The notes: a model not told the origin generated them from the letters alone. A stretch of 64,000 bases of DNA from Natronobacterium gregoryi SP2 (GCF_000230715.2 NC_019792.1:2542001-2606000); one strand, 5' to 3'; counted from the first letter of the stretch, positions 1-64,000 are shown. Translations and numbers: made by a program.

Positions 1-223
1 AATTGCACGCAGAATCGATCAAGCCATTACTATGCACCCCGACAGGTGATTCTGGCTCCAGATAGTTTCTATTCCGTGCGCTCCTCTTTGAGCGCCTCAA
101 AGTTGATTTTGCTCTACTCTATATCACCAGGATCGGTATACAACACGACGGCGAATCCAATCTCATCCTGAAATACTTATTCGATTCACCAGAGTCCAGG
201 ACTGGGATACCTCGCGGTTCCTG

Positions 224-1249
224 TCAGTCAGTCCTCTTGTCGAACGCTAATTCATTAGCGGAGTACGTATAGCACTTGATTCCGTTTTCGTCGCAGTGTT
301 CTGCGAGTTTCGACGGCCACACTCCTTCGTCGTCGAAGTCGCCGAGGTAAGCTACAGTAACCGAATCGTTGTTCCCATCGCCACCGCGCTCGACGACGAC
401 AGCCGTGTTCGGATCACTGTGACTCGTTTTAATGACGCGGTCGCCGGGTACGTACGGATTGTCGGCGAATTCGAGGTTTTCGTGTTTGTATGTCCAGAGT
501 TTGATCTCGGTGTCGACGCAGTATGATGCGAGGATCCCGGGGTGGTACTCGCGCCAGTCGGCGGGTCCTTTGTCAAGTGCGCTCGGGAATGCTACGCGAA
601 CGGCTTCGCCGTCCAGTTCCTGGCCGAAGGCACCGGTATTCTTCTCTGGTGGCATCACTTCGATGACGACGCCAACTGACGCGTCCTCGTCACCAGCCTT
701 GATGACACGGTCGCCAGGCTTGAACGGGTTCTCTGGTTTCTGATTCATGTACGCCGTGTTTGGTCCCAGCTCTTGCAACTCGTTCATCGGTCGCGCTGCG
801 AGATGCGCTAGCTTTTCCGGTTCATTACCTGAGTACGCTTCCTGCGTTTCGACCTTTGATTTGAGTGTTTCAGTGCGTTCCCACCCTAACAGAATCAGCG
901 CGTCCTCGTTGTCTCGATGCCAGACCATCACGATGATATCGTCGTCGGGGTCGTTTTCCAGCAGGTTCGCCGGGCGAAACGCCGAGACATCCCGCGACGT
1001 CTTCACGTCTACCTCGTACCCGAACACCTCGAAATCGTGCCCGGAGAAACTCTCGGGATTGCATCGTCGGATCGCCGCTTCGTTCTGCCACTCCCACATT
1101 TCGACCGGGAGGTACTCCCGACAGAACTGTTCGAACGCGAGCTCACCGAGATTTCCAATCCGTTTTACGTCGATATCGTCGGCACCCTGAATTACTGCCT
1201 GATGATTCGCTCGCTCCCGGTCGATTTCGTCCGGGGAATACAGATACAT
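224..1249 (-). CDS. PD-(D/E)XK-like nuclease with two KOW-like repeats
   Basis: Predicted DNA-binding or DNA-cleaving protein of about 341 residues. The N-terminal half carries GNLGELAFEQF followed by FEVFGYEVDVKTSRD, which looks like the E...D...DxK core of a restriction-type nuclease. The C-terminal half has two copies of a module beginning NPFKPGDRVIKAG and NPYVPGDRVIKTS, each followed by a V-V-I/V-E strand; they resemble small KOW/SH3-like barrels. An upstream start at 1354 is open, but I prefer ATG 1249 because a TATA-like agtatatct lies about 27 bases upstream, giving a leaderless transcript. The gene stands alone near the left edge of the window. The nuclease reading is a motif-level inference; activity and target are unknown. 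Confidence 0.6.
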   Translation of the reverse strand: MYLYSPDEIDRERANHQAVIQGADDIDVKRIGNLGELAFEQFCREYLPVEMWEWQNEAAIRRCNPESFSGHDFEVFGYEVDVKTSRDVSAFRPANLLENDPDDDIIVMVWHRDNEDALILLGWERTETLKSKVETQEAYSGNEPEKLAHLAARPMNELQELGPNTAYMNQKPENPFKPGDRVIKAGDEDASVGVVIEVMPPEKNTGAFGQELDGEAVRVAFPSALDKGPADWREYHPGILASYCVDTEIKLWTYKHENLEFADNPYVPGDRVIKTSHSDPNTAVVVERGGDGNNDSVTVAYLGDFDDEGVWPSKLAEHCDENGIKCYTYSANELAFDKRTD

Positions 1250-1478
1250 TACACGCAGATTATCTATTAGCCAGATATACTTTGGGTACTGGTGATCACT
1301 ACTGGAGTTGGACTGAAAATGCGCAGGAATCCATATCAGGTTCCCCAGAGACAAGTAACGAAGCCGATCTCCGCTGGCGAGAGTACGGTCGACGCCGAGG
1401 ATCTATCTAAGTGATCTTCTGTCCGTATAGACATCTGGTTTGATTTCGGCGGAAAAAGGCAGATACTGGGTTAACGAC

Positions 1479-1736
1479 TTAGCTTCGTAGTTTGGCTACG
1501 AGTTCTTCGACTTCTTCCCCATTGTCCTCAGTCGTTTCTTCGGTCTGACGTTCTTGGAGTTGGGATGGTACTTCTACGGTTTCGTCAATGACCGGTGTCT
1601 GCCCGTATTTGTCGTGGAGTGTCCGTTGCGCGTCACCGACAGTGCCTGGCATTGAATCGCCAATACTGTGGTCTCCAGTAGAGCGGTGTCGCCTGTTGAA
1701 CGCGTCGCGGTTATCGTTAGACCCCACATATACCAC
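1479..1736 (-). CDS. small acidic hypothetical protein
   Basis: An 85-residue protein starting with GTG, rich in Glu, Thr and Gln at its C-terminus. No domain recognised. A TATA-like ttaata lies just upstream on the minus strand. The N-terminal third is basic and polar, the tail is a probable acidic helix (EEVEELVAKLR). It is separated from its neighbours by untranslated AT-rich sequence, so it is probably monocistronic. It may be a false ORF; the acidic composition typical of haloarchaeal proteins is the main support. Confidence 0.4.
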   Translation of the reverse strand: MVYVGSNDNRDAFNRRHRSTGDHSIGDSMPGTVGDAQRTLHDKYGQTPVIDETVEVPSQLQERQTEETTEDNGEEVEELVAKLRS

Positions 1737-1932
1737 ATTATTAAGAAGTCACTTAATCTTATCCTTGATAGGGATACACATCACGTTTGTCTATCCCTCT
1801 ATAAAACCGTACTTGCGGGACTAGTAGGATACAACCGATGCAGAGCGATTGTTCTGAAGGACTTGTTTTGGGACAATGAATATGGAAAGTGAATGAATCC
1901 AGCGAATTATCCTAACTGCGCGTGGTGACTAT

Positions 1933-3132
1933 TCAGGTGTATTGGTCAGAATGATTCCAGAATTCTTCGCTACCGGCCTCGAACGATGAAACACAGTCCA
2001 AGTTCTTGAGATGCTGAACAGCTTCTTCACGCTGGATCTCATATACCTCCATTACCTCAGGAGTGGCTACAGGTCCGTGTTCCTCGATAAAGCTCTGCAA
2101 GTCCTGCGGCTTCTGCTCGTCGATACCTTGGAATGTGAACTGGGTCTTGAAGTCCGTGTACCGGACACGGCCATTCTTGGGGACTGGCTTTCCTTGGATT
2201 TCCATGAGCGTGAACGGAAGCTCGCCACGCTCACTTGTCTTCAGTTCGGTCTCGTCCAGATCTTCTTGGAACTGGTCAGAATCCAACCCGAGTTCTGACG
2301 CCAGATCAATCAGGACCTCTCGGTCGTTGATGTCGCGGCCAGCTGCAATACCACGACGCCACAACGTCCGAATGTAATCTACCCCACGATACTGCTGGAT
2401 TGATGCCTCGAACGCCTTATTGACCAGGCCCGTAGACTCCGGCGGGTCATCGTCCCAGAACGAAGGATCAACAGGCATACTCAACTCCTCACTACACTTC
2501 TCCCACTTCTGTTTCTCCTGCTCTGGATCCAGATCACGGACAGGAGCCGGCTTATAGAAGAGTTCAATCTCCTCACCGTAACATTCCTCAACCCGCTTCA
2601 TCACCGGTTGGACGCCCCACGACATCGCGCTCAACGCATCAACCTCTTGGACCACGACTATCGTCTCATCTTCCTCCTCATCATCGTCTTCTTCCTCTTC
2701 ATCGGTGTCCTCCTCGTCTACGTCTTCGTCCGTGTCCTCAACGTCACTTTCCCGCTCTGCATCTGGCTCTTCGAGATCGGGTTCTTCGACCTCCGGGGAT
2801 TCAGGCTCTGACTCCTCTTCGTTCTCACCCTCTTCACCATCCTCTGCTTCATCACACTCTTCAGGATCTTCCCCTTCCGGTGGCTCGATACCAGCACCAG
2901 CACCGGCCCCTGAAGCAGCACCACTACCGGCACCAGCACCAGCTGCAGCACCTGCGGCACCGGCAACGCCTGCAGCAGCACCTTCACCGTTACCGGAATC
3001 ATCTTCTTCAGCTCCGCCGAAATCATCAATACCGGTTTGAGTCTGGTTGTCTGTCGATCCTTCATCCTGCGAATCATCGTCATCCGATGAACCTCCGCCG
3101 CCTCCGCTGTACGAACCAAGGAATACGAACAT
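1933..3132 (-). CDS. low-complexity Gly/Ala- and Asp/Glu-rich protein
   Basis: A 399-residue protein of three parts. The N-terminus opens MFVFLGSYSGGGGGSS and continues as an acidic then Gly/Ala-rich stretch (AGAAAGAGAGSGAASGAGAG). The middle is an almost uninterrupted Asp/Glu block to about residue 165. The C-terminal 230 residues are ordinary and probably folded, with helices such as EVMEVYEIQREEAVQHLKN. No family recognised. There is no clear signal peptide. It follows the 3136-4020 gene with a 3-base gap on the same strand, so the two are almost certainly co-transcribed and may work together. The disordered N-terminal half could be a linker, a DNA mimic or a scaffold; that is speculation. 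Confidence 0.65.
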   Translation of the reverse strand: MFVFLGSYSGGGGGSSDDDDSQDEGSTDNQTQTGIDDFGGAEEDDSGNGEGAAAGVAGAAGAAAGAGAGSGAASGAGAGAGIEPPEGEDPEECDEAEDGEEGENEEESEPESPEVEEPDLEEPDAERESDVEDTDEDVDEEDTDEEEEDDDEEEDETIVVVQEVDALSAMSWGVQPVMKRVEECYGEEIELFYKPAPVRDLDPEQEKQKWEKCSEELSMPVDPSFWDDDPPESTGLVNKAFEASIQQYRGVDYIRTLWRRGIAAGRDINDREVLIDLASELGLDSDQFQEDLDETELKTSERGELPFTLMEIQGKPVPKNGRVRYTDFKTQFTFQGIDEQKPQDLQSFIEEHGPVATPEVMEVYEIQREEAVQHLKNLDCVSSFEAGSEEFWNHSDQYT

Positions 3133-3135
3133 TGT

Positions 3136-4020
3136 TCAGTTCTCCTCTTTCTTGTCGGTGAACTCGTTTACAGGCCGCTGCTCCTGACCATCGTTGACTG
3201 AAAGCTTGGCCTCCCGATTCTTCCGGAACTTCGGCCACGGATCCTGCGAGAGCCCATCCCCAGTAGAACAGGCATCCTTCCATTGCCGAAGCCCGGTCGC
3301 TCCACGTACACGCGGAGCAAAATCTAACAAATCATCCTCCGCAAGCCGTCCGATCAGGAACACGTTCTCTAGGTCCAGAGCGGCGATAGGGTTCCTGACA
3401 TGGCTTCGGAGGACTTTGATCGCGTTACCAGCGTCACCTCCGGTGTACTGGACGGCGTAGAAAGCGAACTCCTCGTAATTGAACTCGTCGTATAATTCCT
3501 GGTACTCCACGAAGTGTTCGTACTTCCATCCCTTGTTTGTCGGGATTAGCCGAACATCCAGATCCTGCTCGATTACCAGTTCCTGCAGGGTTCTAACATG
3601 GTTTATGTAGGCCGTGATAGCGTTCTCTTGGATTTCCTCGTCCATCCAGTTGTAGTTGTAGACCACGTCTGGGACGTAGATCGCTGGTTGTACGACTTCC
3701 AGTAGGTCCAAGACGTCTTGCAGCGTCCGCTTGTTCACCTTGTCGTCGTGTTCTGTTCCGAGGAGTACCGGGATATGCCATGGCTCAAGGACATGGCTCA
3801 GGTTATCATCCCGCTCAACGACTTCCTTAGCGTCCGAGAAGTTGATTACCACGTACTCAACTTCTTGGTTGCCGTCAAGCCACTCCTCATACTCCTCGTT
3901 AGGAAGCTCAACACGTGGATGAACGCCTCTCACCGGCTCGTAAATCCGACGAGAGTTAACCGCCTCATGCAGAGTTTGCTGCCCTCTACCGAGTTCACGG
4001 GTGTCTGTTTGCGAACTCAA
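3136..4020 (-). CDS. hypothetical protein, first gene of a two-gene unit
   Basis: A 294-residue protein starting with TTG, supported by a GGAG ribosome-binding motif six bases upstream. The protein alternates predicted strands and helices (EVEYVVINFS, QPAIYVPDVVY, DVRLIPTNKGW, EEFAFYAVQYTGG, VFLIGRL), compatible with a TIM-barrel-like fold. The late strand VFLIGRLAEDDLLDFAP loosely recalls TGT/DpdA-type barrels, but I see no diagnostic catalytic motif and do not assign that function. The tail is charged and probably disordered. It is followed 3 bases later by the low-complexity acidic protein gene. Confidence 0.6.
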   Translation of the reverse strand: MSSQTDTRELGRGQQTLHEAVNSRRIYEPVRGVHPRVELPNEEYEEWLDGNQEVEYVVINFSDAKEVVERDDNLSHVLEPWHIPVLLGTEHDDKVNKRTLQDVLDLLEVVQPAIYVPDVVYNYNWMDEEIQENAITAYINHVRTLQELVIEQDLDVRLIPTNKGWKYEHFVEYQELYDEFNYEEFAFYAVQYTGGDAGNAIKVLRSHVRNPIAALDLENVFLIGRLAEDDLLDFAPRVRGATGLRQWKDACSTGDGLSQDPWPKFRKNREAKLSVNDGQEQRPVNEFTDKKEEN

Positions 4021-4188
4021 AGTTTGCTCCTCGTCTCCGGTTCGTTCTTTTCAATGGGAGACATGTCAGGATACGTGTTAACTCCATATAATACTATTGC
4101 TGCAAATAGGCGTCTAGGGCCGCCTAAACCTTCGAATCGGGCGATTTGAGGTGGGGTGGAGTAATCCTACCACCCTGGCATATGAATT

Positions 4189-4537
4189 TTAGTTATGTTC
4201 TCGATCGTCATCGAACTCACTGTAGATCTCGGTGAGGTCATCATGAGTGAGTGTTCGAACCCAGGGCGCGTAGTCGAGTGCTTGCGCGATAACGTCGCGT
4301 GGTGTGCGGTCGCGTTTGAGTTTGATGATGTGAAGGTCGTCTTCGGCGTCTATCCCGAGGAGATCAAGTTGCTTCGCTCGCTGTCCGGACTTGCTGCCCG
4401 TAATTAAGATATTCCGTCCGAGGAGGTTCGGGTCTTTTTTCACTAACTCTTCGAGACGTGACTCGTCGTCAAGTTTCCCGGACGGGACACGAGAGTACTC
4501 ATCACCGTCGGTACGCCAAAGCCCAAACTCGATCGGC
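4189..4537 (-). pseudogene. NucS/DUF91-type nuclease remnant with mutated active site
   Basis: The frame reads MPIEFGLWRTDGDEYSR, then LDLLGIDAEDDLHIIKLKRD and TPRDVIAQALDYAPWV, the recognisable core of haloarchaeal DUF91/NucS-related PD-(D/E)XK proteins. Family members usually continue well beyond this point, whereas this frame stops after about 116 residues. The catalytic E-x-K, normally read as ELK in this family, is KLK here: codon 4321-4323 reads AAA on the minus strand where GAA would be expected. Truncation plus loss of the acidic catalytic residue indicate a decayed gene. A GTG at 4563 is also in frame. The family call rests on remembered motifs and would need a profile search. Confidence 0.55.
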
Positions 4538-4611
4538 ATACGGATAACACGGACAGGTCGCACTTAGGGATTCACTCCTGTTGAACCAGATCATGATAAG
4601 CGGTTCAAGTG

Positions 4612-5558
4612 TTAGAACTGGGTGAGCCGCGGCTCGATTACCTCACGGAACGCGTCCATCTGGTTTGTTCCCCAGTCGATCAGTTCGTTCTGTTCGTCAG
4701 GGGTGAGTTCTTCGACGGGAGCAGGGGTTGGTCGTGGGACTTTGATTCGGCATGCTCGTCCGTTGGGAAGTGGTTCCCAGACGACTTCAGTTTCGAGATT
4801 CGATTCAATGGTTGTTTGGTCTTCTTTGAGCGACTCGAAGATTGCGTTGTTTTGCTCTGCATCGCCAGCATCGATATACAGCTCAACGGAGAATTCGGTC
4901 TCGCCGTGAAACACCCATCCAAACGAGACGCCACTGATTCCTGCACCGAACGTCAAGTATGATCGTGGCTGTGGGGTTAACCGGTTCCAGCTTGGACGGT
5001 GTTCTGCGTACGCATCAACGAGACTGGCGAAGAAGTCCCGGTACCCTTGTTCTCGATCGGAAAGCGGGTCACGGAGTTCTCGTTCCCAGTCGTTCGGCTC
5101 AACGACGATCGTGAACTCGAACCCGAGAGTAGCGTCGTCAGTACCGACACTGACGATGCGGGGTCGGACACCGAAGAACCGAGCGCCGGAAGAGTCGCGG
5201 GTGTTTAACCAGTCGAGAACGGACCGATGTTCGTCTCGAAACCCTTCAGCGACCCATACGACAAACCCGGCGTCAATACCGGCGGCGTACGTCAGTAACT
5301 TACCGAGATGGTCATGATCAGTTGATCCGAACTGGTTTTCGATGACAACGGGATCGCTCGTCGTCGGTTCTGTTCCGACAAGGTCGCGGTATAGTCTCCA
5401 ACTGCGGTCTCTCTATTGGCGTCATCAATCTCGATGCCGATCAGCGACGCGAGTTGATCAATGTTTTCGAGAAGCCACGGCGTAAAATCCTGCTCTTCGT
5501 GCTCCCAAACCTCCCGCAACGGGACTTCATCGATCCGCTTGAGTTCACTGGTATCCAT
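4612..5558 (-). pseudogene. DUF4268-type nuclease gene broken by one frameshift
   Basis: The 5' part (5558 down to about 5385) reads a normal DUF4268 N-terminus: PLREVWEHEEQDFTPWLLEN, then VGDYTA. After that the frame derails. The -1 frame is open to position 4612 and continues the family: DPVVIENQFGSTDHDHLGK, LLTYAAGIDAGFVVWVAEG, and a C-terminal FGAGISGVSFGWVF to the stop. The two halves join at about 5380-5386, where a single missing base after accgcg would restore TADLVG. Intact, the product would be about 315 residues: an N-terminal PD-(D/E)XK nuclease-like domain (I-E-N-Q core) with a C-terminal DUF4268. It lies among other nuclease genes of the island's left end. Confidence 0.75.
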
Positions 5559-5597
5559 AGAGTTTGAGTTTGGGTTCTAGATCTAAGACTCGTGCTC

Positions 5598-6251
5598 TCA
5601 CGGATCGACTTCTATGAGTGCGTATTGGAATTCAGTACTTCCCTCTGGATGTGACGGGGTGGTGTACTGGTAGGGCTGCCACGTGAGTTCGTAGGTGCTG
5701 GAGAGGTGAAGTGGTGGGTAGTTCTCTTTCGTTTTTGCGGATGCATCATCGCTGTAGGCCAGTGTGCCGGTAACTTGACGACCGTCGTACGTGAGGAAGT
5801 CTGCAGCGTTCAGATGCTGTCCACGCTTCTGCCAGCATCCTTCATAATTCGTTAAGGAGAGGACATACCCGGTGTCGATGCTCCCGTTCGCAACTAGCCG
5901 TTCAACGGTTGCGACATCTTTCCAGAACTCATACATCGGAATATCATAGGCTTGGATTTTGCTGTGGTTGAACACCTCATTCAAACCGTGGAGCGGTTCA
6001 ATCGAGTGGAAGGTATCTAAGGGATACTTGAGTTCAATCGCTGTTGCGTGTCCGTCTTCAAGATGGATGATATCGAGGTATGTCTGCTCTCTCCCATCGT
6101 TAAGAGGATTGTCAACAGGGAACTCTGGTCGGACAACGCCAGAAAGATCGGCTGCTAGCTGACGGCTGAACGCGATGTGGAAGTCCTTTTCATTATGAAA
6201 CACCCGGTCCAGTGCTCCGATTGTCCTGTGGATCGTTGCCGGGGAAACCAT
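5598..6251 (-). CDS. PD-(D/E)XK-like small nuclease
   Basis: A 217-residue protein. Residues 35-80 contain PEFPVDNPLNDGREQTYLDI and then IHLEDGHATAIELKY, matching the D...E-x-K spacing of the PD-(D/E)XK fold. The remainder (FHSIEPLHGLNEVFNHSKIQ; GYVLSLTNYEGCW) looks like a conserved haloarchaeal family of unknown role, with Trp and Tyr-rich strands towards the C-terminus. It starts at ATG 6251, divergent from the Mrr-like gene at 6353 with 101 bases between them, so the two promoters probably sit in that gap. Function inferred from motif only; a restriction or repair role is plausible. Confidence 0.6.
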   Translation of the reverse strand: MVSPATIHRTIGALDRVFHNEKDFHIAFSRQLAADLSGVVRPEFPVDNPLNDGREQTYLDIIHLEDGHATAIELKYPLDTFHSIEPLHGLNEVFNHSKIQAYDIPMYEFWKDVATVERLVANGSIDTGYVLSLTNYEGCWQKRGQHLNAADFLTYDGRQVTGTLAYSDDASAKTKENYPPLHLSSTYELTWQPYQYTTPSHPEGSTEFQYALIEVDP

Positions 6252-6352
6252 TGTATGACAAACGGTATCAGTATCTGGTGAATCTTTGGTAGGAACTCAG
6301 ATGATGTAGAACGGCTTCTATACTTTATTCACTCCAAGAAGCGGTATCCGAT

Positions 6353-6847
6353 ATGGATGATAGTATTCAATCCGGCGAGGATTTTGAAAGGTGGTGTTCA
6401 GGGGTCAAGCCAACAGCGTTAGAGGAGATCGTCGCTACGATATATCGAGAGCAAGGTTGGAGCGCTCACACCACCCCACCGACTAATGATGGTGGCGTTG
6501 ACGTGATATTCGCTTCAGATGATTCCTCCTCGGATATCGATGCACTTGTTCAAGTAAAGCGCTACACCGGAATCTACACGACTGTTGATGCTGACGCGCT
6601 TTATAAACTCCAGGAAGCTGCGAAAACCCATGATCCAAACCGATTGATCGTGGTTTCGACCGGACAGTTTGGTAATCCGATTGAAACTGAAGCTGCCGAC
6701 ACAGATGATTACGTTGTAGAATTGGTACGGTGCCGCGATCTCTATGACCAGATTACCCTCGAAGTGGTGTCTCTCCTAACAGAGACCTATTCCTCATTTC
6801 CTCATCGCAAAAACTGGTGGGAGCGATCAGACTACCCCAATCAATAG
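6353..6847 (+). CDS. Mrr-like restriction endonuclease domain protein
   Basis: A 164-residue stand-alone Mrr_cat-type domain. The catalytic core is visible as NDGGVDVIF (Asp) followed by ALVQVKRY (Q-x-K), and then helices like TVDADALYKLQEAAKTHD and the strand RLIVVSTGQFGNP, the usual Mrr layout. Mrr-family enzymes cleave modified DNA in type IV restriction; here there is no fused winged helix, so target recognition is unclear. ATG 6353 follows a TATA-like tatacttta by about 30 bases, fitting a leaderless start. It is divergent from the 5598-6251 gene. Confidence 0.75.
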   Translation: MDDSIQSGEDFERWCSGVKPTALEEIVATIYREQGWSAHTTPPTNDGGVDVIFASDDSSSDIDALVQVKRYTGIYTTVDADALYKLQEAAKTHDPNRLIVVSTGQFGNPIETEAADTDDYVVELVRCRDLYDQITLEVVSLLTETYSSFPHRKNWWERSDYPNQ

Positions 6848-7163
6848 CCAGCGAATAGAGTTGACAGTAGCAGTATACGATTGATGTTCCGATATCTGCT
6901 CTGGTCTGCGCGACGATGAGTGGTTAGATGTCGGATCGGCTGAGAGTTGACCTACAACTTAGAATCTGATCAGTCCTGCAAGAACTACCAGAACCACACT
7001 GCCAGTAGCAGACAGTGAACGTTGCTATTACAAATCCTGATTTTCACTTTCGCTTTGGTTGTCTGATGTTTAATAGCTGTCCAGTCACATGTAGCCATAG
7101 ACGCTCAGTCACGTGATTTGTACCGGCCTTGACTGAATACGGACTGACCCTGATTCACCGACA
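6848..7163. other. intergenic region with operon promoter
   Basis: 316 bases without a convincing gene. A TATA-like gtttaata at about 7068-7075 lies about 90 bases before the mre11 start, so that operon probably has a leader. Nothing else recognised. Confidence 0.4.
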
Positions 7164-8678
7164 ATGCTAACGTTTGGACACATCGCGGACACACACCTCG
7201 GGCATCGACAGTACGGACTGAAACAACGAGAGGACGACATGGTCTCAACCACGCGCGCTGCGTTCCAAGAAATGGTTGAGGAGCGCGGAACTGACGTAAT
7301 CGTGTTACCGGGAGATCTGTTCCACTCTCGGGATCTTCGACCGAAAGTCCTCCACCAGACCGAACAAGAACTCGACCAGATACCGGACGACGTCCCAGTG
7401 CTCGTTTCGCGTGGAAACCATGACGAAAATCTGACGCCGCGTGACGTGACGTGGCTGAATTACCTGCACCAACGCGGACAGATTGTCTTTCTGAAAGCCG
7501 ATCTGGATGCAGATCCGGATACAGCGCGATTCGAACCGTACGATCCCGAGGAGCCTGGTGAGTACGCGGGGTTCTACGATATTGAGACAGCAGAGTGTGA
7601 TGGCCCGATTCGCGTGTTCGGACTGCAGTGGCGTGGCGCGAAGACCGGGAAGGCACTCCAGCAAGTTGCGAACGGGATTCAAGCAACGAACGAGGAATAC
7701 GGCGAGCCGGCGTTCACGGTGTTGTTGGGGCACTTCGGGATGGAAGACGAGGTGCCGACGTTAGGTGGGACAGTGACGCACACCGAGTTGCGGGAGGTGA
7801 AGGAGGTCGTGGATTACCTTGCACTCGGGCATATCCACAAGCGGTACGAGGCCGGTGACTGGATCTACAACCCCGGCTCACCGGAAGCACACAATACGCG
7901 TGAAGGACGGGATGACTGGGAACATGGGTATTATTCAGTGTCGCTGAACGCCGATGCGTCCGAAGGCGACGAGTCAGTTAGCTACGAGGTGGCGCATCAC
8001 GAGTCAAAGCGTCGTCCGTATTACCGCATTGAGTTTGACGTGACGCCGTACGAGTCGCCAGGTGAATTAGAATCGGCGTTCCAAGAACACGTGCAAAACG
8101 AGCAGACGACGGTCAAGGAGTACTGTGAGCAGTCGAAGTATACGGCGCACGGTGAGCCGCGAGAGGCGATTCTTGACCTTCGGTTTACGGGGACGCTGCA
8201 GTTTAGTCGCGGGGACTTCCGAACGGACGAACTCGCGGCATACGCGGAAGAGACGTGTGAAGCGCTGTACGTTCAGGTGAATACTGGGATTCGGACTGCG
8301 AACGTGCAGCAACTCATCTCGGAGATCGATGAGGGAGAGGTGTTCAAAGACGGTCAGTTGAACACGGCTGCGTTGGAGGATAGTGTGTTCGAGACGATCG
8401 CGCAGGAGTCAGTGTATGCTGAGAACGCGTCGGATGTGGCTGATGTGCTGGGAGACGCACACCAGATGGCGCAAGCCGAAGAAGCGGTTGAGGACATCCA
8501 AGATTCGGTGAGTTCGGCGCGGCGGGACCTGTTCCCGGAGTTAGCCGACGACGTGGTTCTCGATATTGATGAGGATCCGTTCGACGATGGTGACGCCGCG
8601 GAAACCGCGTCGGATGCCGTGGAGACTGAGGAGTCGCGTGCTGAGGCTGATGAGGCTGCGGAGGTGATGAACGAATGA
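7164..8678 (+). CDS. mre11: Mre11/SbcD-family DNA nuclease
   Basis: A 504-residue calcineurin-like metallophosphoesterase. All nuclease motifs are present in order: HIADTHLGH (residues 7-15), LPGDLFHSR, SRGNHDEN, LLGHFGMED and LGHIHKRYE, the set that binds two Mn ions in Mre11. The C-terminal 150 residues are acidic and would contain the Rad50-binding segment. Mre11 with Rad50 processes DNA ends by 3'-5' exonuclease and endonuclease activity. It is the first gene of a five-gene unit, overlapping rad50 by ATGA. Its place in an accessory island suggests a second copy beside a core chromosomal pair, possibly used in defence; that is inference. Confidence 0.9.
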   Translation: MLTFGHIADTHLGHRQYGLKQREDDMVSTTRAAFQEMVEERGTDVIVLPGDLFHSRDLRPKVLHQTEQELDQIPDDVPVLVSRGNHDENLTPRDVTWLNYLHQRGQIVFLKADLDADPDTARFEPYDPEEPGEYAGFYDIETAECDGPIRVFGLQWRGAKTGKALQQVANGIQATNEEYGEPAFTVLLGHFGMEDEVPTLGGTVTHTELREVKEVVDYLALGHIHKRYEAGDWIYNPGSPEAHNTREGRDDWEHGYYSVSLNADASEGDESVSYEVAHHESKRRPYYRIEFDVTPYESPGELESAFQEHVQNEQTTVKEYCEQSKYTAHGEPREAILDLRFTGTLQFSRGDFRTDELAAYAEETCEALYVQVNTGIRTANVQQLISEIDEGEVFKDGQLNTAALEDSVFETIAQESVYAENASDVADVLGDAHQMAQAEEAVEDIQDSVSSARRDLFPELADDVVLDIDEDPFDDGDAAETASDAVETEESRAEADEAAEVMNE

Positions 8679-11386
8679 GAATCACGGAAGTCGCGTTAGA
8701 AGATATCAAGTCGTACAAAGGCCGGACAGAGGTACCGATCGAGGGCGGTGTGACAGCGATTCTCGGTGAGAACGGGGCAGGAAAATCGACGATTCAGGAA
8801 GCGATCGGGTTCGCGTTATTCGATTCGCTGCCATTCAACAACAAGGACTTCGTTCGAGAAGGCGCGAGCTCAGGGACCGTCGAGGTCACGTTCGACACGC
8901 CGACGGAAAACGGGACCGAGCGGTTCCGAGTAACTAGGTCGGTTGGCCGGTCGAACTACGGGGTGCATCGCTACGACGCTGAAACTGATGAGTGGATAGA
9001 CCAGGACATCGATTCGAAAAGCCAGTTGATGGACTGGGTGTGCGTTCGGTTCGACGTTGAGGATGGCGATGAGTTAGGAAGCTTGTGGGAGTCGTGTATT
9101 GGGGTGCCGCAGACGCGGTTCCTGTCTGACTTTTCGCAGACGGCTCGGAATCGGAAAGCGACGTTTGACGCGTTGCTGAATCTCGATGCGTACGAGGAAT
9201 CATGGAACCAACTCAAAGACGTCCCGGACGCGATTGAGAAGCAACAGCAGGATCTCCGGAGTGAGATCGATACGCTCACTGGCGAAGTGCAGAACCTGCC
9301 GGAGGAACGAGCAGAAGCAGAATCGTTGGCTGACGCAGTTGATGAGCTTGAAGCGCGTATCGAGCGGAAAGAGGCCGAGGTATCGGAGAAAGAAACGGAG
9401 TATGAGGAGTTAGCGGCTGTCGAAGAGAAGATCGAGTCCCTCGAAAACGAGGTTGAGTCCCTGGATCAGGAAATCGAGGCGACAGAAGACCAACTGGAAA
9501 ACGCTGAGGCGGAACTTGAGGATGCTGAGGAAGCCCGAAAGAAGTGCGAGGCAAACCGTGATGGGTATCAGCAGTATCAGGATGCGAGTGACCGACTGGA
9601 TGAGTTAGAAGAGGAGGAGGAAGAGCGGGACGCGCTTGAGGACCGGCGTGACGAACAGAGAGAGGAGATTCAGTCGATCGAGTTCCGAGTTGAGCAGCTT
9701 GAGGAGCAGTCGGAGACGCTGGAAGAAGCACAAGAGACGTTGGAGTCGCTTGAAACTGAGAAGGAGCGGTATGAGGGACTGGATGACCGGATTGAGTCAC
9801 TGAAGGACCGCGAAGACGACGTTGAGGCATTCCAGCAGGAGATTGAGGAACTCGCTGCAGAAATCGAGGAGACGGAAGCGGAGATTGAGTCGTTAGAAGA
9901 GACGATTGCCGAGATCGAAGAAGAGTGGGCGGAGACAACGGATCCGGACGAGATCGGGGAAGAGATTAACAACAAAGAGGTACGTCGGAAACAACTGAAG
10001 AACGAACGGGAACGACTCGAAGAGCAGTTAGAGCGGTTGCGTGATACGGATGTTGATGCGCCGTGCCCGACGTGTGACCGGCCGTTAAACGAAGAACATC
10101 GGTCGAAGACGATCGAGCAACGAGAAGATCGAATCGAGGAGATTGAAGCGGAGCGCGCGGATCTCGCTGAAGAGCTCGCGGAGTTACGCGAACGGCATGA
10201 GGCAGCGACCGAGGTCAAACAGCGCGTTGAGAAGATTTCTCTTCATCAGGATAAGATCGAGTCGTTAGAAGACGATCTCGACGAACTCCGTGAGGAGAAA
10301 GAGGAGACTGAGGCGGAGTTATCGGAGTTAGAAGACGAGTTAGCGGAACTCCCGGACCTCGAAGCTGAACGCGATGACTTAGAAGAGGCGTATAACGAGT
10401 ACCAGAAGGCAGAGTTCCGGGTAGACGAGCACGCGGATGCACCAGAGGAGTTGGAAGAAAAGCGCGCTGAGTTAGAAGAGGAACAGTCGGTGCTTGACGA
10501 GATTGCGGATGAGTTAGACGAGTTCGACGGACTGGATGAGGAGATCGGCGAGGTCGAGGACACGCTGGAAGAGACGAAGGAAGCATATCAGACGTATCTG
10601 CAGAACGAGCAGCAGGCATCGCAAGTCAAGGAGCGTCGGGAAAGGGCCGACGAATTGGACGATGAGCTTGCGGAGCTCGAAGCCGAGATCGAAGAAACGG
10701 AAACCGAGCTGGAGGAGACGCGAACGTCGTTTGATGAAGAACGCTTCGAGGCACTTGATGCAGAGATCGATGAGCTCAATGGCGAGATCCAGCGCGCCAA
10801 AGGAACACTTGAAGAAAAGAAGGAGAATCTGGAGCGGGTACGCGAAGAGATCGAGCGGTTAGAAGCGAAGTTGGAAGAGCGCCAGGAGAAGCTCCAGCAG
10901 TTGAAGGAGTTGAAGGCGGATCAGCAGTTCGCCGAGTGGGTGCGTGCGAACGTGCGGGAAGCGGGGCCGAAGATGCGTGAGATCATCACGGATCGGATCG
11001 GTGCGCGTGCGAACGAGTTGTTCCGATCGATTCGCGGCGCGTCTGGGGAGACGCTGGAATGGACGAGCGATTACGAGATCGTCGTACACGATGCGGACGT
11101 GCGGAAGTCGTTCACGACGCTGAGTGGCGGTGAGAAGATGGCGGCTGCGCTTGCAGTGCGCCTCGCCATCCTGGAACAGTTAGCGTCGGTCGGTGTGGCG
11201 TTCCTCGACGAGCCGACAGCGAATCTGGACCGGGAGAAGAAGCAGAACCTGGTCACGCAGTTGAAGCAGTTGGATAGTTTCGAGCAGCTCACGGTCATTA
11301 GTCACGACCAGACGTTCGATTCGATGACGGATTACACGGTCACTGTGGAGAAGGACCAGCAGTCGTCGGAGGTGACCGTGAATTAA
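8675..11386 (+). CDS. rad50: Rad50/SbcC-family SMC-like ATPase
   Basis: A 903-residue ATPase partner of Mre11. Walker A is GENGAGKST at residues 31-39. Two very long Glu/Arg-rich coiled coils flank a zinc-hook CPTC at about residues 464-467. The C-terminal lobe has the ABC signature LSGGEK and the Walker B VAFLDEPTANLD, followed by the H-loop VISHDQTF. Length and layout match archaeal Rad50. It starts at the ATGA overlapping the mre11 stop and ends one base into nurA, so the three subunits are translationally coupled. Long GA-rich stretches reflect the coil composition, not a repeat element. Confidence 0.92.
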   Translation: MRITEVALEDIKSYKGRTEVPIEGGVTAILGENGAGKSTIQEAIGFALFDSLPFNNKDFVREGASSGTVEVTFDTPTENGTERFRVTRSVGRSNYGVHRYDAETDEWIDQDIDSKSQLMDWVCVRFDVEDGDELGSLWESCIGVPQTRFLSDFSQTARNRKATFDALLNLDAYEESWNQLKDVPDAIEKQQQDLRSEIDTLTGEVQNLPEERAEAESLADAVDELEARIERKEAEVSEKETEYEELAAVEEKIESLENEVESLDQEIEATEDQLENAEAELEDAEEARKKCEANRDGYQQYQDASDRLDELEEEEEERDALEDRRDEQREEIQSIEFRVEQLEEQSETLEEAQETLESLETEKERYEGLDDRIESLKDREDDVEAFQQEIEELAAEIEETEAEIESLEETIAEIEEEWAETTDPDEIGEEINNKEVRRKQLKNERERLEEQLERLRDTDVDAPCPTCDRPLNEEHRSKTIEQREDRIEEIEAERADLAEELAELRERHEAATEVKQRVEKISLHQDKIESLEDDLDELREEKEETEAELSELEDELAELPDLEAERDDLEEAYNEYQKAEFRVDEHADAPEELEEKRAELEEEQSVLDEIADELDEFDGLDEEIGEVEDTLEETKEAYQTYLQNEQQASQVKERRERADELDDELAELEAEIEETETELEETRTSFDEERFEALDAEIDELNGEIQRAKGTLEEKKENLERVREEIERLEAKLEERQEKLQQLKELKADQQFAEWVRANVREAGPKMREIITDRIGARANELFRSIRGASGETLEWTSDYEIVVHDADVRKSFTTLSGGEKMAAALAVRLAILEQLASVGVAFLDEPTANLDREKKQNLVTQLKQLDSFEQLTVISHDQTFDSMTDYTVTVEKDQQSSEVTVN

Positions 11387-12651
11387 TGCCGATCGACAAA
11401 CACGGGGTTGCTGCCGAGTTGGAGTCCAGCGTTGAGACGATCGAAGCGTATCTGGACGATGGTACGGGGATCGTCGAGCGGTATCAGGACGCGTTCCAGC
11501 GGCTCCCTGAGGAGTGGACGAGCGAGGAGATCCGTGAAGAGTTGCACCGAGCGTCATACCCTGGAGCGTATCCGACCGACGAGTTCGATTCCGCGAGTAG
11601 CCTCGTCGTTCCGCATTCCGAGAGTGATGGGTGGGAGAACCACGAGGAGATCAACGAGTGGGCGCGCGAGATTCTCAATGATGTGCCGGTGATGGCTGTG
11701 GACGGGTCGCAACTCCCGCCGACCACGGAGTTCAACGTCCCGCTGGCGTACGTCCAGGCAGCGTGGGCAGTCAATTATCATCACGCTGACGGCCGGCTTG
11801 AACGAGATGTCGACGGGCGGTTGTTGACACCTGACGAAATCACGCGGGAATCTGAGGACGGAGATTACCGGTTCGTCGATTCGCAACTCGTCGGGCATCA
11901 TCGCTTCGAATACGAAGGATCGCTGCTCATCGAGCAACTCGTGGAACTAGCAGCTGCTCGTGATGCCGGCGACATCGACCATACGCCGATCGTCTTCTAC
12001 GATGGCCCGCTGATCGCATCGTTTGCGAATCCGTTGAAGCCGGAGACGCGCGAGCGATACATCTCGACGTTAAGCCGGGTGATCGCGGCGAGTCAGCACC
12101 ATGAGATCCCGCTGGTCGGGTATATCGCGGGCTCGAGCGCGACTGAACTCGTGAAGATGACGCGACTCCTGTTACAGGATGAGTTCGAGACTGACCGTGT
12201 CATCCCAGACGCGCACGTTCTGACAGAGTTGATGAGTCCGTGGGGCGATACGACAATTCCGTTCATTTCGAAGCGCGACGGGAGCATCGACGCGTTACAG
12301 ACGACGTACGAAGGAGAGCAGTACGAGTTCCGGGATGATATCCTGTTCTCGTACCTCAACGTCCCGCCTGGTGCTGGGCTCGATCGGATCGAGTTCCCTG
12401 GATGGCTGTGCCGCCGCGATGGGCCTGATGGGTACGACTCGATGTACGAGTATACTGTCGAGATTGTACGGGCTGAAGCTGGGGTTGGGCGCGGCTACCC
12501 GGAGATCCTCCAGCAAGCTGATAGTGACGCTGTACTCGACCATCAAGACCGGCAACAGTTCCATCGGATCGTCCAGCGGTGGGCTGACTCGAACGACGTC
12601 CCGCTCGGATGGAACGCCAAAGCCCTCAGTAAGGAACTCCGTCGTCGATGA
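11386..12651 (+). CDS. nurA: NurA-domain 5'-3' nuclease
   Basis: A 421-residue NurA-family protein. The first motif MAVDGSQLPP carries the metal-binding Asp, with later conserved segments IVFYDGPLIASF and VGYIAGSSATELVK and a C-terminal His/Asp-rich end, as in archaeal NurA. NurA works with the HerA translocase to resect DNA ends after Mre11-Rad50 has opened them. Start ATG 11386 overlaps the rad50 stop by one base (TAATG). A 73-base gap separates it from the next gene, the only gap in the operon. Confidence 0.85.
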   Translation: MPIDKHGVAAELESSVETIEAYLDDGTGIVERYQDAFQRLPEEWTSEEIREELHRASYPGAYPTDEFDSASSLVVPHSESDGWENHEEINEWAREILNDVPVMAVDGSQLPPTTEFNVPLAYVQAAWAVNYHHADGRLERDVDGRLLTPDEITRESEDGDYRFVDSQLVGHHRFEYEGSLLIEQLVELAAARDAGDIDHTPIVFYDGPLIASFANPLKPETRERYISTLSRVIAASQHHEIPLVGYIAGSSATELVKMTRLLLQDEFETDRVIPDAHVLTELMSPWGDTTIPFISKRDGSIDALQTTYEGEQYEFRDDILFSYLNVPPGAGLDRIEFPGWLCRRDGPDGYDSMYEYTVEIVRAEAGVGRGYPEILQQADSDAVLDHQDRQQFHRIVQRWADSNDVPLGWNAKALSKELRRR

Positions 12652-12724
12652 CCATGATCGCTCATCGCGTTCCCTCGGTAGTACGCACGGAGCAAGCAAC
12701 AGGCAGCCACACTAATCGCAATCT

Positions 12725-13390
12725 ATGACGAACGTATCAACACCAAGTGATTCGCCGGACGTTGACTCGTGTGTCCGGATCGGGAGTATCGTGTCCTCGA
12801 ACAGCCACCTCGATTACGTCGCAGAGGTCTACAAGGACCGGGACTGCGACCGACCGCCGGAACTACACGAACGCGAGTTCGGGCAACCAGTGTTCATCAA
12901 GAAGACCGTTGACGGGACTGAACACGTGATTGTCGGCGTGATTTACGACACGCAATTAGTGGATCCAGATCAGGGACGAACCGGGCCGCGATTAGCCCAA
13001 GACGACCAAGCGCAGTTCACACCAGGGTACATCGAGGAGCGAACGACGCTCGTCGGGATTGCGCTGCTCGGCACGGCAGTCATTACTGACGACCGGACAA
13101 TCGCGGATCCAAGTCACCAGATGCCGCGATGGACACTGGAAGTTGACGACACAGTGTACCACTGCCCGGACCAATTCACAGAAGCGTTCCACCGCGTGGA
13201 TGGGCAAATACAGTTGGCGTATCTGGATCGGTTAGTGGATATCGCGGGCGACCTCGGTGCGGAAGTCATCGTGACACTGATCGACCGGTTGCGAGGGGTG
13301 CTTCCTGAGGACGACTCGAACCAGCGCGTGTTAGACGTCGTCGAGCAGAACGTGCAGTGGCAGGCGCGTGAACAGCGAGGGGTGGTCTAA
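12725..13390 (+). CDS. HerA-associated protein, possible HAS-barrel
   Basis: A 221-residue protein between nurA and herA. The first 110 residues (CVRIGSIVSSNSHLDYVAEV, FGQPVFIKK, VGVIYDTQLVD) read like a beta-barrel of the HAS type found at HerA N-termini. The remainder has a helix-rich region (YLDRLVDIAGDLGAEVIVTL). No catalytic motif seen. It overlaps herA by one base (TAATG), so the two are coupled, and it may act as an adaptor or second barrel for the HerA ring. I know similar small proteins beside haloarchaeal herA genes but no established function. Confidence 0.65.
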   Translation: MTNVSTPSDSPDVDSCVRIGSIVSSNSHLDYVAEVYKDRDCDRPPELHEREFGQPVFIKKTVDGTEHVIVGVIYDTQLVDPDQGRTGPRLAQDDQAQFTPGYIEERTTLVGIALLGTAVITDDRTIADPSHQMPRWTLEVDDTVYHCPDQFTEAFHRVDGQIQLAYLDRLVDIAGDLGAEVIVTLIDRLRGVLPEDDSNQRVLDVVEQNVQWQAREQRGVV

Positions 13391-15033
13391 TGTCGGGGCA
13401 GATGGACGTGATCGGAACGGTCGCTGGCCCTGGGGACGGACCGAACGAGTTCGTCTTTGTCGCACCGGCGGATAGAACGATCAAGACGGGCGAGTTCATC
13501 ACGTACTCAGTTACGGTCGAAGGCGACACTCGGTCAGTGTTTGCCCGCGTGACGAACCGTGAGTTAATCAGAGGCCTTCCGGAGGGGTTCCTCGCCGATC
13601 CGAATGTCGCTCCTGACACTGTCGCGGCGACACTTGGGGTTCCGACTGACGACACGGAGTTGTACCGGTTGACCGCGACGGTCATCGGGTACTACGATAC
13701 GACTATGACGACGTTCGCCAATCCGCGGCAATTACCTGACCCGGGAACGCCGTTGTCTGTCGCACCGGATCCTCAGCTCGAAACGGTGCTGCCGAACCTC
13801 GGCTGTGAAACCGACCGCGTCGACGTGACTGAGTTGGAAGGCGTCGCGCACATCGGCTGGTTACTGAACCGAGCGGAAGAAGCGACGAACATCCATCTCC
13901 CAATCGAGGAGTTCGTATCGACGCACTTGGCGATCCTCGCGGAAACTGGTAGCGGGAAATCCTACACCGCGTCTGTCCTGATTGAGGAGATGATGCGGCC
14001 CAGTTCCCGTGCCTCACTACTGGTGTTCGATCCGCACGGTGAATACAGCACACTGGACGAAATGCAGGGTCACGAGGCGTTCCAAGGCGAAGACGGGTAC
14101 CAGCCGGATGTCGTGTACTATGATCCGGAACGACTCCACGTTCGGATTTCTGAGTTGGAACTCGGGGACGTCATGGCGATCTTGGATAACCCGAGTAACA
14201 GGATGCAGGAACGGCTCTCGACAGCGTGGCGTTCAATGCAGAAACGAGAGAGTCGAACCTGGGGAGTCGATGATCTCATCCACGAGATGGAGCAGATTTA
14301 CGACCCGGATGACTCCAGCGTCGGCGCGTTAGAGTGGCGTCTTCGCCGGTCGATACAGCGGAACGACTTGTTCCACCCCGAAGAGAACGTGCCGTTGGAC
14401 GAAATCGTGGATCCTGGTCAGTGTACAGTCCTTCAGATGGATACTCTGGACAAACGGGATCAGCAACTCATTACAACGGTTCTCGTGCGTCGACTGTACC
14501 GAGAGCGCCTCAACGACGTGCGTGGCCGAGACTCCGAGATCGAACACCCGATTTTCTCCCTGTTCGAGGAAGGCCATCGATTCGCCCCTGCCTCAGGTGA
14601 TGCGCCATCGCTTGGCATCATGCGGACGATCGCGTCTGAAGGACGTAAGTTCGGGTTCGGACTCGGAATCATCAGTCAGCGCCCGTCAAAGATCGACCCG
14701 GACGTCCTGTCGCAGTGCGGGACGCAGATTTCGATGAAAATTCGGAATCCAAACGACCAGGACGCGATCAAGAAGTCCGTCGAGGCCGCCGGCGAGGACG
14801 TCACCCGCGAATTACCTGGTCTGACGCCCGGGCAAGCGATCGTCTCCGGCGACGCGATGAACACGCCGGCGCTCATCCAAGTTCGACGTCGGCTCACAGA
14901 ACACGGTGCTGAGAGTCGCCCGGTAATCGACGACTGGCAGGAGGCGTATGAGCGCAAGCAGCGTGAGCCGTCTCAGTCTGAAGCAGCTGACTTCGGTGGT
15001 GGCGATTCGACTGGCGTGCAGAGTCTCGACTAA
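13390..15033 (+). CDS. herA: HerA-type hexameric DNA translocase
   Basis: A 547-residue FtsK/HerA ATPase. An N-terminal HAS-like barrel (about 1-125) precedes Walker A AETGSGKSYT (about 187-196), FDPHGEYSTL, Walker B FSLFEEGHRF (about 390), and the C-terminal segments GIISQRPSKIDPDVLSQC and GQAIVSGDAM that are diagnostic of HerA. HerA pumps DNA through its ring and stimulates NurA. It is the last gene of the mre11-rad50-nurA-X-herA unit; the tail is acidic and low-complexity. A PLD/ATPase gene faces it about 1 kb downstream. Confidence 0.9.
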   Translation: MSGQMDVIGTVAGPGDGPNEFVFVAPADRTIKTGEFITYSVTVEGDTRSVFARVTNRELIRGLPEGFLADPNVAPDTVAATLGVPTDDTELYRLTATVIGYYDTTMTTFANPRQLPDPGTPLSVAPDPQLETVLPNLGCETDRVDVTELEGVAHIGWLLNRAEEATNIHLPIEEFVSTHLAILAETGSGKSYTASVLIEEMMRPSSRASLLVFDPHGEYSTLDEMQGHEAFQGEDGYQPDVVYYDPERLHVRISELELGDVMAILDNPSNRMQERLSTAWRSMQKRESRTWGVDDLIHEMEQIYDPDDSSVGALEWRLRRSIQRNDLFHPEENVPLDEIVDPGQCTVLQMDTLDKRDQQLITTVLVRRLYRERLNDVRGRDSEIEHPIFSLFEEGHRFAPASGDAPSLGIMRTIASEGRKFGFGLGIISQRPSKIDPDVLSQCGTQISMKIRNPNDQDAIKKSVEAAGEDVTRELPGLTPGQAIVSGDAMNTPALIQVRRRLTEHGAESRPVIDDWQEAYERKQREPSQSEAADFGGGDSTGVQSLD

Positions 15034-15335
15034 TCCTGCCCATCCAGCCCACAGAACTCGGCTGGTCTGTTTTTCTGAAGGGATTGTCTCTAGATTTCGA
15101 AGAAATCATTGCTAGCCATGCTTGGCTCAGCCGTCGCGCGCGGCGAATTGGTTGTTTCATGGTTGTTCTCATCACGATACAATCTTTCAATTGCTATGAT
15201 GGCTGATATGGTCGTGCTGTCAGTCGGAGGGTCGTGCTGTGAGTCTGGATTCTGGCTTCTAACGACCTGATGGGTTAGAAATCGCGGGGAATCGGGGCAA
15301 GGTTTTAAATTCAATTGGCGGTTGTCCCGGTTTGC
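15034..15335. other. intergenic region, promoter at the right end
   Basis: About 300 bases downstream of herA with no convincing gene. A TATA box (tttaaa, 15304-15309) lies about 27 bases before the next start. Confidence 0.4.
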
Positions 15336-15647
15336 ATGCAGCGAGTCATCGACCGGAAGCTGTACGATACAGACCAGGCCGAACAGATTGCTCGATACGC
15401 TCCGCTCACAGATAAGGGCGATTTCAACTACCTGATCGAGACCTTGTACAAGACCTCTGACGGGGAATACTTCCTCCATGGGGACGGCGGTGCAGCGACG
15501 AAATGGGCGGAGAAGATCAGCAACAAGCGCATGTCCAGCGAAGAAATCCAGCTATTGACTGACGAAGAAGCCCTGAACTGGTGTGAGGAGCGAGCAGTAG
15601 ACGGCGAAATTGTCGTCGAGGAATTCAGCCACTTAGTCGAAACGTAG
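15336..15647 (+). CDS. small conserved hypothetical protein
   Basis: A 103-residue protein beginning MQRVIDRKLYDTDQAEQIA. ATG 15336 is chosen over the upstream in-frame codon at 15315 because tttaaa at 15304-15309 places transcription start at the ATG. The sequence VIDRKLYDT...A...YAPLTDKGDFNYLIETLYKTSDGEYFLHG resembles short haloarchaeal proteins that I recall beside plasmid and provirus genes; function unknown. The C-terminus has an acidic helix (SSEEIQLLTDEEALNWCEE). A GC-rich imperfect hairpin (15670-15690) just after the stop could end its transcript. Confidence 0.6.
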   Translation: MQRVIDRKLYDTDQAEQIARYAPLTDKGDFNYLIETLYKTSDGEYFLHGDGGAATKWAEKISNKRMSSEEIQLLTDEEALNWCEERAVDGEIVVEEFSHLVET

Positions 15648-15786
15648 TTCGAACAACCGCCTCGGAAACCCGCCACTCGGTAGGTGGGCGGCATACTGCG
15701 GATCATTCCCGCAGCGAGGTTTCATGACAACAGGTGGCAGCAACCTCCACCGATGCGGCGTAAGCCGTGATGCGGTCATATGTTGA

Positions 15787-16077
15787 TCGGCCAAGACACC
15801 AACTCCCATCACGAACAAAAGGAAGCATCGCAGCAGCAGAACGCTGGTATCGGCATTTGGTCATCACCCGTTCAAGGAGCAGTGGACATGTGCGTGTGAG
15901 GAATTTGAATCAGGAGATGTCAAAGATCACCCAGTCATCGACCCCAGAGAGTTAGGTGATGACGTCGTAGCGACGCTCGCCGAGTACTTCGACGATCTGC
16001 GAGAGGCGGCAAGACGTAATGAGACAGCGGACGCGGTGATCGATCGAATTGATACAGTACTCCAACGGGAGTTGTGA
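15787..16077 (+). pseudogene. relic of an unidentified gene (C-terminal part)
   Basis: An open frame without a start codon, bounded by TGA at 15784. It encodes HHPFKEQWTCACEEFESGD, HPVIDPRELGDDVVATLAEY and an amphipathic helix to LQREL, with ordinary haloarchaeal composition. In another frame, ATG 15779 starts a 39-codon frame (MLIGQDTNSHHEQKEASQQQ) that ends at a TGA within this one. That suggests a frameshifted small gene. No family recognised. Confidence 0.35.
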
Positions 16078-16107
16078 CGTTTGAAGTACGGGTTGACTTT
16101 CAGAGAG

Positions 16108-18381
16108 TTAATCGCCAAATAGCCGTGAGAGGAAACCGCTCGACTCGTTTTCATTGGAAGTTGTCTTTGGTTCAGTCGGCAGTTCGTTATCGCTGCTTGT
16201 CTCGGCGACCCCATTCAGCAGTTCGTCGACGGAATACCCGATCCATTCGGCGAACTCCTCTGGGGCTCCGATGTAGACGCTCGTAGAGGATTTTTCGGAC
16301 ATGAAGCGTTTCGGGAGGCGTTTCTCGTAGTCGTACACTTCGTACTCTTCACGATCGAAGTCAGCAGTGATCGCGTCGGGTTCAGATTCAAACGTGACGC
16401 GGCCGCCTTGAATGTCCCGCTGCCACTTGAGGCGGCCTGTGTCGTACGTTTTCTCAGCCGGTTCGTATGCAGGGAAGTATTCTGGTTGCTCTCGGCCAGC
16501 CTCAACGTAGAACTCACGGAAGATACGTCGAACATCCTCAATGGTGCCGTTTCCGTCGGTCCAGGGTTGTTCGGTGAGCATTCGACGGGCGACGTAACTG
16601 AAGATCGGATTTTCCCGTTCTAGTACTTCGGCGAGATCATCTTGAGCCTCGCGGAATCCTGGATCTTCAGGGTTTGATGGGAACGATACGTCCATGCTCA
16701 GGATTTTCATTCGGTTCCGGAACTCTGATTTCGGGAGTGCGTCGTTCGTCGTGAAGATGAGGCAGGGCTGATCAACGCTCGTCGGTGTCCAGTCACCCCA
16801 GTAGTTCCGGATCGGACTCCAATTCTGGATCTTGCGCTTTTCCGCGTCAATGATGGCGTACGGGAAACACGTATCCCACTCGCGGATACCGCGGATTTCT
16901 CCGACACCGACGTCGTCCGCGTCCACACCTGAGACGACTGTGTTATCAGAGATGAGTCGAAGGATGTATTCTGTGAGTTTGTCTTTCCCAGCGTCGCTTT
17001 TCCCTTCGATATAGAGGTGTTGGAGAACGTTGTCTAGCGTCCGTGAGGGGGAAGAGAGTGCTTCGGCATACTGATTGGCGAACGGAGCCCAAAACCCGTA
17101 GAGGAACGCCTCGTACATCTGAGCCATCACTGCGGTCGTAGACTGTGTGTGCCCGTGATTATCGACGGTCTCGATGTAATCCTCGATCGTTTCGAGACAG
17201 TGGTTGAGGACCTCGGGTGTTGGTTCGTCGGTGGCGACGAGGATCATCTCGTCGTCTTCCCCGATCATGACCTGTTCGGCCTCCGGAAGAACGGACATTG
17301 TCGGAATTGCCGTTGATTCCTTGACTTGGTTGTTGTATGCGCTCAGGGGCGCAGTGATACTGTGGTCTTCGACGGTCGCACCGCGGTCACGGAGGCCAGT
17401 CCCGAATTCGTTGGCAGTGTCTTTGTCCACTTTGCTCGTACCCATTCGGATCTTCTCGTCAGGTGCTCTGACTCGCGGCCGGTCGAGTGTGTCCGTTAAG
17501 CTTGTCTCGTGCTCGGATTCGACGAGTCCGACATCCGGTGACTCGTCATTGTCTTCTGTCTCGTCTGACCCGTTCTCACCTGTTGAATCGTCGGGTTCGA
17601 CAACGGTACGGTCGGCGTTCTCGGGTTCCTCGATGAACGCAACTGTCTCATCGGCTTCCTCTGGGTTATCCACAACTGCGGTAACCTGGTCAGCGACGTC
17701 CTTCAGATCCTCGACGGCGTCCTGATTCAGTGCAGCCGTGTCGCTCACATCGAGATCGCCTGTACCAACCCAGTACTCGATGCGGTTCTCCCGCTCTTCC
17801 GGCGAATCAGCATCCTCAATCGCTTCGACTAACCCCTCAAGAAGTGTCTGGTTGCTGTACCCTTCGCGGTACTCGTCGATGAACTTCTCGAATTCTTTGT
17901 CCAGTTCTGTCCCGACTTCGGTCGTAAAGACAGAGATCTGGTTCGTATGGTACTCCCACGAGTTCCGCGAAAGATTCGCAGACCCCTGTACGAGCTTCAC
18001 CGTGTCGTCCGGCATTACGATCCGGTAGATCTTCGAGTGGACCGTCTTCCGGTTTTTCAGCCGAACCGTGAGACGGTCATCTTGTCGGAGCTGAACCAAC
18101 GACCGAGCTGTTGAAACCTCACTGACTTGATCAGCGTAATCCTCAGCGTTCCCGATCAGGACATCCAGCGATCCGATATCATACTCCGTCAACATCTTCA
18201 CCATCAACTCAGGTGTCTCTGCGTAGGTCACCGCGTCAACGTGGCGCGCACCCTCGAACAGATCAAGGAAGTCCCCTCGCTCCTTTACCATCGCCAGACG
18301 ATACTTTGCTGCGCCTGACCCGTAGAATTCCGGCATATCGGCGAACCTGTCGAACGAAATGTTCGCCGTAAGTTCGTCCAT
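16108..18381 (-). CDS. PLD nuclease fused to AAA/SF3-like ATPase
   Basis: About 757 residues. The N-terminal domain has a single phospholipase-D motif: VHSKIYRIVMPDD (about residue 113) then VQGSANLSRNSWE; one HKD suggests activity as a dimer. Residues 210-300 are an acidic linker. The C-terminal half has a Walker A-like EGKSDAGKDKL (about 460), a strand ACFPYAIID-like segment, Walker B-like QPCLIFTTND and an arginine-rich sensor EFRNRMK, as in AAA+/SF3 helicases. Start ATG 18381 is preferred to 18420 because a TATA-like tttattgg lies about 27 bases upstream. It converges on the mre11-herA operon, whose end-processing theme it shares. The fusion is not one I recognise from a named system. Confidence 0.7.
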   Translation of the reverse strand: MDELTANISFDRFADMPEFYGSGAAKYRLAMVKERGDFLDLFEGARHVDAVTYAETPELMVKMLTEYDIGSLDVLIGNAEDYADQVSEVSTARSLVQLRQDDRLTVRLKNRKTVHSKIYRIVMPDDTVKLVQGSANLSRNSWEYHTNQISVFTTEVGTELDKEFEKFIDEYREGYSNQTLLEGLVEAIEDADSPEERENRIEYWVGTGDLDVSDTAALNQDAVEDLKDVADQVTAVVDNPEEADETVAFIEEPENADRTVVEPDDSTGENGSDETEDNDESPDVGLVESEHETSLTDTLDRPRVRAPDEKIRMGTSKVDKDTANEFGTGLRDRGATVEDHSITAPLSAYNNQVKESTAIPTMSVLPEAEQVMIGEDDEMILVATDEPTPEVLNHCLETIEDYIETVDNHGHTQSTTAVMAQMYEAFLYGFWAPFANQYAEALSSPSRTLDNVLQHLYIEGKSDAGKDKLTEYILRLISDNTVVSGVDADDVGVGEIRGIREWDTCFPYAIIDAEKRKIQNWSPIRNYWGDWTPTSVDQPCLIFTTNDALPKSEFRNRMKILSMDVSFPSNPEDPGFREAQDDLAEVLERENPIFSYVARRMLTEQPWTDGNGTIEDVRRIFREFYVEAGREQPEYFPAYEPAEKTYDTGRLKWQRDIQGGRVTFESEPDAITADFDREEYEVYDYEKRLPKRFMSEKSSTSVYIGAPEEFAEWIGYSVDELLNGVAETSSDNELPTEPKTTSNENESSGFLSRLFGD

Positions 18382-18420
18382 ACGATACACTACAACTAAT
18401 TGCCAATAAATCCGTCCCAC

Positions 18421-18755
18421 AGGTTACCTGCTTCCTGCCACTTTACCAGGTACAGAAGGATTTCTCCGCTCTCAGCAGCAGTGGTTTCATCAATCCGACT
18501 GTATAGCAGGTCTCTGGAACGGTCTCTACTGACCAATTTCGTACGGCCGCGCTGGCATCGGACTTTCCAAATTCCATTACATCGGATCAGTTAGCTCGCG
18601 CGAAGAACCTCCCACTGTAGCCCAACTCTACCCAAATACGCGATACAACCACGGATCAAGAATTTCCGTCCACAAGCCTCTAAAACGTAGTGCTGTCGAA
18701 TTCTGAGATCTGAGGACTACGTCGGAATGACCCTCAGAAGCCAGAGGTTTATTTT
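18421..18755. other. intergenic region before the IS1595-type element
   Basis: 335 bases containing the promoter of the minus-strand PLD/ATPase gene. No gene or RNA recognised. Confidence 0.35.
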
Positions 18756-18818
18756 AACGCTCTTCTGTAGGAGATTGTTGATACTGCTCAGCTGTCGCTG
18801 TAGAATCGAAGAGAGCAA

Positions 18819-18840
18819 GGACACCGCGTCAGCGGTGTCC
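18819..18840 (+). promoter_or_regulatory. hairpin just upstream of transposase start
   Basis: GGACACCGC-gtca-GCGGTGTCC is a perfect 9-bp stem ending eight bases before ATG 18848. In transcripts reading in from outside it would block translation initiation, a strategy known for other insertion sequences; here this is inference. Confidence 0.5.
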
Positions 18841-18847
18841 GTTAGGC

Positions 18848-19732
18848 ATGATCCCGCTAGATGTGTTTGGGTCGGAATCGGTCGCAGCGGACCTGTTAGA
18901 GCAGGTTCGCTGGCGTAACGGTGTTACTTGCCCTCGCTGCCGTTCTGACCTGACGGTCAAGAACGGTAGCTATGGGCACTTTCAGCGCTATCTCTGTAAG
19001 AATTGCGACCGCACGTTCAACGACAAGACCGGCACAATCTTCGCCCATTCGAAAGTCGCACTCAGAAAGTGGCTGTTCTCGATTTACGCGTTTCTCCGGT
19101 TTAACACGAGTCTTCGTCAACTTCAGATAGAGATCGACGTCCAGTACAAAACGATCTATCAGCGCGTCGAGCGCTTCACGAAGGCGCTTGATGCACCTTC
19201 GCTTGACCTTGTCGGACCGGTCGAAATCGATGAAGTCTACGTTTCTGCAGGGCTGAAAGGCCGCGAGCGCGACCAAGAGTCGCGCTCGCGTGGCCTGTCC
19301 ACGCGTGGGCGAGGAACGTACGAGCAGGACAAACCGCCGGTGTTCACGATCGTCGATCGTGGCACCGGCGACCGATACGTGATCCCAGCGAAATCAGCCG
19401 ACGAATCGACGATTCGGCTCCTTCTCGAAAACCGTCAGAAGGAGCCACTGACCGTCTACACTGACGGATTTCGTGCCTACGATCCACTGGCCGAGGACGA
19501 CGCATTCGACCGCGAATACGTCGTCCACGGCGACGGCGAATACGCCAACGAAAACGTACACGTCAACACCTGCGAGAGCCACGGATCGCTGCTGCGACCG
19601 TGGCTCTCGCCTCATCGAGGCATCTCAAAAGACAAGCTCACACAGTATCTCCGAGCGTTCCAACTTCGACGAAAGCTACTGCGGAAACCAGGGAGAGAAG
19701 CGCTCAAACACGCTATCAAAGCGACGCTATGA
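18848..19732 (+). CDS. IS1595-family transposase
   Basis: A 294-residue DDE transposase. The N-terminal zinc ribbon is CPRCRSDLTV...YLCKNCDRTF (about residues 28-58), followed by a helical DNA-binding region and the catalytic core with VEIDEVYVSAG (first Asp), VYTDGFRAYDP (second Asp) and a late NTCESHGSLLRPWLSPHRG segment. This architecture (zinc ribbon plus ISXO2-like DDE domain) defines IS1595 and fits the haloarchaeal ISH4-like group. The frame is intact, so the element may be active. The coding sequence holds several perfect hairpins (for example 19262-19290 and 19572-19610). Confidence 0.88.
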   Translation: MIPLDVFGSESVAADLLEQVRWRNGVTCPRCRSDLTVKNGSYGHFQRYLCKNCDRTFNDKTGTIFAHSKVALRKWLFSIYAFLRFNTSLRQLQIEIDVQYKTIYQRVERFTKALDAPSLDLVGPVEIDEVYVSAGLKGRERDQESRSRGLSTRGRGTYEQDKPPVFTIVDRGTGDRYVIPAKSADESTIRLLLENRQKEPLTVYTDGFRAYDPLAEDDAFDREYVVHGDGEYANENVHVNTCESHGSLLRPWLSPHRGISKDKLTQYLRAFQLRRKLLRKPGREALKHAIKATL

Positions 19733-20004
19733 GATCAACAAAGTGCTACACAAGAGCGTTGTCTTAGTAGGAACAGTTAGTCAGTCATATATAAATAAAC
19801 CGTATTATTCATACTCCCCAGTTATTCGGCGTACATACATCGAACGCATCGCTCTCGCTGTAAGATGTAGTCCGAATCCCTTGGGGTTGATCAATTTGAT
19901 CGGGATCGCAGTCGGGAATCCACCGACAAATCAATTGATAACCATCGTAAGTAATTTCCCTACTTCCGCGTGGTACACCGTACTGAGGTTATGAATTAGA
20001 GGTA

Positions 20005-20487
20005 TCAGTTAACTTCTTCGAGGACTTCTGACTCCTTGAGACCGTATTCCGACTCGAAGAATAATGATTGATCTGTCACGGCTACAACCCGGTAGTATCG
20101 ATGTTTCTTGTTATTGTGACTTGCTCCGCTAACTTTGATGATGTCACCCTTCTCTAACTCATTGACGTTCATATGGTATTTCCCGTCAATTTTCTGCTTG
20201 TCGAGCCATTCTCCATCAACCGTGTATTTTTCGTGACTTCCAGTTACCTTCAATATCCAAGGCTTGACAGCCTTAAGATTCGGATGTGCGGAAAGATTAG
20301 ACCACTTAACATACTGGCCATTCACTAATTCAACTTCCGCAGTCTCTTCCAAATCGACATCGAGAGTTCGCCGTTGGAGTTCGCTGACAATCTTGTCACG
20401 ATATGCTTCAAGCTCCTCGGTTGTGAACTCCGCAAACCCGGACTCCTCTTGCTGTCTCAATTCGGTCGGAGATAGCTTACTTGACAT
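20005..20487 (-). CDS. hypothetical protein
   Basis: A 160-residue protein, less acidic and with lower GC codons than its neighbours. The N-terminal helix region (ELRQQEESGFAEFTTEELEA) is followed by a beta-rich part: EVELVNGQYVKWSNL, ILKVTGSHEKYTVDGEWLDK, GDIIKVSGASHNNKKHRYYR, VVAVTDQSLFFESE. The strands suggest a small barrel that could bind nucleic acid. No family recognised. It lies right of the IS1595-type element and may be recently acquired. Confidence 0.5.
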   Translation of the reverse strand: MSSKLSPTELRQQEESGFAEFTTEELEAYRDKIVSELQRRTLDVDLEETAEVELVNGQYVKWSNLSAHPNLKAVKPWILKVTGSHEKYTVDGEWLDKQKIDGKYHMNVNELEKGDIIKVSGASHNNKKHRYYRVVAVTDQSLFFESEYGLKESEVLEEVN

Positions 20488-21017
20488 TCTGCCGAATCCG
20501 GAAAATACCTGGTCAAATAAAAGGATTAGCCCTCAGATTTAGCAAACCTTCGAAGACACGACCTGTACGTGCCAAATTCCCATCCACAGTCTGAATGCCC
20601 GACTGTCAGTACGACCATATCGGACATTGAGGGGGAACTCACCAGCAACTGGGAGAGATAATCAGATCGAGCATACAATGGATTCTCCAAAATGATCACC
20701 TTCAATTGATTACCGCGATCGAAGACCGAGCAGAGCTCGCTGTCCAGTCACACTCCCACCTAACAGGTTCCCTGTTCTACGCGGAATATTCCATTCGTGT
20801 GTCCAGAAGCATCAGACACCTCTCGGCGGATCTTTAGGTCCTGAAATCACGTGTTCGAGAAGCGGTGAGGCATCAAAGTTAGACTCACCGGTATCACTGC
20901 AGGACGTGAGCGTGTTATCCTTGTAACTGATTCAAGTACAGAGACTCTCTTCGGATAGTCGCTACGAAGGCAACTTCGTGAGAAGAAACGTGAAACTCCG
21001 AACTAGTCCGCTACTGG
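20488..21017. other. gene-poor stretch
   Basis: 530 bases in which I see no open frame with haloarchaeal composition, no RNA gene and no repeat. It contains the promoter of the minus-strand gene ending at 20487. Confidence 0.35.
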
Positions 21018-21296
21018 TTATTCGTCGTCGGCCAAGATTTCTTCAAGATCAGTAACGTTCTGAATGGCATCAGCTGCTAAGTCATCATGACCACTTTCGA
21101 TGGCGTATCCAGCTGCCTCAGCCATTGCTTGTACCATCTGCTCCACGTACAGCGAATCCACCGTGATGCTACTTCCAGCCACCTGTAATGCTCTCCGACT
21201 TTCTGTCAGCTGAACGCCGATCTCATCTTCGACTTCAGTGATGATTTCTTTCGATTCGTCGATCTTCTTCGCTCGATCAATCGTCTCCGTATACAT
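21018..21296 (-). CDS. small helical hypothetical protein
   Basis: 92 residues, almost wholly helical and acidic: ETIDRAKKIDESKEIITEVE, then VQAMAEAAGYAIESGHDDLA, ending EEILADDE. ATG 21296 is chosen over an upstream in-frame start at 21323, because a TATA-like gttttaaaag lies at about 21330-21340. No family recognised. The size, charge and helical content recall small DNA-associated or antitoxin-like proteins, but nothing specific supports either. Confidence 0.5.
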   Translation of the reverse strand: MYTETIDRAKKIDESKEIITEVEDEIGVQLTESRRALQVAGSSITVDSLYVEQMVQAMAEAAGYAIESGHDDLAADAIQNVTDLEEILADDE

Positions 21297-21486
21297 GGGT
21301 TGAACCCGAACAACTACAACCACTATGTACTTTTAAAACTCTGCCCGCAGAACCGAGTTACAGGACCACCAGTCGCCCGCTGAGAACCGCTGCATACCGG
21401 AGCGCACAATACCGAAGGCGGTTAGATTTCTGGAATCAGTAGAAACACTGCCGCACACCACTTCGCCCTGCCGGTTCGACCAATAT

Positions 21487-22287
21487 CTATACCCACGCAA
21501 GTGACGCGTTATGCTTTTCGAGGTACTCCGGGTTTAGACTCTCATCAGGAAGCGCGACTCGTTCACCGTCCTGTTCAATGATCGTTCGCTGCAACAACTC
21601 ACTTTCCGTCTCGAACGACGGATTCACGAGTAATCGGTAGTCCCGGCCGATCGTGAACAGTCCACGGTCGAACGCAGCGTGATGCGTTTTACTCAACGGG
21701 AGCACGTTCGTCAAGTCCGCTCTGTACTCCGGGTAGTCACTCCACGATAACACGTGCGCCACGTCCAGCAGTCCAAGATGGTCAACACCCGAGATCGGGC
21801 ACTCCCGGTCATGCCGCGAAATCACCGTCGCACGGAACTCAGGATCAACCGCTCTAGCATGAATCGTCGTCACGTACGTTCCAGCACGCACCCCGTCGTC
21901 ACTCGTCGCTGGCGTCCAGTTCGAATCACTCCACTCCGCAACAGCATTCTCGACGAATGACCGTCCCTCCTCCGTCAACACGTACGTGTCACCTCGCTCC
22001 TCAACGAGCTCCATGCTCCGCAACCAATTCACTCGTTGCCTCGCCATGTCCGTCTCCCCACGACTCCACCCCAACTCCGGATGCGTATCCAACTGCTGGT
22101 CACTCACCTCCCTGAGCGTCATCGGCCCCGCAGACAACGCATACAGCAGACTCCGCAACCCAACGTTCCGATCACACATAATCCGAAGCAACGTCGCCAC
22201 ACCACCCTGCTGCACGTACTCTCGACCAGCATCCCCGAGTTTCCAGTAATCGTTTGGATGGAGGGTGTCATAGAACGAGTAGCACAC
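21487..22287 (-). CDS. HNH endonuclease, N-terminus replaced by IS end
   Basis: The protein has an N-terminal winged-helix region (VGLRSLLYALSAGPMTLREV, then VNWLRSMELVEERGDTYVLT) and a C-terminal HNH nuclease core: CPISGVDHLGLLDVAHVLSW, LTNVLPLSKTHHAAFDRGLF and TIGRDYRLLVNPSFE, as in haloarchaeal HNH restriction-type proteins. Native sequence begins about HPNDYWKLGD at position 22260. Everything upstream, including the GTG start at 22287, belongs to the left end of the IS4-type element, so the original start is lost. The frame remains open, so an IS-initiated product is possible. Confidence 0.72.
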   Translation of the reverse strand: MCYSFYDTLHPNDYWKLGDAGREYVQQGGVATLLRIMCDRNVGLRSLLYALSAGPMTLREVSDQQLDTHPELGWSRGETDMARQRVNWLRSMELVEERGDTYVLTEEGRSFVENAVAEWSDSNWTPATSDDGVRAGTYVTTIHARAVDPEFRATVISRHDRECPISGVDHLGLLDVAHVLSWSDYPEYRADLTNVLPLSKTHHAAFDRGLFTIGRDYRLLVNPSFETESELLQRTIIEQDGERVALPDESLNPEYLEKHNASLAWV

Positions 22288-22314
22288 TAAAGAGCAGGGT
22301 GAACGCTGAGGTGG

Positions 22315-23307
22315 ATGAGTTCAGCGACCCTGCAAGATGACCCTTCGGTAGACTCGTTTTTCAATGTCGTGGAGACCGAGACGCTAGCGCTGTTCGAGCA
22401 CCTTTCCTTCGAGTTTCTCGAAGAGTTCGACGTGTTCGCCCCGGCGGAGACGGGGCGAACACGAGACCACGAACCTCCAGAGCTGATGCGTGGCTTTCTC
22501 CACTGCTACTACAAGGACATCTACGGCATTCGCCCCGTTGAACGAGAGCTACGGAATACAGTTGTCTGGCTGAGCTGTGGGTTCGATCGACCGCCGTCGA
22601 GAGACGCGGTCGATCGCTTCCTCACCGATCTCGAACACGTCGTTGACGAGGTTTTCGACCACCTCGTCGAGCAGGCCGCCTTGCGGGGCCTGCTCGACTT
22701 GACCTACTCCATTGATTCAACTGACGTGAGGGCGATGCCTGCCGATCAAGACGCGTCGAAGTGCTACGATCCAACCAACGACGAGTACTACCACGGCTAC
22801 GGCTGTACAATCGTCTCGACCGGGCAAAAGATCCCGATTGCGGCGGAGTTCACAGAGAGTAAACAAGCGACAGAGGAGACGGCGATGCGCGTCACCCGTG
22901 ACGCGCTCGCCGTCGCCAAGCCGATTTGGATGGTCGGTGACAGTGCCTACGACACGCTGGACTGGCACGACCACCTGCTGGCTGCAGGGGTCGTGCCAGT
23001 CGCCCCGTACAACGCGCGAAACACCGACGACCCGAAAGATATCGAGTATAGGGTCGAAGACCGTATCGAACAACACAGCGAGGACGTTCAGTTGAAGCAG
23101 TCCACGTTGGATGAGACGTACAACCGCCGTACTGGAGTCGAACGAACCAACGAATCAGTGAAGGACTGCGGCCTCGGGCGAACGCACGCCCGAGGCCGCG
23201 TTCACGCACGATCGCAGGTGTTCCTCGCTCTGTGCCTTCGTCTCGTCATCGCAATTACCAACTACGAACGTGGAGACAATCCGGGAAGCACCGTGATCAC
23301 GGTGTGA
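22315..23307 (+). CDS. IS4-superfamily transposase, copy 1
   Basis: A 330-residue DDE transposase. Visible catalytic segments are YSIDSTDVRAM (first Asp), WMVGDSAYDTLDW (second Asp) and YNRRTGVERTNESVKDCG, which matches the IS4 signature Y-(2)-R-(3)-E-(6)-K exactly. The protein sequence is identical to that of copy 2. The coding region includes at least seven perfect hairpins with 8-13 bp stems and a 16-bp palindrome just before the stop. It is intact and probably active. Confidence 0.88.
   Translation: MSSATLQDDPSVDSFFNVVETETLALFEHLSFEFLEEFDVFAPAETGRTRDHEPPELMRGFLHCYYKDIYGIRPVERELRNTVVWLSCGFDRPPSRDAVDRFLTDLEHVVDEVFDHLVEQAALRGLLDLTYSIDSTDVRAMPADQDASKCYDPTNDEYYHGYGCTIVSTGQKIPIAAEFTESKQATEETAMRVTRDALAVAKPIWMVGDSAYDTLDWHDHLLAAGVVPVAPYNARNTDDPKDIEYRVEDRIEQHSEDVQLKQSTLDETYNRRTGVERTNESVKDCGLGRTHARGRVHARSQVFLALCLRLVIAITNYERGDNPGSTVITV
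22431..23304 (+). repeat. train of hairpins within transposase gene, copy 1
   Basis: Inverted repeats read directly: 22431-22463 (13-bp stem CGTGTTCGCCCCG), 22584-22616 (11 bp), 22645-22668 (8 bp), 22666-22698 (12 bp), 22879-22915 (8+9 bp with one bulged T), 22960-23001 (13+5 bp with one bulge), 23168-23199 (13 bp, six-base loop) and the palindrome CACCGTGATCACGGTG at 23289-23304. Copy 2 repeats them in the opposite orientation. Confidence 0.85.
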
Positions 23308-23328
23308 GAACTCTTCTATGACACCCTT

Positions 23329-23674
23329 CCTAGACTACTATATCTTCAATGGAATTCCGATCCCTCGCCCCGGCCGCGATTCCACCCTCCGTCAGCGTGT
23401 CGTCGAACTGTCGGGTCACCTTGCGGCCGTCGACGACCGCTATGAGGACTGGGCTGACGAGGTTGGCGTCGACTTCGGCCCACTAGACGAAGACGAGAAA
23501 CAGGCGAAGATCCACGAACTTGACGCCGTCGTCGCCCACCTCTACGGTCTGAGCCGTGAGAACCTCCAAGTTATCTTTGAGACGTTCCATGACAACTGGG
23601 ATCACGAACACCGAATGAACGCAGTGCTGGAGCACTACGACGAGTGGGCCGAGCGACTGGAGTACGAGGAATGA
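23329..23674 (+). pseudogene. C-terminal tail of a large adenine DNA methyltransferase
   Basis: Immediately after the IS end the frame reads LDYYIFNGIPIPRPGRDS, LRQRVVELSGHLAAVDDRYE, ELDAVVAHLYGLS and IFETFHDNWDHEHR. This is the characteristic last 115 residues of Eco57I/PglX-like methyltransferases found in haloarchaeal restriction-type loci; such proteins are normally over 1000 residues. The catalytic domain, including the NPPY motif, is absent. The frame overlaps the PLD-helicase gene by ATGA, showing that the two were one operon. Truncation by the IS-associated deletion makes it non-functional as a methyltransferase. Confidence 0.75.
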
Positions 23675-26600
23675 CCAGGCCAGAGTTTATCGACAATCGG
23701 GAGGGCAACACCCTTGCCGTGGCAATCAACGAATACATCGACGACCTACGCGAGAAGATGGGCCCCGAGCCCAACCTCGACGTGGCAACGGGCTACTTCA
23801 ATCCCCGTGGCTACTTCGAAGTGGCTGACGCACTCGACGAGGTCGGGGAGGTTCGGCTCCTCCTCGGCGCTCAGCCCGACCAGAAGGACACCGAGCGCTG
23901 GCGCCAGCCAGGCGAACCTCGCGGCGAGGAGTACGACCGGAAACGACTCGAAGAGTCTCTCCATACCCTAGACCGCAATCTCGACGAAGACCGAGACCTC
24001 CTAGGGTTCTCCCGACGCATCGACGATCGCCTACAACAACTGGTGGACTTCCTTCGTAGTGATGATGTCGAGGTCCGCCGCTACGAAGAGCAGTTCCTCC
24101 ACGGAAAGGCGTATCTGTTCTCTCACGATCAAGGGGCACTGGTCGGTTCTTCGAACTTCACCGGCGCCGGCCTGACCTCGAACATGGAGCTGAACGTCGG
24201 CCAGTACAGCCCCTCGGTGACCGGGCAAGTCAACGAGTGGTTCGAGGAACTCTGGGCCGACGCCGAACCCTACGACCTCGCGGCAGTCTACGAGGAGCGG
24301 TTCGAACCGTACGACCCGTACCTCATCTACCTGCGTGTCCTGTACGAGCGCTACGGCGACGAACTCGAAGAGGAGGCCGAGGACGACGGCGCGATTAACC
24401 TTACCAACTTCCAGCAGGACGGGGTCCGCCGCGCCGAACGGTTCCTCGACGAGCACAACGGTGTCATCGTCGCTGACGAGGTCGGGCTCGGGAAGACCTA
24501 CATCGCCGGGAAGCTCCTGGAGAAGACCGTCAACGAGAACCGACAGCGAGCACTGGTGGTTGCCCCCGCGTACCTGCGCGATGGGATGTGGGAGTCGAAA
24601 GCCCCGGAGTGGGGCGTTCAGTTCGAGACGCTCTCGTACTCAGAACTACGGAACGAACGCCAGCTTGGTGGTGACCGCTCGTACTTGGATTTGGATAAGG
24701 AGGAGTATCAGCTCGTCATCATTGACGAAGCCCATGCCTTCCGTAATCCCGGAACGCAACAGGCCGACGCACTTCGACAGCTCCTGCGTGACGACCCGCC
24801 GAAGGACGTCGTGATGCTCACGGCGACACCGGTGAACAACTCGCTGTGGGACCTCTACTACCTCCTGTACTACTTCATCAAGAACGACGCAGCGTTCGCC
24901 GCAGAGGGGATTCGGTCGCTACGTGACCGGTTCAAGCACGCACAGTCCGAGGATCCGTCCGACCTGAGTCCTGACCTCCTGTTCGACGTCCTCGACGAGA
25001 CAACCGTGCGCAGAACGCGACGATTCATCCGGGAACACTACGAGAACGCGACCCTCCCGGACGGCGAAGGTGGGGAAGTTAGGATCACTTTCCCTGAGTC
25101 ACAACCTCGACGTATCGACTACGACTTCAGCGACACCTTCGGGGACGCGTTCTTCAACGATGTCGCAGAAGGGTTGGCAGCTGGAGACCATGACGAGTCA
25201 GAACTCACACTCGCTCGATACCGGCCGTCGTACTACCTCGAAGGCGAAGAAGACGCCTCGGAACTGTCGCTCGTCGGTCTTCTCAGGACTGGCCTGCTGA
25301 AGCGCTTCGAGTCCTCAAGCAAAGCGTTCGCCAACACGCTGGAGCGGATGATCAACCAGAACCGCGCTGCGCTGGACCTGCTTGATAACGGGATGTTCCC
25401 CAAGCCCGACGCGATTGAAGAGTGGGTCGAAGCCGACAGCGACGAGGCACTTGACGATGCCTTCGATCAAGCCGACGACCAAACCGTATACAACCTCGGT
25501 GCGACGGAAGCAGAAGTCGAGAAGTTCCGCCAGGACCTCGAAACTGATTTGGAGATCCTACAGGGCTGGTACGAGCGGGTGAGCATCGTTACGCGAGATG
25601 ACGACGAGAAACTTGATACGCTGGGCGAGACGCTCATCGACATTGCTGAGGACGCCGAAGAAGATGCCGTGACTGACCCGGACCTCGGGAAAGAGGAGGC
25701 GTTCCGGCAGAACCGGAAGGTCGTTATTTTCTCCTACTACGCTGACACAGTCGAGTGGATTCTGGACTACTTGGAAGAACGCGTCCAGAACGACGAGACG
25801 CTTTCCTGCTATGAGGGCCGAATCGCTGGCGTCACTGGAGACGGTTCTGTTCGGGGAATCACGAGAGAGGACGCAGTTCACGGCTTCGCTCCCGATTCGG
25901 CAGACGCGCCGGCAGGCGTCGAAGACCAGTACGACATCCTCGTTACGACCGACGTGCTCGGGCAGGGGGTCAACCTCCAACAGGCTCGAAACGTCATCAA
26001 CTACGACCTGCCGTGGAATCCGATGCGTGTCGTCCAGCGGAACGGCCGAATCGACCGCATCAACTCGCCACATCCCGAGATATATCCAATGACGTTCTTC
26101 CCAGAGGACCGTCTTGACGATCTGCTTGAGCTCGAACTTCGAGTGCGCCAGAAGGTGACTCAAGCAGCCCGCTCCATCGGCTTGGACAGTCAAGTTATCC
26201 CGGACATGAATACGATGCAGCAGAACTTCTCTGACCGGGTTGAGGACATCGAATCGATTCGAGATGAAGATGAAGAGGTTTACGAGAAGGGGGGTGGCCA
26301 AGCAGCGGCGTACTCAGGTGAAGAGTATCGGCAGGAGCTACGAGAAGGCTTAGAAGACAGGGAAGCCCAGATCACGTCGCTTCCCTGGGCGGCAGGATCT
26401 GGATTCCGGGCTGAGAACCCGGGGTACTTCTTCTGTGCCAGGGTGGGAGAGGAGGTATTCATGCGATTTGTTCCAGACGACGAAGGTGAGATAATCGACG
26501 ACACACTCACCTGTCTCCAGCGCATCGATTGTGACCGCGATACTGATCGTGAACTCCCGAACGAATTCAAAGATGGTGTCTACAGTGCGTGGGAGGATGC

Positions 26601-27015
26601 GAAAGAGGACATTTGGCAGCAATGGCAGGAACAGACAGACCCACGTACTGTCCAGCCAGACGTTCCCAAAGCATTCCGTGAAGCAATTGAACACGTTCGG
26701 GATTACTGGCCGTCAGACCTAACTCAAACCCGGCAGGAGGAGCTAATTGACTCACTGGGGGCGCCGTGGCCACAGCAGTACGAGCGTGAGATGCGCGAGG
26801 TAGTTCGTGATGACGGCTTAGACGACGAAGAGAAAGCCCATAGAATTGTTGAGAAGGCTGATGACCTCGGACTACAACCCTACGACGCACCCGAGCCGCT
26901 TCCACCAATCCGAGAGGGAGAGGTCAAGCTTATCTGCTGGATGGCTATTGCTCCAGAGCAAACAGACGAAAACGAAGGTGGCCCATCCCTGGTTTCCCAA
27001 ACAACGCTACAGTAA
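23671..27015 (+). CDS. PLD-nuclease/SNF2-type helicase fusion
   Basis: About 1114 residues from ATG 23671, which overlaps the preceding stop by ATGA; an in-frame upstream codon at 23644 is less likely. An N-terminal PLD domain shows LHGKAYLFSHDQGALVGSSN (about residues 142-160). The helicase core has VADEVGLGKTYIAGK (Walker A, about 273), VIIDEAHAFRN (DEAH, about 351), MLTATPVNN (motif III), LVTTDVLGQGVNLQ (motif V) and VVQRNGRIDRI (motif VI). Such PLD-helicases pair with Eco57I/PglX-like methyltransferases as the restriction half of DISARM-like or related systems. Here the partner is deleted, yet this gene appears complete. Confidence 0.85.
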   Translation: MTRPEFIDNREGNTLAVAINEYIDDLREKMGPEPNLDVATGYFNPRGYFEVADALDEVGEVRLLLGAQPDQKDTERWRQPGEPRGEEYDRKRLEESLHTLDRNLDEDRDLLGFSRRIDDRLQQLVDFLRSDDVEVRRYEEQFLHGKAYLFSHDQGALVGSSNFTGAGLTSNMELNVGQYSPSVTGQVNEWFEELWADAEPYDLAAVYEERFEPYDPYLIYLRVLYERYGDELEEEAEDDGAINLTNFQQDGVRRAERFLDEHNGVIVADEVGLGKTYIAGKLLEKTVNENRQRALVVAPAYLRDGMWESKAPEWGVQFETLSYSELRNERQLGGDRSYLDLDKEEYQLVIIDEAHAFRNPGTQQADALRQLLRDDPPKDVVMLTATPVNNSLWDLYYLLYYFIKNDAAFAAEGIRSLRDRFKHAQSEDPSDLSPDLLFDVLDETTVRRTRRFIREHYENATLPDGEGGEVRITFPESQPRRIDYDFSDTFGDAFFNDVAEGLAAGDHDESELTLARYRPSYYLEGEEDASELSLVGLLRTGLLKRFESSSKAFANTLERMINQNRAALDLLDNGMFPKPDAIEEWVEADSDEALDDAFDQADDQTVYNLGATEAEVEKFRQDLETDLEILQGWYERVSIVTRDDDEKLDTLGETLIDIAEDAEEDAVTDPDLGKEEAFRQNRKVVIFSYYADTVEWILDYLEERVQNDETLSCYEGRIAGVTGDGSVRGITREDAVHGFAPDSADAPAGVEDQYDILVTTDVLGQGVNLQQARNVINYDLPWNPMRVVQRNGRIDRINSPHPEIYPMTFFPEDRLDDLLELELRVRQKVTQAARSIGLDSQVIPDMNTMQQNFSDRVEDIESIRDEDEEVYEKGGGQAAAYSGEEYRQELREGLEDREAQITSLPWAAGSGFRAENPGYFFCARVGEEVFMRFVPDDEGEIIDDTLTCLQRIDCDRDTDRELPNEFKDGVYSAWEDAKEDIWQQWQEQTDPRTVQPDVPKAFREAIEHVRDYWPSDLTQTRQEELIDSLGAPWPQQYEREMREVVRDDGLDDEEKAHRIVEKADDLGLQPYDAPEPLPPIREGEVKLICWMAIAPEQTDENEGGPSLVSQTTLQ

Positions 27016-27235
27016 CCCAAAAATGCAATAATTTGAGGAAGGAAATAGGGCGAGAATAGACATCTCAGACGAAACAGACTCAGATTATCAGTGACACGGA
27101 GAACATGGCACGAGTGCTAAAATCCTAAGCGATGACGCCAGGGACCTGACGGAAAATTCTCACGGCTCGCAGATACAGATTTAGTTCAACTAGCAAACAA
27201 AGCTACTCGGAAGACGGTAGTTCCATAGAATGGAG

Positions 27236-27517
27236 CTATAATTCCCACAACTTCGCGTTCCCCACTTTTCGAGAAGTAATCTCATCCTCTTCTTCCAATT
27301 CAGTGAGTTTTGCATGAGCAGTCCTATAAGCACAACCGACTTCATCGGCTACCTCTTGAGTACCGGCGGAACCTCCTAACCCTTCTAAGGCAGATAGGAA
27401 GTCTTCGGGGACGTATTTCTCGGTGTATTTTCCCGTCTGCTCATCTCGATCTTTCGGCATTACTTCATCTATCACATCTACCCGCAGAAGTGGCTTAGTT
27501 TCTTCCCACCAATGCAT
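27236..27517 (-). CDS. small winged-helix regulator, probably autoregulatory
   Basis: 93 residues. The C-terminal half is a clear HTH: FLSALEGLGGSAGTQEVADE, then VGCAYRTAHAKLTELEEEDE and a wing ITSRKVGNAKLWEL. This is a common haloarchaeal type of small DNA-binding regulator. It is divergent from the HRAMP-type operon at 27657. Two 22-bp palindromes lie in the shared upstream region, one of them over its own start codon, so it most likely represses itself and the operon. An A/T-rich box (27531-27541) fits a leaderless promoter for this gene. Confidence 0.72.
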   Translation of the reverse strand: MHWWEETKPLLRVDVIDEVMPKDRDEQTGKYTEKYVPEDFLSALEGLGGSAGTQEVADEVGCAYRTAHAKLTELEEEDEITSRKVGNAKLWEL

Positions 27518-27530
27518 CTATATGCAATGG
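27509..27530. promoter_or_regulatory. operator palindrome 1
   Basis: CCAATGCA-tctata-TGCAATGG: 8-base arms with a 6-base spacer and one mismatched pair. It covers the start codon of the divergent HTH gene. Confidence 0.65.
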
Positions 27531-27542
27531 GAAACATTTTTG

Positions 27543-27564
27543 CCAATGCAGGATAATGCATTGG
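27543..27564. promoter_or_regulatory. operator palindrome 2
   Basis: CCAATGCA-ggataa-TGCATTGG: perfect 8-base arms with the same 6-base spacer as palindrome 1, which begins 34 bases to the left. A further half site CCAATGCA (27654-27661) overlaps the start codon of the first operon gene. Confidence 0.7.
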
Positions 27565-27604
27565 GCAGGGAGTTCCGCCCAAAGGGTAGTTCAATGAGAG
27601 GAAA

Positions 27605-27626
27605 CCCGCGTGGTGGTGCACGCGGG
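27605..27626 (+). promoter_or_regulatory. leader hairpin of HRAMP-type operon
   Basis: CCCGCGTG-gtggtg-CACGCGGG is a perfect 8-bp stem in the 5' leader, extended by outer complementary bases (AGGAA before, TTCCT after). It ends about 30 bases before ATG 27657 and about 18 bases before the ribosome-binding motif GAGGT. Confidence 0.6.
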
Positions 27627-27656
27627 CGGGGCTTCCTATAATCCGAGGTAAGCCCA

Positions 27657-28097
27657 ATGCAAGACTCAGACACGGGACTACAAGAAGGTACGGACAAATC
27701 GATAATTGATGACATAACACAGTTAGAAAATTTTTCGCTCGGGGAAGGGGCCGCGACATGTTTGGTGTGCGGCTCTTTTCTTCGTGAGGGTGAACCGGTT
27801 GTTGTGTACGTGTTCCGGCCGGCTGGCGAAGTAGCGTTTCAGGTTGGATATGTTCTGTGTGATGACGACCAAGATGCGTACTCGGCGGAGTTTACACTTG
27901 GCGTGCGCGAATTGATTATCGAGGGCCGTATTGGGTGGTGTTCTGATGAGGCGACGCAGTCGTCGTGGCCGGTTTTGCTGGCTCCAAAGGTGCTTGGGGT
28001 GAGCGCGGCGGCGACGAAGTCGCTTCGGAAGTGCGTAACTAGTGAGGACCACATCGAGCTGAATACGGCGAGCGGAGAATGCGAGGTGGGGCGATGA
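27657..28097 (+). CDS. HRAMP-type operon gene 1, putative zinc-binding protein
   Basis: 146 residues. A CLVCGSFLREGEPVVVYVFR segment (about residues 35-54) with a later VGYVLCDDD supplies three cysteines for a zinc site; this pattern occurs in many short haloarchaeal proteins of unknown role. In type IV CRISPR loci the first gene (csf1) is also a small zinc-finger protein, so an analogous place in the complex is possible but not shown. ATG 27657 is supported by GAGGT at 27645-27649. The stop overlaps the next start by ATGA. Confidence 0.65.
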   Translation: MQDSDTGLQEGTDKSIIDDITQLENFSLGEGAATCLVCGSFLREGEPVVVYVFRPAGEVAFQVGYVLCDDDQDAYSAEFTLGVRELIIEGRIGWCSDEATQSSWPVLLAPKVLGVSAAATKSLRKCVTSEDHIELNTASGECEVGR

Positions 28098-29074
28098 CGT
28101 CGAGTGACGACCTTGTCCTGGATGCGTCGCATTTGGATGTTGAACTGGACTTCCCGCGATCGATGGAGGAGATGCTGCTCCCAGATCTATACGTTGGCCT
28201 CGAAATTGATCTGTTGTCGCCTGGGGACGGGATCGTGACGAACAGACACCATGCGTCGTCGGATCGGTACGAGGCGGATGATCCGCAGAATCAGATCGAG
28301 GGCCAGATCTCACCCTTCACACTAAGCGGCTGGTTACGCCATGGCTGTGAACAGGTCCTCCAGATTGCTGGCGCGACGGCGTGCCATCCGGGAGAGGCAA
28401 ACGCGGATTACATGCGCGAAGGCGTGTACCAGCGGGATCTCGATTCCGGGTACCACGAAAAGGGCAGCTGTCTCGACGATCACAATGATGGGTGCGTGGT
28501 GTACGATTTGTTCGGCGGGTTCGGTGATCAGCCGGGCAAGTTGCTGCGTCGCCCGGTGTCGTTTTCGCCGATCCGCAGGAACGTGGATGTGCTGAAGGGT
28601 GAGGCGGAGGCACACTACCGACAGGTGTCTTCACAGGTCCGGTCGCGGAACGATGAGGATGGCGGGAAGCCGCTGCGGCAGGCGGATCGTGACGTGCTTG
28701 GGAACGTCGAGGGGACGTGGAAGTTGACGCTACGGGATCTGAAACCGGAGTTCGTTGGGTTATTGCTGGAGGCGGTGTCGTTCCTCGACGTACACAGCGA
28801 CGAGTTCACGTTCCAGCTCGGGGGTGCTCGGAATTTTGGTGCTGGGATCGCGGACGTGTGGGTGCTCAACCCGTTGTACGCTGAGAACGAGGTGCGGCGC
28901 GTGTTTAACCGGGCGCAGGCGACGACGTCGGCGATGGAGGAGAAGGATGAGGTGTGGGCGTCGGAGTGCCGACCAGCGTTCGTGAGGGCGTTACAGGCGC
29001 GTGTAGCGGCGCGCAATGCGGATGTGCCGATATCAGACGATTCGGAGTCGATCGTCGGGGGTGGATCGGCGTGA
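28094..29074 (+). CDS. diverged Cas7-like RAMP protein
   Basis: 326 residues from ATG 28094 (ATGA overlap with gene 1). RAMP features are visible: an early strand LYVGLEIDLLSPGDGIV, the loop-helix ISPFTLSGWLRHGCEQVLQ that matches the Cas7 pattern of G/S-rich loop then helix, GGFGDQPGKLLRRPVSFSP, and the terminal glycine-rich loop LGGARNFGAGIAD. Cas7 subunits coat guide RNA in class 1 CRISPR effectors. No cas1, cas2, cas3, cas10 or array is present nearby, which fits the array-less haloarchaeal HRAMP type. Assignment is by motif and context. Confidence 0.7.
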   Translation: MTSSDDLVLDASHLDVELDFPRSMEEMLLPDLYVGLEIDLLSPGDGIVTNRHHASSDRYEADDPQNQIEGQISPFTLSGWLRHGCEQVLQIAGATACHPGEANADYMREGVYQRDLDSGYHEKGSCLDDHNDGCVVYDLFGGFGDQPGKLLRRPVSFSPIRRNVDVLKGEAEAHYRQVSSQVRSRNDEDGGKPLRQADRDVLGNVEGTWKLTLRDLKPEFVGLLLEAVSFLDVHSDEFTFQLGGARNFGAGIADVWVLNPLYAENEVRRVFNRAQATTSAMEEKDEVWASECRPAFVRALQARVAARNADVPISDDSESIVGGGSA

Positions 29075-29313
29075 CGAATCGTGACGCGGGTGACCGCGAA
29101 GATCCGTGTGAGGGTCTCGACGAAGTGGAGTCGCCGGTGACGGAGGTACGGCCGACGACGGAGTCTGTCGGGGAATCGGTCCCTGTTGGTGACGCGTCGG
29201 CTGCTGGTGAGTCGGACGATAGTGAGTTGGATGAGTTAGAGTCGCCGGCGTCAGAGGTGCGACCGGTTGCGGAGCAAGACGTGGATATTGGTGAGGGTGG
29301 TCGGGATGAGTGA
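29071..29313 (+). CDS. acidic spacer protein in HRAMP-type operon
   Basis: 80 residues from GTG 29071, which overlaps the cas7-like stop as GTGA. It is dominated by Glu, Asp, Ser and Val (EVESPVTEVRPTTESVGESV; SELDELESPASEVRP) with two similar repeats of E-S-P-x-x-E-V-R-P, and is probably disordered. No family recognised. Its stop lies inside the start region of the next gene (ATGAGTGA). A longer frame starts at 28954 but overlaps the cas7-like gene by 121 bases and is unlikely. Confidence 0.5.
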   Translation: MTNRDAGDREDPCEGLDEVESPVTEVRPTTESVGESVPVGDASAAGESDDSELDELESPASEVRPVAEQDVDIGEGGRDE

Positions 29314-30142
29314 CGCGTCTGTATCGAGCGATGCGAGTAGAGAGTCTGGTGTGGACCCGATGGTGGCGGTGTATCGGCATGACGTGCATAAGGCGCGGTC
29401 GCGGTCGCACGAGCACGCGGCGGAGATGTTTCGTGGTGTGCGGGTGAACGAGTCGGTGCCTCGGAGTGCGGATGCTGATGCGGCGTTGTTGAGTCGGCCG
29501 CGTGGTGAGCCGGAGCGAACGGTGGACGCACACCAGTCGTGGTTTCGCCTGTCGCTGTTGACTGGCGAAGTCACGGCGAGTGAGGCAGTGGACGATATTG
29601 ATGCGGCGTTACACGAACTGATCAGGTGTGATGACGCGACGGCGCTGCACGAGGCGTGGTTGAACGCGACGGTGCCGGCGGTGTTCAGCGAGTCGCCGTA
29701 CTATCCGTACACGAGTCTGAAGTTCCACACGTTGCTCGTGGCGGCGCTGCTGGATAATTACCGGGCTGGGTTCGAGTTCGAGGAGTTGTTCCTTGCGGTG
29801 ACGCCTCGCGGTGCTACGCCAGCGATCGTGCCGAACCGGACGGTGCTTTCGATGCCTGAGTTCACGTTGCACGTGACTGGTGACCCGGCAGGGCGGCCGG
29901 CGGTGCGGCTTGGTGATGTGCCGGTCAGGTTGTTTGCTGATACGTGGGCGCGGCTTCCTGAGTTTCCGTTCGATGTGGATGCGTCGCGTCGATGGCGCGT
30001 GTTGGATGCGCAGTTGCGGCGGATCCGATCGTGGTCGTCGGCGCTGCAGTTTATCGAAGAGTTTGTCGAAGCGTTTGAGCCAGGGTCGAACTCTCAGAAT
30101 AGGCGTGGTGCTGCTGAGTCGAGAGGTGGTCGTCGTGAGTAA
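29306..30142 (+). CDS. HRAMP-type operon conserved uncharacterised protein
   Basis: 278 residues from ATG 29306. Conserved-looking parts are DPMVAVYRHDVHKARSRSHE, WFRLSLLTGEVTASEAVDDI, SPYYPYTSLKFHTLLVAALL and FEELFLAVTPRGATPAIVPN. No nuclease or RAMP motif is visible. Its place between the Cas7-like and Cas5-like genes suggests a structural subunit of the same complex, perhaps the large- or small-subunit equivalent. It overlaps its neighbours on both sides by 4-8 bases. Function unknown. Confidence 0.6.
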   Translation: MSDASVSSDASRESGVDPMVAVYRHDVHKARSRSHEHAAEMFRGVRVNESVPRSADADAALLSRPRGEPERTVDAHQSWFRLSLLTGEVTASEAVDDIDAALHELIRCDDATALHEAWLNATVPAVFSESPYYPYTSLKFHTLLVAALLDNYRAGFEFEELFLAVTPRGATPAIVPNRTVLSMPEFTLHVTGDPAGRPAVRLGDVPVRLFADTWARLPEFPFDVDASRRWRVLDAQLRRIRSWSSALQFIEEFVEAFEPGSNSQNRRGAAESRGGRRE

Positions 30143-30458
30143 GCGTTCCATCGACGTGCCGAGCGACGCCGGTACGGCTGAGATGGTGCCTGAAGAATGC
30201 CTTGAGAATCGGTGTGACGGTCGTGGCACTGGAAACAAGGTGCGGCGGTGGTTGGATAGCTCCGGAAACGAGGTGTGGGTCGTAGCGAGTGGTGTGCGGG
30301 ACTGGATGACAGCTTTACCTCCGGGTTTTAACGGTTTGAGGGGCGCTCGAGCGGGTTGCACTGGAAGCGGGGTGTGCGGTGGTTCGACTTGGCAGTGCCG
30401 GCGCGGGTTGTCGAGGCGGCGTGCTGCGTGGTGCCGATCGAGGAGGTGGTGTGCGTGA
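30135..30458 (+). CDS. small HRAMP-type operon protein, frame uncertain
   Basis: 107 codons from GTG 30135 (overlapping the previous stop) to TGA 30456-30458 (overlapping the next start as GTGA). The first 65 residues are plausible (IDVPSDAGTAEMVPEECLEN; WLDSSGNEVWVVASGVRDWM). After about 30,330 the product becomes Arg/Cys-rich with poor codon usage, while the cas5-like frame upstream of its GTG, open from 30332, encodes a better sequence (HWKRGVRWFDLAVPARVVEA). Either a frameshift lies near 30,325-30,335 or the cas5-like gene starts earlier. Function unknown. Confidence 0.45.
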   Translation: MSKRSIDVPSDAGTAEMVPEECLENRCDGRGTGNKVRRWLDSSGNEVWVVASGVRDWMTALPPGFNGLRGARAGCTGSGVCGGSTWQCRRGLSRRRAAWCRSRRWCA

Positions 30459-31402
30459 CGCGACTACAGCAGGTCCTGTTCGAGCTGGATGGGCAGTACC
30501 TCGGGCATCCGTATTTCGTGACTGGGAATGCGTTGTTCAACACGATCGCGCGTCGTGTGGATGAGCAGGTCGCTCGAGCGTTGAACGTGAGTCACGGCGT
30601 GTTCGTTCCGGGGGAATATGGAGAATACCCGGATTCAACCTCGAAGAACGGGTACGCGGGGAAGCTCGGGCAGTCGCTCCCTGAGGTCGAGTCGTACGCG
30701 GATTTGTTCGTGTTTCGTGACCCGGCGCATCGATGGCTACTAGATTCGCGGCCGCGGGATGCGCATAACACGCATCCGCTGCAGATACACGGTGACCGCG
30801 TGGCGTTCGATTCGACGTGTTGGTTCGGTCGCCCGGAGGAGATGCGGGATCACCGGCGGTCCGTGTCGTGGTACCTGCATTGCTACCTGCACGTCCAGCC
30901 TGGGGATGACGTCCTTCCGTTGTCTGAAGGGGTCCTTGACGGGGTGCGGGTTGGTGGGGCGCGCAACTACGGGTTTGGGGAACTGTCGGTTGCGGAGATG
31001 CAGGTCGTGGACGTGGAGGCGCTGGATTGCTCGCGGTTGGAAGCAGCGCAGGGCAGTGACGAACCGTGCTGGGTCGAGTTGGTGACGCCGTATGTACTGG
31101 AGACGGAGCATCCATGCGGGGATGACCAGTCGATCCCGTGGTGGTGGGGTGTCGATGACGAGTCCGAGTTGCGGTGCCGGGAGGCCCGGTTCGTTGACGG
31201 AGATGAGACGTACGCGGTGACGGTGGTTGATCACGGGCAACTCGTGCCGTACGCGGGGCCGGACCCGGTAGGGACGGCGGTGAACGGCGTGTCCCGTGTT
31301 GGGACGCACTCCAAGTTCGGATTTGGAGAGTTGCGCGTGTGGCCGCCGGGGGCTGATCGCGTTCCGGAACGCGTTGAGGGCGAGGGAGGTGATGCAGCGT
31401 GA
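30455..31402 (+). CDS. diverged Cas5-like RAMP protein
   Basis: 315 residues from GTG 30455; a TTG at 30356 would add 33 residues. The start VTRLQQVLFELDGQYLGHPY, the loop-helix FVTGNALFNTIARRVDEQ and two glycine-rich RAMP loops, VGGARNYGFGELSV and THSKFGFGELRVW, suggest two tandem RAMP folds. Cas5 caps the 5' end of crRNA in class 1 complexes. Between the loops lies a Trp-rich insertion (SIPWWWGVDDES). It overlaps the exonuclease gene by GTGA. Assignment is by motif and by its place with the Cas7-like gene. Confidence 0.68.
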   Translation: MTRLQQVLFELDGQYLGHPYFVTGNALFNTIARRVDEQVARALNVSHGVFVPGEYGEYPDSTSKNGYAGKLGQSLPEVESYADLFVFRDPAHRWLLDSRPRDAHNTHPLQIHGDRVAFDSTCWFGRPEEMRDHRRSVSWYLHCYLHVQPGDDVLPLSEGVLDGVRVGGARNYGFGELSVAEMQVVDVEALDCSRLEAAQGSDEPCWVELVTPYVLETEHPCGDDQSIPWWWGVDDESELRCREARFVDGDETYAVTVVDHGQLVPYAGPDPVGTAVNGVSRVGTHSKFGFGELRVWPPGADRVPERVEGEGGDAA

Positions 31403-32067
31403 CGTTGGAGCAAGTGGCGTTTGATATTGAGACGACTGGGTTCGGCGTGGATGATGTGGTGACGACGGTCGGGTTCGCAGTGCCGCTCGGGGTGCGCGTG
31501 TTTGTGCAGACGGACGGGCGGGCTGCGCCGGACGTGGAGGCTGCAGTGCGGGACCGCGTCGAAACGCACGTGAAAGTCTCGACGCACGAGTCTGAACGAG
31601 CGTTGTTCGAGGCGGTGAGTGGGTTCGTCGAGACGCGGTTCCGTGATGAGGACGTGTTGCTGGTCGCGTATAACGGGGAGCGGTGGAAAGGCGGGTTCGA
31701 TATTCCGTTTCTCCGGACACGGTACGCCCACCACGATATCGACTGGCCGTTCACGGACGTGCCGTACGCAGACGTGATGCCGCTCGTCACGACACGGTTC
31801 AACACGACCATCAGTGGCGAGGATGAGCCGCGAGGTGACTTGGCAGGCGTGTACGATGCGTTGTGCGACGGGAAGTACAGTGATTTGGATCCGTTCACGG
31901 AGAGTAGTGAAGCAGTGACGGCGTACGAGAACGACCGGTTCGCGGAGCTCGTGGTGCATAACGTCGCGGACGTGTTGCGGACGCGATCGCTCGGCAGGCT
32001 TGCGGAACGGTACTGCAGTAAGTCCGATTTCAACGTGAAGTCATTGACACCAACGACAGAGGGGTGA
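31399..32067 (+). CDS. DEDD-type 3'-5' exonuclease of HRAMP-type operon
   Basis: 222 residues from GTG 31399. The RNase H-like exonuclease motifs are in order: AFDIETTGFG (D-x-E), LVAYNGERWKGGFDIPFLRT (second Asp) and LVVHNVADVLRTRSLGR (H-x(3)-D), as in DnaQ and polymerase-B proofreading domains. It is the last gene of the coupled operon. Since no Cas3, Cas10 or Cas9-like nuclease is present, this enzyme is a candidate effector or guide-trimming nuclease for the Cas5/Cas7-like complex; that role is inference. Confidence 0.8.
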   Translation: MTLEQVAFDIETTGFGVDDVVTTVGFAVPLGVRVFVQTDGRAAPDVEAAVRDRVETHVKVSTHESERALFEAVSGFVETRFRDEDVLLVAYNGERWKGGFDIPFLRTRYAHHDIDWPFTDVPYADVMPLVTTRFNTTISGEDEPRGDLAGVYDALCDGKYSDLDPFTESSEAVTAYENDRFAELVVHNVADVLRTRSLGRLAERYCSKSDFNVKSLTPTTEG

Positions 32068-32186
32068 CGGAATTCGAGTACGCGAGTCACCGGGGTCCGG
32101 ACGCAGCTGCAGATTGAAGCGATATCCCAGGCAGAACCGCGGTGACGTATCGAGAATCGACGAATCAGCGATTCCAAGAGTAACGA

Positions 32187-33251
32187 ATGACAGACTCGGA
32201 GTCACGATCTCACGACGACGCAAGTACCGAATCGACGAAGAAGAGTGCAGCCGAGAAGAATGGGCACTGTGAGTGTCACGAGACGGTAGATCCGGAGACA
32301 CGCGAAGACGTGCTGGCGAAGTACAAGCATCGCTGCCAGTCATGCGGCCGGTGCGGGCCTGAGAAAGGCGGGCTAGCGACGCTGCACGTACATCACATCG
32401 AGAGAGATCCGGACGGGATGGACGAGCACGACATGGAGAACCTCTCCCTGCTGTGCCGAGCGTGTCACAGCTGGCTGCACCAGCAGTCCACACCGGATGA
32501 CTCGCCGGTCGAGATCACGGACGAAGACCGAAGCGTGTTGTTGCCACAGGACATCGAGATCCTGCGGTTCCTCGCGGCGAACGGGCCGCTGCGAACCGGG
32601 GAGATCGCGTCCGGACTGCCGTTGGAGTTGTCCGTGTCGGCGGTTCGTGAACGGTTGTGGGTGCTGATGGGGCTCGATAACCGCGTCGAATCGCGCGACC
32701 AGCAACTCGTCGATAAAGACGTCGAAACCGGAGAGTGGGGGTTGACCGAGCAAATCGAGAATTCGGCGCGCGGCCACATCCCGGACGACCAGCAACTGTT
32801 GCTGCAACGCATGGAAGACGAGCAAGTCAGGCAGGCGTTGGAACGCGGCTGTGACCGGAGTGCCGTAACGGACGTCCTCGGAATCTCACGGCGCACAACG
32901 TTCAATAAGGTGAAACGAGCGTACGCGTACGACTTCCCGCTGGACGCGTTCAGCCGTGGTGGCCGACCGTCAGAAGAAACGGGACCGGATCAGAACGCAA
33001 CTGCAGATGAGACACCGGCGGATGAGAGTGACGAACAGCAACGGCTCGATGCAGTTGCTGAGGGAGAAGACGAGTCGCTGGGTCGGACCGAAACGTGGGG
33101 GACACCCAAGTCAGAGTCTACGGTACAGTCCGCCGATGTGAACGAGCAGCGTACAGACCGCGTAGCAAGTGATGGCAGTGGCGGCAACGAGCTACGAGAG
33201 CATCTCCGTCGAGCAATCGACGCGTTACAGGAGGTGGATGAAGCACTGTAG
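32187..33251 (+). CDS. HNH endonuclease with HTH, HRAMP-adjacent
   Basis: 354 residues. The HNH core is near the N-terminus: CQSCGRCGPEKGGL, HVHHIERDPDGMDEHDMEN and LLCRACHSWLHQQ, with two CxxC-type zinc pairs. A winged helix follows (EILRFLAANGPLRTGEIASG), then a Trp/Arg helix-turn-helix (CDRSAVTDVLGISRRTTFNK) and a long disordered acidic tail. It begins 119 bases after the exonuclease gene and may have its own promoter. HNH genes are among the variable nucleases I recall beside HRAMP loci, so it may belong to the system. Confidence 0.75.
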   Translation: MTDSESRSHDDASTESTKKSAAEKNGHCECHETVDPETREDVLAKYKHRCQSCGRCGPEKGGLATLHVHHIERDPDGMDEHDMENLSLLCRACHSWLHQQSTPDDSPVEITDEDRSVLLPQDIEILRFLAANGPLRTGEIASGLPLELSVSAVRERLWVLMGLDNRVESRDQQLVDKDVETGEWGLTEQIENSARGHIPDDQQLLLQRMEDEQVRQALERGCDRSAVTDVLGISRRTTFNKVKRAYAYDFPLDAFSRGGRPSEETGPDQNATADETPADESDEQQRLDAVAEGEDESLGRTETWGTPKSESTVQSADVNEQRTDRVASDGSGGNELREHLRRAIDALQEVDEAL

Positions 33252-33563
33252 GAGAATCAAGTGGACTGTGGACAAACCCACCGGTAGTAGAAAACGAACG
33301 GTCGCAGTGCAAGGGGATCTGAGAACAGGGAACCCAGCCTGGTTAGCGCAGGTATAATAGAAAATCTGGCAGGAGAGTATCTGCCTCATGCACCAGCGTT
33401 CCGGAGCAAATATCCCTGAAATTGGCGTTCATGGTAACTATTCGCATCATTTTTACCTGTCAGAAAGTTCTTTTTCGTAGTTTGAACTGGTCTCTTTCAC
33501 TCAGTGAGCTTGTTCAAACAGATAGTCTGCTCAATCTGCTTAAATCCCGCTTGGGCAGGTCTA
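33252..33563. other. intergenic region between convergent genes
   Basis: 312 bases at the end of two convergent genes. A short T-rich stretch (about 33,448-33,476) could be a terminator. No gene recognised. Confidence 0.35.
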
Positions 33564-34244
33564 CTAACCGATGCGCTCTATTTCGGAGTGGGGGTGACCC
33601 ATCAGATGTCGTAGTTGGCTACCGCACACCTTACATTCTGTCTCTATATATTCCGTCCATGCCTCTGTTGGATACTCAAAAACATATTCATGAGTCACAG
33701 ATTCGGAACAGATCGGACATTCGAACTCAGCGTGGGTCGGTAACTGAAACGGCTCTTCTCGATCCGATACGACCTCGGTAGGGATCATAGCGACTGTTGC
33801 ATCGTCTCGATCGTACTCGTCTGGCCATTTCGGTTCGGGCTCCGTATCTACGTCAAGTCCCGCCTCGACTTTTGTGAGTTGCTTCAGATCCGGCTCAGTG
33901 TGAATTCGGGTGACCAGTCGCTGACCGATCCCTGTCAGTTTGAGGTAGTCTATCTTATCCCCCTTAACAATTGACGCTCTTCCGAGATCTGGATGAGCGA
34001 TTTGAACTCGAAGGAGACGTTTGTATCCTTGTTTGATCTGCTTCTCGTCTGGTGGGGGATTCATACCATGGGATCTGGCGTATGTTTGAACCTTACTATA
34101 GAGCTTTACTGCGTTTTTGGCTTTTCCAGATCCTACATGAACTCCGGTAGACCCATCACCTCGATGCATGATGAGGAGCCAGAGAAGCGCCGTCGAGTCG
34201 AGATGCTGGATAATGCTCCGGATCTCCTCGTCACTCCAAGGCAC
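33564..34244 (-). CDS. HTH protein with C-terminal zinc ribbon
   Basis: 226 residues from GTG 34244. The N-terminal part (EEIRSIIQHLDSTALLWLLI, then QIKQGYKRLLRVQIAHPDLG and DYLKLTGIGQRLVTRI) looks like a winged-helix DNA-binding domain. The C-terminus is a zinc ribbon, FECPICSESV ... ECKVCGSQLRHL, with two CxxC pairs about 30 residues apart. A regulator or DNA-binding accessory role is likely. It is divergent from the HTH gene at 34366, and a TATA-like tacaaattag at about 34,262-34,272 fits a leaderless start. Confidence 0.6.
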   Translation of the reverse strand: MPWSDEEIRSIIQHLDSTALLWLLIMHRGDGSTGVHVGSGKAKNAVKLYSKVQTYARSHGMNPPPDEKQIKQGYKRLLRVQIAHPDLGRASIVKGDKIDYLKLTGIGQRLVTRIHTEPDLKQLTKVEAGLDVDTEPEPKWPDEYDRDDATVAMIPTEVVSDREEPFQLPTHAEFECPICSESVTHEYVFEYPTEAWTEYIETECKVCGSQLRHLMGHPHSEIERIG

Positions 34245-34333
34245 ACTATTACATCGCAGTGATCTAATTTGTATCTACCGTTTGGGCGTTCTGTACCATC
34301 AGCATCAGTGAGATTGGTTGGTGGTGAACAAAA

Positions 34334-34362
34334 AGTATATATCTCCCTCTCACTACAGTGAG
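34334..34362 (+). promoter_or_regulatory. TATA box and palindromic operator
   Basis: agtatatat at 34334-34342 is about 27 bases before ATG 34366. Between them, CTCACT-ac-AGTGAG (34349-34362) is a perfect 6-base-arm palindrome over the expected transcription start, as expected for a repressor site. Confidence 0.55.
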
Positions 34363-34365
34363 AAC

Positions 34366-35028
34366 ATGAGCGAACGAACCAGCCCGGCAGACGCGATCGA
34401 ACGCCTGTGCTGGATCCTCAACTATGTCGACGGAGATACCCAGTCATTGAACTCGTTAGCGGAGAAGAGCGACCTTTCGTGGGCAACCGTCCGAAAGTAT
34501 ATCACCATCATCGAGACTGTCCAGAAGGTTGCTCCGAAGATCACAGTCGGCGCAGACGGAGTTGAGATTGGATCCCGGTCCAAGGCAATGTCAGACCTTA
34601 TTGAGGACCCAGTGGCGGCGTTCACTGTCTACCTGTTGACCCAGGCAGAGATGGAAGGGGGAGCCAACGAACCAGTTGACAAAGCACTTTTCGAGGGAGT
34701 CGGCGAGGAGTTCGAAGATGCATTAGAGCACGCCAACGAACTCGGGTGGGTCTCCGAGAGTGGTGAGGACAGAATCAAGCTTACACCAACAGGCATACGC
34801 GTCGCAGGGCCTGCCCGCTCAGAGGTTGAGAACTTTGATCATCTCAGTACAGAGAGTGAACTCCATATCCACCAAGAGGGAACAGAGGAGGTCATTACGC
34901 TCGCGGACGAAGGTGCAGGAAGCCCAGAACGAAAGGGACCATCTGACGAGAGATACAATACGGACAGCTACCAAGACGACGCGAAGCAAGAACAAGCTGA
35001 CAGGAGTGGATATCCTGCTGCAGCCTAA
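34366..35028 (+). CDS. HTH-domain protein, probable regulator
   Basis: 220 residues from ATG 34366, chosen over an upstream codon at 34318 because the TATA box and palindrome lie between them. Residues 5-60 form a helix-turn-helix (AIERLCWILNYVDGDTQSLN, SLAEKSDLSWATVRKYITII). A second part (DPVAAFTVYLLTQAEMEGGA; EELGWVSESGEDRIKLTPTG-like) resembles a winged helix, and the tail is disordered and acidic. A 5-base gap to the next gene indicates one operon. Confidence 0.62.
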   Translation: MSERTSPADAIERLCWILNYVDGDTQSLNSLAEKSDLSWATVRKYITIIETVQKVAPKITVGADGVEIGSRSKAMSDLIEDPVAAFTVYLLTQAEMEGGANEPVDKALFEGVGEEFEDALEHANELGWVSESGEDRIKLTPTGIRVAGPARSEVENFDHLSTESELHIHQEGTEEVITLADEGAGSPERKGPSDERYNTDSYQDDAKQEQADRSGYPAAA

Positions 35029-35033
35029 TAACA

Positions 35034-35402
35034 ATGGTAGAGAACGAAACCTCGGATGACGATGTTGATGAATTGACTGCAGATGACGGTGAAGAGGACG
35101 TGATCAACGTGGCAAGTGACGACTCCCCTATTTTGACCCGCAATGAGCCCGAGTTTCGCCGGTTCTTCGCTCGTGGATCACTACTTCGCGTCCAAGACTA
35201 TGACGACGAAACGGTACAGCTGGGTTTCTGGAGTTTCAAGGACGAGGAGGTTCCGATGGAAGGGGAAGACAAGATGGCGACAGGCTACCGCCTTGAGGCA
35301 GAAGCCATGATGACATGGTCAACGGCAAATCGGCTTCGGCAGCTGTTAGACAACTATATCGAGGAGCACGCTCCTGAGGAGTATCGTCGCAGAGACGACT
35401 GA
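35034..35402 (+). CDS. hypothetical protein downstream of HTH gene
   Basis: 122 residues. An acidic N-terminal segment (TSDDDVDELTADDGEEDVIN) precedes a compact domain: FRRFFARGSLLRVQDYDDET, VQLGFWSFKDEEVPMEG, TGYRLEAEAMMTWSTANRLR, QLLDNYIEEHAPEEY. The latter resembles small beta-helix proteins that I recall downstream of haloarchaeal HTH genes, but no function is known. Co-transcribed with the 34366 gene. Confidence 0.55.
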   Translation: MVENETSDDDVDELTADDGEEDVINVASDDSPILTRNEPEFRRFFARGSLLRVQDYDDETVQLGFWSFKDEEVPMEGEDKMATGYRLEAEAMMTWSTANRLRQLLDNYIEEHAPEEYRRRDD

Positions 35403-35521
35403 CGACTGCTCTTCTTTCGGTGGGGAGGATGACAGCAAGGTAATATATGTGATTGTCATCTCTCAAGAGTTCAGTCAATCTGGAGTTCTACGAACGCAAC
35501 GTCCCTGTGGTGAGTTAATTT

Positions 35522-35607
35522 CTATAGTATCAACTGCAACCATTTACACACTGATCGACGAGCCGTCTGGCGATCAGGTGTGCATTGACTTGCAGTGGCT
35601 ACTATAG
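35522..35607. mobile_element. 86-bp MITE-like palindrome
   Basis: The left arm ctatagtatcaactgcaa... (35522-35557) and the reverse complement of the right arm 35571-35607 (ctatagtagccactgcaa...) match along about 36 bases with several substitutions and a one-base gap. A 13-base loop separates them. It lies in a 444-base stretch without genes (35403-35846). The shape is that of a miniature inverted-repeat element, probably the fused ends of an insertion sequence; no clear target duplication. Confidence 0.6.
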
Positions 35608-35846
35608 CTCTTACTCGAACCGTATTACCGGAAAACATCGAGACAGGTGAATGAGGGCTTACTGATCAGATCGGAATTCAGAACGCAGTTACATCTGGAT
35701 CTTAGACAGGGACTCAAGCTGCGAGTTTAAGCGTAGTATTCGTAGAGTTTGTTGGTAAGAGCGGGGAAAGCCGGTAGGATGAAGAAACAGAAGGTAAAAC
35801 ACGTGCAGCGAAAGGTAAATATACCTGACGTATTATTTCACTGGTA

Positions 35847-36713
35847 ATGCCAGCGCGGTACTCGGATCGATCGGTTTTGTTCTATGTGGGGACCGAAATC
35901 GAGCGGATGGGTGAGTCCCTTGACGCCACGGAGGAGACGATGATTGATGGGATTCGGCTATGTGGGGACGTTCGCCGAGCGGGGTATGATTACGATTCTA
36001 TCGACAGTGTCGCCGGTGCTTGTTTCTACCTCGCGTGTACTCGCCAAGATGAACCGATTTCGCTGCCAGACATTGCTGATCATGCTCGGAAGTCGCGGAA
36101 AAACATCCAACATTTGAGTGCGAAGCTAATGTCGGAGTTGGATATTCAGCCGACTCCAGTTGAACCCGACACCTATCTTGATGACGGGATCGAAGAATTC
36201 GGTTTCACTGAAGATCAGGCAGCGGAGTGTTTTGAGTTGCTCGAACGGGGGAAAGAACGGAATCGTCACAGTGGATTCGCTCCGACGACGGTTGCCGGTG
36301 CGATCCTCTATGCTGTCGCTCAGAAACACGGGCTTGATATTCGTCAGCGAGATGTCGCAGACTTCGTGAATAAGACCCCTGTCTCTATCCGAAAGAGCTA
36401 CAAATCGTTCTTAGAGCTCGCAGACGATGTTCCAGTGGACGTACTTCCGCCTCAAACAATTGACGAGGCGATTGCGACTGTTCAGACAGCGTTTTCCGAG
36501 CATCCAGCCGTGTATGCCGATGACGCTCGGAACATTGCGTCCGATGCTGATGTCGGAGACAATGCCAGCCTTGCTGGGGTCGCTGGAGGTGCATACTTGA
36601 GTGTCGCCCAAACGCACGGAGAAGGGCTGACAGCCAGTGATGTCAGCCCTGTACTTGGCGTTGGAAGCCAGACGATTGCAAAATACAACAAGAGGTTCGA
36701 CTATGAGGGTTGA
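35847..36713 (+). CDS. TFB-like transcription factor without zinc ribbon
   Basis: 288 residues built of cyclin folds: IDGIRLCGDVRRAGYDYDSI, SVAGACFYLACTRQDEPISL and PDIADHARKSRKNIQHLSAK form the first; PTTVAGAILYAVAQKHGLDI, RQRDVADFVNKTPVSIRKSY the second; a third similar unit ends at LGVGSQTIAKYNKRF. These match TFB/TFIIB core repeats. The N-terminal zinc ribbon and B-finger needed to recruit polymerase are missing. It could compete with TFB or direct a special promoter set. The last 11 bases overlap the next gene. Confidence 0.72.
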   Translation: MPARYSDRSVLFYVGTEIERMGESLDATEETMIDGIRLCGDVRRAGYDYDSIDSVAGACFYLACTRQDEPISLPDIADHARKSRKNIQHLSAKLMSELDIQPTPVEPDTYLDDGIEEFGFTEDQAAECFELLERGKERNRHSGFAPTTVAGAILYAVAQKHGLDIRQRDVADFVNKTPVSIRKSYKSFLELADDVPVDVLPPQTIDEAIATVQTAFSEHPAVYADDARNIASDADVGDNASLAGVAGGAYLSVAQTHGEGLTASDVSPVLGVGSQTIAKYNKRFDYEG

Positions 36714-37944
36714 AGAAGCGCTGGTGTCAGACCAGCAGTGCCAAGAGTGGCGTGTGGCGTACCGCGATGGAAAGTCACCATATGAGCTCGCGGTTGAGAG
36801 TGATCGTCCTCGAAGTGTGGTTCACGAGCATCTGATTGGTGAGTGTTCGCATGATTGTGACGCCTCTCCCATTTCACGTGGCCGAACTCATAACATGACC
36901 TCGCCAGAGTGTCGTGACATTAGAACCCGATATGATACTGGAGAAACGATGGAGGAGTTACAAGCGTCGACAGGTCGTCGCTGGCAGACGCTGGTCCGAC
37001 ACCTCACCGGAAAGTGTTCGCACGATGTTGCTGTTGAAGCCCCGACAGTGGCGAAACAGGAGATTCTCGAACGTGACCGAGTAACGGCGGAAGAATGTGC
37101 TGAATTCCGTCGTGGTGTCCACAATGCAGCGAGTGTAATGGCCTACGCCGCTACTGTTGACCACGATTATCAAGTAGTGCTTGCTCACGTGAACGGCGAG
37201 TGTTCCCATGGGGTTGACGAACCGGCTCGTAACCCGAATTATCGACGGCAGGATATCTCAAACGAGGATTGTCAGGCAATCCGTGAAACATACCGGTCAA
37301 GTCCGGATACCAAAGTGAGCGAAATTGCAGAGGAATATGACTGTTCTCCAACAACAATTGAACGTCATGTTACCTTCAGGTGTTCACATCCACCCAGAGA
37401 CACCTTGGTGACCGACGTGGAAGAGGTCCAGGATCTATTAGAGTCTGGAGAGAATGCTGATGATGGATTAAGCGAAATTAGTCCGGAAGAGGTTGCTCGA
37501 TTGGATAGCGCCAAACGTGCTGACCGCCAGGAACCGGCTCAGGACTTGGCGACACCTGACCCGGACCGTATTGAAACGACACGGAGTCGTGTAGTTCGCA
37601 ATACCGAATTGACACATGATATGAAGCGGATGTACAATCATATGTGCCAGATCTGTGGGTCCTCTCGGCGGGGGCCTAATGGGGATCCGTACGCCGAAGC
37701 GCACCACATTCGGCCGCTCGGTCGCCCACACGACGGACCCGATGAACCAGAGAATATCCTTGTTCTCTGTCCGAATCACCACACCGATTTCGACTACGGC
37801 CGACTCACTGTTGACCCAGAGACATACCGCGTGACTCATGCTGACGAGGAGGGTGTTGATGGCACTGAACTAACTATCGCAGACCCACACGAACTCAGTG
37901 ACGACTATCTCACCTACCACAACAAGGTGATTGGGGGTGAGTAA
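36703..37944 (+). CDS. HNH nuclease with four Cys/His HTH repeats
   Basis: 413 residues from ATG 36703, overlapping the TFB-like gene by 11 bases. Residues 9-230 contain four repeats of about 43-48 residues, each opening with a Cys (QCQEWRVAYRDG, ECRDIRTRYDTG, ECAEFRRGVHNA, DCQAIRETYRSS) and closing H-x(4)-C-S-H (EHLIGECSH, RHLTGKCSH, AHVNGECSH, RHVTFRCSH). Each looks like a helix-turn-helix pinned by a C-H-C-H zinc site. The C-terminal HNH domain has CQICGSSRRGPNG, AEAHHIRPLGRPHDGPDEPE and LCPNHHTDFDYGRL. The repeats probably give extended DNA recognition. Confidence 0.78.
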   Translation: MRVEEALVSDQQCQEWRVAYRDGKSPYELAVESDRPRSVVHEHLIGECSHDCDASPISRGRTHNMTSPECRDIRTRYDTGETMEELQASTGRRWQTLVRHLTGKCSHDVAVEAPTVAKQEILERDRVTAEECAEFRRGVHNAASVMAYAATVDHDYQVVLAHVNGECSHGVDEPARNPNYRRQDISNEDCQAIRETYRSSPDTKVSEIAEEYDCSPTTIERHVTFRCSHPPRDTLVTDVEEVQDLLESGENADDGLSEISPEEVARLDSAKRADRQEPAQDLATPDPDRIETTRSRVVRNTELTHDMKRMYNHMCQICGSSRRGPNGDPYAEAHHIRPLGRPHDGPDEPENILVLCPNHHTDFDYGRLTVDPETYRVTHADEEGVDGTELTIADPHELSDDYLTYHNKVIGGE

Positions 37945-38134
37945 TACTGGCTTGTTGTGAAAGATGAAAAACAATTATTAGAGGGCACGAATGTGGCGTG
38001 GAACCTTCTTTCTCGCAGCTCGAAGACAAAGGAGTAGGACACACTCAATCACACTTGTCTCTACAAAACCCATCATGTAAGCAGAAGCTCTTCCTCACGG
38101 AATGAACGACGCCAGCGTGAGCGAGCAGGATAGT

Positions 38135-39379
38135 TTACTTGTACCAGAGTCGAGCTTTTGCACAGAGATCGAGGAGCGGTTGAAGCTGTTGCGGGCAGAA
38201 TTCCAGAGTCATGGTTTCCTTGGTACTGCTCAGTTCGACGGTAACCACCTCATTTCCTGTTTGGGAGATTGAGTACAAGAGGGAGCCTATACTGGATTTG
38301 CTTTGTTGTTTCACCTCTTGGTATTTCGGCGCTGAGATGCGAGTACACTCTAATTCATAACCCAACTCCAGCACGAACTCGACGAACAAATCGATGTCAT
38401 CCTTGTCGATAAGGACCATGAGTTCTCGTTCCATCCCGTCCACGAACTTGCGGACAGTGAACTGACCACGGCTAGAGTGGCGAACACCGATACTGAATTC
38501 AAATGTCTCTCCGGGACCTTTGCTAAAGCGTTCGGAGAAATAGGTGTACCGGTCTTCTAACTCTACGACTTCCCGGCGGCCTTCAACGTTATTTCGGTGT
38601 TCGCTGTGTTTGGTCTGGATTTTGCCTTTGAGCCATGATTTGTAAACTTCCCGGACGCCTGGAGACTCTAAGGAGAGGTTGAGGTGGAGTTCTTTCTCAC
38701 GGGTCCACTCTGGCGGGTCATCGGATTCGTCGCTCGGATCCGATTCACTCGGGAATTCAGCCAGGGAAACTTGATCGTCAACGTGGTTCGGAAGGATTGC
38801 AATAATATCGGCTTCAGTGATACCGAGGTAGTCCCCGGCTGACGGGTCCGGTGATGACGCCTCACCGTGAGGAATGCCGTACGGCCAGACTGGGATTGGG
38901 TCAGGGAGTTCGACGTCCTCGTACTCAGGGCGAGTACCAACGTAGTTTTCCTCGAAGAGCCAGATCACGCTGGTGTCGCCGGTGAGGTAACTGGCAGTCG
39001 TTTCTGTGAGATCCTTCTGTTCGTTCCGGTACTGTACCTCAACCGCGATCCCCTTCCCAAACGGGAAACGTGGGTGATCGAATTCTACGAAGACATCGGC
39101 ACGGCGTGGTACTTCGTCGGTGACGAACTCGACGTGTACTGTCGAATCAGGATACTTGTCTTTGAGTTTTTCAACTGCGATCGATTTCATCCTGAGATGG
39201 AGAGCGGATTCACCAGAGCAAGAGTGGTCTGGCGGATGGTAGAAATGCCGAGCAGTAGAAGGGCCTTCTCGAACACGGAGGGGATCGTTACAGACAGGGC
39301 ATTGAACCTCTTCGTCGTCACCAACTCCGATCGGAATTCGAGGGCGATTATCAACGGGATCTACCGCGATGAAGGGCAT
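38135..39379 (-). CDS. CoiA-like nuclease
   Basis: 414 residues. The N-terminal zinc element CPVCNDPLRVREG with RHFYHPPDHSC precedes HLRMKSIAVEKLKDK and the nuclease core PRRADVFVEFDHPRFPFGKG then IAVEVQYRNEQKDLTETTAS, the arrangement of competence CoiA-like proteins (PD-(D/E)XK type, with D and E-V-Q). The C-terminal 200 residues are unassigned. CoiA-like genes are found in defence islands and on mobile elements as well as in competence loci. A TATA-like box (aaatatata, about 39,400-39,412) precedes the ATG. Confidence 0.7.
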   Translation of the reverse strand: MPFIAVDPVDNRPRIPIGVGDDEEVQCPVCNDPLRVREGPSTARHFYHPPDHSCSGESALHLRMKSIAVEKLKDKYPDSTVHVEFVTDEVPRRADVFVEFDHPRFPFGKGIAVEVQYRNEQKDLTETTASYLTGDTSVIWLFEENYVGTRPEYEDVELPDPIPVWPYGIPHGEASSPDPSAGDYLGITEADIIAILPNHVDDQVSLAEFPSESDPSDESDDPPEWTREKELHLNLSLESPGVREVYKSWLKGKIQTKHSEHRNNVEGRREVVELEDRYTYFSERFSKGPGETFEFSIGVRHSSRGQFTVRKFVDGMERELMVLIDKDDIDLFVEFVLELGYELECTRISAPKYQEVKQQSKSSIGSLLYSISQTGNEVVTVELSSTKETMTLEFCPQQLQPLLDLCAKARLWYK

Positions 39380-39493
39380 TGGTGTAACAAAGGGTTCGAT
39401 AGGCTATATATTTTCAATCCAGAACACACCTCTATCGCTACTCACTCGGGACCAAGTTCATATCGAGAATACGGTGTTTAACGAGGTGTTTGG

Positions 39494-40657
39494 TCACCAA
39501 TCGCCGTCGAAGTGGACACTCAGGCCAACTTTGCCGGCCATACGTCTCAATTCTCGCTTTTTTGCAGATTTGCCGAGTTTCGTATCGACGTAATAATCGT
39601 GACTCACTTCCTTATAGTCTGGATCGGCGTCGTCCCAGTGCGGTTCGTCATTGAGCACTGCCTTTGTTCGACCCGGAATCCATGGGATCGTGAGCTCGTC
39701 GATCAGGCCGTGGTGCTCGATGAGGTAGTTCGTCGTTTTGATCATCGCTTCGTTTTGGTTAGTGCCGCTAACTGCTGCTATTTTGTTGTCCTTATCAGCG
39801 ATCTTGACGACGAACTGGCCGGATATGTCCCACGGTTCAGTGGTTGAATTCTGCGTTGAATCTCCACTTTTCGAGGTCGGGTCTGATTCATGTGTTCCGT
39901 CCTGTGATGGGGAAGGTGATCGGGATTTACTGCGGGATGTGACTGGTCTACTGGTGTCTATTTCGCTCTCAATGTCGGTCACAAGGGAATCTATCAGTTC
40001 CTTCGCTTGTGATTCTGCAAGAGGAGCGATCGCTTCGGAGACATTGTCAGTTAAAACTTCGGTGAGATTTGCAGAGAGTTCTTCTTTCTGTTCTTCGAGG
40101 GTTTTTCGGGCTGTTTTGAGTTCGCTGATACGGTTAGCTATCTTTTCTGAGTCGCCGGTCTTGATGGCGTCACAGGTGAACGCTCGCAGAATGGGTACTT
40201 GTCCGGGTAACTGTTGAAGATCGTATTCTGCGAGGGGTTCGACGCTGACATTTGAGTTAACCACCTGCCGCTGAAGGAACTGGTACTGCGTTCCGTTTGA
40301 GAGGATACCCCAATTCACGTTCTCGTTTTTCATGTAGGTTGCAAGTTGCTCACGGTGATTTGCACTTAGACTTGTGTCAACACCTTTTGCCTCGAAAAAC
40401 GCGACTGGTGTGCCTTCAAATAGTAACGCGTAATCCACCTTGTACGACCGGGTACCGACTTTGACGGAGTACTCAAGTTGCGTGTTTGTCGGGATTTCCC
40501 ACCCGAGTAGCTCCAAGAAGTCGCGTAAAACAGCTGCCTTCGTGTTAGCTTCATCCATCTGCGGAGACTCATCGATAACCGATTGAGCATGCTCAACGTA
40601 CTCTCTCACCTCCTCATTCAGGATTTTCTCATCATCCCGCCCCTCCTCGTTATCCAT
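39494..40657 (-). CDS. HsdR-N-like restriction-type nuclease
   Basis: 387 residues. Residues 40-130 match the type I restriction R-subunit N-terminal domain: VLRDFLELLGWEIPTNTQ, YKVDYALLFEGTPVAFFEAK (D...E-x-K), HREQLATYMKNENVNWGILS and NGTQYQFLQ. No helicase follows; instead there is a coiled coil, a Ser/Thr-rich linker, and a C-terminal domain (WDISGQFVVKIADKDNKIAA; EAMIKTTNYLIEHHGLID). Stand-alone proteins of this type are common in archaea and may be restriction-like. It is transcribed away from the 40797 gene. Confidence 0.7.
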   Translation of the reverse strand: MDNEEGRDDEKILNEEVREYVEHAQSVIDESPQMDEANTKAAVLRDFLELLGWEIPTNTQLEYSVKVGTRSYKVDYALLFEGTPVAFFEAKGVDTSLSANHREQLATYMKNENVNWGILSNGTQYQFLQRQVVNSNVSVEPLAEYDLQQLPGQVPILRAFTCDAIKTGDSEKIANRISELKTARKTLEEQKEELSANLTEVLTDNVSEAIAPLAESQAKELIDSLVTDIESEIDTSRPVTSRSKSRSPSPSQDGTHESDPTSKSGDSTQNSTTEPWDISGQFVVKIADKDNKIAAVSGTNQNEAMIKTTNYLIEHHGLIDELTIPWIPGRTKAVLNDEPHWDDADPDYKEVSHDYYVDTKLGKSAKKRELRRMAGKVGLSVHFDGDW

Positions 40658-40796
40658 AGTTGAGTAACAGATGTCCAGTGTAGCCTTATCAAACTGCCTT
40701 TACATGTATTGAACCGCAGAAACCTACTGGAAGAGGTCACAAACAAGTCCCGCCCAAGCACTATGCGGATTCGCTGACTGTCCTAATACAGGATTG

Positions 40797-41345
40797 ATGG
40801 TTCGAAGTGAGAATCTTGATCATCCTGCGGTCGAAGTCAAACTACCTCTCGATGGTGGGATGCATCAGTATGTGGTGCCCAGGGACACAACGATGTTTTT
40901 GTGGGTAGCGCTTGCTGTGGGGACACCGGAACGGATTCCACAAATCCAGTCCCCTCAAGGAAGCCGTCTATTTACCAAAGGAGTTCAGGCACAAGAGCAG
41001 ATGACCTGGTCGGTTTCAATCGACGATGAGTCAGTTCCACTCATTGCTGATTCACATTACAGAAAAGGCGAGTACAGGGGCTTGGCATGGTGGATTGCGA
41101 TCGACCCTATTGAATTGCCAGCTACAGTCTGTGTGGAGTTCGAAACGATTGGTGATCAACCTACTGTCCAAGGCGACCCGGTGGTCCTCTGGACTGAACA
41201 AGGCGACGTGGTATCCTGGGGGACAACAATCGAAAGCACGATCAAACTCAATCCATCTGATTCACCGGCCAATAGCTTCCCGACTCACCGAGAATCGCTT
41301 TGGGACCAACATATGGTCTATAGGCCACTGAACAGCATGGAGTAA
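40797..41345 (+). CDS. beta-rich hypothetical protein
   Basis: 182 residues from ATG 40797. Mostly strands and turns (HQYVVPRDTTMFLWVALAVG, SVSIDDESVPLIADSHYRKG, CVEFETIGDQPTVQGDPVVL). No signal peptide, membrane segment or known motif. It lies alone between the HsdR-N-like gene and the ADP-ribosylglycohydrolase. Nothing suggests a function. Confidence 0.45.
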   Translation: MVRSENLDHPAVEVKLPLDGGMHQYVVPRDTTMFLWVALAVGTPERIPQIQSPQGSRLFTKGVQAQEQMTWSVSIDDESVPLIADSHYRKGEYRGLAWWIAIDPIELPATVCVEFETIGDQPTVQGDPVVLWTEQGDVVSWGTTIESTIKLNPSDSPANSFPTHRESLWDQHMVYRPLNSME

Positions 41346-41529
41346 CCGCCATCCGACTGTTCAAGATTCCAACTCTAGTAAATCACTAACCGGTGATCTC
41401 TGACGAAGGCTGAGTAGATTGAGATGAACAATGCGTGGAGTGAGTACCGGGAGAGTCTCTGTGCGGGAACGAACCCCGATGAGTGATTCCGACCCTACAT
41501 TTTTCTTGAATGTGTTCGTTGGGTGAGGC

Positions 41530-42438
41530 ATGGATTCGGATCGTGCCCGCGGTGTTCTGGTAGGGTTAGCGTGTGGGGATGCACTTGGACGACCAGTTGA
41601 GTTCGACACCGCGTCTGCGATCTCCGCTGAGCACGGAGTACTCGACGAGATGGTCGGGTACGGAACGTGGAACCAGCCGGCTGGAACGATTACTGACGAC
41701 ACTGAGCAGGCGTTGTGTATTGCGCGGAGTCTCATCCAGCAACAGGAGTTCGACCCGACTGATATCGCGGATCGGTTCGTCGCGTGGTACGAGAGCGATC
41801 CGTTCGACATTGGCCGGATGACGCTACGTGCGCTTAGTCGCCTCGACAAAGGAGCGACGTGGGATGAGGCAGGGCAGCAGGTCTGGGAGGATAGCCCGGA
41901 GGGTTCAAACGCCGGGAACGGAAGTGTGATGCGGTGTCTGCCGCTCGCCATCCCGTACGCAACTGAGTGGGAGAGACTCGTGGAAGTGAGTCGCCAGTCT
42001 TCCCAGATTACGCATGCAGACCCTCGGTGTACGTACGGTTGCGCGATTCTCAACCTCACGGTAGCTGGGTTACTCGACGACGCTGGCACGCCGCTGCAGG
42101 ACGCGCTCGATTACGTCGCGGCAGATGCACCGGACGAACTCACGACCGCACTCGAACCCATTGCCGGCGGGAACTCGCCAGGAGCGCTCGAAATGTCCGG
42201 GTACGTCGTTCATTCGCTGCAAACAGCACTTCACGACGGGCTGCGGGCTGGCAGTGCTGAGGAGGCGATTGTGACTGCGGTTAATCGCGGTGGGGACACT
42301 GATACGATCGGTGCGATCGCGGGTGCGGTTGCTGGTGCGCGGTTCGGTGCGTCACGAGTTCCGGACCGATGGCTGTCTGCTATTGATGAGACGGACGAAC
42401 TTGAATCGTTGGCAGATGACCTCTTGGAGGTGGCGTGA
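41530..42438 (+). CDS. ADP-ribosylglycohydrolase (DraG/ARH family)
   Basis: 302 residues. Metal-binding and catalytic motifs are in order: GLACGDALGRPVEF, ITDDTEQALCIA (T-D-D-T), NAGNGSVMRCLPLA, THADPRC and NRGGDTDTIGAIAGAVAGA. The family removes ADP-ribose from proteins or nucleic acids, using two Mg ions. Its stop overlaps the start of the HAD/HEAT gene (GTGATG), so they form a two-gene unit. In an island, such an enzyme could reverse the effect of an ADP-ribosylating toxin or counter phage ADP-ribosylation; no partner toxin is visible here. Confidence 0.88.
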   Translation: MDSDRARGVLVGLACGDALGRPVEFDTASAISAEHGVLDEMVGYGTWNQPAGTITDDTEQALCIARSLIQQQEFDPTDIADRFVAWYESDPFDIGRMTLRALSRLDKGATWDEAGQQVWEDSPEGSNAGNGSVMRCLPLAIPYATEWERLVEVSRQSSQITHADPRCTYGCAILNLTVAGLLDDAGTPLQDALDYVAADAPDELTTALEPIAGGNSPGALEMSGYVVHSLQTALHDGLRAGSAEEAIVTAVNRGGDTDTIGAIAGAVAGARFGASRVPDRWLSAIDETDELESLADDLLEVA

Positions 42439-44159
42439 TGTACGTGCTTGCGTTCGACCGGGACTGGACAGTTGACGTAAATCCGCACCCAAGTCGAGAA
42501 GCGGTGCCGATCGAGTGGGTTCGGTACTGGGCATACGAGACCGAGCACGAGGTCTGGGCGATCGGGAACCAGGATCTCGTCGATGAAGCCGATATTCCGG
42601 GAACGGTCGAATCTATACGGCGGCGTGATGGGGATATCGATGCGCTAGGTGACCGGAATGAGTTCGGGAACTACGAGTGGTGGCCGGAGCGAGAAGCGCG
42701 GCTTCGAATACTCGCTGAGTTGTTTCCCGATGCAGACGAGTACGTTGTCGTCGATGATCTCGATTTGAGTCACGTTGATGGATGGGATCATTACCACGCA
42801 TGGGACTTCGTCGAACTCGTCCGAGACGGAAAGATCGAATTGTCGATCCCGTCCTCAGACGATCTGGTTCCTGACGGTGGGTTCGAATCAGCGGACGAGG
42901 TACGAGACATCTTAGCCGACGGGTACGTGTTTGAATTCACGTATCGGACGGAAGAGGAGACGAAAACGCATTTGGTCACGCATTTCGAGCCGGAGCGCCC
43001 GTCGATGAAGCCGTTGAAAGGCCCGCCGGCGTTCTGGTTCGAGACCGTTGGGAACGAGGAGAAGTTCTCTGTTCGACTCCCGGATATTGAGTCGGTTCAT
43101 CCTGTACCGTATGAGCGCCTCGCTGATCCGTTCTTAGGGGCGGCGTTCGCTGCGGTTCGATCACAACTCGAAGAGGATGCTGAGACCGTAGACGGTGAGA
43201 CGCTACGCGAAATGCTCAGCGATTCCGTGTCGAATCCGGCACGCGTGGAGCAGCGTGAGGCACTTCGGCTTGCGATGAGCACGCTGCAGCATCGAGAAGC
43301 TGAACGCGAACTGGCTATCGAAGCTGTGTTCGAGGTAATAGCTGATGAGCCCAGCACACTCGATCGGAAAGCGCTTCGAACCGTGTGGGAATCGACGAAG
43401 GATGAACCGGCGGTGTTGGAAGAGTATGTGCCTGAGTTGGCGAGTTATGCGAGCCAAGAATCACCGTGCCAGCCAGCTGCGACGCGCTGTTTGATGGAAA
43501 TCGCTGAAGCGAATCCTGGCAGTGTACTCGAAGCAGTTCCAGCGGTGGAGACTGCTGTAACAAGTGGTTCTGGGATGACACAAAGTTACGCGGTGTACAC
43601 GTTCTCCAGTGTTGCAGAAGAGTACCCTGAAGAAGTGTTCCCCGCGGTTCCTGCGTTGATCACGGCGTTGCAAAGCGACGACGATACGACGCAGACGAAC
43701 GCGTTAGCAGCACTTGGAAAGATCGCGTCGAACTATCCGGATGCTGCTGAACCAATCGTAGACGAGTTAGTGGTGTTGCTGGATGCTGAGGCGAAGAGTG
43801 TTCGGAATAATGCAGTCGGATTGCTGGGTGATCTCGCGCAAGAACACCCTGACATCGTGATTGAACACGCTGATCGGATCGCTGCCCGACTGGAGGACAA
43901 TAACGTTCAGGCGCGCGTGAACGCGTCACTTGCACTGCTTCAAGCAGGTGAGGCGGATCCGAGTGCGATCAGGGCGCAACAGGATCAGTTGGAGAGTGCG
44001 CTGGAGGATCCAAGCCCGGAAGTCCGAGCGAATGCGTGTTCGCTGATTGGAAACGCGAACGTACCGGTTCCAATTGAAGAACTCAAAGAGTTAGAAGCGA
44101 ATGATATGAACGACACAGTCCGCGAGCGTGCAGCCTGGACGATTACGCGGGTAAACTAG
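42438..44159 (+). CDS. HAD-like domain plus HEAT-repeat protein
   Basis: 573 residues from ATG 42438 (GTG 42435 also possible). The N-terminal 120 residues resemble a HAD hydrolase: LAFDRDWTVDVNP (D-x-D-x-T-like), IEWVRYWAYETEHEVWAIGN, then EYVVVDDLDLSHVDGWDHY. A middle region of unknown fold leads to a C-terminal solenoid of HEAT repeats from about residue 270 (SYAVYTFSSVAEEYPEEVFP; TNALAALGKIASNYPDAAEP; NNAVGLLGDLAQEHPDIVIE). It is coupled to the ADP-ribosylglycohydrolase. The HEAT part probably binds a partner protein or nucleic acid. Confidence 0.65.
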   Translation: MYVLAFDRDWTVDVNPHPSREAVPIEWVRYWAYETEHEVWAIGNQDLVDEADIPGTVESIRRRDGDIDALGDRNEFGNYEWWPEREARLRILAELFPDADEYVVVDDLDLSHVDGWDHYHAWDFVELVRDGKIELSIPSSDDLVPDGGFESADEVRDILADGYVFEFTYRTEEETKTHLVTHFEPERPSMKPLKGPPAFWFETVGNEEKFSVRLPDIESVHPVPYERLADPFLGAAFAAVRSQLEEDAETVDGETLREMLSDSVSNPARVEQREALRLAMSTLQHREAERELAIEAVFEVIADEPSTLDRKALRTVWESTKDEPAVLEEYVPELASYASQESPCQPAATRCLMEIAEANPGSVLEAVPAVETAVTSGSGMTQSYAVYTFSSVAEEYPEEVFPAVPALITALQSDDDTTQTNALAALGKIASNYPDAAEPIVDELVVLLDAEAKSVRNNAVGLLGDLAQEHPDIVIEHADRIAARLEDNNVQARVNASLALLQAGEADPSAIRAQQDQLESALEDPSPEVRANACSLIGNANVPVPIEELKELEANDMNDTVRERAAWTITRVN

Positions 44160-44282
44160 ATTGTGTATCGAATCGGGCGAACGCTACAGGAACTCGAACC
44201 GATGACAACGTGACGAGCCCGTCGGTATAACGGTGAGTCACAGCCACGACAATCCAGTGTTGAGTTCTTCGAGGAACGATGG

Positions 44283-44455
44283 TCAAGCTTGAACGGTGGC
44301 CGAAAACGTGATTGGTTCGCCCACTCGTTCGAGGATAGTTTCGTGGAGAATGGGTGAGTAGGGTCGAACGACGGGTTCGTCCGAATGTAGTAGTCGTTGT
44401 CGATGGTGAATAGCGCAGCGTTGAATGCACGGTGAGACAGTCGGTGAGGCTAACT
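44283..44455 (-). pseudogene. remnant of HNH endonuclease C-terminus
   Basis: On the minus strand one frame gives LSHRAFNAALFTIDNDYYIR and TNPSFDPTHPF; the next frame continues LHETILERVGEPITFSATVQ and a stop. Together they match the end of haloarchaeal HNH proteins like the 21487-22287 gene (LSKTHHAAFDRGLFTIGRDY). A frameshift near 44,340-44,350 and loss of the N-terminal part show decay. It lies in the 317-base gap between two genes. Confidence 0.55.
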
Positions 44456-44476
44456 TGATGCGGAGGGTATTGTTCT

Positions 44477-44980
44477 GTGACGGTGAATCCAGCAACGCGA
44501 TATGTGGTGGAGTCAGAGGACGTGTCGCCAGTCCATGCGTTTGTCGCAGATCGCGGTCAGGGCGTGGCGAAATCAGAGATAGACCACGTCACGATTGCTG
44601 GTCGTGACATGGCGATTGCTAGTGATGTGACTGCAGACGAACAGGCCGTCATTGAGGACGGTATTCGGACGGTCGAACCAGTTGGTAAGGAGTGTTTCGC
44701 TAATTCGCTTCGATTGTGGAACCACAATCCACGGTTTTACTACGTCGAGGGATTTGCTACCAGGGCTGACCTCGATGTTGACGGATTTGAGCACGCTTGG
44801 TGACTGCTTGATGGCGAGAAACTCGTTGATCCGACAACCCCGTTAGACCACTACCACGGTGTTGAGATCGAAGATACAGACGCCCTACAGCGATACGCGG
44901 AAGAGTATCCTGAAGAGGGGATTATCGGGAATCACCGGAATCGATTTGAGTTTCTTCGGGAGCGAGGATACGTCGAATGA
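44477..44980 (+). pseudogene. hypothetical gene with in-frame TGA
   Basis: The frame reads 108 residues (VNPATRYVVESEDVSPVHAF; VGKECFANSLRLWNHNPRFY; YVEGFATRADLDVDGFEHAW), then TGA at 44801-44803, and continues in the same frame for 59 codons (LLDGEKLVDPTTPLDHYHGV; FEFLRERGYVE) to TGA 44978-44980. The downstream part has normal codon use, so a recent nonsense change, such as CGA or TGG to TGA, is likely. I recognise it only as a haloarchaeal hypothetical type. Confidence 0.6.
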
Positions 44981-45130
44981 CGATGGATCCGGTCGTAGCC
45001 GCGAAGTTTCTTTGATCTGGATTGTGGGCTATATATACACTCCGCAATACGGTCTAGTTACTTCTCAGACTCCCTCGTCTAGACAGCGTCGCCAGTATTG
45101 TTATCACAATAGAATGTCTGGTGTTCTGCC

Positions 45131-45736
45131 ATGGGAGATTCCGACGATAGCTCAAATCAACCCGAGGACTCTTCTTTGGATCAGATGATGCAGCATCTGG
45201 AAGAGGCGAAAGAGCGTACGACTTCTAGTTCGTCAAGGCGACGGAAGCAAAGTCAGTATTCTGGGTTGGCTCAAAAAATCCGGAAGCATCGGAGCGTAGC
45301 GGTGCTCACCAAGAACTACTCTAAGCGACTGGAAGAACTTGTAGAATACGATGCTATAACGCATCGGTCTTCAAGTACCTGGACGACTGCTGAATCTGCT
45401 GTCGATGCTCACGGTAGCCTTCCAATATATTACCGGACAGAGGATACTGTAACACACGCTGGTATAATTACAGATATTGTCATCGAACCGGATTCAGAAT
45501 CGGATGATATAGAAAAGTTTCAGAAGCACATCAGTGAGAATGATACTTATTCCGAGTACAATGAAGAACTAGATACTACCACCTATATCGTCGAGCATGG
45601 GCACAAACTCGATGATCCTTTCCCGATGACGGATCTCAAGAAGCTGAGTGACAACGAGCCAGTAAGTGCGGGGTTCTGGCGAGGGGCACCGGCATATGTG
45701 TTTCAGCGAGAGCGAGATTTCCAATCGATACCATAG
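45131..45736 (+). CDS. hypothetical protein
   Basis: 201 residues. A polar, Ser/Arg-rich N-terminus (SSSSRRRKQSQYSG) is followed by a folded part with SLPIYYRTEDTVTHAGIITD, DPFPMTDLKKLSDNEPVSAG and FWRGAPAYVFQRE. The pattern of a ligand-like loop, strands and terminal aromatic residues weakly recalls EVE-type small-molecule or modified-base binding proteins, but I cannot assign it. Codons are less GC-rich than in the core genes to the right. Confidence 0.5.
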   Translation: MGDSDDSSNQPEDSSLDQMMQHLEEAKERTTSSSSRRRKQSQYSGLAQKIRKHRSVAVLTKNYSKRLEELVEYDAITHRSSSTWTTAESAVDAHGSLPIYYRTEDTVTHAGIITDIVIEPDSESDDIEKFQKHISENDTYSEYNEELDTTTYIVEHGHKLDDPFPMTDLKKLSDNEPVSAGFWRGAPAYVFQRERDFQSIP

Positions 45737-45986
45737 CCGAAATTCACTATCGACTTCGTAATGCTCAGGAAATGGTGAGTTGGTCAAACTGAGTTTGACC
45801 TACCGAATGGCCGAAGCCTCTGATCCAACTCCCGTGGTTGCCCTTGCTGGACAGCCCGACTCCGGCGCGTTTACCCACCCGAGGTGCACCGTTGCGACAA
45901 TTACAGTCACACGATGCCTTTCTACGCCATCCTACGCCCAATCCACCTCCCCGACCGTTGCCCTTGCGGGAAAGGCCGTCGTCGCC

Positions 45987-46006
45987 GTCTCAATTGAGAC
46001 GTTTTT
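45987..46006 (+). terminator. palindrome followed by T-run
   Basis: GTCTCAATTGAGAC (45987-46000) is a perfect 14-base palindrome followed directly by gttttt. It lies in the 366-base stretch 45737-46102, which has no convincing gene, between two convergent genes. It may end the plus-strand transcript of the 45131 gene. Confidence 0.45.
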
Positions 46007-46102
46007 GCTGCATAATTTTTTGGACTCCTGACGGATCTCGTGTAGAACCGGGCAACGTTAGACCGGTGGGAAACTGCTACTGCGTTCTGACACATTTCTC
46101 AA

Positions 46103-46840
46103 TTAAACGCCAATCCCGGCGAACGTGGCAGTCACGGTTCCTGTTCCGTTGGCGATCGGATACTGAAGTCGTACGTGTTCTCGGTTTCCTAGTTCCCATC
46201 GCATCAGCGTGTCGGCGGGAATCACTCGCTGAATCGGCGCGAAGTAATCGAGTGACACTGGTTGCCCGACAGCAGACCCCTGTACCCGTTCGACGTCCGC
46301 CGCACCGAATTCGAAGTTAAACGCATCCCGCATGTTGTTTGTGGTTCCTGAGAAGGTAGTCGGATTGGAATCGACACGCAGGCGGATCTGCGAGCCAGCG
46401 ATGTCTGCTAACTCGATAGGTACGTCCAGTTTACGGCTTGGGAGGGTCGCCATCGCGGGCTGGTCGGCGTCGAGTGGAGTGAATACGATCGGGACAGTAT
46501 TGGAACCGACGAGCGAGAACGTGTACGTGAGTGAACCTGCAGTAAGTGTTATCCAACTCTGTTCAGCATTGATCTCGATCTGAATCAGATCGGTCTCACC
46601 GACAATATTGAGAAACTGAGCGACCTGAGAGAGGTTGATACCGGTTTCCATCGGCTCTGCAGAGTAGGAGTTGAAAGCTGCCTCGGACGCTGAGACCTCG
46701 ACGATTGCTTCCCTCGATTTATCCGTGGCGTGTATTTCGATTCCGTCTGGTTCGACACGCAACAGCTCGTGGCTTTTCAATGTCGTCGGTGGGGCGACGA
46801 TCGCTTCGAAGTCGTCCTGCAGGATTGTCGCGGTCAGCAT
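46103..46840 (-). CDS. pcn: diverged PCNA-type sliding clamp
   Basis: 245 residues, the normal length for archaeal PCNA. Both clamp domains are visible: VEPDGIEIHATDKSREAIVE, FNSYSAEPMETGINLSQVAQ, LTAGSLTYTFSLV, then QPVSLDYFAPIQRVIPADTL, MRWELGNREHVRLQYPIANG and a terminal strand GTVTATFAGIGV. The interdomain loop has an unusual run (PIVFTPLDADQPAMATLPSR) and the sequence is far from core haloarchaeal PCNA. It is probably a mobile-element or virus-derived clamp. It lies next to a transposase gene on the same strand. Confidence 0.8.
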   Translation of the reverse strand: MLTATILQDDFEAIVAPPTTLKSHELLRVEPDGIEIHATDKSREAIVEVSASEAAFNSYSAEPMETGINLSQVAQFLNIVGETDLIQIEINAEQSWITLTAGSLTYTFSLVGSNTVPIVFTPLDADQPAMATLPSRKLDVPIELADIAGSQIRLRVDSNPTTFSGTTNNMRDAFNFEFGAADVERVQGSAVGQPVSLDYFAPIQRVIPADTLMRWELGNREHVRLQYPIANGTGTVTATFAGIGV

Positions 46841-46928
46841 CGTCGTACCCTCTGGTGAAGCAAGACTATCCGAGTGACAGTCCCGTTGTAATCGATGGTA
46901 TCGACAGGGGACTGGTCTGCGTGCATGG

Positions 46929-48758
46929 TTATCGATTTAGTTCGGTTGCGCCACGTCGCGTGTAGACGACGTCGACGATGGCGAGCAGTACCTCGTAGTA
47001 CGGGACGTCCAACCGCAGCGCGTACTTGGGGGACGTGGCTCGATTCATCAAGGTGTGGATGTTGTAACAGAGCGTAGCGATCTGCAGGAGGAACAGACGC
47101 ATCTTCGGGTACGGTGAGCTCGTTTCGACACCGACATCGTGTTTCAGTTGCCTGAGTAACGTCTCGACGCTCCATCGTTTGGAGTATGTGTCGAAAATTT
47201 CGGCGGCGGGCGTGTCGTCAGGGTCAAGATCGGAGAGAAACGCCATGTGCGTGTGACCGGCATCGTCTCTGAATTTTTCGGGGACGGGGTAGACGTAGAG
47301 GTTCGGACCAGGAGTCACGTCAGCGAAGTTGATGTTCCTTCGACTGTTAGATTTACCTTCAGGCGTCTCCGCCAGCAACTCAGCGGCTTCCCCTTGCCGT
47401 TTCGCCCTAATGACCCAGTTCCGCCCGGCGATGGCCCGGCACATCCTGACGGCGTCACCATCGTAGAACTCTCGGTCGATGTGTACTCGGTTGACACCGC
47501 CTTCCCGGGCGGCAGTTCGGAGCAAGAACCGGAACTGTTCGGTGGTCTCACTCTTATCTTCTACCAGGTTGAGTCCAAGCGCGAACCTGGCATCAATATC
47601 CATCACACAGAGAACCGCGAACAGCCATCCAATCCCCTTGTCCCCTTGTTTCGGATTCTCAATCAGTTTTAATTCCCCATCCTCGCCAACGTGTTTCCCC
47701 TCGTATTTGACCCACGTCGTGTCGAGTGCGTAGTTGTAGTCACGGTCGAAGAACCCATGCGCGGACGCGATCTGGATGAACCGGCGGTTGATGTCGGTGA
47801 ACATCCGGAGAATCTCTTGAGTATCAACGCTGCGCAGAAGGCGGCTAACTTGCCCGGCAGTCGGGATCTCACTTGTTTCGTAGTGCCAACTCGCGGTTGG
47901 TCGCGCCGAGTTGAGTCCGTGTGCGTAGGCACCCTGCGCAACAGCAGCGATTATTGCTTTCACTGCATGCTGCAAATTCTTCGACCGGTCGAAGGAGATC
48001 GGCTCCAGCAATTCATCGAGGAGTGAGTCCACCCAGTGACGAATCGCCGCTCGTCGCGTTTCCCCCGCTACTTCTCCCTCGTCGATGGGGACAGAGACAT
48101 CGAGACCGTGAGCCGTGACAGCACTTTCCGGAACGATGATTCCACGGCGAGCCACCGCGTGCACTACGCGAGTAGCGGCGTTTTGGATGCTCTCCCGGTA
48201 TCCGTCCTCACGGAGAGCGTTATGAGTTCGCCAAAAGGTCGATTGATCCGGGATCGAACTGAAACCCAACTTCTGGGCGGTCGCTTCCAACTCTTCAAAG
48301 TGCGCCACGAGTCGTGGGTACGACTCCATCGCCCATGCATCGTGCAGTAACAGAGCCCGCACTCGTCGTGGTTTCTCGGGAAGTTCGTCGAGGCTCACCC
48401 CTTCCTCACAGAGCGCTCTCTCAGCGAACTGGAGAACTGTCTTGTCGAATTCCGCTGCAGACTCTTCGGACAGTCCATCCGAGGGTTCGTTCTCGTCGTT
48501 CTCACCCGACCGGTTCGCTTCCCCGAACTGAACTGTGAGATGGGCCTCGTGATACAGTTCTTCGACGTCTTCAACCGGGTGCTCAAGTTCGACATCCTGT
48601 CCGCGCTGGGCAACGGGACCGTAATCTTCCCCAGTCGGATCGTGCTGATAGCCGAGGTCTACTTCACTCGTGTGATTCGCCTTCGATGAATCCAAGTCAT
48701 GGATGTAGGCATCCGAGTGAACCGCTTTCCCGCCTCGTACTGTACTTTCTGTCATCAT
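46929..48758 (-). CDS. large IS4-type transposase
   Basis: 609 residues. The N-terminal 150 residues are acidic and unassigned. The catalytic part has NYALDTTWVKYEGK (first Asp), RVHIDREFYDGDAVRM (second Asp) and YSKRWSVETLLRQLKHD, which matches Y-(2)-R-(3)-E-(6)-K of the IS4 group. Large proteins of this type are frequent in haloarchaea. I could not find convincing terminal inverted repeats around it, so the element's limits are unknown, and it may be a stranded or domesticated transposase. Confidence 0.75.
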   Translation of the reverse strand: MMTESTVRGGKAVHSDAYIHDLDSSKANHTSEVDLGYQHDPTGEDYGPVAQRGQDVELEHPVEDVEELYHEAHLTVQFGEANRSGENDENEPSDGLSEESAAEFDKTVLQFAERALCEEGVSLDELPEKPRRVRALLLHDAWAMESYPRLVAHFEELEATAQKLGFSSIPDQSTFWRTHNALREDGYRESIQNAATRVVHAVARRGIIVPESAVTAHGLDVSVPIDEGEVAGETRRAAIRHWVDSLLDELLEPISFDRSKNLQHAVKAIIAAVAQGAYAHGLNSARPTASWHYETSEIPTAGQVSRLLRSVDTQEILRMFTDINRRFIQIASAHGFFDRDYNYALDTTWVKYEGKHVGEDGELKLIENPKQGDKGIGWLFAVLCVMDIDARFALGLNLVEDKSETTEQFRFLLRTAAREGGVNRVHIDREFYDGDAVRMCRAIAGRNWVIRAKRQGEAAELLAETPEGKSNSRRNINFADVTPGPNLYVYPVPEKFRDDAGHTHMAFLSDLDPDDTPAAEIFDTYSKRWSVETLLRQLKHDVGVETSSPYPKMRLFLLQIATLCYNIHTLMNRATSPKYALRLDVPYYEVLLAIVDVVYTRRGATELNR

Positions 48759-49179
48759 GTTGGACTCTCAGCCGCTGACGGATAACTGATTGCCCGTTGC
48801 AAAGAATCACGTAACCTCAAGACTACAATTGGAGCCCGATTATTCTCGGTTTCGAGGCAAACGTATTTATTTCTCCAGCAGATCTCGCCAGGGAAAAACA
48901 CTATTCCTACGGTGAAATGACCGGACAGAGTCCCTATACCGGCCGTACTCACAAACGAAACCTTGCTGCAAAGAAACCAGTAACGGAAACAGAACTACGC
49001 TGTGAGAGTAAGAAAGGACGCCTATGATTTGCTGGTAGAGTTATCGTGACTGGCGGTGTGGAAGCACACTCGTCCACAAGTGTGATCTCCTTGACCGAAT
49101 TAGAATCAATCCATCCGGCAAAAGCGTTTGAAATCTATCTTGATGAGCGGAGAGGTAACCTCGTATATACCTCAAATTC
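48759..49179. other. intergenic stretch
   Basis: 421 bases between two minus-strand genes. A TATA-like tatttatt (about 48,869-48,876) may belong to the transposase gene promoter. No RNA gene or repeat recognised. Confidence 0.35.
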
Positions 49180-52100
49180 TCAATCGGTACGGGTAACACG
49201 GAGGATGAGGCCGTCGTGTTCGAAGCCTTCGGTCCGAAGTTTGTCAAGGGCGTCGCTGGGGAGTTCGTCTAGGGAGTCGGTGAATTCAGTCGCGGTGCCG
49301 TCGTCTTCAACGCCCCAGAGTTGCCAGTCACCAGCGTATCTTTGATCGTCGTTCTTGTCATCACGGACGGTTTCGTAGACGGCGAGTTGCTTGCTCGTCA
49401 GGTGGAGGCCGACGACTGGGCGAGTTGCGGAGATTGCTTTGATTTCGTATCGGACTGGTTGGACGCGGTTTTCTGAGTCGCGTTCAAGGCCGAGAAGGTC
49501 GTAGCCAGCACCGTCCCAGACGTTGGCAAGGTGCAGCCCCACTTTGAGATCGTCGCAGTTCTGAGTTTCTTCATAGGTTTGCTGTGCGGAGGTGAGGTTA
49601 CTGGCAGTGACGCCGCCGTCCGGGATAGGCCAGTACAGGACGTCCCATGCGTCCTGTACGGGGCCGTGAATCGTTTCGACCGTGGATTGGTCACGAGTCT
49701 CGTCGAGAATGTTGTGCGTTTGTTCGGTGATGGTTTCGAGGGCGGCGTGTTCGGCGTTCGTCCCGATGGTTTTCTGGCTCCGCATGCGGTCGAAAACGTC
49801 GGATTGGTCAACGGTCCCGGTTTCCTGCATGGAGGGTTCCGGGTCGGAGAGGGAGTGCCGTGACCAGTTACTATCGATATCAGTTGCGTTCATTACGTTT
49901 GTGACACGTTTGTACTCCGGGATGAACTGGCGGGCTTCCTCGATAAGGTCATCAGGGATGTCAGCGTCAGGGACACCTTCCTTGGCGAGCCAGTGCTGGA
50001 CGGCTGCATCAGGCTGGAACTGCAGCTTCTGAAGCTCTGTGGTTGTGATGTACTCGTGGAGTCGGTCAGTGAGGGTGTCTTCCTCAATGTCTTCCAGAAC
50101 AGTAGACTGGAGAAGGTCAAGGAGGTATGGAACGAGGTGTTCTTGGTATGTGTCAAACCACTCGTTCCAGCGGCGCTGGTTCTCCGTTCGACAGTGTACC
50201 GCGGGTCGGAATGGTTCCTGTTGGGTGGATAGCTCGATTTGACCGAATTCTTCGTTGATTACTGCCTCAGACAAATCCTGTGGGGTTTCTGGCGTCGGTC
50301 GGAGGTCTGCAAGGGTGAGTGTTCGGAGGCGTGTGACGGCAGTAGTCTGGAGTTCGATGTTGAACGTGTTGAGTACCTGCTCGGTTTTGGTGAGCAGCGC
50401 GTCTCGTTGATCGGTGTCGAGGGGATTGATTCGGTGTTCGTATGTCTCAACGAGTGGTGTCGCATCACGGCGGTCGAGGAGTTGATCGAGGTCTTCGGGA
50501 TCAGTTTCGTAGGTTTGGAGTGCGCGTTCGAAGAGTGAGGCGGCCTGCGAGTGGTGGTCCTCAAGCAGGAGCTCAGCCAGCGGTCGGCCGAACGCGGCTA
50601 ACGGCGGGCGGTTGCCGTCACTGGTTGTATCGAAGATGATTCGTCTTGCCGCCGGTTCTTCGCCACTGGCGGAATCAGCGTTGAGCAGGGCGATTCCGTC
50701 GTCGTTTTTGTGTTTCGTCGTGGTTCGGGTGGTTTCGGTGCCGAAGGTCGCGGTATATTCGAGCCAGACGTTGCTGACCGGGGTGAATACGTCGGGGTCC
50801 CATTGTTCAACGTCGTCGGTGAGATTGACAGTAAGGTGTTGATCGGCGTCCGCGAGTGCCAATAGACTCGGCACGATTTCGGCGAGCTCATCGGCGATCG
50901 TCGACGCCACGTCTTCACCGGCGACGGCACGATCGTGGTCAGGTTCGTCAAAGGCATCGAATTGCACGGTTTCCTCGATGGTGACGCTGTAGTCAGCCAG
51001 CGGTTGATAGTCATTGAGAAGTTCCGGGCCTATGGTGGCGCTGACAAGGCGTTCGTCCGGGAAGCATCGCCGCATGGTTTCTTGATCGGCAGGGGAGGCG
51101 GCGATCCAGGCTGGGTCTGCATCAAGGTCGGCAAGGGACCGCCATTCGAGCCGGCGTGTCGAGAGTGCCCGTTGTTCACCGGCCGGTCGGTACGTGAGGA
51201 CTGCAAGGTCATTACTGGTGGGGTGGGAAGGCCCATTCCGAACGATTGCGTCGAGAATTCGTTCAAAGAGGCCCGTGTACGCATCGCGGATACTCGGTGT
51301 GTCGGCGAACGCAGTTGGATCCGTGTGCGTACGAAGTTGCGTTAACAGCCGGACAGCTGGGGCTGCGTTTGCAGCAGCGAGATCCTCGCGTGCCGTGCCA
51401 TCGATAGCACCGAGCGTAATCAATAGTTCGTCGTTGACTGCGGTTTGATCGACGGACCACAGGAGTTCAGCGAGATAGGGTTGCTGGGCGGACAGCAACG
51501 TCAGGTCTCGCGGTGGGATTCCGGCTACGTTCTCGGTAGTTGCTGGTGGGGATGCATAGACACGGCTTGTGTCATCTACCGGGTACCATGCCCGTTCGCC
51601 GAGTGGATCTAGCAAATCGATTCGATCCGGGATGACGTCGTCATCTTCAGCGTCTTCCTCGCCGGTCTCTGTCGCGTCGTATTCGGCATCCAACAGCGGT
51701 TGTAGCCACGGCTCAGCTGCCGTGATCGCATCATACCACCCGTTCGGTGTGTCGGTAGCATGGTCCGGAGGGAGAGTACCGAGCGTGAGATCCATTGTCC
51801 CGGCTCCTGGGGCAGTGAGTGACGGTGGTACATCTCTTCGAGAGACGACGCCATTTTCGGGGCCGCCTTCAACAAGCGTAATCGCAGGCGCGTCTTCGTG
51901 AGGAGGGGCAGGAGCGACACCGAGGAACGTGAGGAACTCGTCCAGTGGGAGTTCTTCTGGTAGGTCACCGAGACGATTCTCGTCAATGTCGGCTCGGGTG
52001 AGTTGACGTGCGGGTGCCCATTTCTCGTCTGTGGTTGGGAGATACAGTGTTGCAATGGCACGGCCTGCGCGACGGGCGGCCTTGCTTGGGGCTGGAAGTG

Positions 52101-54225
52101 CGCGCCATCCTGGGCCGTTCTGAGTGAGGCTGGTCGGAGTGTCGTGACTAGTTCCAGTGTCCAGGAGATAAAGCTCTGCAGCGAATGAGATCAGTTCCTG
52201 TTGGCGAGAGACGGCTTCGTCGATGGTTTCTGCGAGCGGTGATCCGGACCAGTTTTTGACGGAGGCGTTCGGAAGTTGTCGGAGCTCTTGGAGGACTTCC
52301 CATCGGTTGAACGGGGTGGTGTTGAGTGCATTTGGGGACCGAGAGTATAGATCAGATGCAAAATCGAATGTAGTGACGGCACGGTCGTCAGCTGTCAGCG
52401 CCGTTGGGAGGGTGAGACGTGAGGCGTCGGTGCTTTGCAGGAACAGTTTCCGGTCGTGGCGCTGCTGGCGACCAGTTGGTTGGTCGCTGTCAGCGCGGTC
52501 TGGAAGCGGTACAGCAGACACAAACGTTGAGTTGTCTGGCTCTTGAGATTCGTTAGTGAGGACAACCGGGGCGACGGCGGCTTGGTGTTCGCGGAGAGAA
52601 TCACAAAGGGCGAGTGCGGTTCGACGCCAATTCTTTTGTCGGGTTTTTGTCGAGCAGAGCTGGTCGATCCAGGCTGTCGTAGCGGCCCAGAACTGTTCGT
52701 ACGTTTCGAGCTGCCAGTCGTCGCGGGCATCGAAAAATGCGTGCGCAAGAGTTGCCCAGTGTGTGTACGTTTCAGGGTCTTTACTTCCACCAGGGAACAG
52801 CAGGTCTTTAAGGAAAGTTATGACGTGTGCAGCAGCATCTGAGTCACTTCGGGTTGGGTTGAGGAACTGCCAGAAGTCAGATCGCTGTTGGTCTGTCGCT
52901 GAGAGGGTGGTTTCAGTGACGATAGATGGCTGGATCCGTGTCCATTCGATGGTTTGTTCGAGGTTAGCATCAACAGTTCGAATTGCTCGAAGGAGGTGGA
53001 GCTCAGCAGCGATTTCTAAGAGCTTCCGATTGTAGGGCCCCATTTGGTCGTCATCAAGCCTGATATTTGTTCGATCGATGCTGAGTTGGAAGTCACCGTG
53101 AATATCGATGCCAAACGGGGAATCGATCAATGTCGGGAGGTACCCATAGATACTGCCCGCCGTAGCGTTGTCATCGTCAGTGTCATCTGGGGTGCGTGTT
53201 GGGGGCCAGGCGATCGCTGCACCAGGTTCGGCGACGTCGTGGTCAGCTTTCTCTGCATCGTCAGCCAATGCTGGAGAAGTGTACGCAGAAATTGCGCGTC
53301 GTTGTGGAGTGACTTCAGCGGTGGCTGTCGTAGGCCAGGTAGTGCGTTGGAAGGAGGGTGGCTCGTCACTCGGGGTTTCGAAGGAGATGGTAATGTCGCG
53401 TCGGTCTGGGTCAAGGCCGACGAAGTGCAGATGGTGGGATTTGAATTCCGCAATGCGGTTACGCAGTGTTGAGTACTGTGATTGAGGGATTGGGACGATG
53501 ATAGCTGTCGAGAGGTCTTCGGCATTCTCGACCGCTTCTGGCTGTGTGTCGGTGTAGAGTGGGAGTGGGAAGTGGTAACTTGGTCGTGGTTCTGTGTCGT
53601 CGAGCCGCGGTACCGTGCCGTTAAGGAACCGGTCTCGGCCTCGGTTGACGGCGGGCGTCTTACTGCGATGGTTCCATGTGGTTTGGTCGAGCGGCGAATG
53701 CATTTCCAGTCCCCACCACGCGGAGTCTGACGTGGTGTCGAGGTTACTCCAGACGCGAACGTGCGTATCAAGGGCGAAGACAGAGCGGAACCCGATTCCT
53801 TTGGTACCAATGCTTTCGTCCGGAGATTTGTTTGACGTGTGGAGAGAACAGAGCGCGTTGAAATCCGGACGGCGGCGATCGGCTCCGCCGGAGTCTGGTG
53901 GATTCTCATAGTTGTAGTCTGGGTCAACGCGGATGCCATCTCCGTCGTTCGCTACGAGTAACTCGTAAGCACCGTCATCCCGCGATGATTCTACGAGCCT
54001 GATAACAACGGTTTCATCAGCACGATCGAGCGCATTTTGTAGCAGTTCGAACACCACTCGCCCGGAGTATTCGCGTCGGATCTGGGATTCACCAGTCTGC
54101 TGCTGATGAGCGACTTCCCCGTCGAGGCTTTGATAGTACGAATAATGGTTCTGGAAGACAGATGCGACCGTGTCGAGATCAGTTGGGACTGCACCAACTG
54201 CACGAGAGGGGATCGAATCAGCCAT
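49180..54225 (-). CDS. GHKL/sacsin-like ATPase with C-terminal DUF3883 domain
   Basis: 1681 residues from ATG 54225 (a GTG at 54237 is also in frame). The N-terminal Hsp90-like ATPase shows FELLQNALDRAD, ANDGDGIRVDP and SIGTKGIGFRSVF, the N, D-x-G-x-G and G-x-x-G-x-G boxes. A middle region of over 1200 residues has no recognised domain. The last 130 residues look like DUF3883 (NO VEIN C-terminal type): GAGYDLLGLERDSENRVQPV, RYEIKAIS (E-x-K), LTSKQLAVYETVRD. Proteins joining these domains occur in defence islands; ATP-driven sensing with nuclease output is a reasonable guess. Confidence 0.75.
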   Translation of the reverse strand: MADSIPSRAVGAVPTDLDTVASVFQNHYSYYQSLDGEVAHQQQTGESQIRREYSGRVVFELLQNALDRADETVVIRLVESSRDDGAYELLVANDGDGIRVDPDYNYENPPDSGGADRRRPDFNALCSLHTSNKSPDESIGTKGIGFRSVFALDTHVRVWSNLDTTSDSAWWGLEMHSPLDQTTWNHRSKTPAVNRGRDRFLNGTVPRLDDTEPRPSYHFPLPLYTDTQPEAVENAEDLSTAIIVPIPQSQYSTLRNRIAEFKSHHLHFVGLDPDRRDITISFETPSDEPPSFQRTTWPTTATAEVTPQRRAISAYTSPALADDAEKADHDVAEPGAAIAWPPTRTPDDTDDDNATAGSIYGYLPTLIDSPFGIDIHGDFQLSIDRTNIRLDDDQMGPYNRKLLEIAAELHLLRAIRTVDANLEQTIEWTRIQPSIVTETTLSATDQQRSDFWQFLNPTRSDSDAAAHVITFLKDLLFPGGSKDPETYTHWATLAHAFFDARDDWQLETYEQFWAATTAWIDQLCSTKTRQKNWRRTALALCDSLREHQAAVAPVVLTNESQEPDNSTFVSAVPLPDRADSDQPTGRQQRHDRKLFLQSTDASRLTLPTALTADDRAVTTFDFASDLYSRSPNALNTTPFNRWEVLQELRQLPNASVKNWSGSPLAETIDEAVSRQQELISFAAELYLLDTGTSHDTPTSLTQNGPGWRALPAPSKAARRAGRAIATLYLPTTDEKWAPARQLTRADIDENRLGDLPEELPLDEFLTFLGVAPAPPHEDAPAITLVEGGPENGVVSRRDVPPSLTAPGAGTMDLTLGTLPPDHATDTPNGWYDAITAAEPWLQPLLDAEYDATETGEEDAEDDDVIPDRIDLLDPLGERAWYPVDDTSRVYASPPATTENVAGIPPRDLTLLSAQQPYLAELLWSVDQTAVNDELLITLGAIDGTAREDLAAANAAPAVRLLTQLRTHTDPTAFADTPSIRDAYTGLFERILDAIVRNGPSHPTSNDLAVLTYRPAGEQRALSTRRLEWRSLADLDADPAWIAASPADQETMRRCFPDERLVSATIGPELLNDYQPLADYSVTIEETVQFDAFDEPDHDRAVAGEDVASTIADELAEIVPSLLALADADQHLTVNLTDDVEQWDPDVFTPVSNVWLEYTATFGTETTRTTTKHKNDDGIALLNADSASGEEPAARRIIFDTTSDGNRPPLAAFGRPLAELLLEDHHSQAASLFERALQTYETDPEDLDQLLDRRDATPLVETYEHRINPLDTDQRDALLTKTEQVLNTFNIELQTTAVTRLRTLTLADLRPTPETPQDLSEAVINEEFGQIELSTQQEPFRPAVHCRTENQRRWNEWFDTYQEHLVPYLLDLLQSTVLEDIEEDTLTDRLHEYITTTELQKLQFQPDAAVQHWLAKEGVPDADIPDDLIEEARQFIPEYKRVTNVMNATDIDSNWSRHSLSDPEPSMQETGTVDQSDVFDRMRSQKTIGTNAEHAALETITEQTHNILDETRDQSTVETIHGPVQDAWDVLYWPIPDGGVTASNLTSAQQTYEETQNCDDLKVGLHLANVWDGAGYDLLGLERDSENRVQPVRYEIKAISATRPVVGLHLTSKQLAVYETVRDDKNDDQRYAGDWQLWGVEDDGTATEFTDSLDELPSDALDKLRTEGFEHDGLILRVTRTD

Positions 54226-54436
54226 GAACTCATTCACCTCACGCTATAGTTATGTAGTTTAGCACTATATTCGGGTGACAATGCCTTGTAAACCCATCCC
54301 GATTCTGCTGCGTCTAAACACTCCCCTGAGGGAATATTCAACAAAGTAGATCTGTTCTGTTCACGTTAAGACAGGTGAATGAAATGTTCGGAAATGACAG
54401 ACTTGATACATTTAGCATACCATATTACCAATAACT

Positions 54437-54442
54437 TGATTA
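54437..54442. repeat. 6-bp target duplication, left
   Basis: TGATTA directly precedes the left end of IS copy 2 and recurs at its right end. Confidence 0.75.
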
Positions 54443-55510
54443 AAGGGTGTCATAGAAGAGTTCTCACACCGTGATCACGGTGCTTCCCGGATTGTCTCCA
54501 CGTTCGTAGTTGGTAATTGCGATGACGAGACGAAGGCACAGAGCGAGGAACACCTGCGATCGTGCGTGAACGCGGCCTCGGGCGTGCGTTCGCCCGAGGC
54601 CGCAGTCCTTCACTGATTCGTTGGTTCGTTCGACTCCAGTACGGCGGTTGTACGTCTCATCCAACGTGGACTGCTTCAACTGAACGTCCTCGCTGTGTTG
54701 TTCGATACGGTCTTCGACCCTATACTCGATATCTTTCGGGTCGTCGGTGTTTCGCGCGTTGTACGGGGCGACTGGCACGACCCCTGCAGCCAGCAGGTGG
54801 TCGTGCCAGTCCAGCGTGTCGTAGGCACTGTCACCGACCATCCAAATCGGCTTGGCGACGGCGAGCGCGTCACGGGTGACGCGCATCGCCGTCTCCTCTG
54901 TCGCTTGTTTACTCTCTGTGAACTCCGCCGCAATCGGGATCTTTTGCCCGGTCGAGACGATTGTACAGCCGTAGCCGTGGTAGTACTCGTCGTTGGTTGG
55001 ATCGTAGCACTTCGACGCGTCTTGATCGGCAGGCATCGCCCTCACGTCAGTTGAATCAATGGAGTAGGTCAAGTCGAGCAGGCCCCGCAAGGCGGCCTGC
55101 TCGACGAGGTGGTCGAAAACCTCGTCAACGACGTGTTCGAGATCGGTGAGGAAGCGATCGACCGCGTCTCTCGACGGCGGTCGATCGAACCCACAGCTCA
55201 GCCAGACAACTGTATTCCGTAGCTCTCGTTCAACGGGGCGAATGCCGTAGATGTCCTTGTAGTAGCAGTGGAGAAAGCCACGCATCAGCTCTGGAGGTTC
55301 GTGGTCTCGTGTTCGCCCCGTCTCCGCCGGGGCGAACACGTCGAACTCTTCGAGAAACTCGAAGGAAAGGTGCTCGAACAGCGCTAGCGTCTCGGTCTCC
55401 ACGACATTGAAAAACGAGTCTACCGAAGGGTCATCTTGCAGGGTCGCTGAACTCATCCACCTCAGCGTTCACCCTGCTCTTTAGTGTGCTACTCGTTCTA
55501 TGACACCCTC
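54443..55510 (-). mobile_element. IS4-type insertion sequence, copy 2 (1068 bp)
   Basis: Same length as copy 1 and, as read, the same sequence in opposite orientation. The outer bases are AAGGGTGTCATAG at the left and CTATGACACCCTC at the right. A 6-bp direct repeat TGATTA flanks it, so this copy is a simple, probably recent insertion. It landed just upstream of the 55546 gene. Confidence 0.9.
54464..55456 (-). CDS. IS4-superfamily transposase, copy 2
   Basis: 330 residues, identical to copy 1 over the whole length (STDVRAM, VGDSAYD, and the YNRRTGVERTNESVK signature). Intact. The 16-bp palindrome before the stop is at 54467-54482. Identity of the two copies suggests recent transposition. 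Confidence 0.88.
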   Translation of the reverse strand: MSSATLQDDPSVDSFFNVVETETLALFEHLSFEFLEEFDVFAPAETGRTRDHEPPELMRGFLHCYYKDIYGIRPVERELRNTVVWLSCGFDRPPSRDAVDRFLTDLEHVVDEVFDHLVEQAALRGLLDLTYSIDSTDVRAMPADQDASKCYDPTNDEYYHGYGCTIVSTGQKIPIAAEFTESKQATEETAMRVTRDALAVAKPIWMVGDSAYDTLDWHDHLLAAGVVPVAPYNARNTDDPKDIEYRVEDRIEQHSEDVQLKQSTLDETYNRRTGVERTNESVKDCGLGRTHARGRVHARSQVFLALCLRLVIAITNYERGDNPGSTVITV

Positions 55511-55516
55511 TGATTA
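55511..55516. repeat. 6-bp target duplication, right
   Basis: TGATTA directly follows the right end of IS copy 2. Confidence 0.75.
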
Positions 55517-55545
55517 GTTTGGCGGGTAGTGTCCTAAACCCAAAG

Positions 55546-56316
55546 ATGCTATCTAATAAGAATGATGGTTTTATCATAACTCCGGAAGGACTGAAAAGAA
55601 TGGCTGTATTTTTACACCACTCATTTAAATACCGGTCTGAGGAGTTCTGTGATATCTATGGTGACCCCGAATCTAACACTCACACTCTGAATAGTGTTTT
55701 TACAATGGAATTACGTCGTCTGATCGCCTCATCAACCCTTTATAAACATATCAATGAATACACCAATTTAGAGCCAATAATGCTTGCAGGTGAAAGTAAG
55801 CCACGCCCGCCCTGGATGGTCTCGGTCAAGGTTAAGTCAGAGGAAAAATTTACTATAATATTTCCGGATGCTGTTAAGGAGTATTATAAATGGGCTTCCT
55901 TAAGCAATTATAAAAGAAAGATGTACGGTTCAGATTGTCTACTCGGTAGTGTACTAATTGAGTCTTCTAATAATACAGAAGATGAGAACCGATTTAGAGA
56001 AAATGGAATTCATCTTCCAGAGGAACAATGGTCGGTAGGAGAACAACAAATACCATCTAATGCTACTGACTCACTGTTCAAAGAATATGCTCAAACGATT
56101 CGTGAAGGAACCGATGATTTAGCATCTCTAAATTCATTTGACAGTATTACTGTAGTTGGGTTTGAACAAGCAGAAGGGCTTAGATCGGCGAATAATCCAG
56201 AGTACGGTAAAGTGTACGAATTGGGCGACGCGTATATCACGCCAATAAACCAGTTGAGAGATCCCAGTGATGTCGAAGATCTTGTTCAAAAGTCTGGGAA
56301 AGAGCGGGAAAATTAG
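55546..56316 (+). CDS. AT-rich hypothetical protein
   Basis: 256 residues from ATG 55546; an in-frame TTG at 55519 would lie almost at the IS end. Codons are clearly more AT-rich than elsewhere (many aat, tta, ata), so the gene is probably of foreign origin. Visible parts: LKRMAVFLHHSFKYRSEEFC, VFTMELRRLIASSTLYKHIN, IIFPDAVKEYYKWASLSNYK, SDCLLGSVLIESSNNTEDEN. No family recognised. IS copy 2 inserted immediately upstream and has probably removed or replaced its promoter. It is the last gene before the tRNA scar. Confidence 0.6.
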   Translation: MLSNKNDGFIITPEGLKRMAVFLHHSFKYRSEEFCDIYGDPESNTHTLNSVFTMELRRLIASSTLYKHINEYTNLEPIMLAGESKPRPPWMVSVKVKSEEKFTIIFPDAVKEYYKWASLSNYKRKMYGSDCLLGSVLIESSNNTEDENRFRENGIHLPEEQWSVGEQQIPSNATDSLFKEYAQTIREGTDDLASLNSFDSITVVGFEQAEGLRSANNPEYGKVYELGDAYITPINQLRDPSDVEDLVQKSGKEREN

Positions 56317-56537
56317 TTACTACTGTGCTAGACAGTGGTCACAAGCGTCGTACTCACCCTCGAAAAGAGCAGGTAGACTCGACATTCAGTCCTTTGAATC
56401 TAACTTGCCCGGGTGGCAATCTTCTGGGTGTTTTATTAGTACAGACCTGAAACAGGTGTTCTGTAGCAGGTCAAAGCCCGATATAGAAGGTGATCGGCCT
56501 GGAAGGCCAGTACCCTCGCAGTACAGTGGGGTCCGGC

Positions 56538-56578
56538 CTCTCGAGGCAATGACCAGGGTTCGAATCCCTGTCGGAGCA
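56538..56578 (+). other. attachment site: 3' part of tRNA-Glu(CTC)
   Basis: Reading from the anticodon loop: CTCTCGA (anticodon CTC), anticodon-stem strand GGCAA, variable TGAC, T arm CAGGG-TTCGAAT-CCCTG, acceptor strand TCGGAGC and discriminator A. The matching 5' acceptor GCTCCGA, D arm and 5' anticodon strand are absent upstream, so this is not a functional tRNA. A partial 3' tRNA copy is the usual product of integration by a tRNA-targeting recombinase and marks one end of the island. The intact gene and the integrase should lie left of the window. Confidence 0.75.
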
Positions 56579-56730
56579 CTACTCCCTTCTTCCGATTCTT
56601 TCTGTGGCTTTCGGTCGTGAACCAGCAAGGAACAGGCCACGGTTTTGGGCAATTCGATTTGAGATTGTCTTCCCCGAGTCGCAACCAGGTGGGTTCAAAC
56701 TGATCGCGGCTGTAGCATCGATAGGTACAG

Positions 56731-57576
56731 ATGGTCTCTCAGTCGGAGATTGAGCGGCTCAAACTGGAAGCGGACACGATTATGACTCGCTACCAGGAAG
56801 TCGAACAGGTATTGGAACAGGCTCGGAACGAAGATGGAGAACACTGGGAGACGGACGAAATCGAACTCACACTCGAAACGCCACATGGCGAAGAGATCGA
56901 TCTCGTGCTCGATTTACAGGCGAATCCGGCGGAGAACGCTCAAACGCGGTATGACCAGGTCGCCGAACTCGAAGCCGAGCATGAGCGACGACAGCAAATC
57001 GCCGATCAACTCGATCCACTTCCAGCAGATCCCGTTGCGTATCTTCTCTGCTATCACCTGGATGCTGTCGAGGGGAACTACCCGAAGTCGATCGCCGGAC
57101 ACCTCGATGCGGAGCGGAGCCAGGTCAGAACGTTGTGTACGGAGATGGAACAATCGGGAGTACTCGATCGCATTGAATCTGGGACGGTCAAGCAACGGCG
57201 CGTCAAGGCAAAGATGGCTGACGAGGTCCGTCAGCATCACACCTATTACCGGCTTTCCCGAGATGGAGACCACCTTCTGCGATTTCTCTCTCGACGCGAG
57301 GGGAAAGTAAACGTCTTGCGACAGCTTCCGGATGGGCACGCGATCGTCCAGCGACTTGCCCGCATCGGTTCGGACTCGCCTCGGGCGACTGCTGCAGAGT
57401 GGGAGATGAAGTTCGAAGACGTCAGGCATCTCTACCGTGCACTTCGACGCGTGGGACTCGTCACGCAGTACGACGGCGAGCCGGGCAATGACCAGGCCCA
57501 GTCAGCGACGGACCGCACGTACTATACGACGACAGCTGCCGGCAATGACGTACTCGAGGCGGTTGAGGAAGGCTAA
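56731..57576 (+). CDS. DUF2250-like winged-helix protein
   Basis: 281 residues. An N-terminal coiled coil (SEIERLKLEADTIMTRYQEV) and a beta segment precede a winged-helix region: VAYLLCYHLDAVEGNYPKSI, AGHLDAERSQVRTLCTEMEQ, SGVLDRIESGTVKQRRVKAK, then HHTYYRLSRDGDHLLRFLSR. A second HTH-like part closes the protein (AAEWEMKFEDVRHLYRALRR). Fits haloarchaeal DUF2250-type DNA-binding proteins. First chromosomal gene right of the tRNA scar. Confidence 0.65.
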   Translation: MVSQSEIERLKLEADTIMTRYQEVEQVLEQARNEDGEHWETDEIELTLETPHGEEIDLVLDLQANPAENAQTRYDQVAELEAEHERRQQIADQLDPLPADPVAYLLCYHLDAVEGNYPKSIAGHLDAERSQVRTLCTEMEQSGVLDRIESGTVKQRRVKAKMADEVRQHHTYYRLSRDGDHLLRFLSRREGKVNVLRQLPDGHAIVQRLARIGSDSPRATAAEWEMKFEDVRHLYRALRRVGLVTQYDGEPGNDQAQSATDRTYYTTTAAGNDVLEAVEEG

Positions 57577-57638
57577 TCTGGTGACTACGGAAACCCGGGT
57601 TATCGTGGCAGAAAGCGATATGAGTCCACAGTGACGGT

Positions 57639-58241
57639 TCACCCGGAAGTGTTATCGGCAACGACGAATTCGCTGTCGGTTCCCAGTGGGTCGGTGACGG
57701 TTCTCGTATCCATGGTCTCGAAGCCGGCCTCGGCTAATTGCTCGAGTGTCTGCTGTCGACCAGGCGCTGAAAAGAACATCGTCCCGCCCATCCACCCATT
57801 GCGTACGGTTTCGAAGCGACCGGTCGGAAGCGTCATTAGTAGTCTGCCGCCGGGTTTCAATACGCGAGCAACCTCGCGGTATACTGTCGGATGGTCGCTT
57901 CGTGGGACGTGAAAAACGGCGTGGGAGGCCGTTATCGCATCGGCGGTGTTCTCCGCTACCGGCAGGCTGGCCATGTCCGCTTGCACGAGTGTCGCCGACG
58001 GTACGGTGTCAGCCGCCAGTTGAAGCCCTGTTCGGGAGAGATCGATGCCGACGCTTTCTGCCGGAAGATTGGCCAGTGTCCTGGCTCCATCACCGCATCC
58101 GATATCGATGATCAGCGGCTCCGGGGGACAGTCGGCAAGCAAGTCGTCGATTAGCGCTGCGTCGGAACCATCCGGGTCGCGGCGCTCGGCGTAGGTACGG
58201 GCAATCTCGTCCCAAGCGCGGCGGATTTGGTCCCGTTCCAC
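57639..58241 (-). CDS. class I SAM-dependent methyltransferase
   Basis: 200 residues. Motif I is LIIDIGCGDGARTLANLPAE, followed by GIDLSRTGLQLAADTVP, ADMASLPVAENTADAITASH and EVARVLKPGGRLLMTLP: a UbiE/Methyltransf_11-type enzyme for a small molecule or lipid. The substrate cannot be read from sequence. It is a single gene convergent with the HTH gene to the left. Confidence 0.8.
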   Translation of the reverse strand: MERDQIRRAWDEIARTYAERRDPDGSDAALIDDLLADCPPEPLIIDIGCGDGARTLANLPAESVGIDLSRTGLQLAADTVPSATLVQADMASLPVAENTADAITASHAVFHVPRSDHPTVYREVARVLKPGGRLLMTLPTGRFETVRNGWMGGTMFFSAPGRQQTLEQLAEAGFETMDTRTVTDPLGTDSEFVVADNTSG

Positions 58242-58459
58242 GTACTGAGTTGTTGCGAGGACAGCATCAGTCTTTGCTCCCGAGCGACTAACGGTATCTG
58301 GCGACGGACAAACTCAGCAGTTGATACGGTCGCAGGTTCGTCCGCGTCTCGTTTCGGGACCCGAGTCTACGCTGTGTCGTTGATATCTTCTTCCGCCTGA
58401 AGCCGGGGAAAATCCCGAGGTTTGGGTATAAGTCGGCTGCTTCGCGGCGAATCTAATAA

Positions 58460-58682
58460 ACGGGTGGGTGTTCGCCTCCTATCGCTGCAATGGAAGTGCG
58501 AGGGACCTTCCACTCGGGGACTTCTACAGGCGAAGCGGGGTGAGTGTCTCGGGGTCGGACGGAAAGCAACGATTTCCGTGACTGAGCGAGCAAAGCTCCA
58601 CGATGTCCGCGAAACCTCTGGTTTCGCTCGATGATGAGACGCCTTCGGCGTCCCGAACCACTTGACCCCGAGGCGGTTCACT
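58460..58682 (+). mobile_element. IS200/IS605 (tnpB-type) 3' relic with hairpins
   Basis: A short frame ending at TGA 58541-58543 reads GGCSPPIAAMEVRGTFHSGT and STGEAG, resembling the extreme C-terminus of haloarchaeal TnpB (IS1341-type) proteins. The following 140 bases hold hairpins GCGAAACC-tct-GGTTTCGC (58609-58627) and GACGCC-ttc-GGCGTC (58638-58652) and end with cttgaccccgaggcggttca, like the right ends of such elements. The rest of tnpB is missing. The whole gene-free stretch 58242-58680 contains nothing else I recognise. Confidence 0.45.
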
Positions 58683-60213
58683 AGAGCTCTCCGTGTCGTT
58701 GCTTTTGTCGGAGTGTCTCGACACGATCTTTGATTTCTGTCATCGCACCGCTTTCCTGTTTGGAGTCTACGTGGCTGTACATCAGTCCCATCCGATGATT
58801 CGACCGGAGCTTGTCTTCGTTTCGGTCGAGAAAGTCCCAGTACAGTGCATTGAACGGACAAGCACGATTGCCGGTGTCTTTTGTCTTGTCGTATCGACAG
58901 TCACTGCAGTAGTCACTCATCTTGTCGATGTAGTTCGCCGACGAAACGTACGGCTTCGAGGCGAAGACACCGTCGCCGTACTGGCCCATCTCGACGACGT
59001 TCGGAGTTGTCACCCAGTGGTATGCATCAACGTATGTCGCGTGGAACCACTCGTTTAGCTGCGCCGGCTGAACGCCCCAGAGTGTCGCGAAGTTCGCTAA
59101 CACCATGAGCCGCTGAATGTGGTGTGCGTACCCGCGGTCACGAACAGCACCGATCGTCTGTCTGAGACAGCTCATGTTGGTGTTACCGGTCCAGTAAAAC
59201 GCTGGCAGGTCGGTCCCGGCATCGAGTTGGTTGGCGGTGGCGAGTTGCGGCATTTCGTGTCGGTAAACGTGCCGCATGAACTCTCGCCAGCCGATGAGCT
59301 GTCGCACCACCCCTTCGGCCGAATTGAGGGGGATCTCGTCGCGTTCGTGGTAGGCCTGCTCGATCGCGGTAACGGCCTCCCAGGGATGAAGCAAGCCGAG
59401 GTTGATCGACGAGCCCAACAGCGCGTGGGCCATCGCCCAGTCGTCGCTTCGCATTGCGTCCTGATAAGGGCCGAACGACGGGAGTCTGTTGGCAACGAAG
59501 TGGTCGAGTTTCCGCTTGGCCTGTGCCCTCGTGACCGGCCAGACCAGATCCGTCGTCGACCCCCAGGTGTCGAACTCCGCCGCGATCCACTCGCTTGTCT
59601 GTTGGGTGAGTTCGTCGTGTTCTGGTTCCAAGACCGGCGGAGAATCCCACGATTCGGGCGGAAAATCCTGGTTTTCGCTGTCGTAGTTCCACTCGCCCCC
59701 GACTGGCTCGCCGTCGTCGGTCATCAACACCCCTGTCTGCTGTCGCATCCACCGGTAGAAGGTTTCGTGTCTGAACGGGTCCTTGTCGGTGGCGTTTGAC
59801 CACTCGTCGAAGGCTTTCCGCGTGCCAACGAACAGTTCGTTCTGAACGACGTCGAGTGCTCCGCCTGCGTCCTCGACGAGGCTCTCAAACGTTTCGGCAC
59901 TTCGGTGGCTCGGCGACCGCATCTGCACGAGTTCATCGTCAGGGTACCGGTCGAAGTACGTCGCCAACCCATCAGCAAACGTCTCGGCTTTGATATACTC
60001 TACCTCGTAGCCGCGTTCGCGAAGTGTGTCTCTGAACTGCCGCATCCCAGCAAAAACAATCGTCAGTTTGTGGTGATGGTATCGCTTGCGCCTGGCGAAA
60101 TCGTGGGCCTCGATCAGTAGTACACGGGAGTCCGTCGGAGCGCGTTCGAGCGGACCGACAGCGGGATGAAGATGCGTCCCCAGAATCCACGGCACCCGAC
60201 GTTCGTCTGACAT
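58681..60213 (-). CDS. Fe-S cluster cryptochrome/photolyase
   Basis: About 510 residues from ATG 60213 (MSDERRVPWILGTHLHPAVG); an upstream in-frame start at 60273 is less likely. The N-terminal part is the DPRP/FeS-BCP Rossmann-like domain (VLLIEAHDFARRKRYHHHKL, IVFAGMRQFRDTL). The C-terminal helical FAD domain has WATLWGVQP-like helices and the cluster-binding run YCSDCRYDKTKDTGNRACPF, giving three closely spaced cysteines plus an earlier one. Enzymes of this class (PhrB type) repair (6-4) photoproducts with blue light. A core haloarchaeal function. Confidence 0.82.
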   Translation of the reverse strand: MSDERRVPWILGTHLHPAVGPLERAPTDSRVLLIEAHDFARRKRYHHHKLTIVFAGMRQFRDTLRERGYEVEYIKAETFADGLATYFDRYPDDELVQMRSPSHRSAETFESLVEDAGGALDVVQNELFVGTRKAFDEWSNATDKDPFRHETFYRWMRQQTGVLMTDDGEPVGGEWNYDSENQDFPPESWDSPPVLEPEHDELTQQTSEWIAAEFDTWGSTTDLVWPVTRAQAKRKLDHFVANRLPSFGPYQDAMRSDDWAMAHALLGSSINLGLLHPWEAVTAIEQAYHERDEIPLNSAEGVVRQLIGWREFMRHVYRHEMPQLATANQLDAGTDLPAFYWTGNTNMSCLRQTIGAVRDRGYAHHIQRLMVLANFATLWGVQPAQLNEWFHATYVDAYHWVTTPNVVEMGQYGDGVFASKPYVSSANYIDKMSDYCSDCRYDKTKDTGNRACPFNALYWDFLDRNEDKLRSNHRMGLMYSHVDSKQESGAMTEIKDRVETLRQKQRHGEL

Positions 60214-60420
60214 GGTGTACTCCTGTGGATCACCGACGACTGGAGCAGTCACTGCCTGTTCTACGGAGAGCAATTACTTAGCAAGTACGGGTACTCTTTT
60301 TATAGCGGGACGATTTCCGTGACGAGGAGACGCCGTCGCCGTCTCGAGTCACGTGATTCCGTGGCAGTTTGCTGGTGTGAAACGACGGGCATACGGAGTT
60401 CCCCGTCGTACTCCGATAGG

Positions 60421-60837
60421 ATGGTGTTCGAACTGCGAAAGCACACGGCCGACGTCGCGGTCGAAGCGACCGGTAACACGCTCGAAGACGTCTTTGCTGC
60501 GGTCGCCGACGGGCTGGCAGCCGCTTCTTGCGAGACGATCCCGGACGACGGTGATCGGTTTTCGGTGTCGGTGACCGCCGAGAGCCGCGAAGCGTTGCTG
60601 TTCGACTACCTGGACGAACTCGTCTACCTTCGAGACGTCCGGAACGAACTGCCCGTGGATCACGCGGTCGCGGCGATCGACGAGGCGGCGAACGGCTCCT
60701 TGTCGCTCGAAGCGCACGCCCGCGGCGTCCCACTCACGGAGATTACGGCTCGCGAGATCAAGGCCGTGACGTACTCCGAGATGCGACTCGAGCGAACCGA
60801 CGACGGCTGGGAGGCGTACGTCGTCTTTGACGTCTGA
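60421..60837 (+). CDS. archease
   Basis: 138 residues from ATG 60421. MVFELRKHTADVAVEATGNT, LEDVFAAVADGLAA, LLFDYLDELVYLRDV and GVPLTEITAREIKAVTYSEM are the standard archease blocks; the metal-binding Asp residues are in HTADV and near the C-terminus. Archease activates the RtcB ligase by promoting guanylylation and multiple turnover. It lies directly before rtcB, 197 bases away on the same strand, a typical pairing. Upstream in-frame codons (60319) lack archease similarity. Confidence 0.88.
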   Translation: MVFELRKHTADVAVEATGNTLEDVFAAVADGLAAASCETIPDDGDRFSVSVTAESREALLFDYLDELVYLRDVRNELPVDHAVAAIDEAANGSLSLEAHARGVPLTEITAREIKAVTYSEMRLERTDDGWEAYVVFDV

Positions 60838-61034
60838 CAGGATGTCGTACCGATTTGTCGATGCAACCACTTTGAGCGCGTTGTACTGGCAACAACTGGC
60901 AGGGAACCGTCTAACGTTCCCCCGACGGCTTCCGACCTCGAAACCCCCGGTTCGGTGAGCGATCACGGAGCGGGATACGCTGGTCGGTCGGGGGAAGACG
61001 AACATCTTTCATCCTCGCAGTCGGAGGTGCACGT

Positions 61035-62501
61035 ATGAGCAAGCCCACCTACGACGCCGACGGCATCACGCTCGAGCAGGTGCGTGAGAACGTCTGGGAG
61101 ATTCCACAGGAAGGCGATATGCGAGCACCTGCACGGGTACTCGCGAGCGAGGCCCTGCTCGAGGAGATCCAGGAGGACAAGACCTTAGAGCAGATCACGA
61201 ACACGACCCATCTGCCGGGGATCACCGAGTACGCGATCTGTATGCCTGACGGCCACCAGGGGTATGGCTTCCCCGTTGGTGGGGTCGGCGCGCTCGATGC
61301 CGAAGACGGCTGTATCTCGCCGGGTGCGGTCGGCTACGACATCAACTGCGGCGTCCGGATGATGCGGACGAACCTCACGTACGACGACCTGCAGGGTTGC
61401 GAGGAGGAACTCGTCGACTCACTGTTTGCCAACGTCCCGTCGGGGCTGGGCGGCGGCGGCATTGTCGAGGCCGGCGTCGACACCGTCGACGAAATTCTCG
61501 AGCGCGGCGTCGAGTGGGCCGTCGAGAACGGCCACGGCGTCGAGGGAGACCTGCTGCACTGTGAGGACGAAGGCCACCGGGAGGAAGCCGATGCCACGAA
61601 GATCAGCCAGAAGGCCAAAGACCGCGGGAAGAACCAGATCGGCTCGCTTGGCTCGGGCAACCACTTCCTCGAGGTCCAGCGGGTTACCGAGGTCTTCGAC
61701 GAGGGGGTCGGCGAGGCTTACGGCCTCGAGGAGGACCAGATCGTCGTCCTCATTCACTGTGGCTCTCGCGGGCTGGGTCACCAGACGTGTAACGACTACC
61801 TGCGGAAGATCGAACAGCAACATCAGGGACTGTTGAATCAGTTGCCGGACAAGGAACTCGCGGCTGCGCCAGCGGGCTCACAGCTCGCCGGGGACTACTA
61901 CAAGGCGATGAACGCGGCGATCAACTTCGCGTGGGTCAACCGTCAGTTGATCATGCATCGGACGCGGCAGGTCTTCGAGCGAGTGTTCGACCGGCCGTGG
62001 GAGGAAATGGAGATGGAACTGCTGTACGACGTGGCCCACAACATCGCAAAGAAGGAAGTTCACGATGTCGACGGGGAGCAGCGGGAACTGTTCGTTCACC
62101 GCAAGGGTGCGACGCGAGCCTTCCCCGCCGGCCACCACGAGGTCCCCAAAGCGTACCGCGACGTCGGCCAACCCGTCATCATCCCCGGAAGCATGGGGGC
62201 TGGCAACTACGTCCTCCGGGGTGGGGAGAACTCGATGGATCTCACGTTCGGCTCGACGGCCCACGGTGCGGGGCGGCTGATGAGTCGGACCCAGGCGAAA
62301 AACGAGTTCTGGGGTGGCGACATCCAGCAGGAACTCGAGGAGCAAGACCAAATCTACGTTAAGGCCCAGTCTGGGGCGACGGTCGCGGAGGAGGCACCGG
62401 GCGTCTACAAGGATGTCGACGAGGTCGTGCGCGTCTCGGACGAACTCGGTATCGGCGACAAGGTGGCGCGGACGTTCCCCGTCTGTAACATCAAGGGGTA
62501 G
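61035..62501 (+). CDS. rtcB: RtcB tRNA-splicing ligase
   Basis: 488 residues, full length. Diagnostic motifs: CMPDGHQGYGFPVGGVG, GAVGYDINCGVRMM (metal-binding Cys), SLGSGNHFLEVQ, HCGSRGLGHQ and STAHGAGRLMSRTQA with the guanylylated His. RtcB joins 2',3'-cyclic phosphate and 5'-OH ends using GTP and Mn, completing intron removal from pre-tRNA. High GC3 codons mark it as core chromosome. Works with the archease encoded just upstream. Confidence 0.95.
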   Translation: MSKPTYDADGITLEQVRENVWEIPQEGDMRAPARVLASEALLEEIQEDKTLEQITNTTHLPGITEYAICMPDGHQGYGFPVGGVGALDAEDGCISPGAVGYDINCGVRMMRTNLTYDDLQGCEEELVDSLFANVPSGLGGGGIVEAGVDTVDEILERGVEWAVENGHGVEGDLLHCEDEGHREEADATKISQKAKDRGKNQIGSLGSGNHFLEVQRVTEVFDEGVGEAYGLEEDQIVVLIHCGSRGLGHQTCNDYLRKIEQQHQGLLNQLPDKELAAAPAGSQLAGDYYKAMNAAINFAWVNRQLIMHRTRQVFERVFDRPWEEMEMELLYDVAHNIAKKEVHDVDGEQRELFVHRKGATRAFPAGHHEVPKAYRDVGQPVIIPGSMGAGNYVLRGGENSMDLTFGSTAHGAGRLMSRTQAKNEFWGGDIQQELEEQDQIYVKAQSGATVAEEAPGVYKDVDEVVRVSDELGIGDKVARTFPVCNIKG

Positions 62502-62704
62502 TCGTCGGGGTCGTCCCGGGAACTGCAGGCATTCGAGAGAGGTGTCGAGAAGAGCCACGGATCGCTTCAGACGGTTTGTTGTTCGTCAGTTCCGGCGCGA
62601 CCGCAGGAGCTCGCGGTCGCGCCGGTATATCGGTCCAGCAGTCCGTATCAGTGGGCGACCATGATCGGGGGGGCTTACATGCGTTCGGAGGGTAATTACG
62701 AACT

Positions 62705-64000
62705 ATGTCACAGCAAACCAGGACGCAGACGAACAAGCACTACATCGGCGGCGAGTGGACTGACGGCAGTGGCTCTGAGACGTTCGAAAGTGAAAACCCT
62801 GCGACGGGCGAGACACTCGCGGAGTTTCACCGAGGAACAGAGGACGACGTCGACGCCGCACTCGAGGCCGCAGAGGACGCTTTCGAGGAGTGGCGCGAGC
62901 TGTCCTACATCGACCGCGCGGAGTACCTCTGGGACATCTACCACGAACTTCGGGAGCGACACGAGGAACTCGGCGAGATCGTCTCCAAAGAGTGTGGCAA
63001 AGAGATTAGTGAAGGAAAAGCCGACGTCACCGAAGCTTGGCACATGGTGGAGTGGGCTGCGGGCAATGCCCGTCATCCCCACGGCGACGTGGTCCCGAGC
63101 GAGGTCGGGAGCAAGGACGCCTACATGCGCCGGAAGCCACGGGGCGTTGTCGGCTGTATCACGCCGTGGAACTTCCCGGTCGCGATCCCGTTCTGGCACA
63201 TGGCCATCGCGCTCGTCGAGGGGAACACGGTCGTCTGGAAGCCCGCCGAACAGACGCCGTGGTGTGGCCAGATCATCGCCGAGATGATGGCGGACGCCGG
63301 CATCCCCGACGGCGTCTTCAACATGGTACAGGGCTTTGGCGACGCCGGTGGCGCGATCAGCGACGACAGTCGCGTCGACACCGTGCTCTTCACCGGCTCC
63401 GCGGAGGTCGGTCAGGAGATCGCCAGCAAGGTCGGCGGCGAACCCGGCAAGCTCGCGGCCTGCGAGATGGGCGGCAAGAACGGCATCGTCATTACTGAGG
63501 AAGCCAACCTCGACATCGCCGTCCACTCCGCCGTGATGTCGAGTTTCAAGACGACCGGGCAACGCTGTGTCTCCTCCGAGCGCCTGATCGTCCACGAGGA
63601 CATCTACGACGAGTTCAAAGAACGGTTCGTCGACATCGCCGAGGACGTCGCCGTCGGCGACCCGCTCGAGGAGGACACGTTCATGGGGCCGGCCATCGAG
63701 GGCGACCACGTCGAGAAGATCCGCAAGCACAACGAACTCGCCCGGAAGGAAGGCGCGAACGTGCTGGTCGACCGGTTCGAACTCGCCGAAGACGAGATTC
63801 CCGACGGCCACGCCGAGGGCCACTGGGTCGGTCCGTTCGTCTACGAGATCGACTACGAAACCGACCTGCGCTGTCTGAAAGAGGAGTGTTTCGGCCCGCA
63901 CGTCGCCTTGCTCGAGTACTCGGGTGACATCGAAGACGCCGTCGAGATCCACAACGACACGCCCTACGGGCTCGCGGGCGCAGTCGTCTCCGAGGACTAC
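62705..64000 (+). CDS. aldehyde dehydrogenase, cut by window end
   Basis: 432 codons are visible from ATG 62705 to the window edge; about 80-100 residues should follow. NAD(P)-dependent ALDH motifs: CITPWNFPVAIPFWHM (cofactor), FTGSAEVGQEIAS, CEMGGKNGIVI (general base Glu) and TTGQRCVSSERLIV with the catalytic Cys. It oxidises an aldehyde to a carboxylate; its length and AGNARHPHGD segment fit the broad ALDH superfamily, substrate unknown. The long minus-strand frame over it is a codon-phase shadow. Confidence 0.9.
   Translation, partial: MSQQTRTQTNKHYIGGEWTDGSGSETFESENPATGETLAEFHRGTEDDVDAALEAAEDAFEEWRELSYIDRAEYLWDIYHELRERHEELGEIVSKECGKEISEGKADVTEAWHMVEWAAGNARHPHGDVVPSEVGSKDAYMRRKPRGVVGCITPWNFPVAIPFWHMAIALVEGNTVVWKPAEQTPWCGQIIAEMMADAGIPDGVFNMVQGFGDAGGAISDDSRVDTVLFTGSAEVGQEIASKVGGEPGKLAACEMGGKNGIVITEEANLDIAVHSAVMSSFKTTGQRCVSSERLIVHEDIYDEFKERFVDIAEDVAVGDPLEEDTFMGPAIEGDHVEKIRKHNELARKEGANVLVDRFELAEDEIPDGHAEGHWVGPFVYEIDYETDLRCLKEECFGPHVALLEYSGDIEDAVEIHNDTPYGLAGAVVSEDY

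Follow-up and report, generated by a model that had tools for sequence, protein, structure and literature searches.

Does an operon of DNA-end resection enzymes in a haloarchaeal island serve ordinary repair, or has it been turned to the destruction of invading DNA? The question is raised by a 64-kb window, the whole stretch of DNA analysed here (2,542,001-2,606,000 of a haloarchaeal genome of 3.79 Mb in a single contig). An initial annotation had placed four end-resection enzymes in one coupled operon of the window, with a fifth protein among them and a nuclease-ATPase fusion converging on it. Coordinates and Pfam matches confirm the four enzymes, and both the fifth protein (here X) and the fusion gene are found where expected. 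The operon Mre11-Rad50-NurA-X-HerA runs head to tail on the plus strand (7164-15033 in window coordinates); genes overlap by 1-4 bp at three of its four junctions, and a gap of 73 bp separates NurA from X. The features of the locus are:

6353-6847, plus strand: Mrr-type restriction nuclease gene, just upstream of the operon (Mrr_cat 1.1e-18, Pfam)
7164-8678, plus strand: Mre11, 504 aa, of the type I cassette (Metallophos 1.9e-11, Pfam)
8675-11386, plus strand: Rad50, 903 aa (AAA_15/AAA_23 and zinc hook, Pfam)
11386-12651, plus strand: NurA nuclease, 421 aa (PF09376, E=3.6e-24)
12725-13390, plus strand: X, stand-alone HAS-barrel protein, 221 aa (AlphaFold, Foldseek, hhalign)
13390-15033, plus strand: HerA DNA translocase, 547 aa (DUF87, E=2e-38)
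15336-15647, plus strand: small ORF, 103 aa, in the interval between HerA and the PLD gene (relative in locus L039)
16108-18381, minus strand, convergent to the operon: predicted PLD nuclease of the AgaP family, 757 aa, with a fused P-loop ATPase of SF3/AAA+-like type (Foldseek, BLASTP)

None of the four enzymes varies in its catalytic residues across the 28-30 loci compared. The residues concerned are the phosphodiesterase residues D9, H11, D51, N85, H86, H190, H223 and H225 in Mre11 (28 loci); Walker A, the CPTC hook (464-467), the SGGE signature, the DEP Walker B and the H-loop in Rad50 (28-30 loci); and a set including D106, E177, D206 and D275 in NurA (28-30 loci). HerA conserves a TGSGKS Walker A and a DPHGE Walker B (28-30 loci). 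With the four enzymes together and their catalytic motifs intact, this is an Mre11-Rad50-HerA-NurA end-processing operon. In such an operon a HerA hexamer would be expected to bind a NurA dimer and degrade DNA.

The operon is an extra set, since Mre11-Rad50, NurA and HerA-like genes occur elsewhere in the genome. A separate, diverged Mre11-Rad50 pair is located at about 564 kb (33% and 27% identity to the cassette where aligned); a second NurA lies at 2,622 kb, and among the further HerA-like (DUF87) genes one lies near it at 2,625 kb. The check proposed at the outset, whether these were the only copies in the genome, is therefore answered in the negative; the pair at 564 kb and the NurA at 2,622 kb rule out the cassette as sole set. 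A core Mre11 is likewise present in 25 of the 30 cassette-bearing genomes (in one, G208, it is just 36% similar); two congeners that lack the cassette have it too, and nearly all Halobacteria have their own NurA. No core Mre11 was found in the other five carriers, G002 and the Halococcus-type G072, G156, G235 and G252. The cassette carries the sole Mre11 found in these genomes and may therefore do housekeeping there.

Full-length X is present in 30 of 292 sampled Halobacteria genomes. Its distribution is patchy, and it is absent from both congeners examined. Except where a contig is cut, all 30 X-bearing loci keep the order Mre11-Rad50-NurA-X-HerA. The five cassette genes have strongly correlated pairwise identities (rho 0.84-0.95), while those of cassette Mre11 against core Mre11 give a rho of only 0.13; for example, Haloplanus ruber (locus L134, genome G079) and Natronomonas sp. 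LN261 (L139, G049) share 98% identity in cassette Mre11 and 61% in core Mre11. In the HerA tree, six rows of one family require six changes. Flanking genes, the Mrr-type gene included, are not conserved across loci, PLD and Argonaute genes excepted. The cassette is a co-inherited unit that has moved horizontally between haloarchaeal families. The identical five-gene order also occurs in other, non-halophilic archaeal families, where it is old and probably housekeeping.

The surroundings had been called a defence-rich island, a description that holds in part. Defence-type genes are present (the Mrr-type nuclease, an HKD+SNF2 gene with a PADLOC match at 5e-65, HNH and HsdR_N), as are insertion sequences around the operon, but the majority of island genes have no defence match in Pfam or PADLOC. 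When the island site is sought in two congeners, the sequence flanking the island on the right matches separate positions in each genome. Rfam gives no match anywhere in the 64-kb window. The cassette is not assembled by PADLOC as a known system; X, NurA, Mre11 and the AddB-like protein have no meaningful matches there. A viral origin was rejected, as neither X nor the PLD protein has a match in IMG/VR viral contigs; this is neutral for the main reading.

X has no Pfam match, and its identification required a fold because a PDB sequence search gave nothing. When its AlphaFold model (pLDDT 83) is compared with the PDB by Foldseek, the best matches are all HerA chains (E 3.7e-6 to 6e-6), including that of the T. 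kodakarensis HerA-NurA complex; in hhalign, the X profile matches the HerA N-terminal profile (E 8e-6, probability 84). Since both comparisons point to the HerA N-terminal domain, X is a free HAS barrel related to that domain. The HAS-barrel domain of HerA is the NurA binding site (PMC9960219), so X would probably sit at that face or modulate it, as a HerA/NurA-associated subunit. Other archaeal families also have relatives of X, placed between the NurA and HerA genes; with an expanded profile, 53 of the 393 genomes from the phylum give a match. X is thus not unique to islands; because the five-gene order is shared with other archaeal families, it is old. X as a conserved HAS-barrel protein, a fifth component added to a much-studied machine, is a new point.

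The convergent PLD/AAA gene matches RE_NgoFVII/PLDc_2 in Pfam at about 8e-5. The PLD motif H-x-K...G-S-x-N and the G-K of the P-loop are invariant in the family. Foldseek searches with its model (pLDDT 67) relate the PLD part to the NgoAVII R protein (1e-6) and SauUSI (2e-6); a weak match is to the SV40 LTag helicase (2.5e-4). BLASTP against Natrinema pellirubrum AgaP (NC_019963 copy) aligns the two proteins over their full length (E=7e-93, 30% over 722 columns). On the N. pellirubrum plasmid pNATPE02, a PLD homologue begins 64 bp after a Piwi gene, and we take this pair for the ago-agaP operon described in the literature. On these alignments the PLD/AAA gene is a relative of AgaP, which is also a new point.

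In N. pellirubrum, a long-A prokaryotic Argonaute and AgaP together form APAP; the catalytic centre of AgaP restricts plasmid DNA in vivo, and AgaP strengthens immunity against a single-stranded DNA virus (PMC11442185). The window protein is a full-length homologue from a family that keeps HxK and GSxN, and its relatives adjoin ago genes, for example in L065. It differs in the gap between HxK and GSxN, which is 15 residues in the window protein, about 49 in APAP and 44-49 across the clade with N. pellirubrum. The position of ago differs as well: it is adjacent (31-64 bp) in APAP, whereas the nearest one lies about 21 kb upstream of the window operon. The APAP paper names no end-processing operon; the sole neighbour it reports is a helicase gene (PMC11442185).

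Conserved linkage of the cassette to the PLD/AAA gene in other genomes was a further point left to be checked, and it is found. The sample comprised the 292 Halobacteria genomes, the PLD family viewed as 61 loci, and 20 control regions of haloarchaeal genomes. A PLD-family match is present in 67 of the 292 genomes, X in 30 and both in 20 (p=6.5e-8); in 13 of these 20, the PLD gene is within about 10 kb of the cassette, which rules out a lack of linkage. Placement at random would give this with a p of about 1e-18; as a null it is lenient, since islands tend to gather accessory genes. At the same range of about 10 kb, 17 of the 30 cassettes lack a PLD gene.

The PLD family is found beside end machines of three types. 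Type I is the Mre11-Rad50-NurA-X-HerA cassette (13/61 PLD loci), type II a diverged Mre11-Rad50-NurA-HerA operon without X (8/61), and type III an AddAB-like operon of AddB, PD-(D/E)XK and UvrD/PD-(D/E)XK (15/61). The other 25 loci fall outside these types, three of them with Argonaute only. An end machine is present in none of the 20 random control regions. In type II and III operons, genes share a strand and are closely spaced, 6 to about 50 bp apart: in L228, L231 and L234, about 25-50 bp separate HerA from the PLD gene downstream of it, and in one type III clade 6 bp lie between the PLD gene and the AddB gene after it. The PLD tree requires at least eight switches of partner type, even among near-identical copies. 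PLD and Argonaute are the commonest non-cassette neighbours; no other accessory family recurs beside the cassette, and replication or integrase genes are not among its conserved neighbours. This recurrent pairing of AgaP/Argonaute with three kinds of DNA-end machine is new.

Piwi genes beside the PLD gene are confirmed by Pfam in L220, L221, L230, L099 and L065. Type III loci often form an operon Ago-AgaP-AddB-PDDEXK-AddA (L099, L235-L242); the type II loci L231 and L234 read Mre11-Rad50-NurA-HerA-AgaP-Ago. The type I locus L065 reads Ago-AgaP-Mre11-Rad50-NurA-X-HerA on one strand, and L052 reads Ago-Mre11-Rad50-NurA-X-HerA. In L039, L040, L041 and L132 (Natrinema hispanicum), ago is divergent, about 2.7 kb upstream of Mre11. 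A substantial Argonaute match occurs in 38 genomes, and in 18 of them an end machine lies no more than 3 kb from ago. Argonaute is nevertheless not an obligate partner of the cassette at the genome level: 24 of the 30 cassette genomes have no full-length Argonaute, and its presence in the other six is no significant enrichment (p=0.25). It is adjacent to the cassette in five of these six. The present genome encodes an 887-aa Argonaute at 2,525,063-2,527,726, beyond the window and some 21 kb upstream of Mre11; by its sequence, it is probably NgAgo of Natronobacterium gregoryi SP2. The open-licence papers searched on Argonaute neighbourhoods and archaeal islands do not mention NurA, Mre11 or AddB, and HerA appears in two of them, only in other contexts; earlier notice elsewhere is possible.

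A second, mobile gene set beside an AgaP-family nuclease suggests a repair machine reused against invading DNA. That the operon is a mobile accessory DNA-end-processing machine employed in this way is the reading we favour, with somewhat better than even confidence. In such a scheme, the AgaP-family nuclease would break invader DNA, in some genomes guided by a neighbouring Argonaute, and Mre11-Rad50 would then open or clear the DNA ends. The HerA hexamer and NurA would thread the DNA and degrade both strands, with X probably docking on the HerA-NurA face as an adaptor or gate. In genomes with an Argonaute, fragments may become its DNA guides, a conjecture drawn from the analogy with RecBCD and CbAgo. 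HerA-NurA of T. kodakarensis digests both strands, and an antiviral role has been proposed for it (PMC12977600).

The operon might instead be a backup or specialised housekeeping set, acquired in its ancestral form and doing ordinary double-strand-break resection, with the island as the landing place of acquired genes. In thermophiles, the Mre11-Rad50-HerA-NurA operon serves repair (PMC7776575), non-halophilic archaea show the same gene order, and the Halococcus-type genomes have no other Mre11 that was found. This is nonetheless rather unlikely, given the separate core Mre11 of most carriers and the NurA that nearly all Halobacteria possess, the patchy and horizontal spread of the cassette, and its repeated placement beside an immune-type nuclease and Argonaute. 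Alternatively, the PLD/Argonaute genes and the end machine beside them may be independent of each other, gathered by the clustering of accessory genes in islands and without joint action. The many solitary PLD genes (the 25 loci outside types I-III) and the many cassettes lacking PLD are as this would predict. It is hard to reconcile with the failure of other accessory families to recur by the cassette, with the short same-strand gaps of types II and III, and with a PLD family that meets three unlike end machines independently when random regions have none; we regard it as unlikely.

A function for mobile elements themselves is very improbable; here plasmids or integrated elements, and not host immunity, would benefit from the module through recombination, copy control or attack on rival elements. 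The cassette does occur on megaplasmids of Natrinema zhouii, Halobaculum marinum, Halorussus salilacus and strain DL31, and insertion sequences surround the operon in this genome; however, it is often chromosomal, its conserved neighbours include no replication or integrase gene, and IMG/VR viral contigs hold no match.

Reuse of the machine against invading DNA thus remains the favoured reading. The initial proposal of a dedicated DNA-degrading defence machine, not housekeeping, is upheld as far as the extra copies, the PLD linkage and the AgaP family go; it is tempered by a gene order that is old elsewhere and by those carriers (G002 and the Halococcus-type genomes) in which no other Mre11 was found. 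We infer a defence role that is well supported by genome context, for a machine that is itself an old repair-type operon. A wider proposal, which we hold tentatively and at slightly less than even confidence, is that AgaP-family nucleases recruit any of three interchangeable end machines, which would break down the cleaved invader DNA and provide DNA guides, with X as a previously unrecognised HerA-NurA subunit.

Several known systems resemble parts of this arrangement. The mre11-rad50-herA-nurA repair operon of thermophilic archaea was reportedly described by Constantinesco in 2002 and 2004. That operon shares with the cassette its four enzymes, their conserved catalytic motifs and their location in one operon (PMC7776575, PMC12977600); the window cassette adds the HAS-barrel protein X, is accessory over core copies, has moved horizontally and is linked to PLD/Argonaute. 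Bacterial CbAgo removes DNA jointly with RecBCD (summarised in PMC10164581), a likewise combined action of Argonaute and an end-degrading machine. In haloarchaea, AddAB-like or Mre11/HerA/NurA genes adjoin Argonaute; these machines would be dedicated partners encoded in the defence locus, whereas the E. coli experiments use host RecBCD.

Sir2-HerA/Nezha and HerA-DUF4297 also pair a HerA-family translocase with a nuclease partner, and PADLOC HerA models match the window HerA (9e-50); however, its partners are NurA and Mre11-Rad50, with no Sir2 or DUF4297 in Pfam or PADLOC. The window Rad50 matches LmuB models of Lamassu (7e-34, shared SMC/coiled coil), but its neighbours are Mre11 and NurA, with no LmuA/LmuC match in PADLOC. 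The N-terminal PLD fold of the PLD/AAA protein resembles those of the NgoAVII R protein and SauUSI (Foldseek about 1e-6); it is fused to an SF3/AAA+-like ATPase and not to the domains of those enzymes.

Whether archaeal HerA-NurA acts in repair or against viruses is disputed (PMC12977600). How prokaryotic Argonautes get their guides and finish cut DNA is a second question on which the locus bears. End-processing operons encoded with Argonaute and its PLD partner, in three versions, make both questions testable by haloarchaeal genetics. One such operon lies 21 kb from the gene that is probably NgAgo. If the wider proposal is true, haloarchaeal Argonaute/AgaP immunity would encode for itself a partnership like that of RecBCD and CbAgo.

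The window holds further genes beside the cassette (the Mre11-Rad50-NurA-X-HerA operon) and the AgaP-family PLD gene:

18848-19732, IS1595-type transposase (insertion sequence)
22315-23307 and 54464-55456, two copies of a DDE_Tnp_1 insertion sequence
23644-27015, HKD(PLD)-SNF2 helicase fusion (PADLOC C3a139, 5e-65)
41530-44159, ADP-ribosylglycohydrolase, then HEAT-repeat protein
46106-46840, PCNA-like protein in the island (PF00705, 1.7e-5)

The PCNA-like protein is possibly an accessory sliding clamp. Elsewhere, loci with the cassette or a PLD gene (L059, L061, L083, L089, L090) have a relative of either the ADP-ribosylglycohydrolase or the HEAT-repeat protein in their vicinity.

The IS1595-type transposase has a second, 100% identical copy upstream of the window (L071:18196-19077), and the two DDE_Tnp_1 copies share identical starting residues; these insertion sequences are possible routes for island rearrangement. 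A sequence of ~90 bp at 62562-62655 is a dispersed intergenic repeat, with ~20-35 copies (72-81% identity) in each of two congeneric genomes.

An Argonaute gene (887 aa; genome 2525063-2527726, L071:3063-5726) lies ~14 kb ahead of the window start; the N-terminus of its product resembles that of NgAgo, pointing to Natronobacterium gregoryi SP2 as the likely host. The same genome also contains a NurA-domain gene (2622042-2622986) close to a HerA-like gene (2625244; L069/L070 for the pair). Published papers state that NurA and HerA are absent from haloarchaea; in contrast, almost every Halobacteria genome (115 of 116) carries a gene with a NurA domain, and Haloferax volcanii also gives a match.

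AgaP-family genes are associated with other DNA-end machines. In L231, L234, L082, L089 and L096 they are adjoined by a second, diverged Mre11-Rad50-NurA-HerA operon that lacks X; in L096, the BREX genes BrxHII and PglZ adjoin this operon. Nine haloarchaeal genomes (L099:5465-16747 and L235-L242) contain a five-gene operon, Ago-AgaP-AddB-PDDEXK-AddA, whose AddB-like protein has no match among the PADLOC models; this operon is a candidate defence system.
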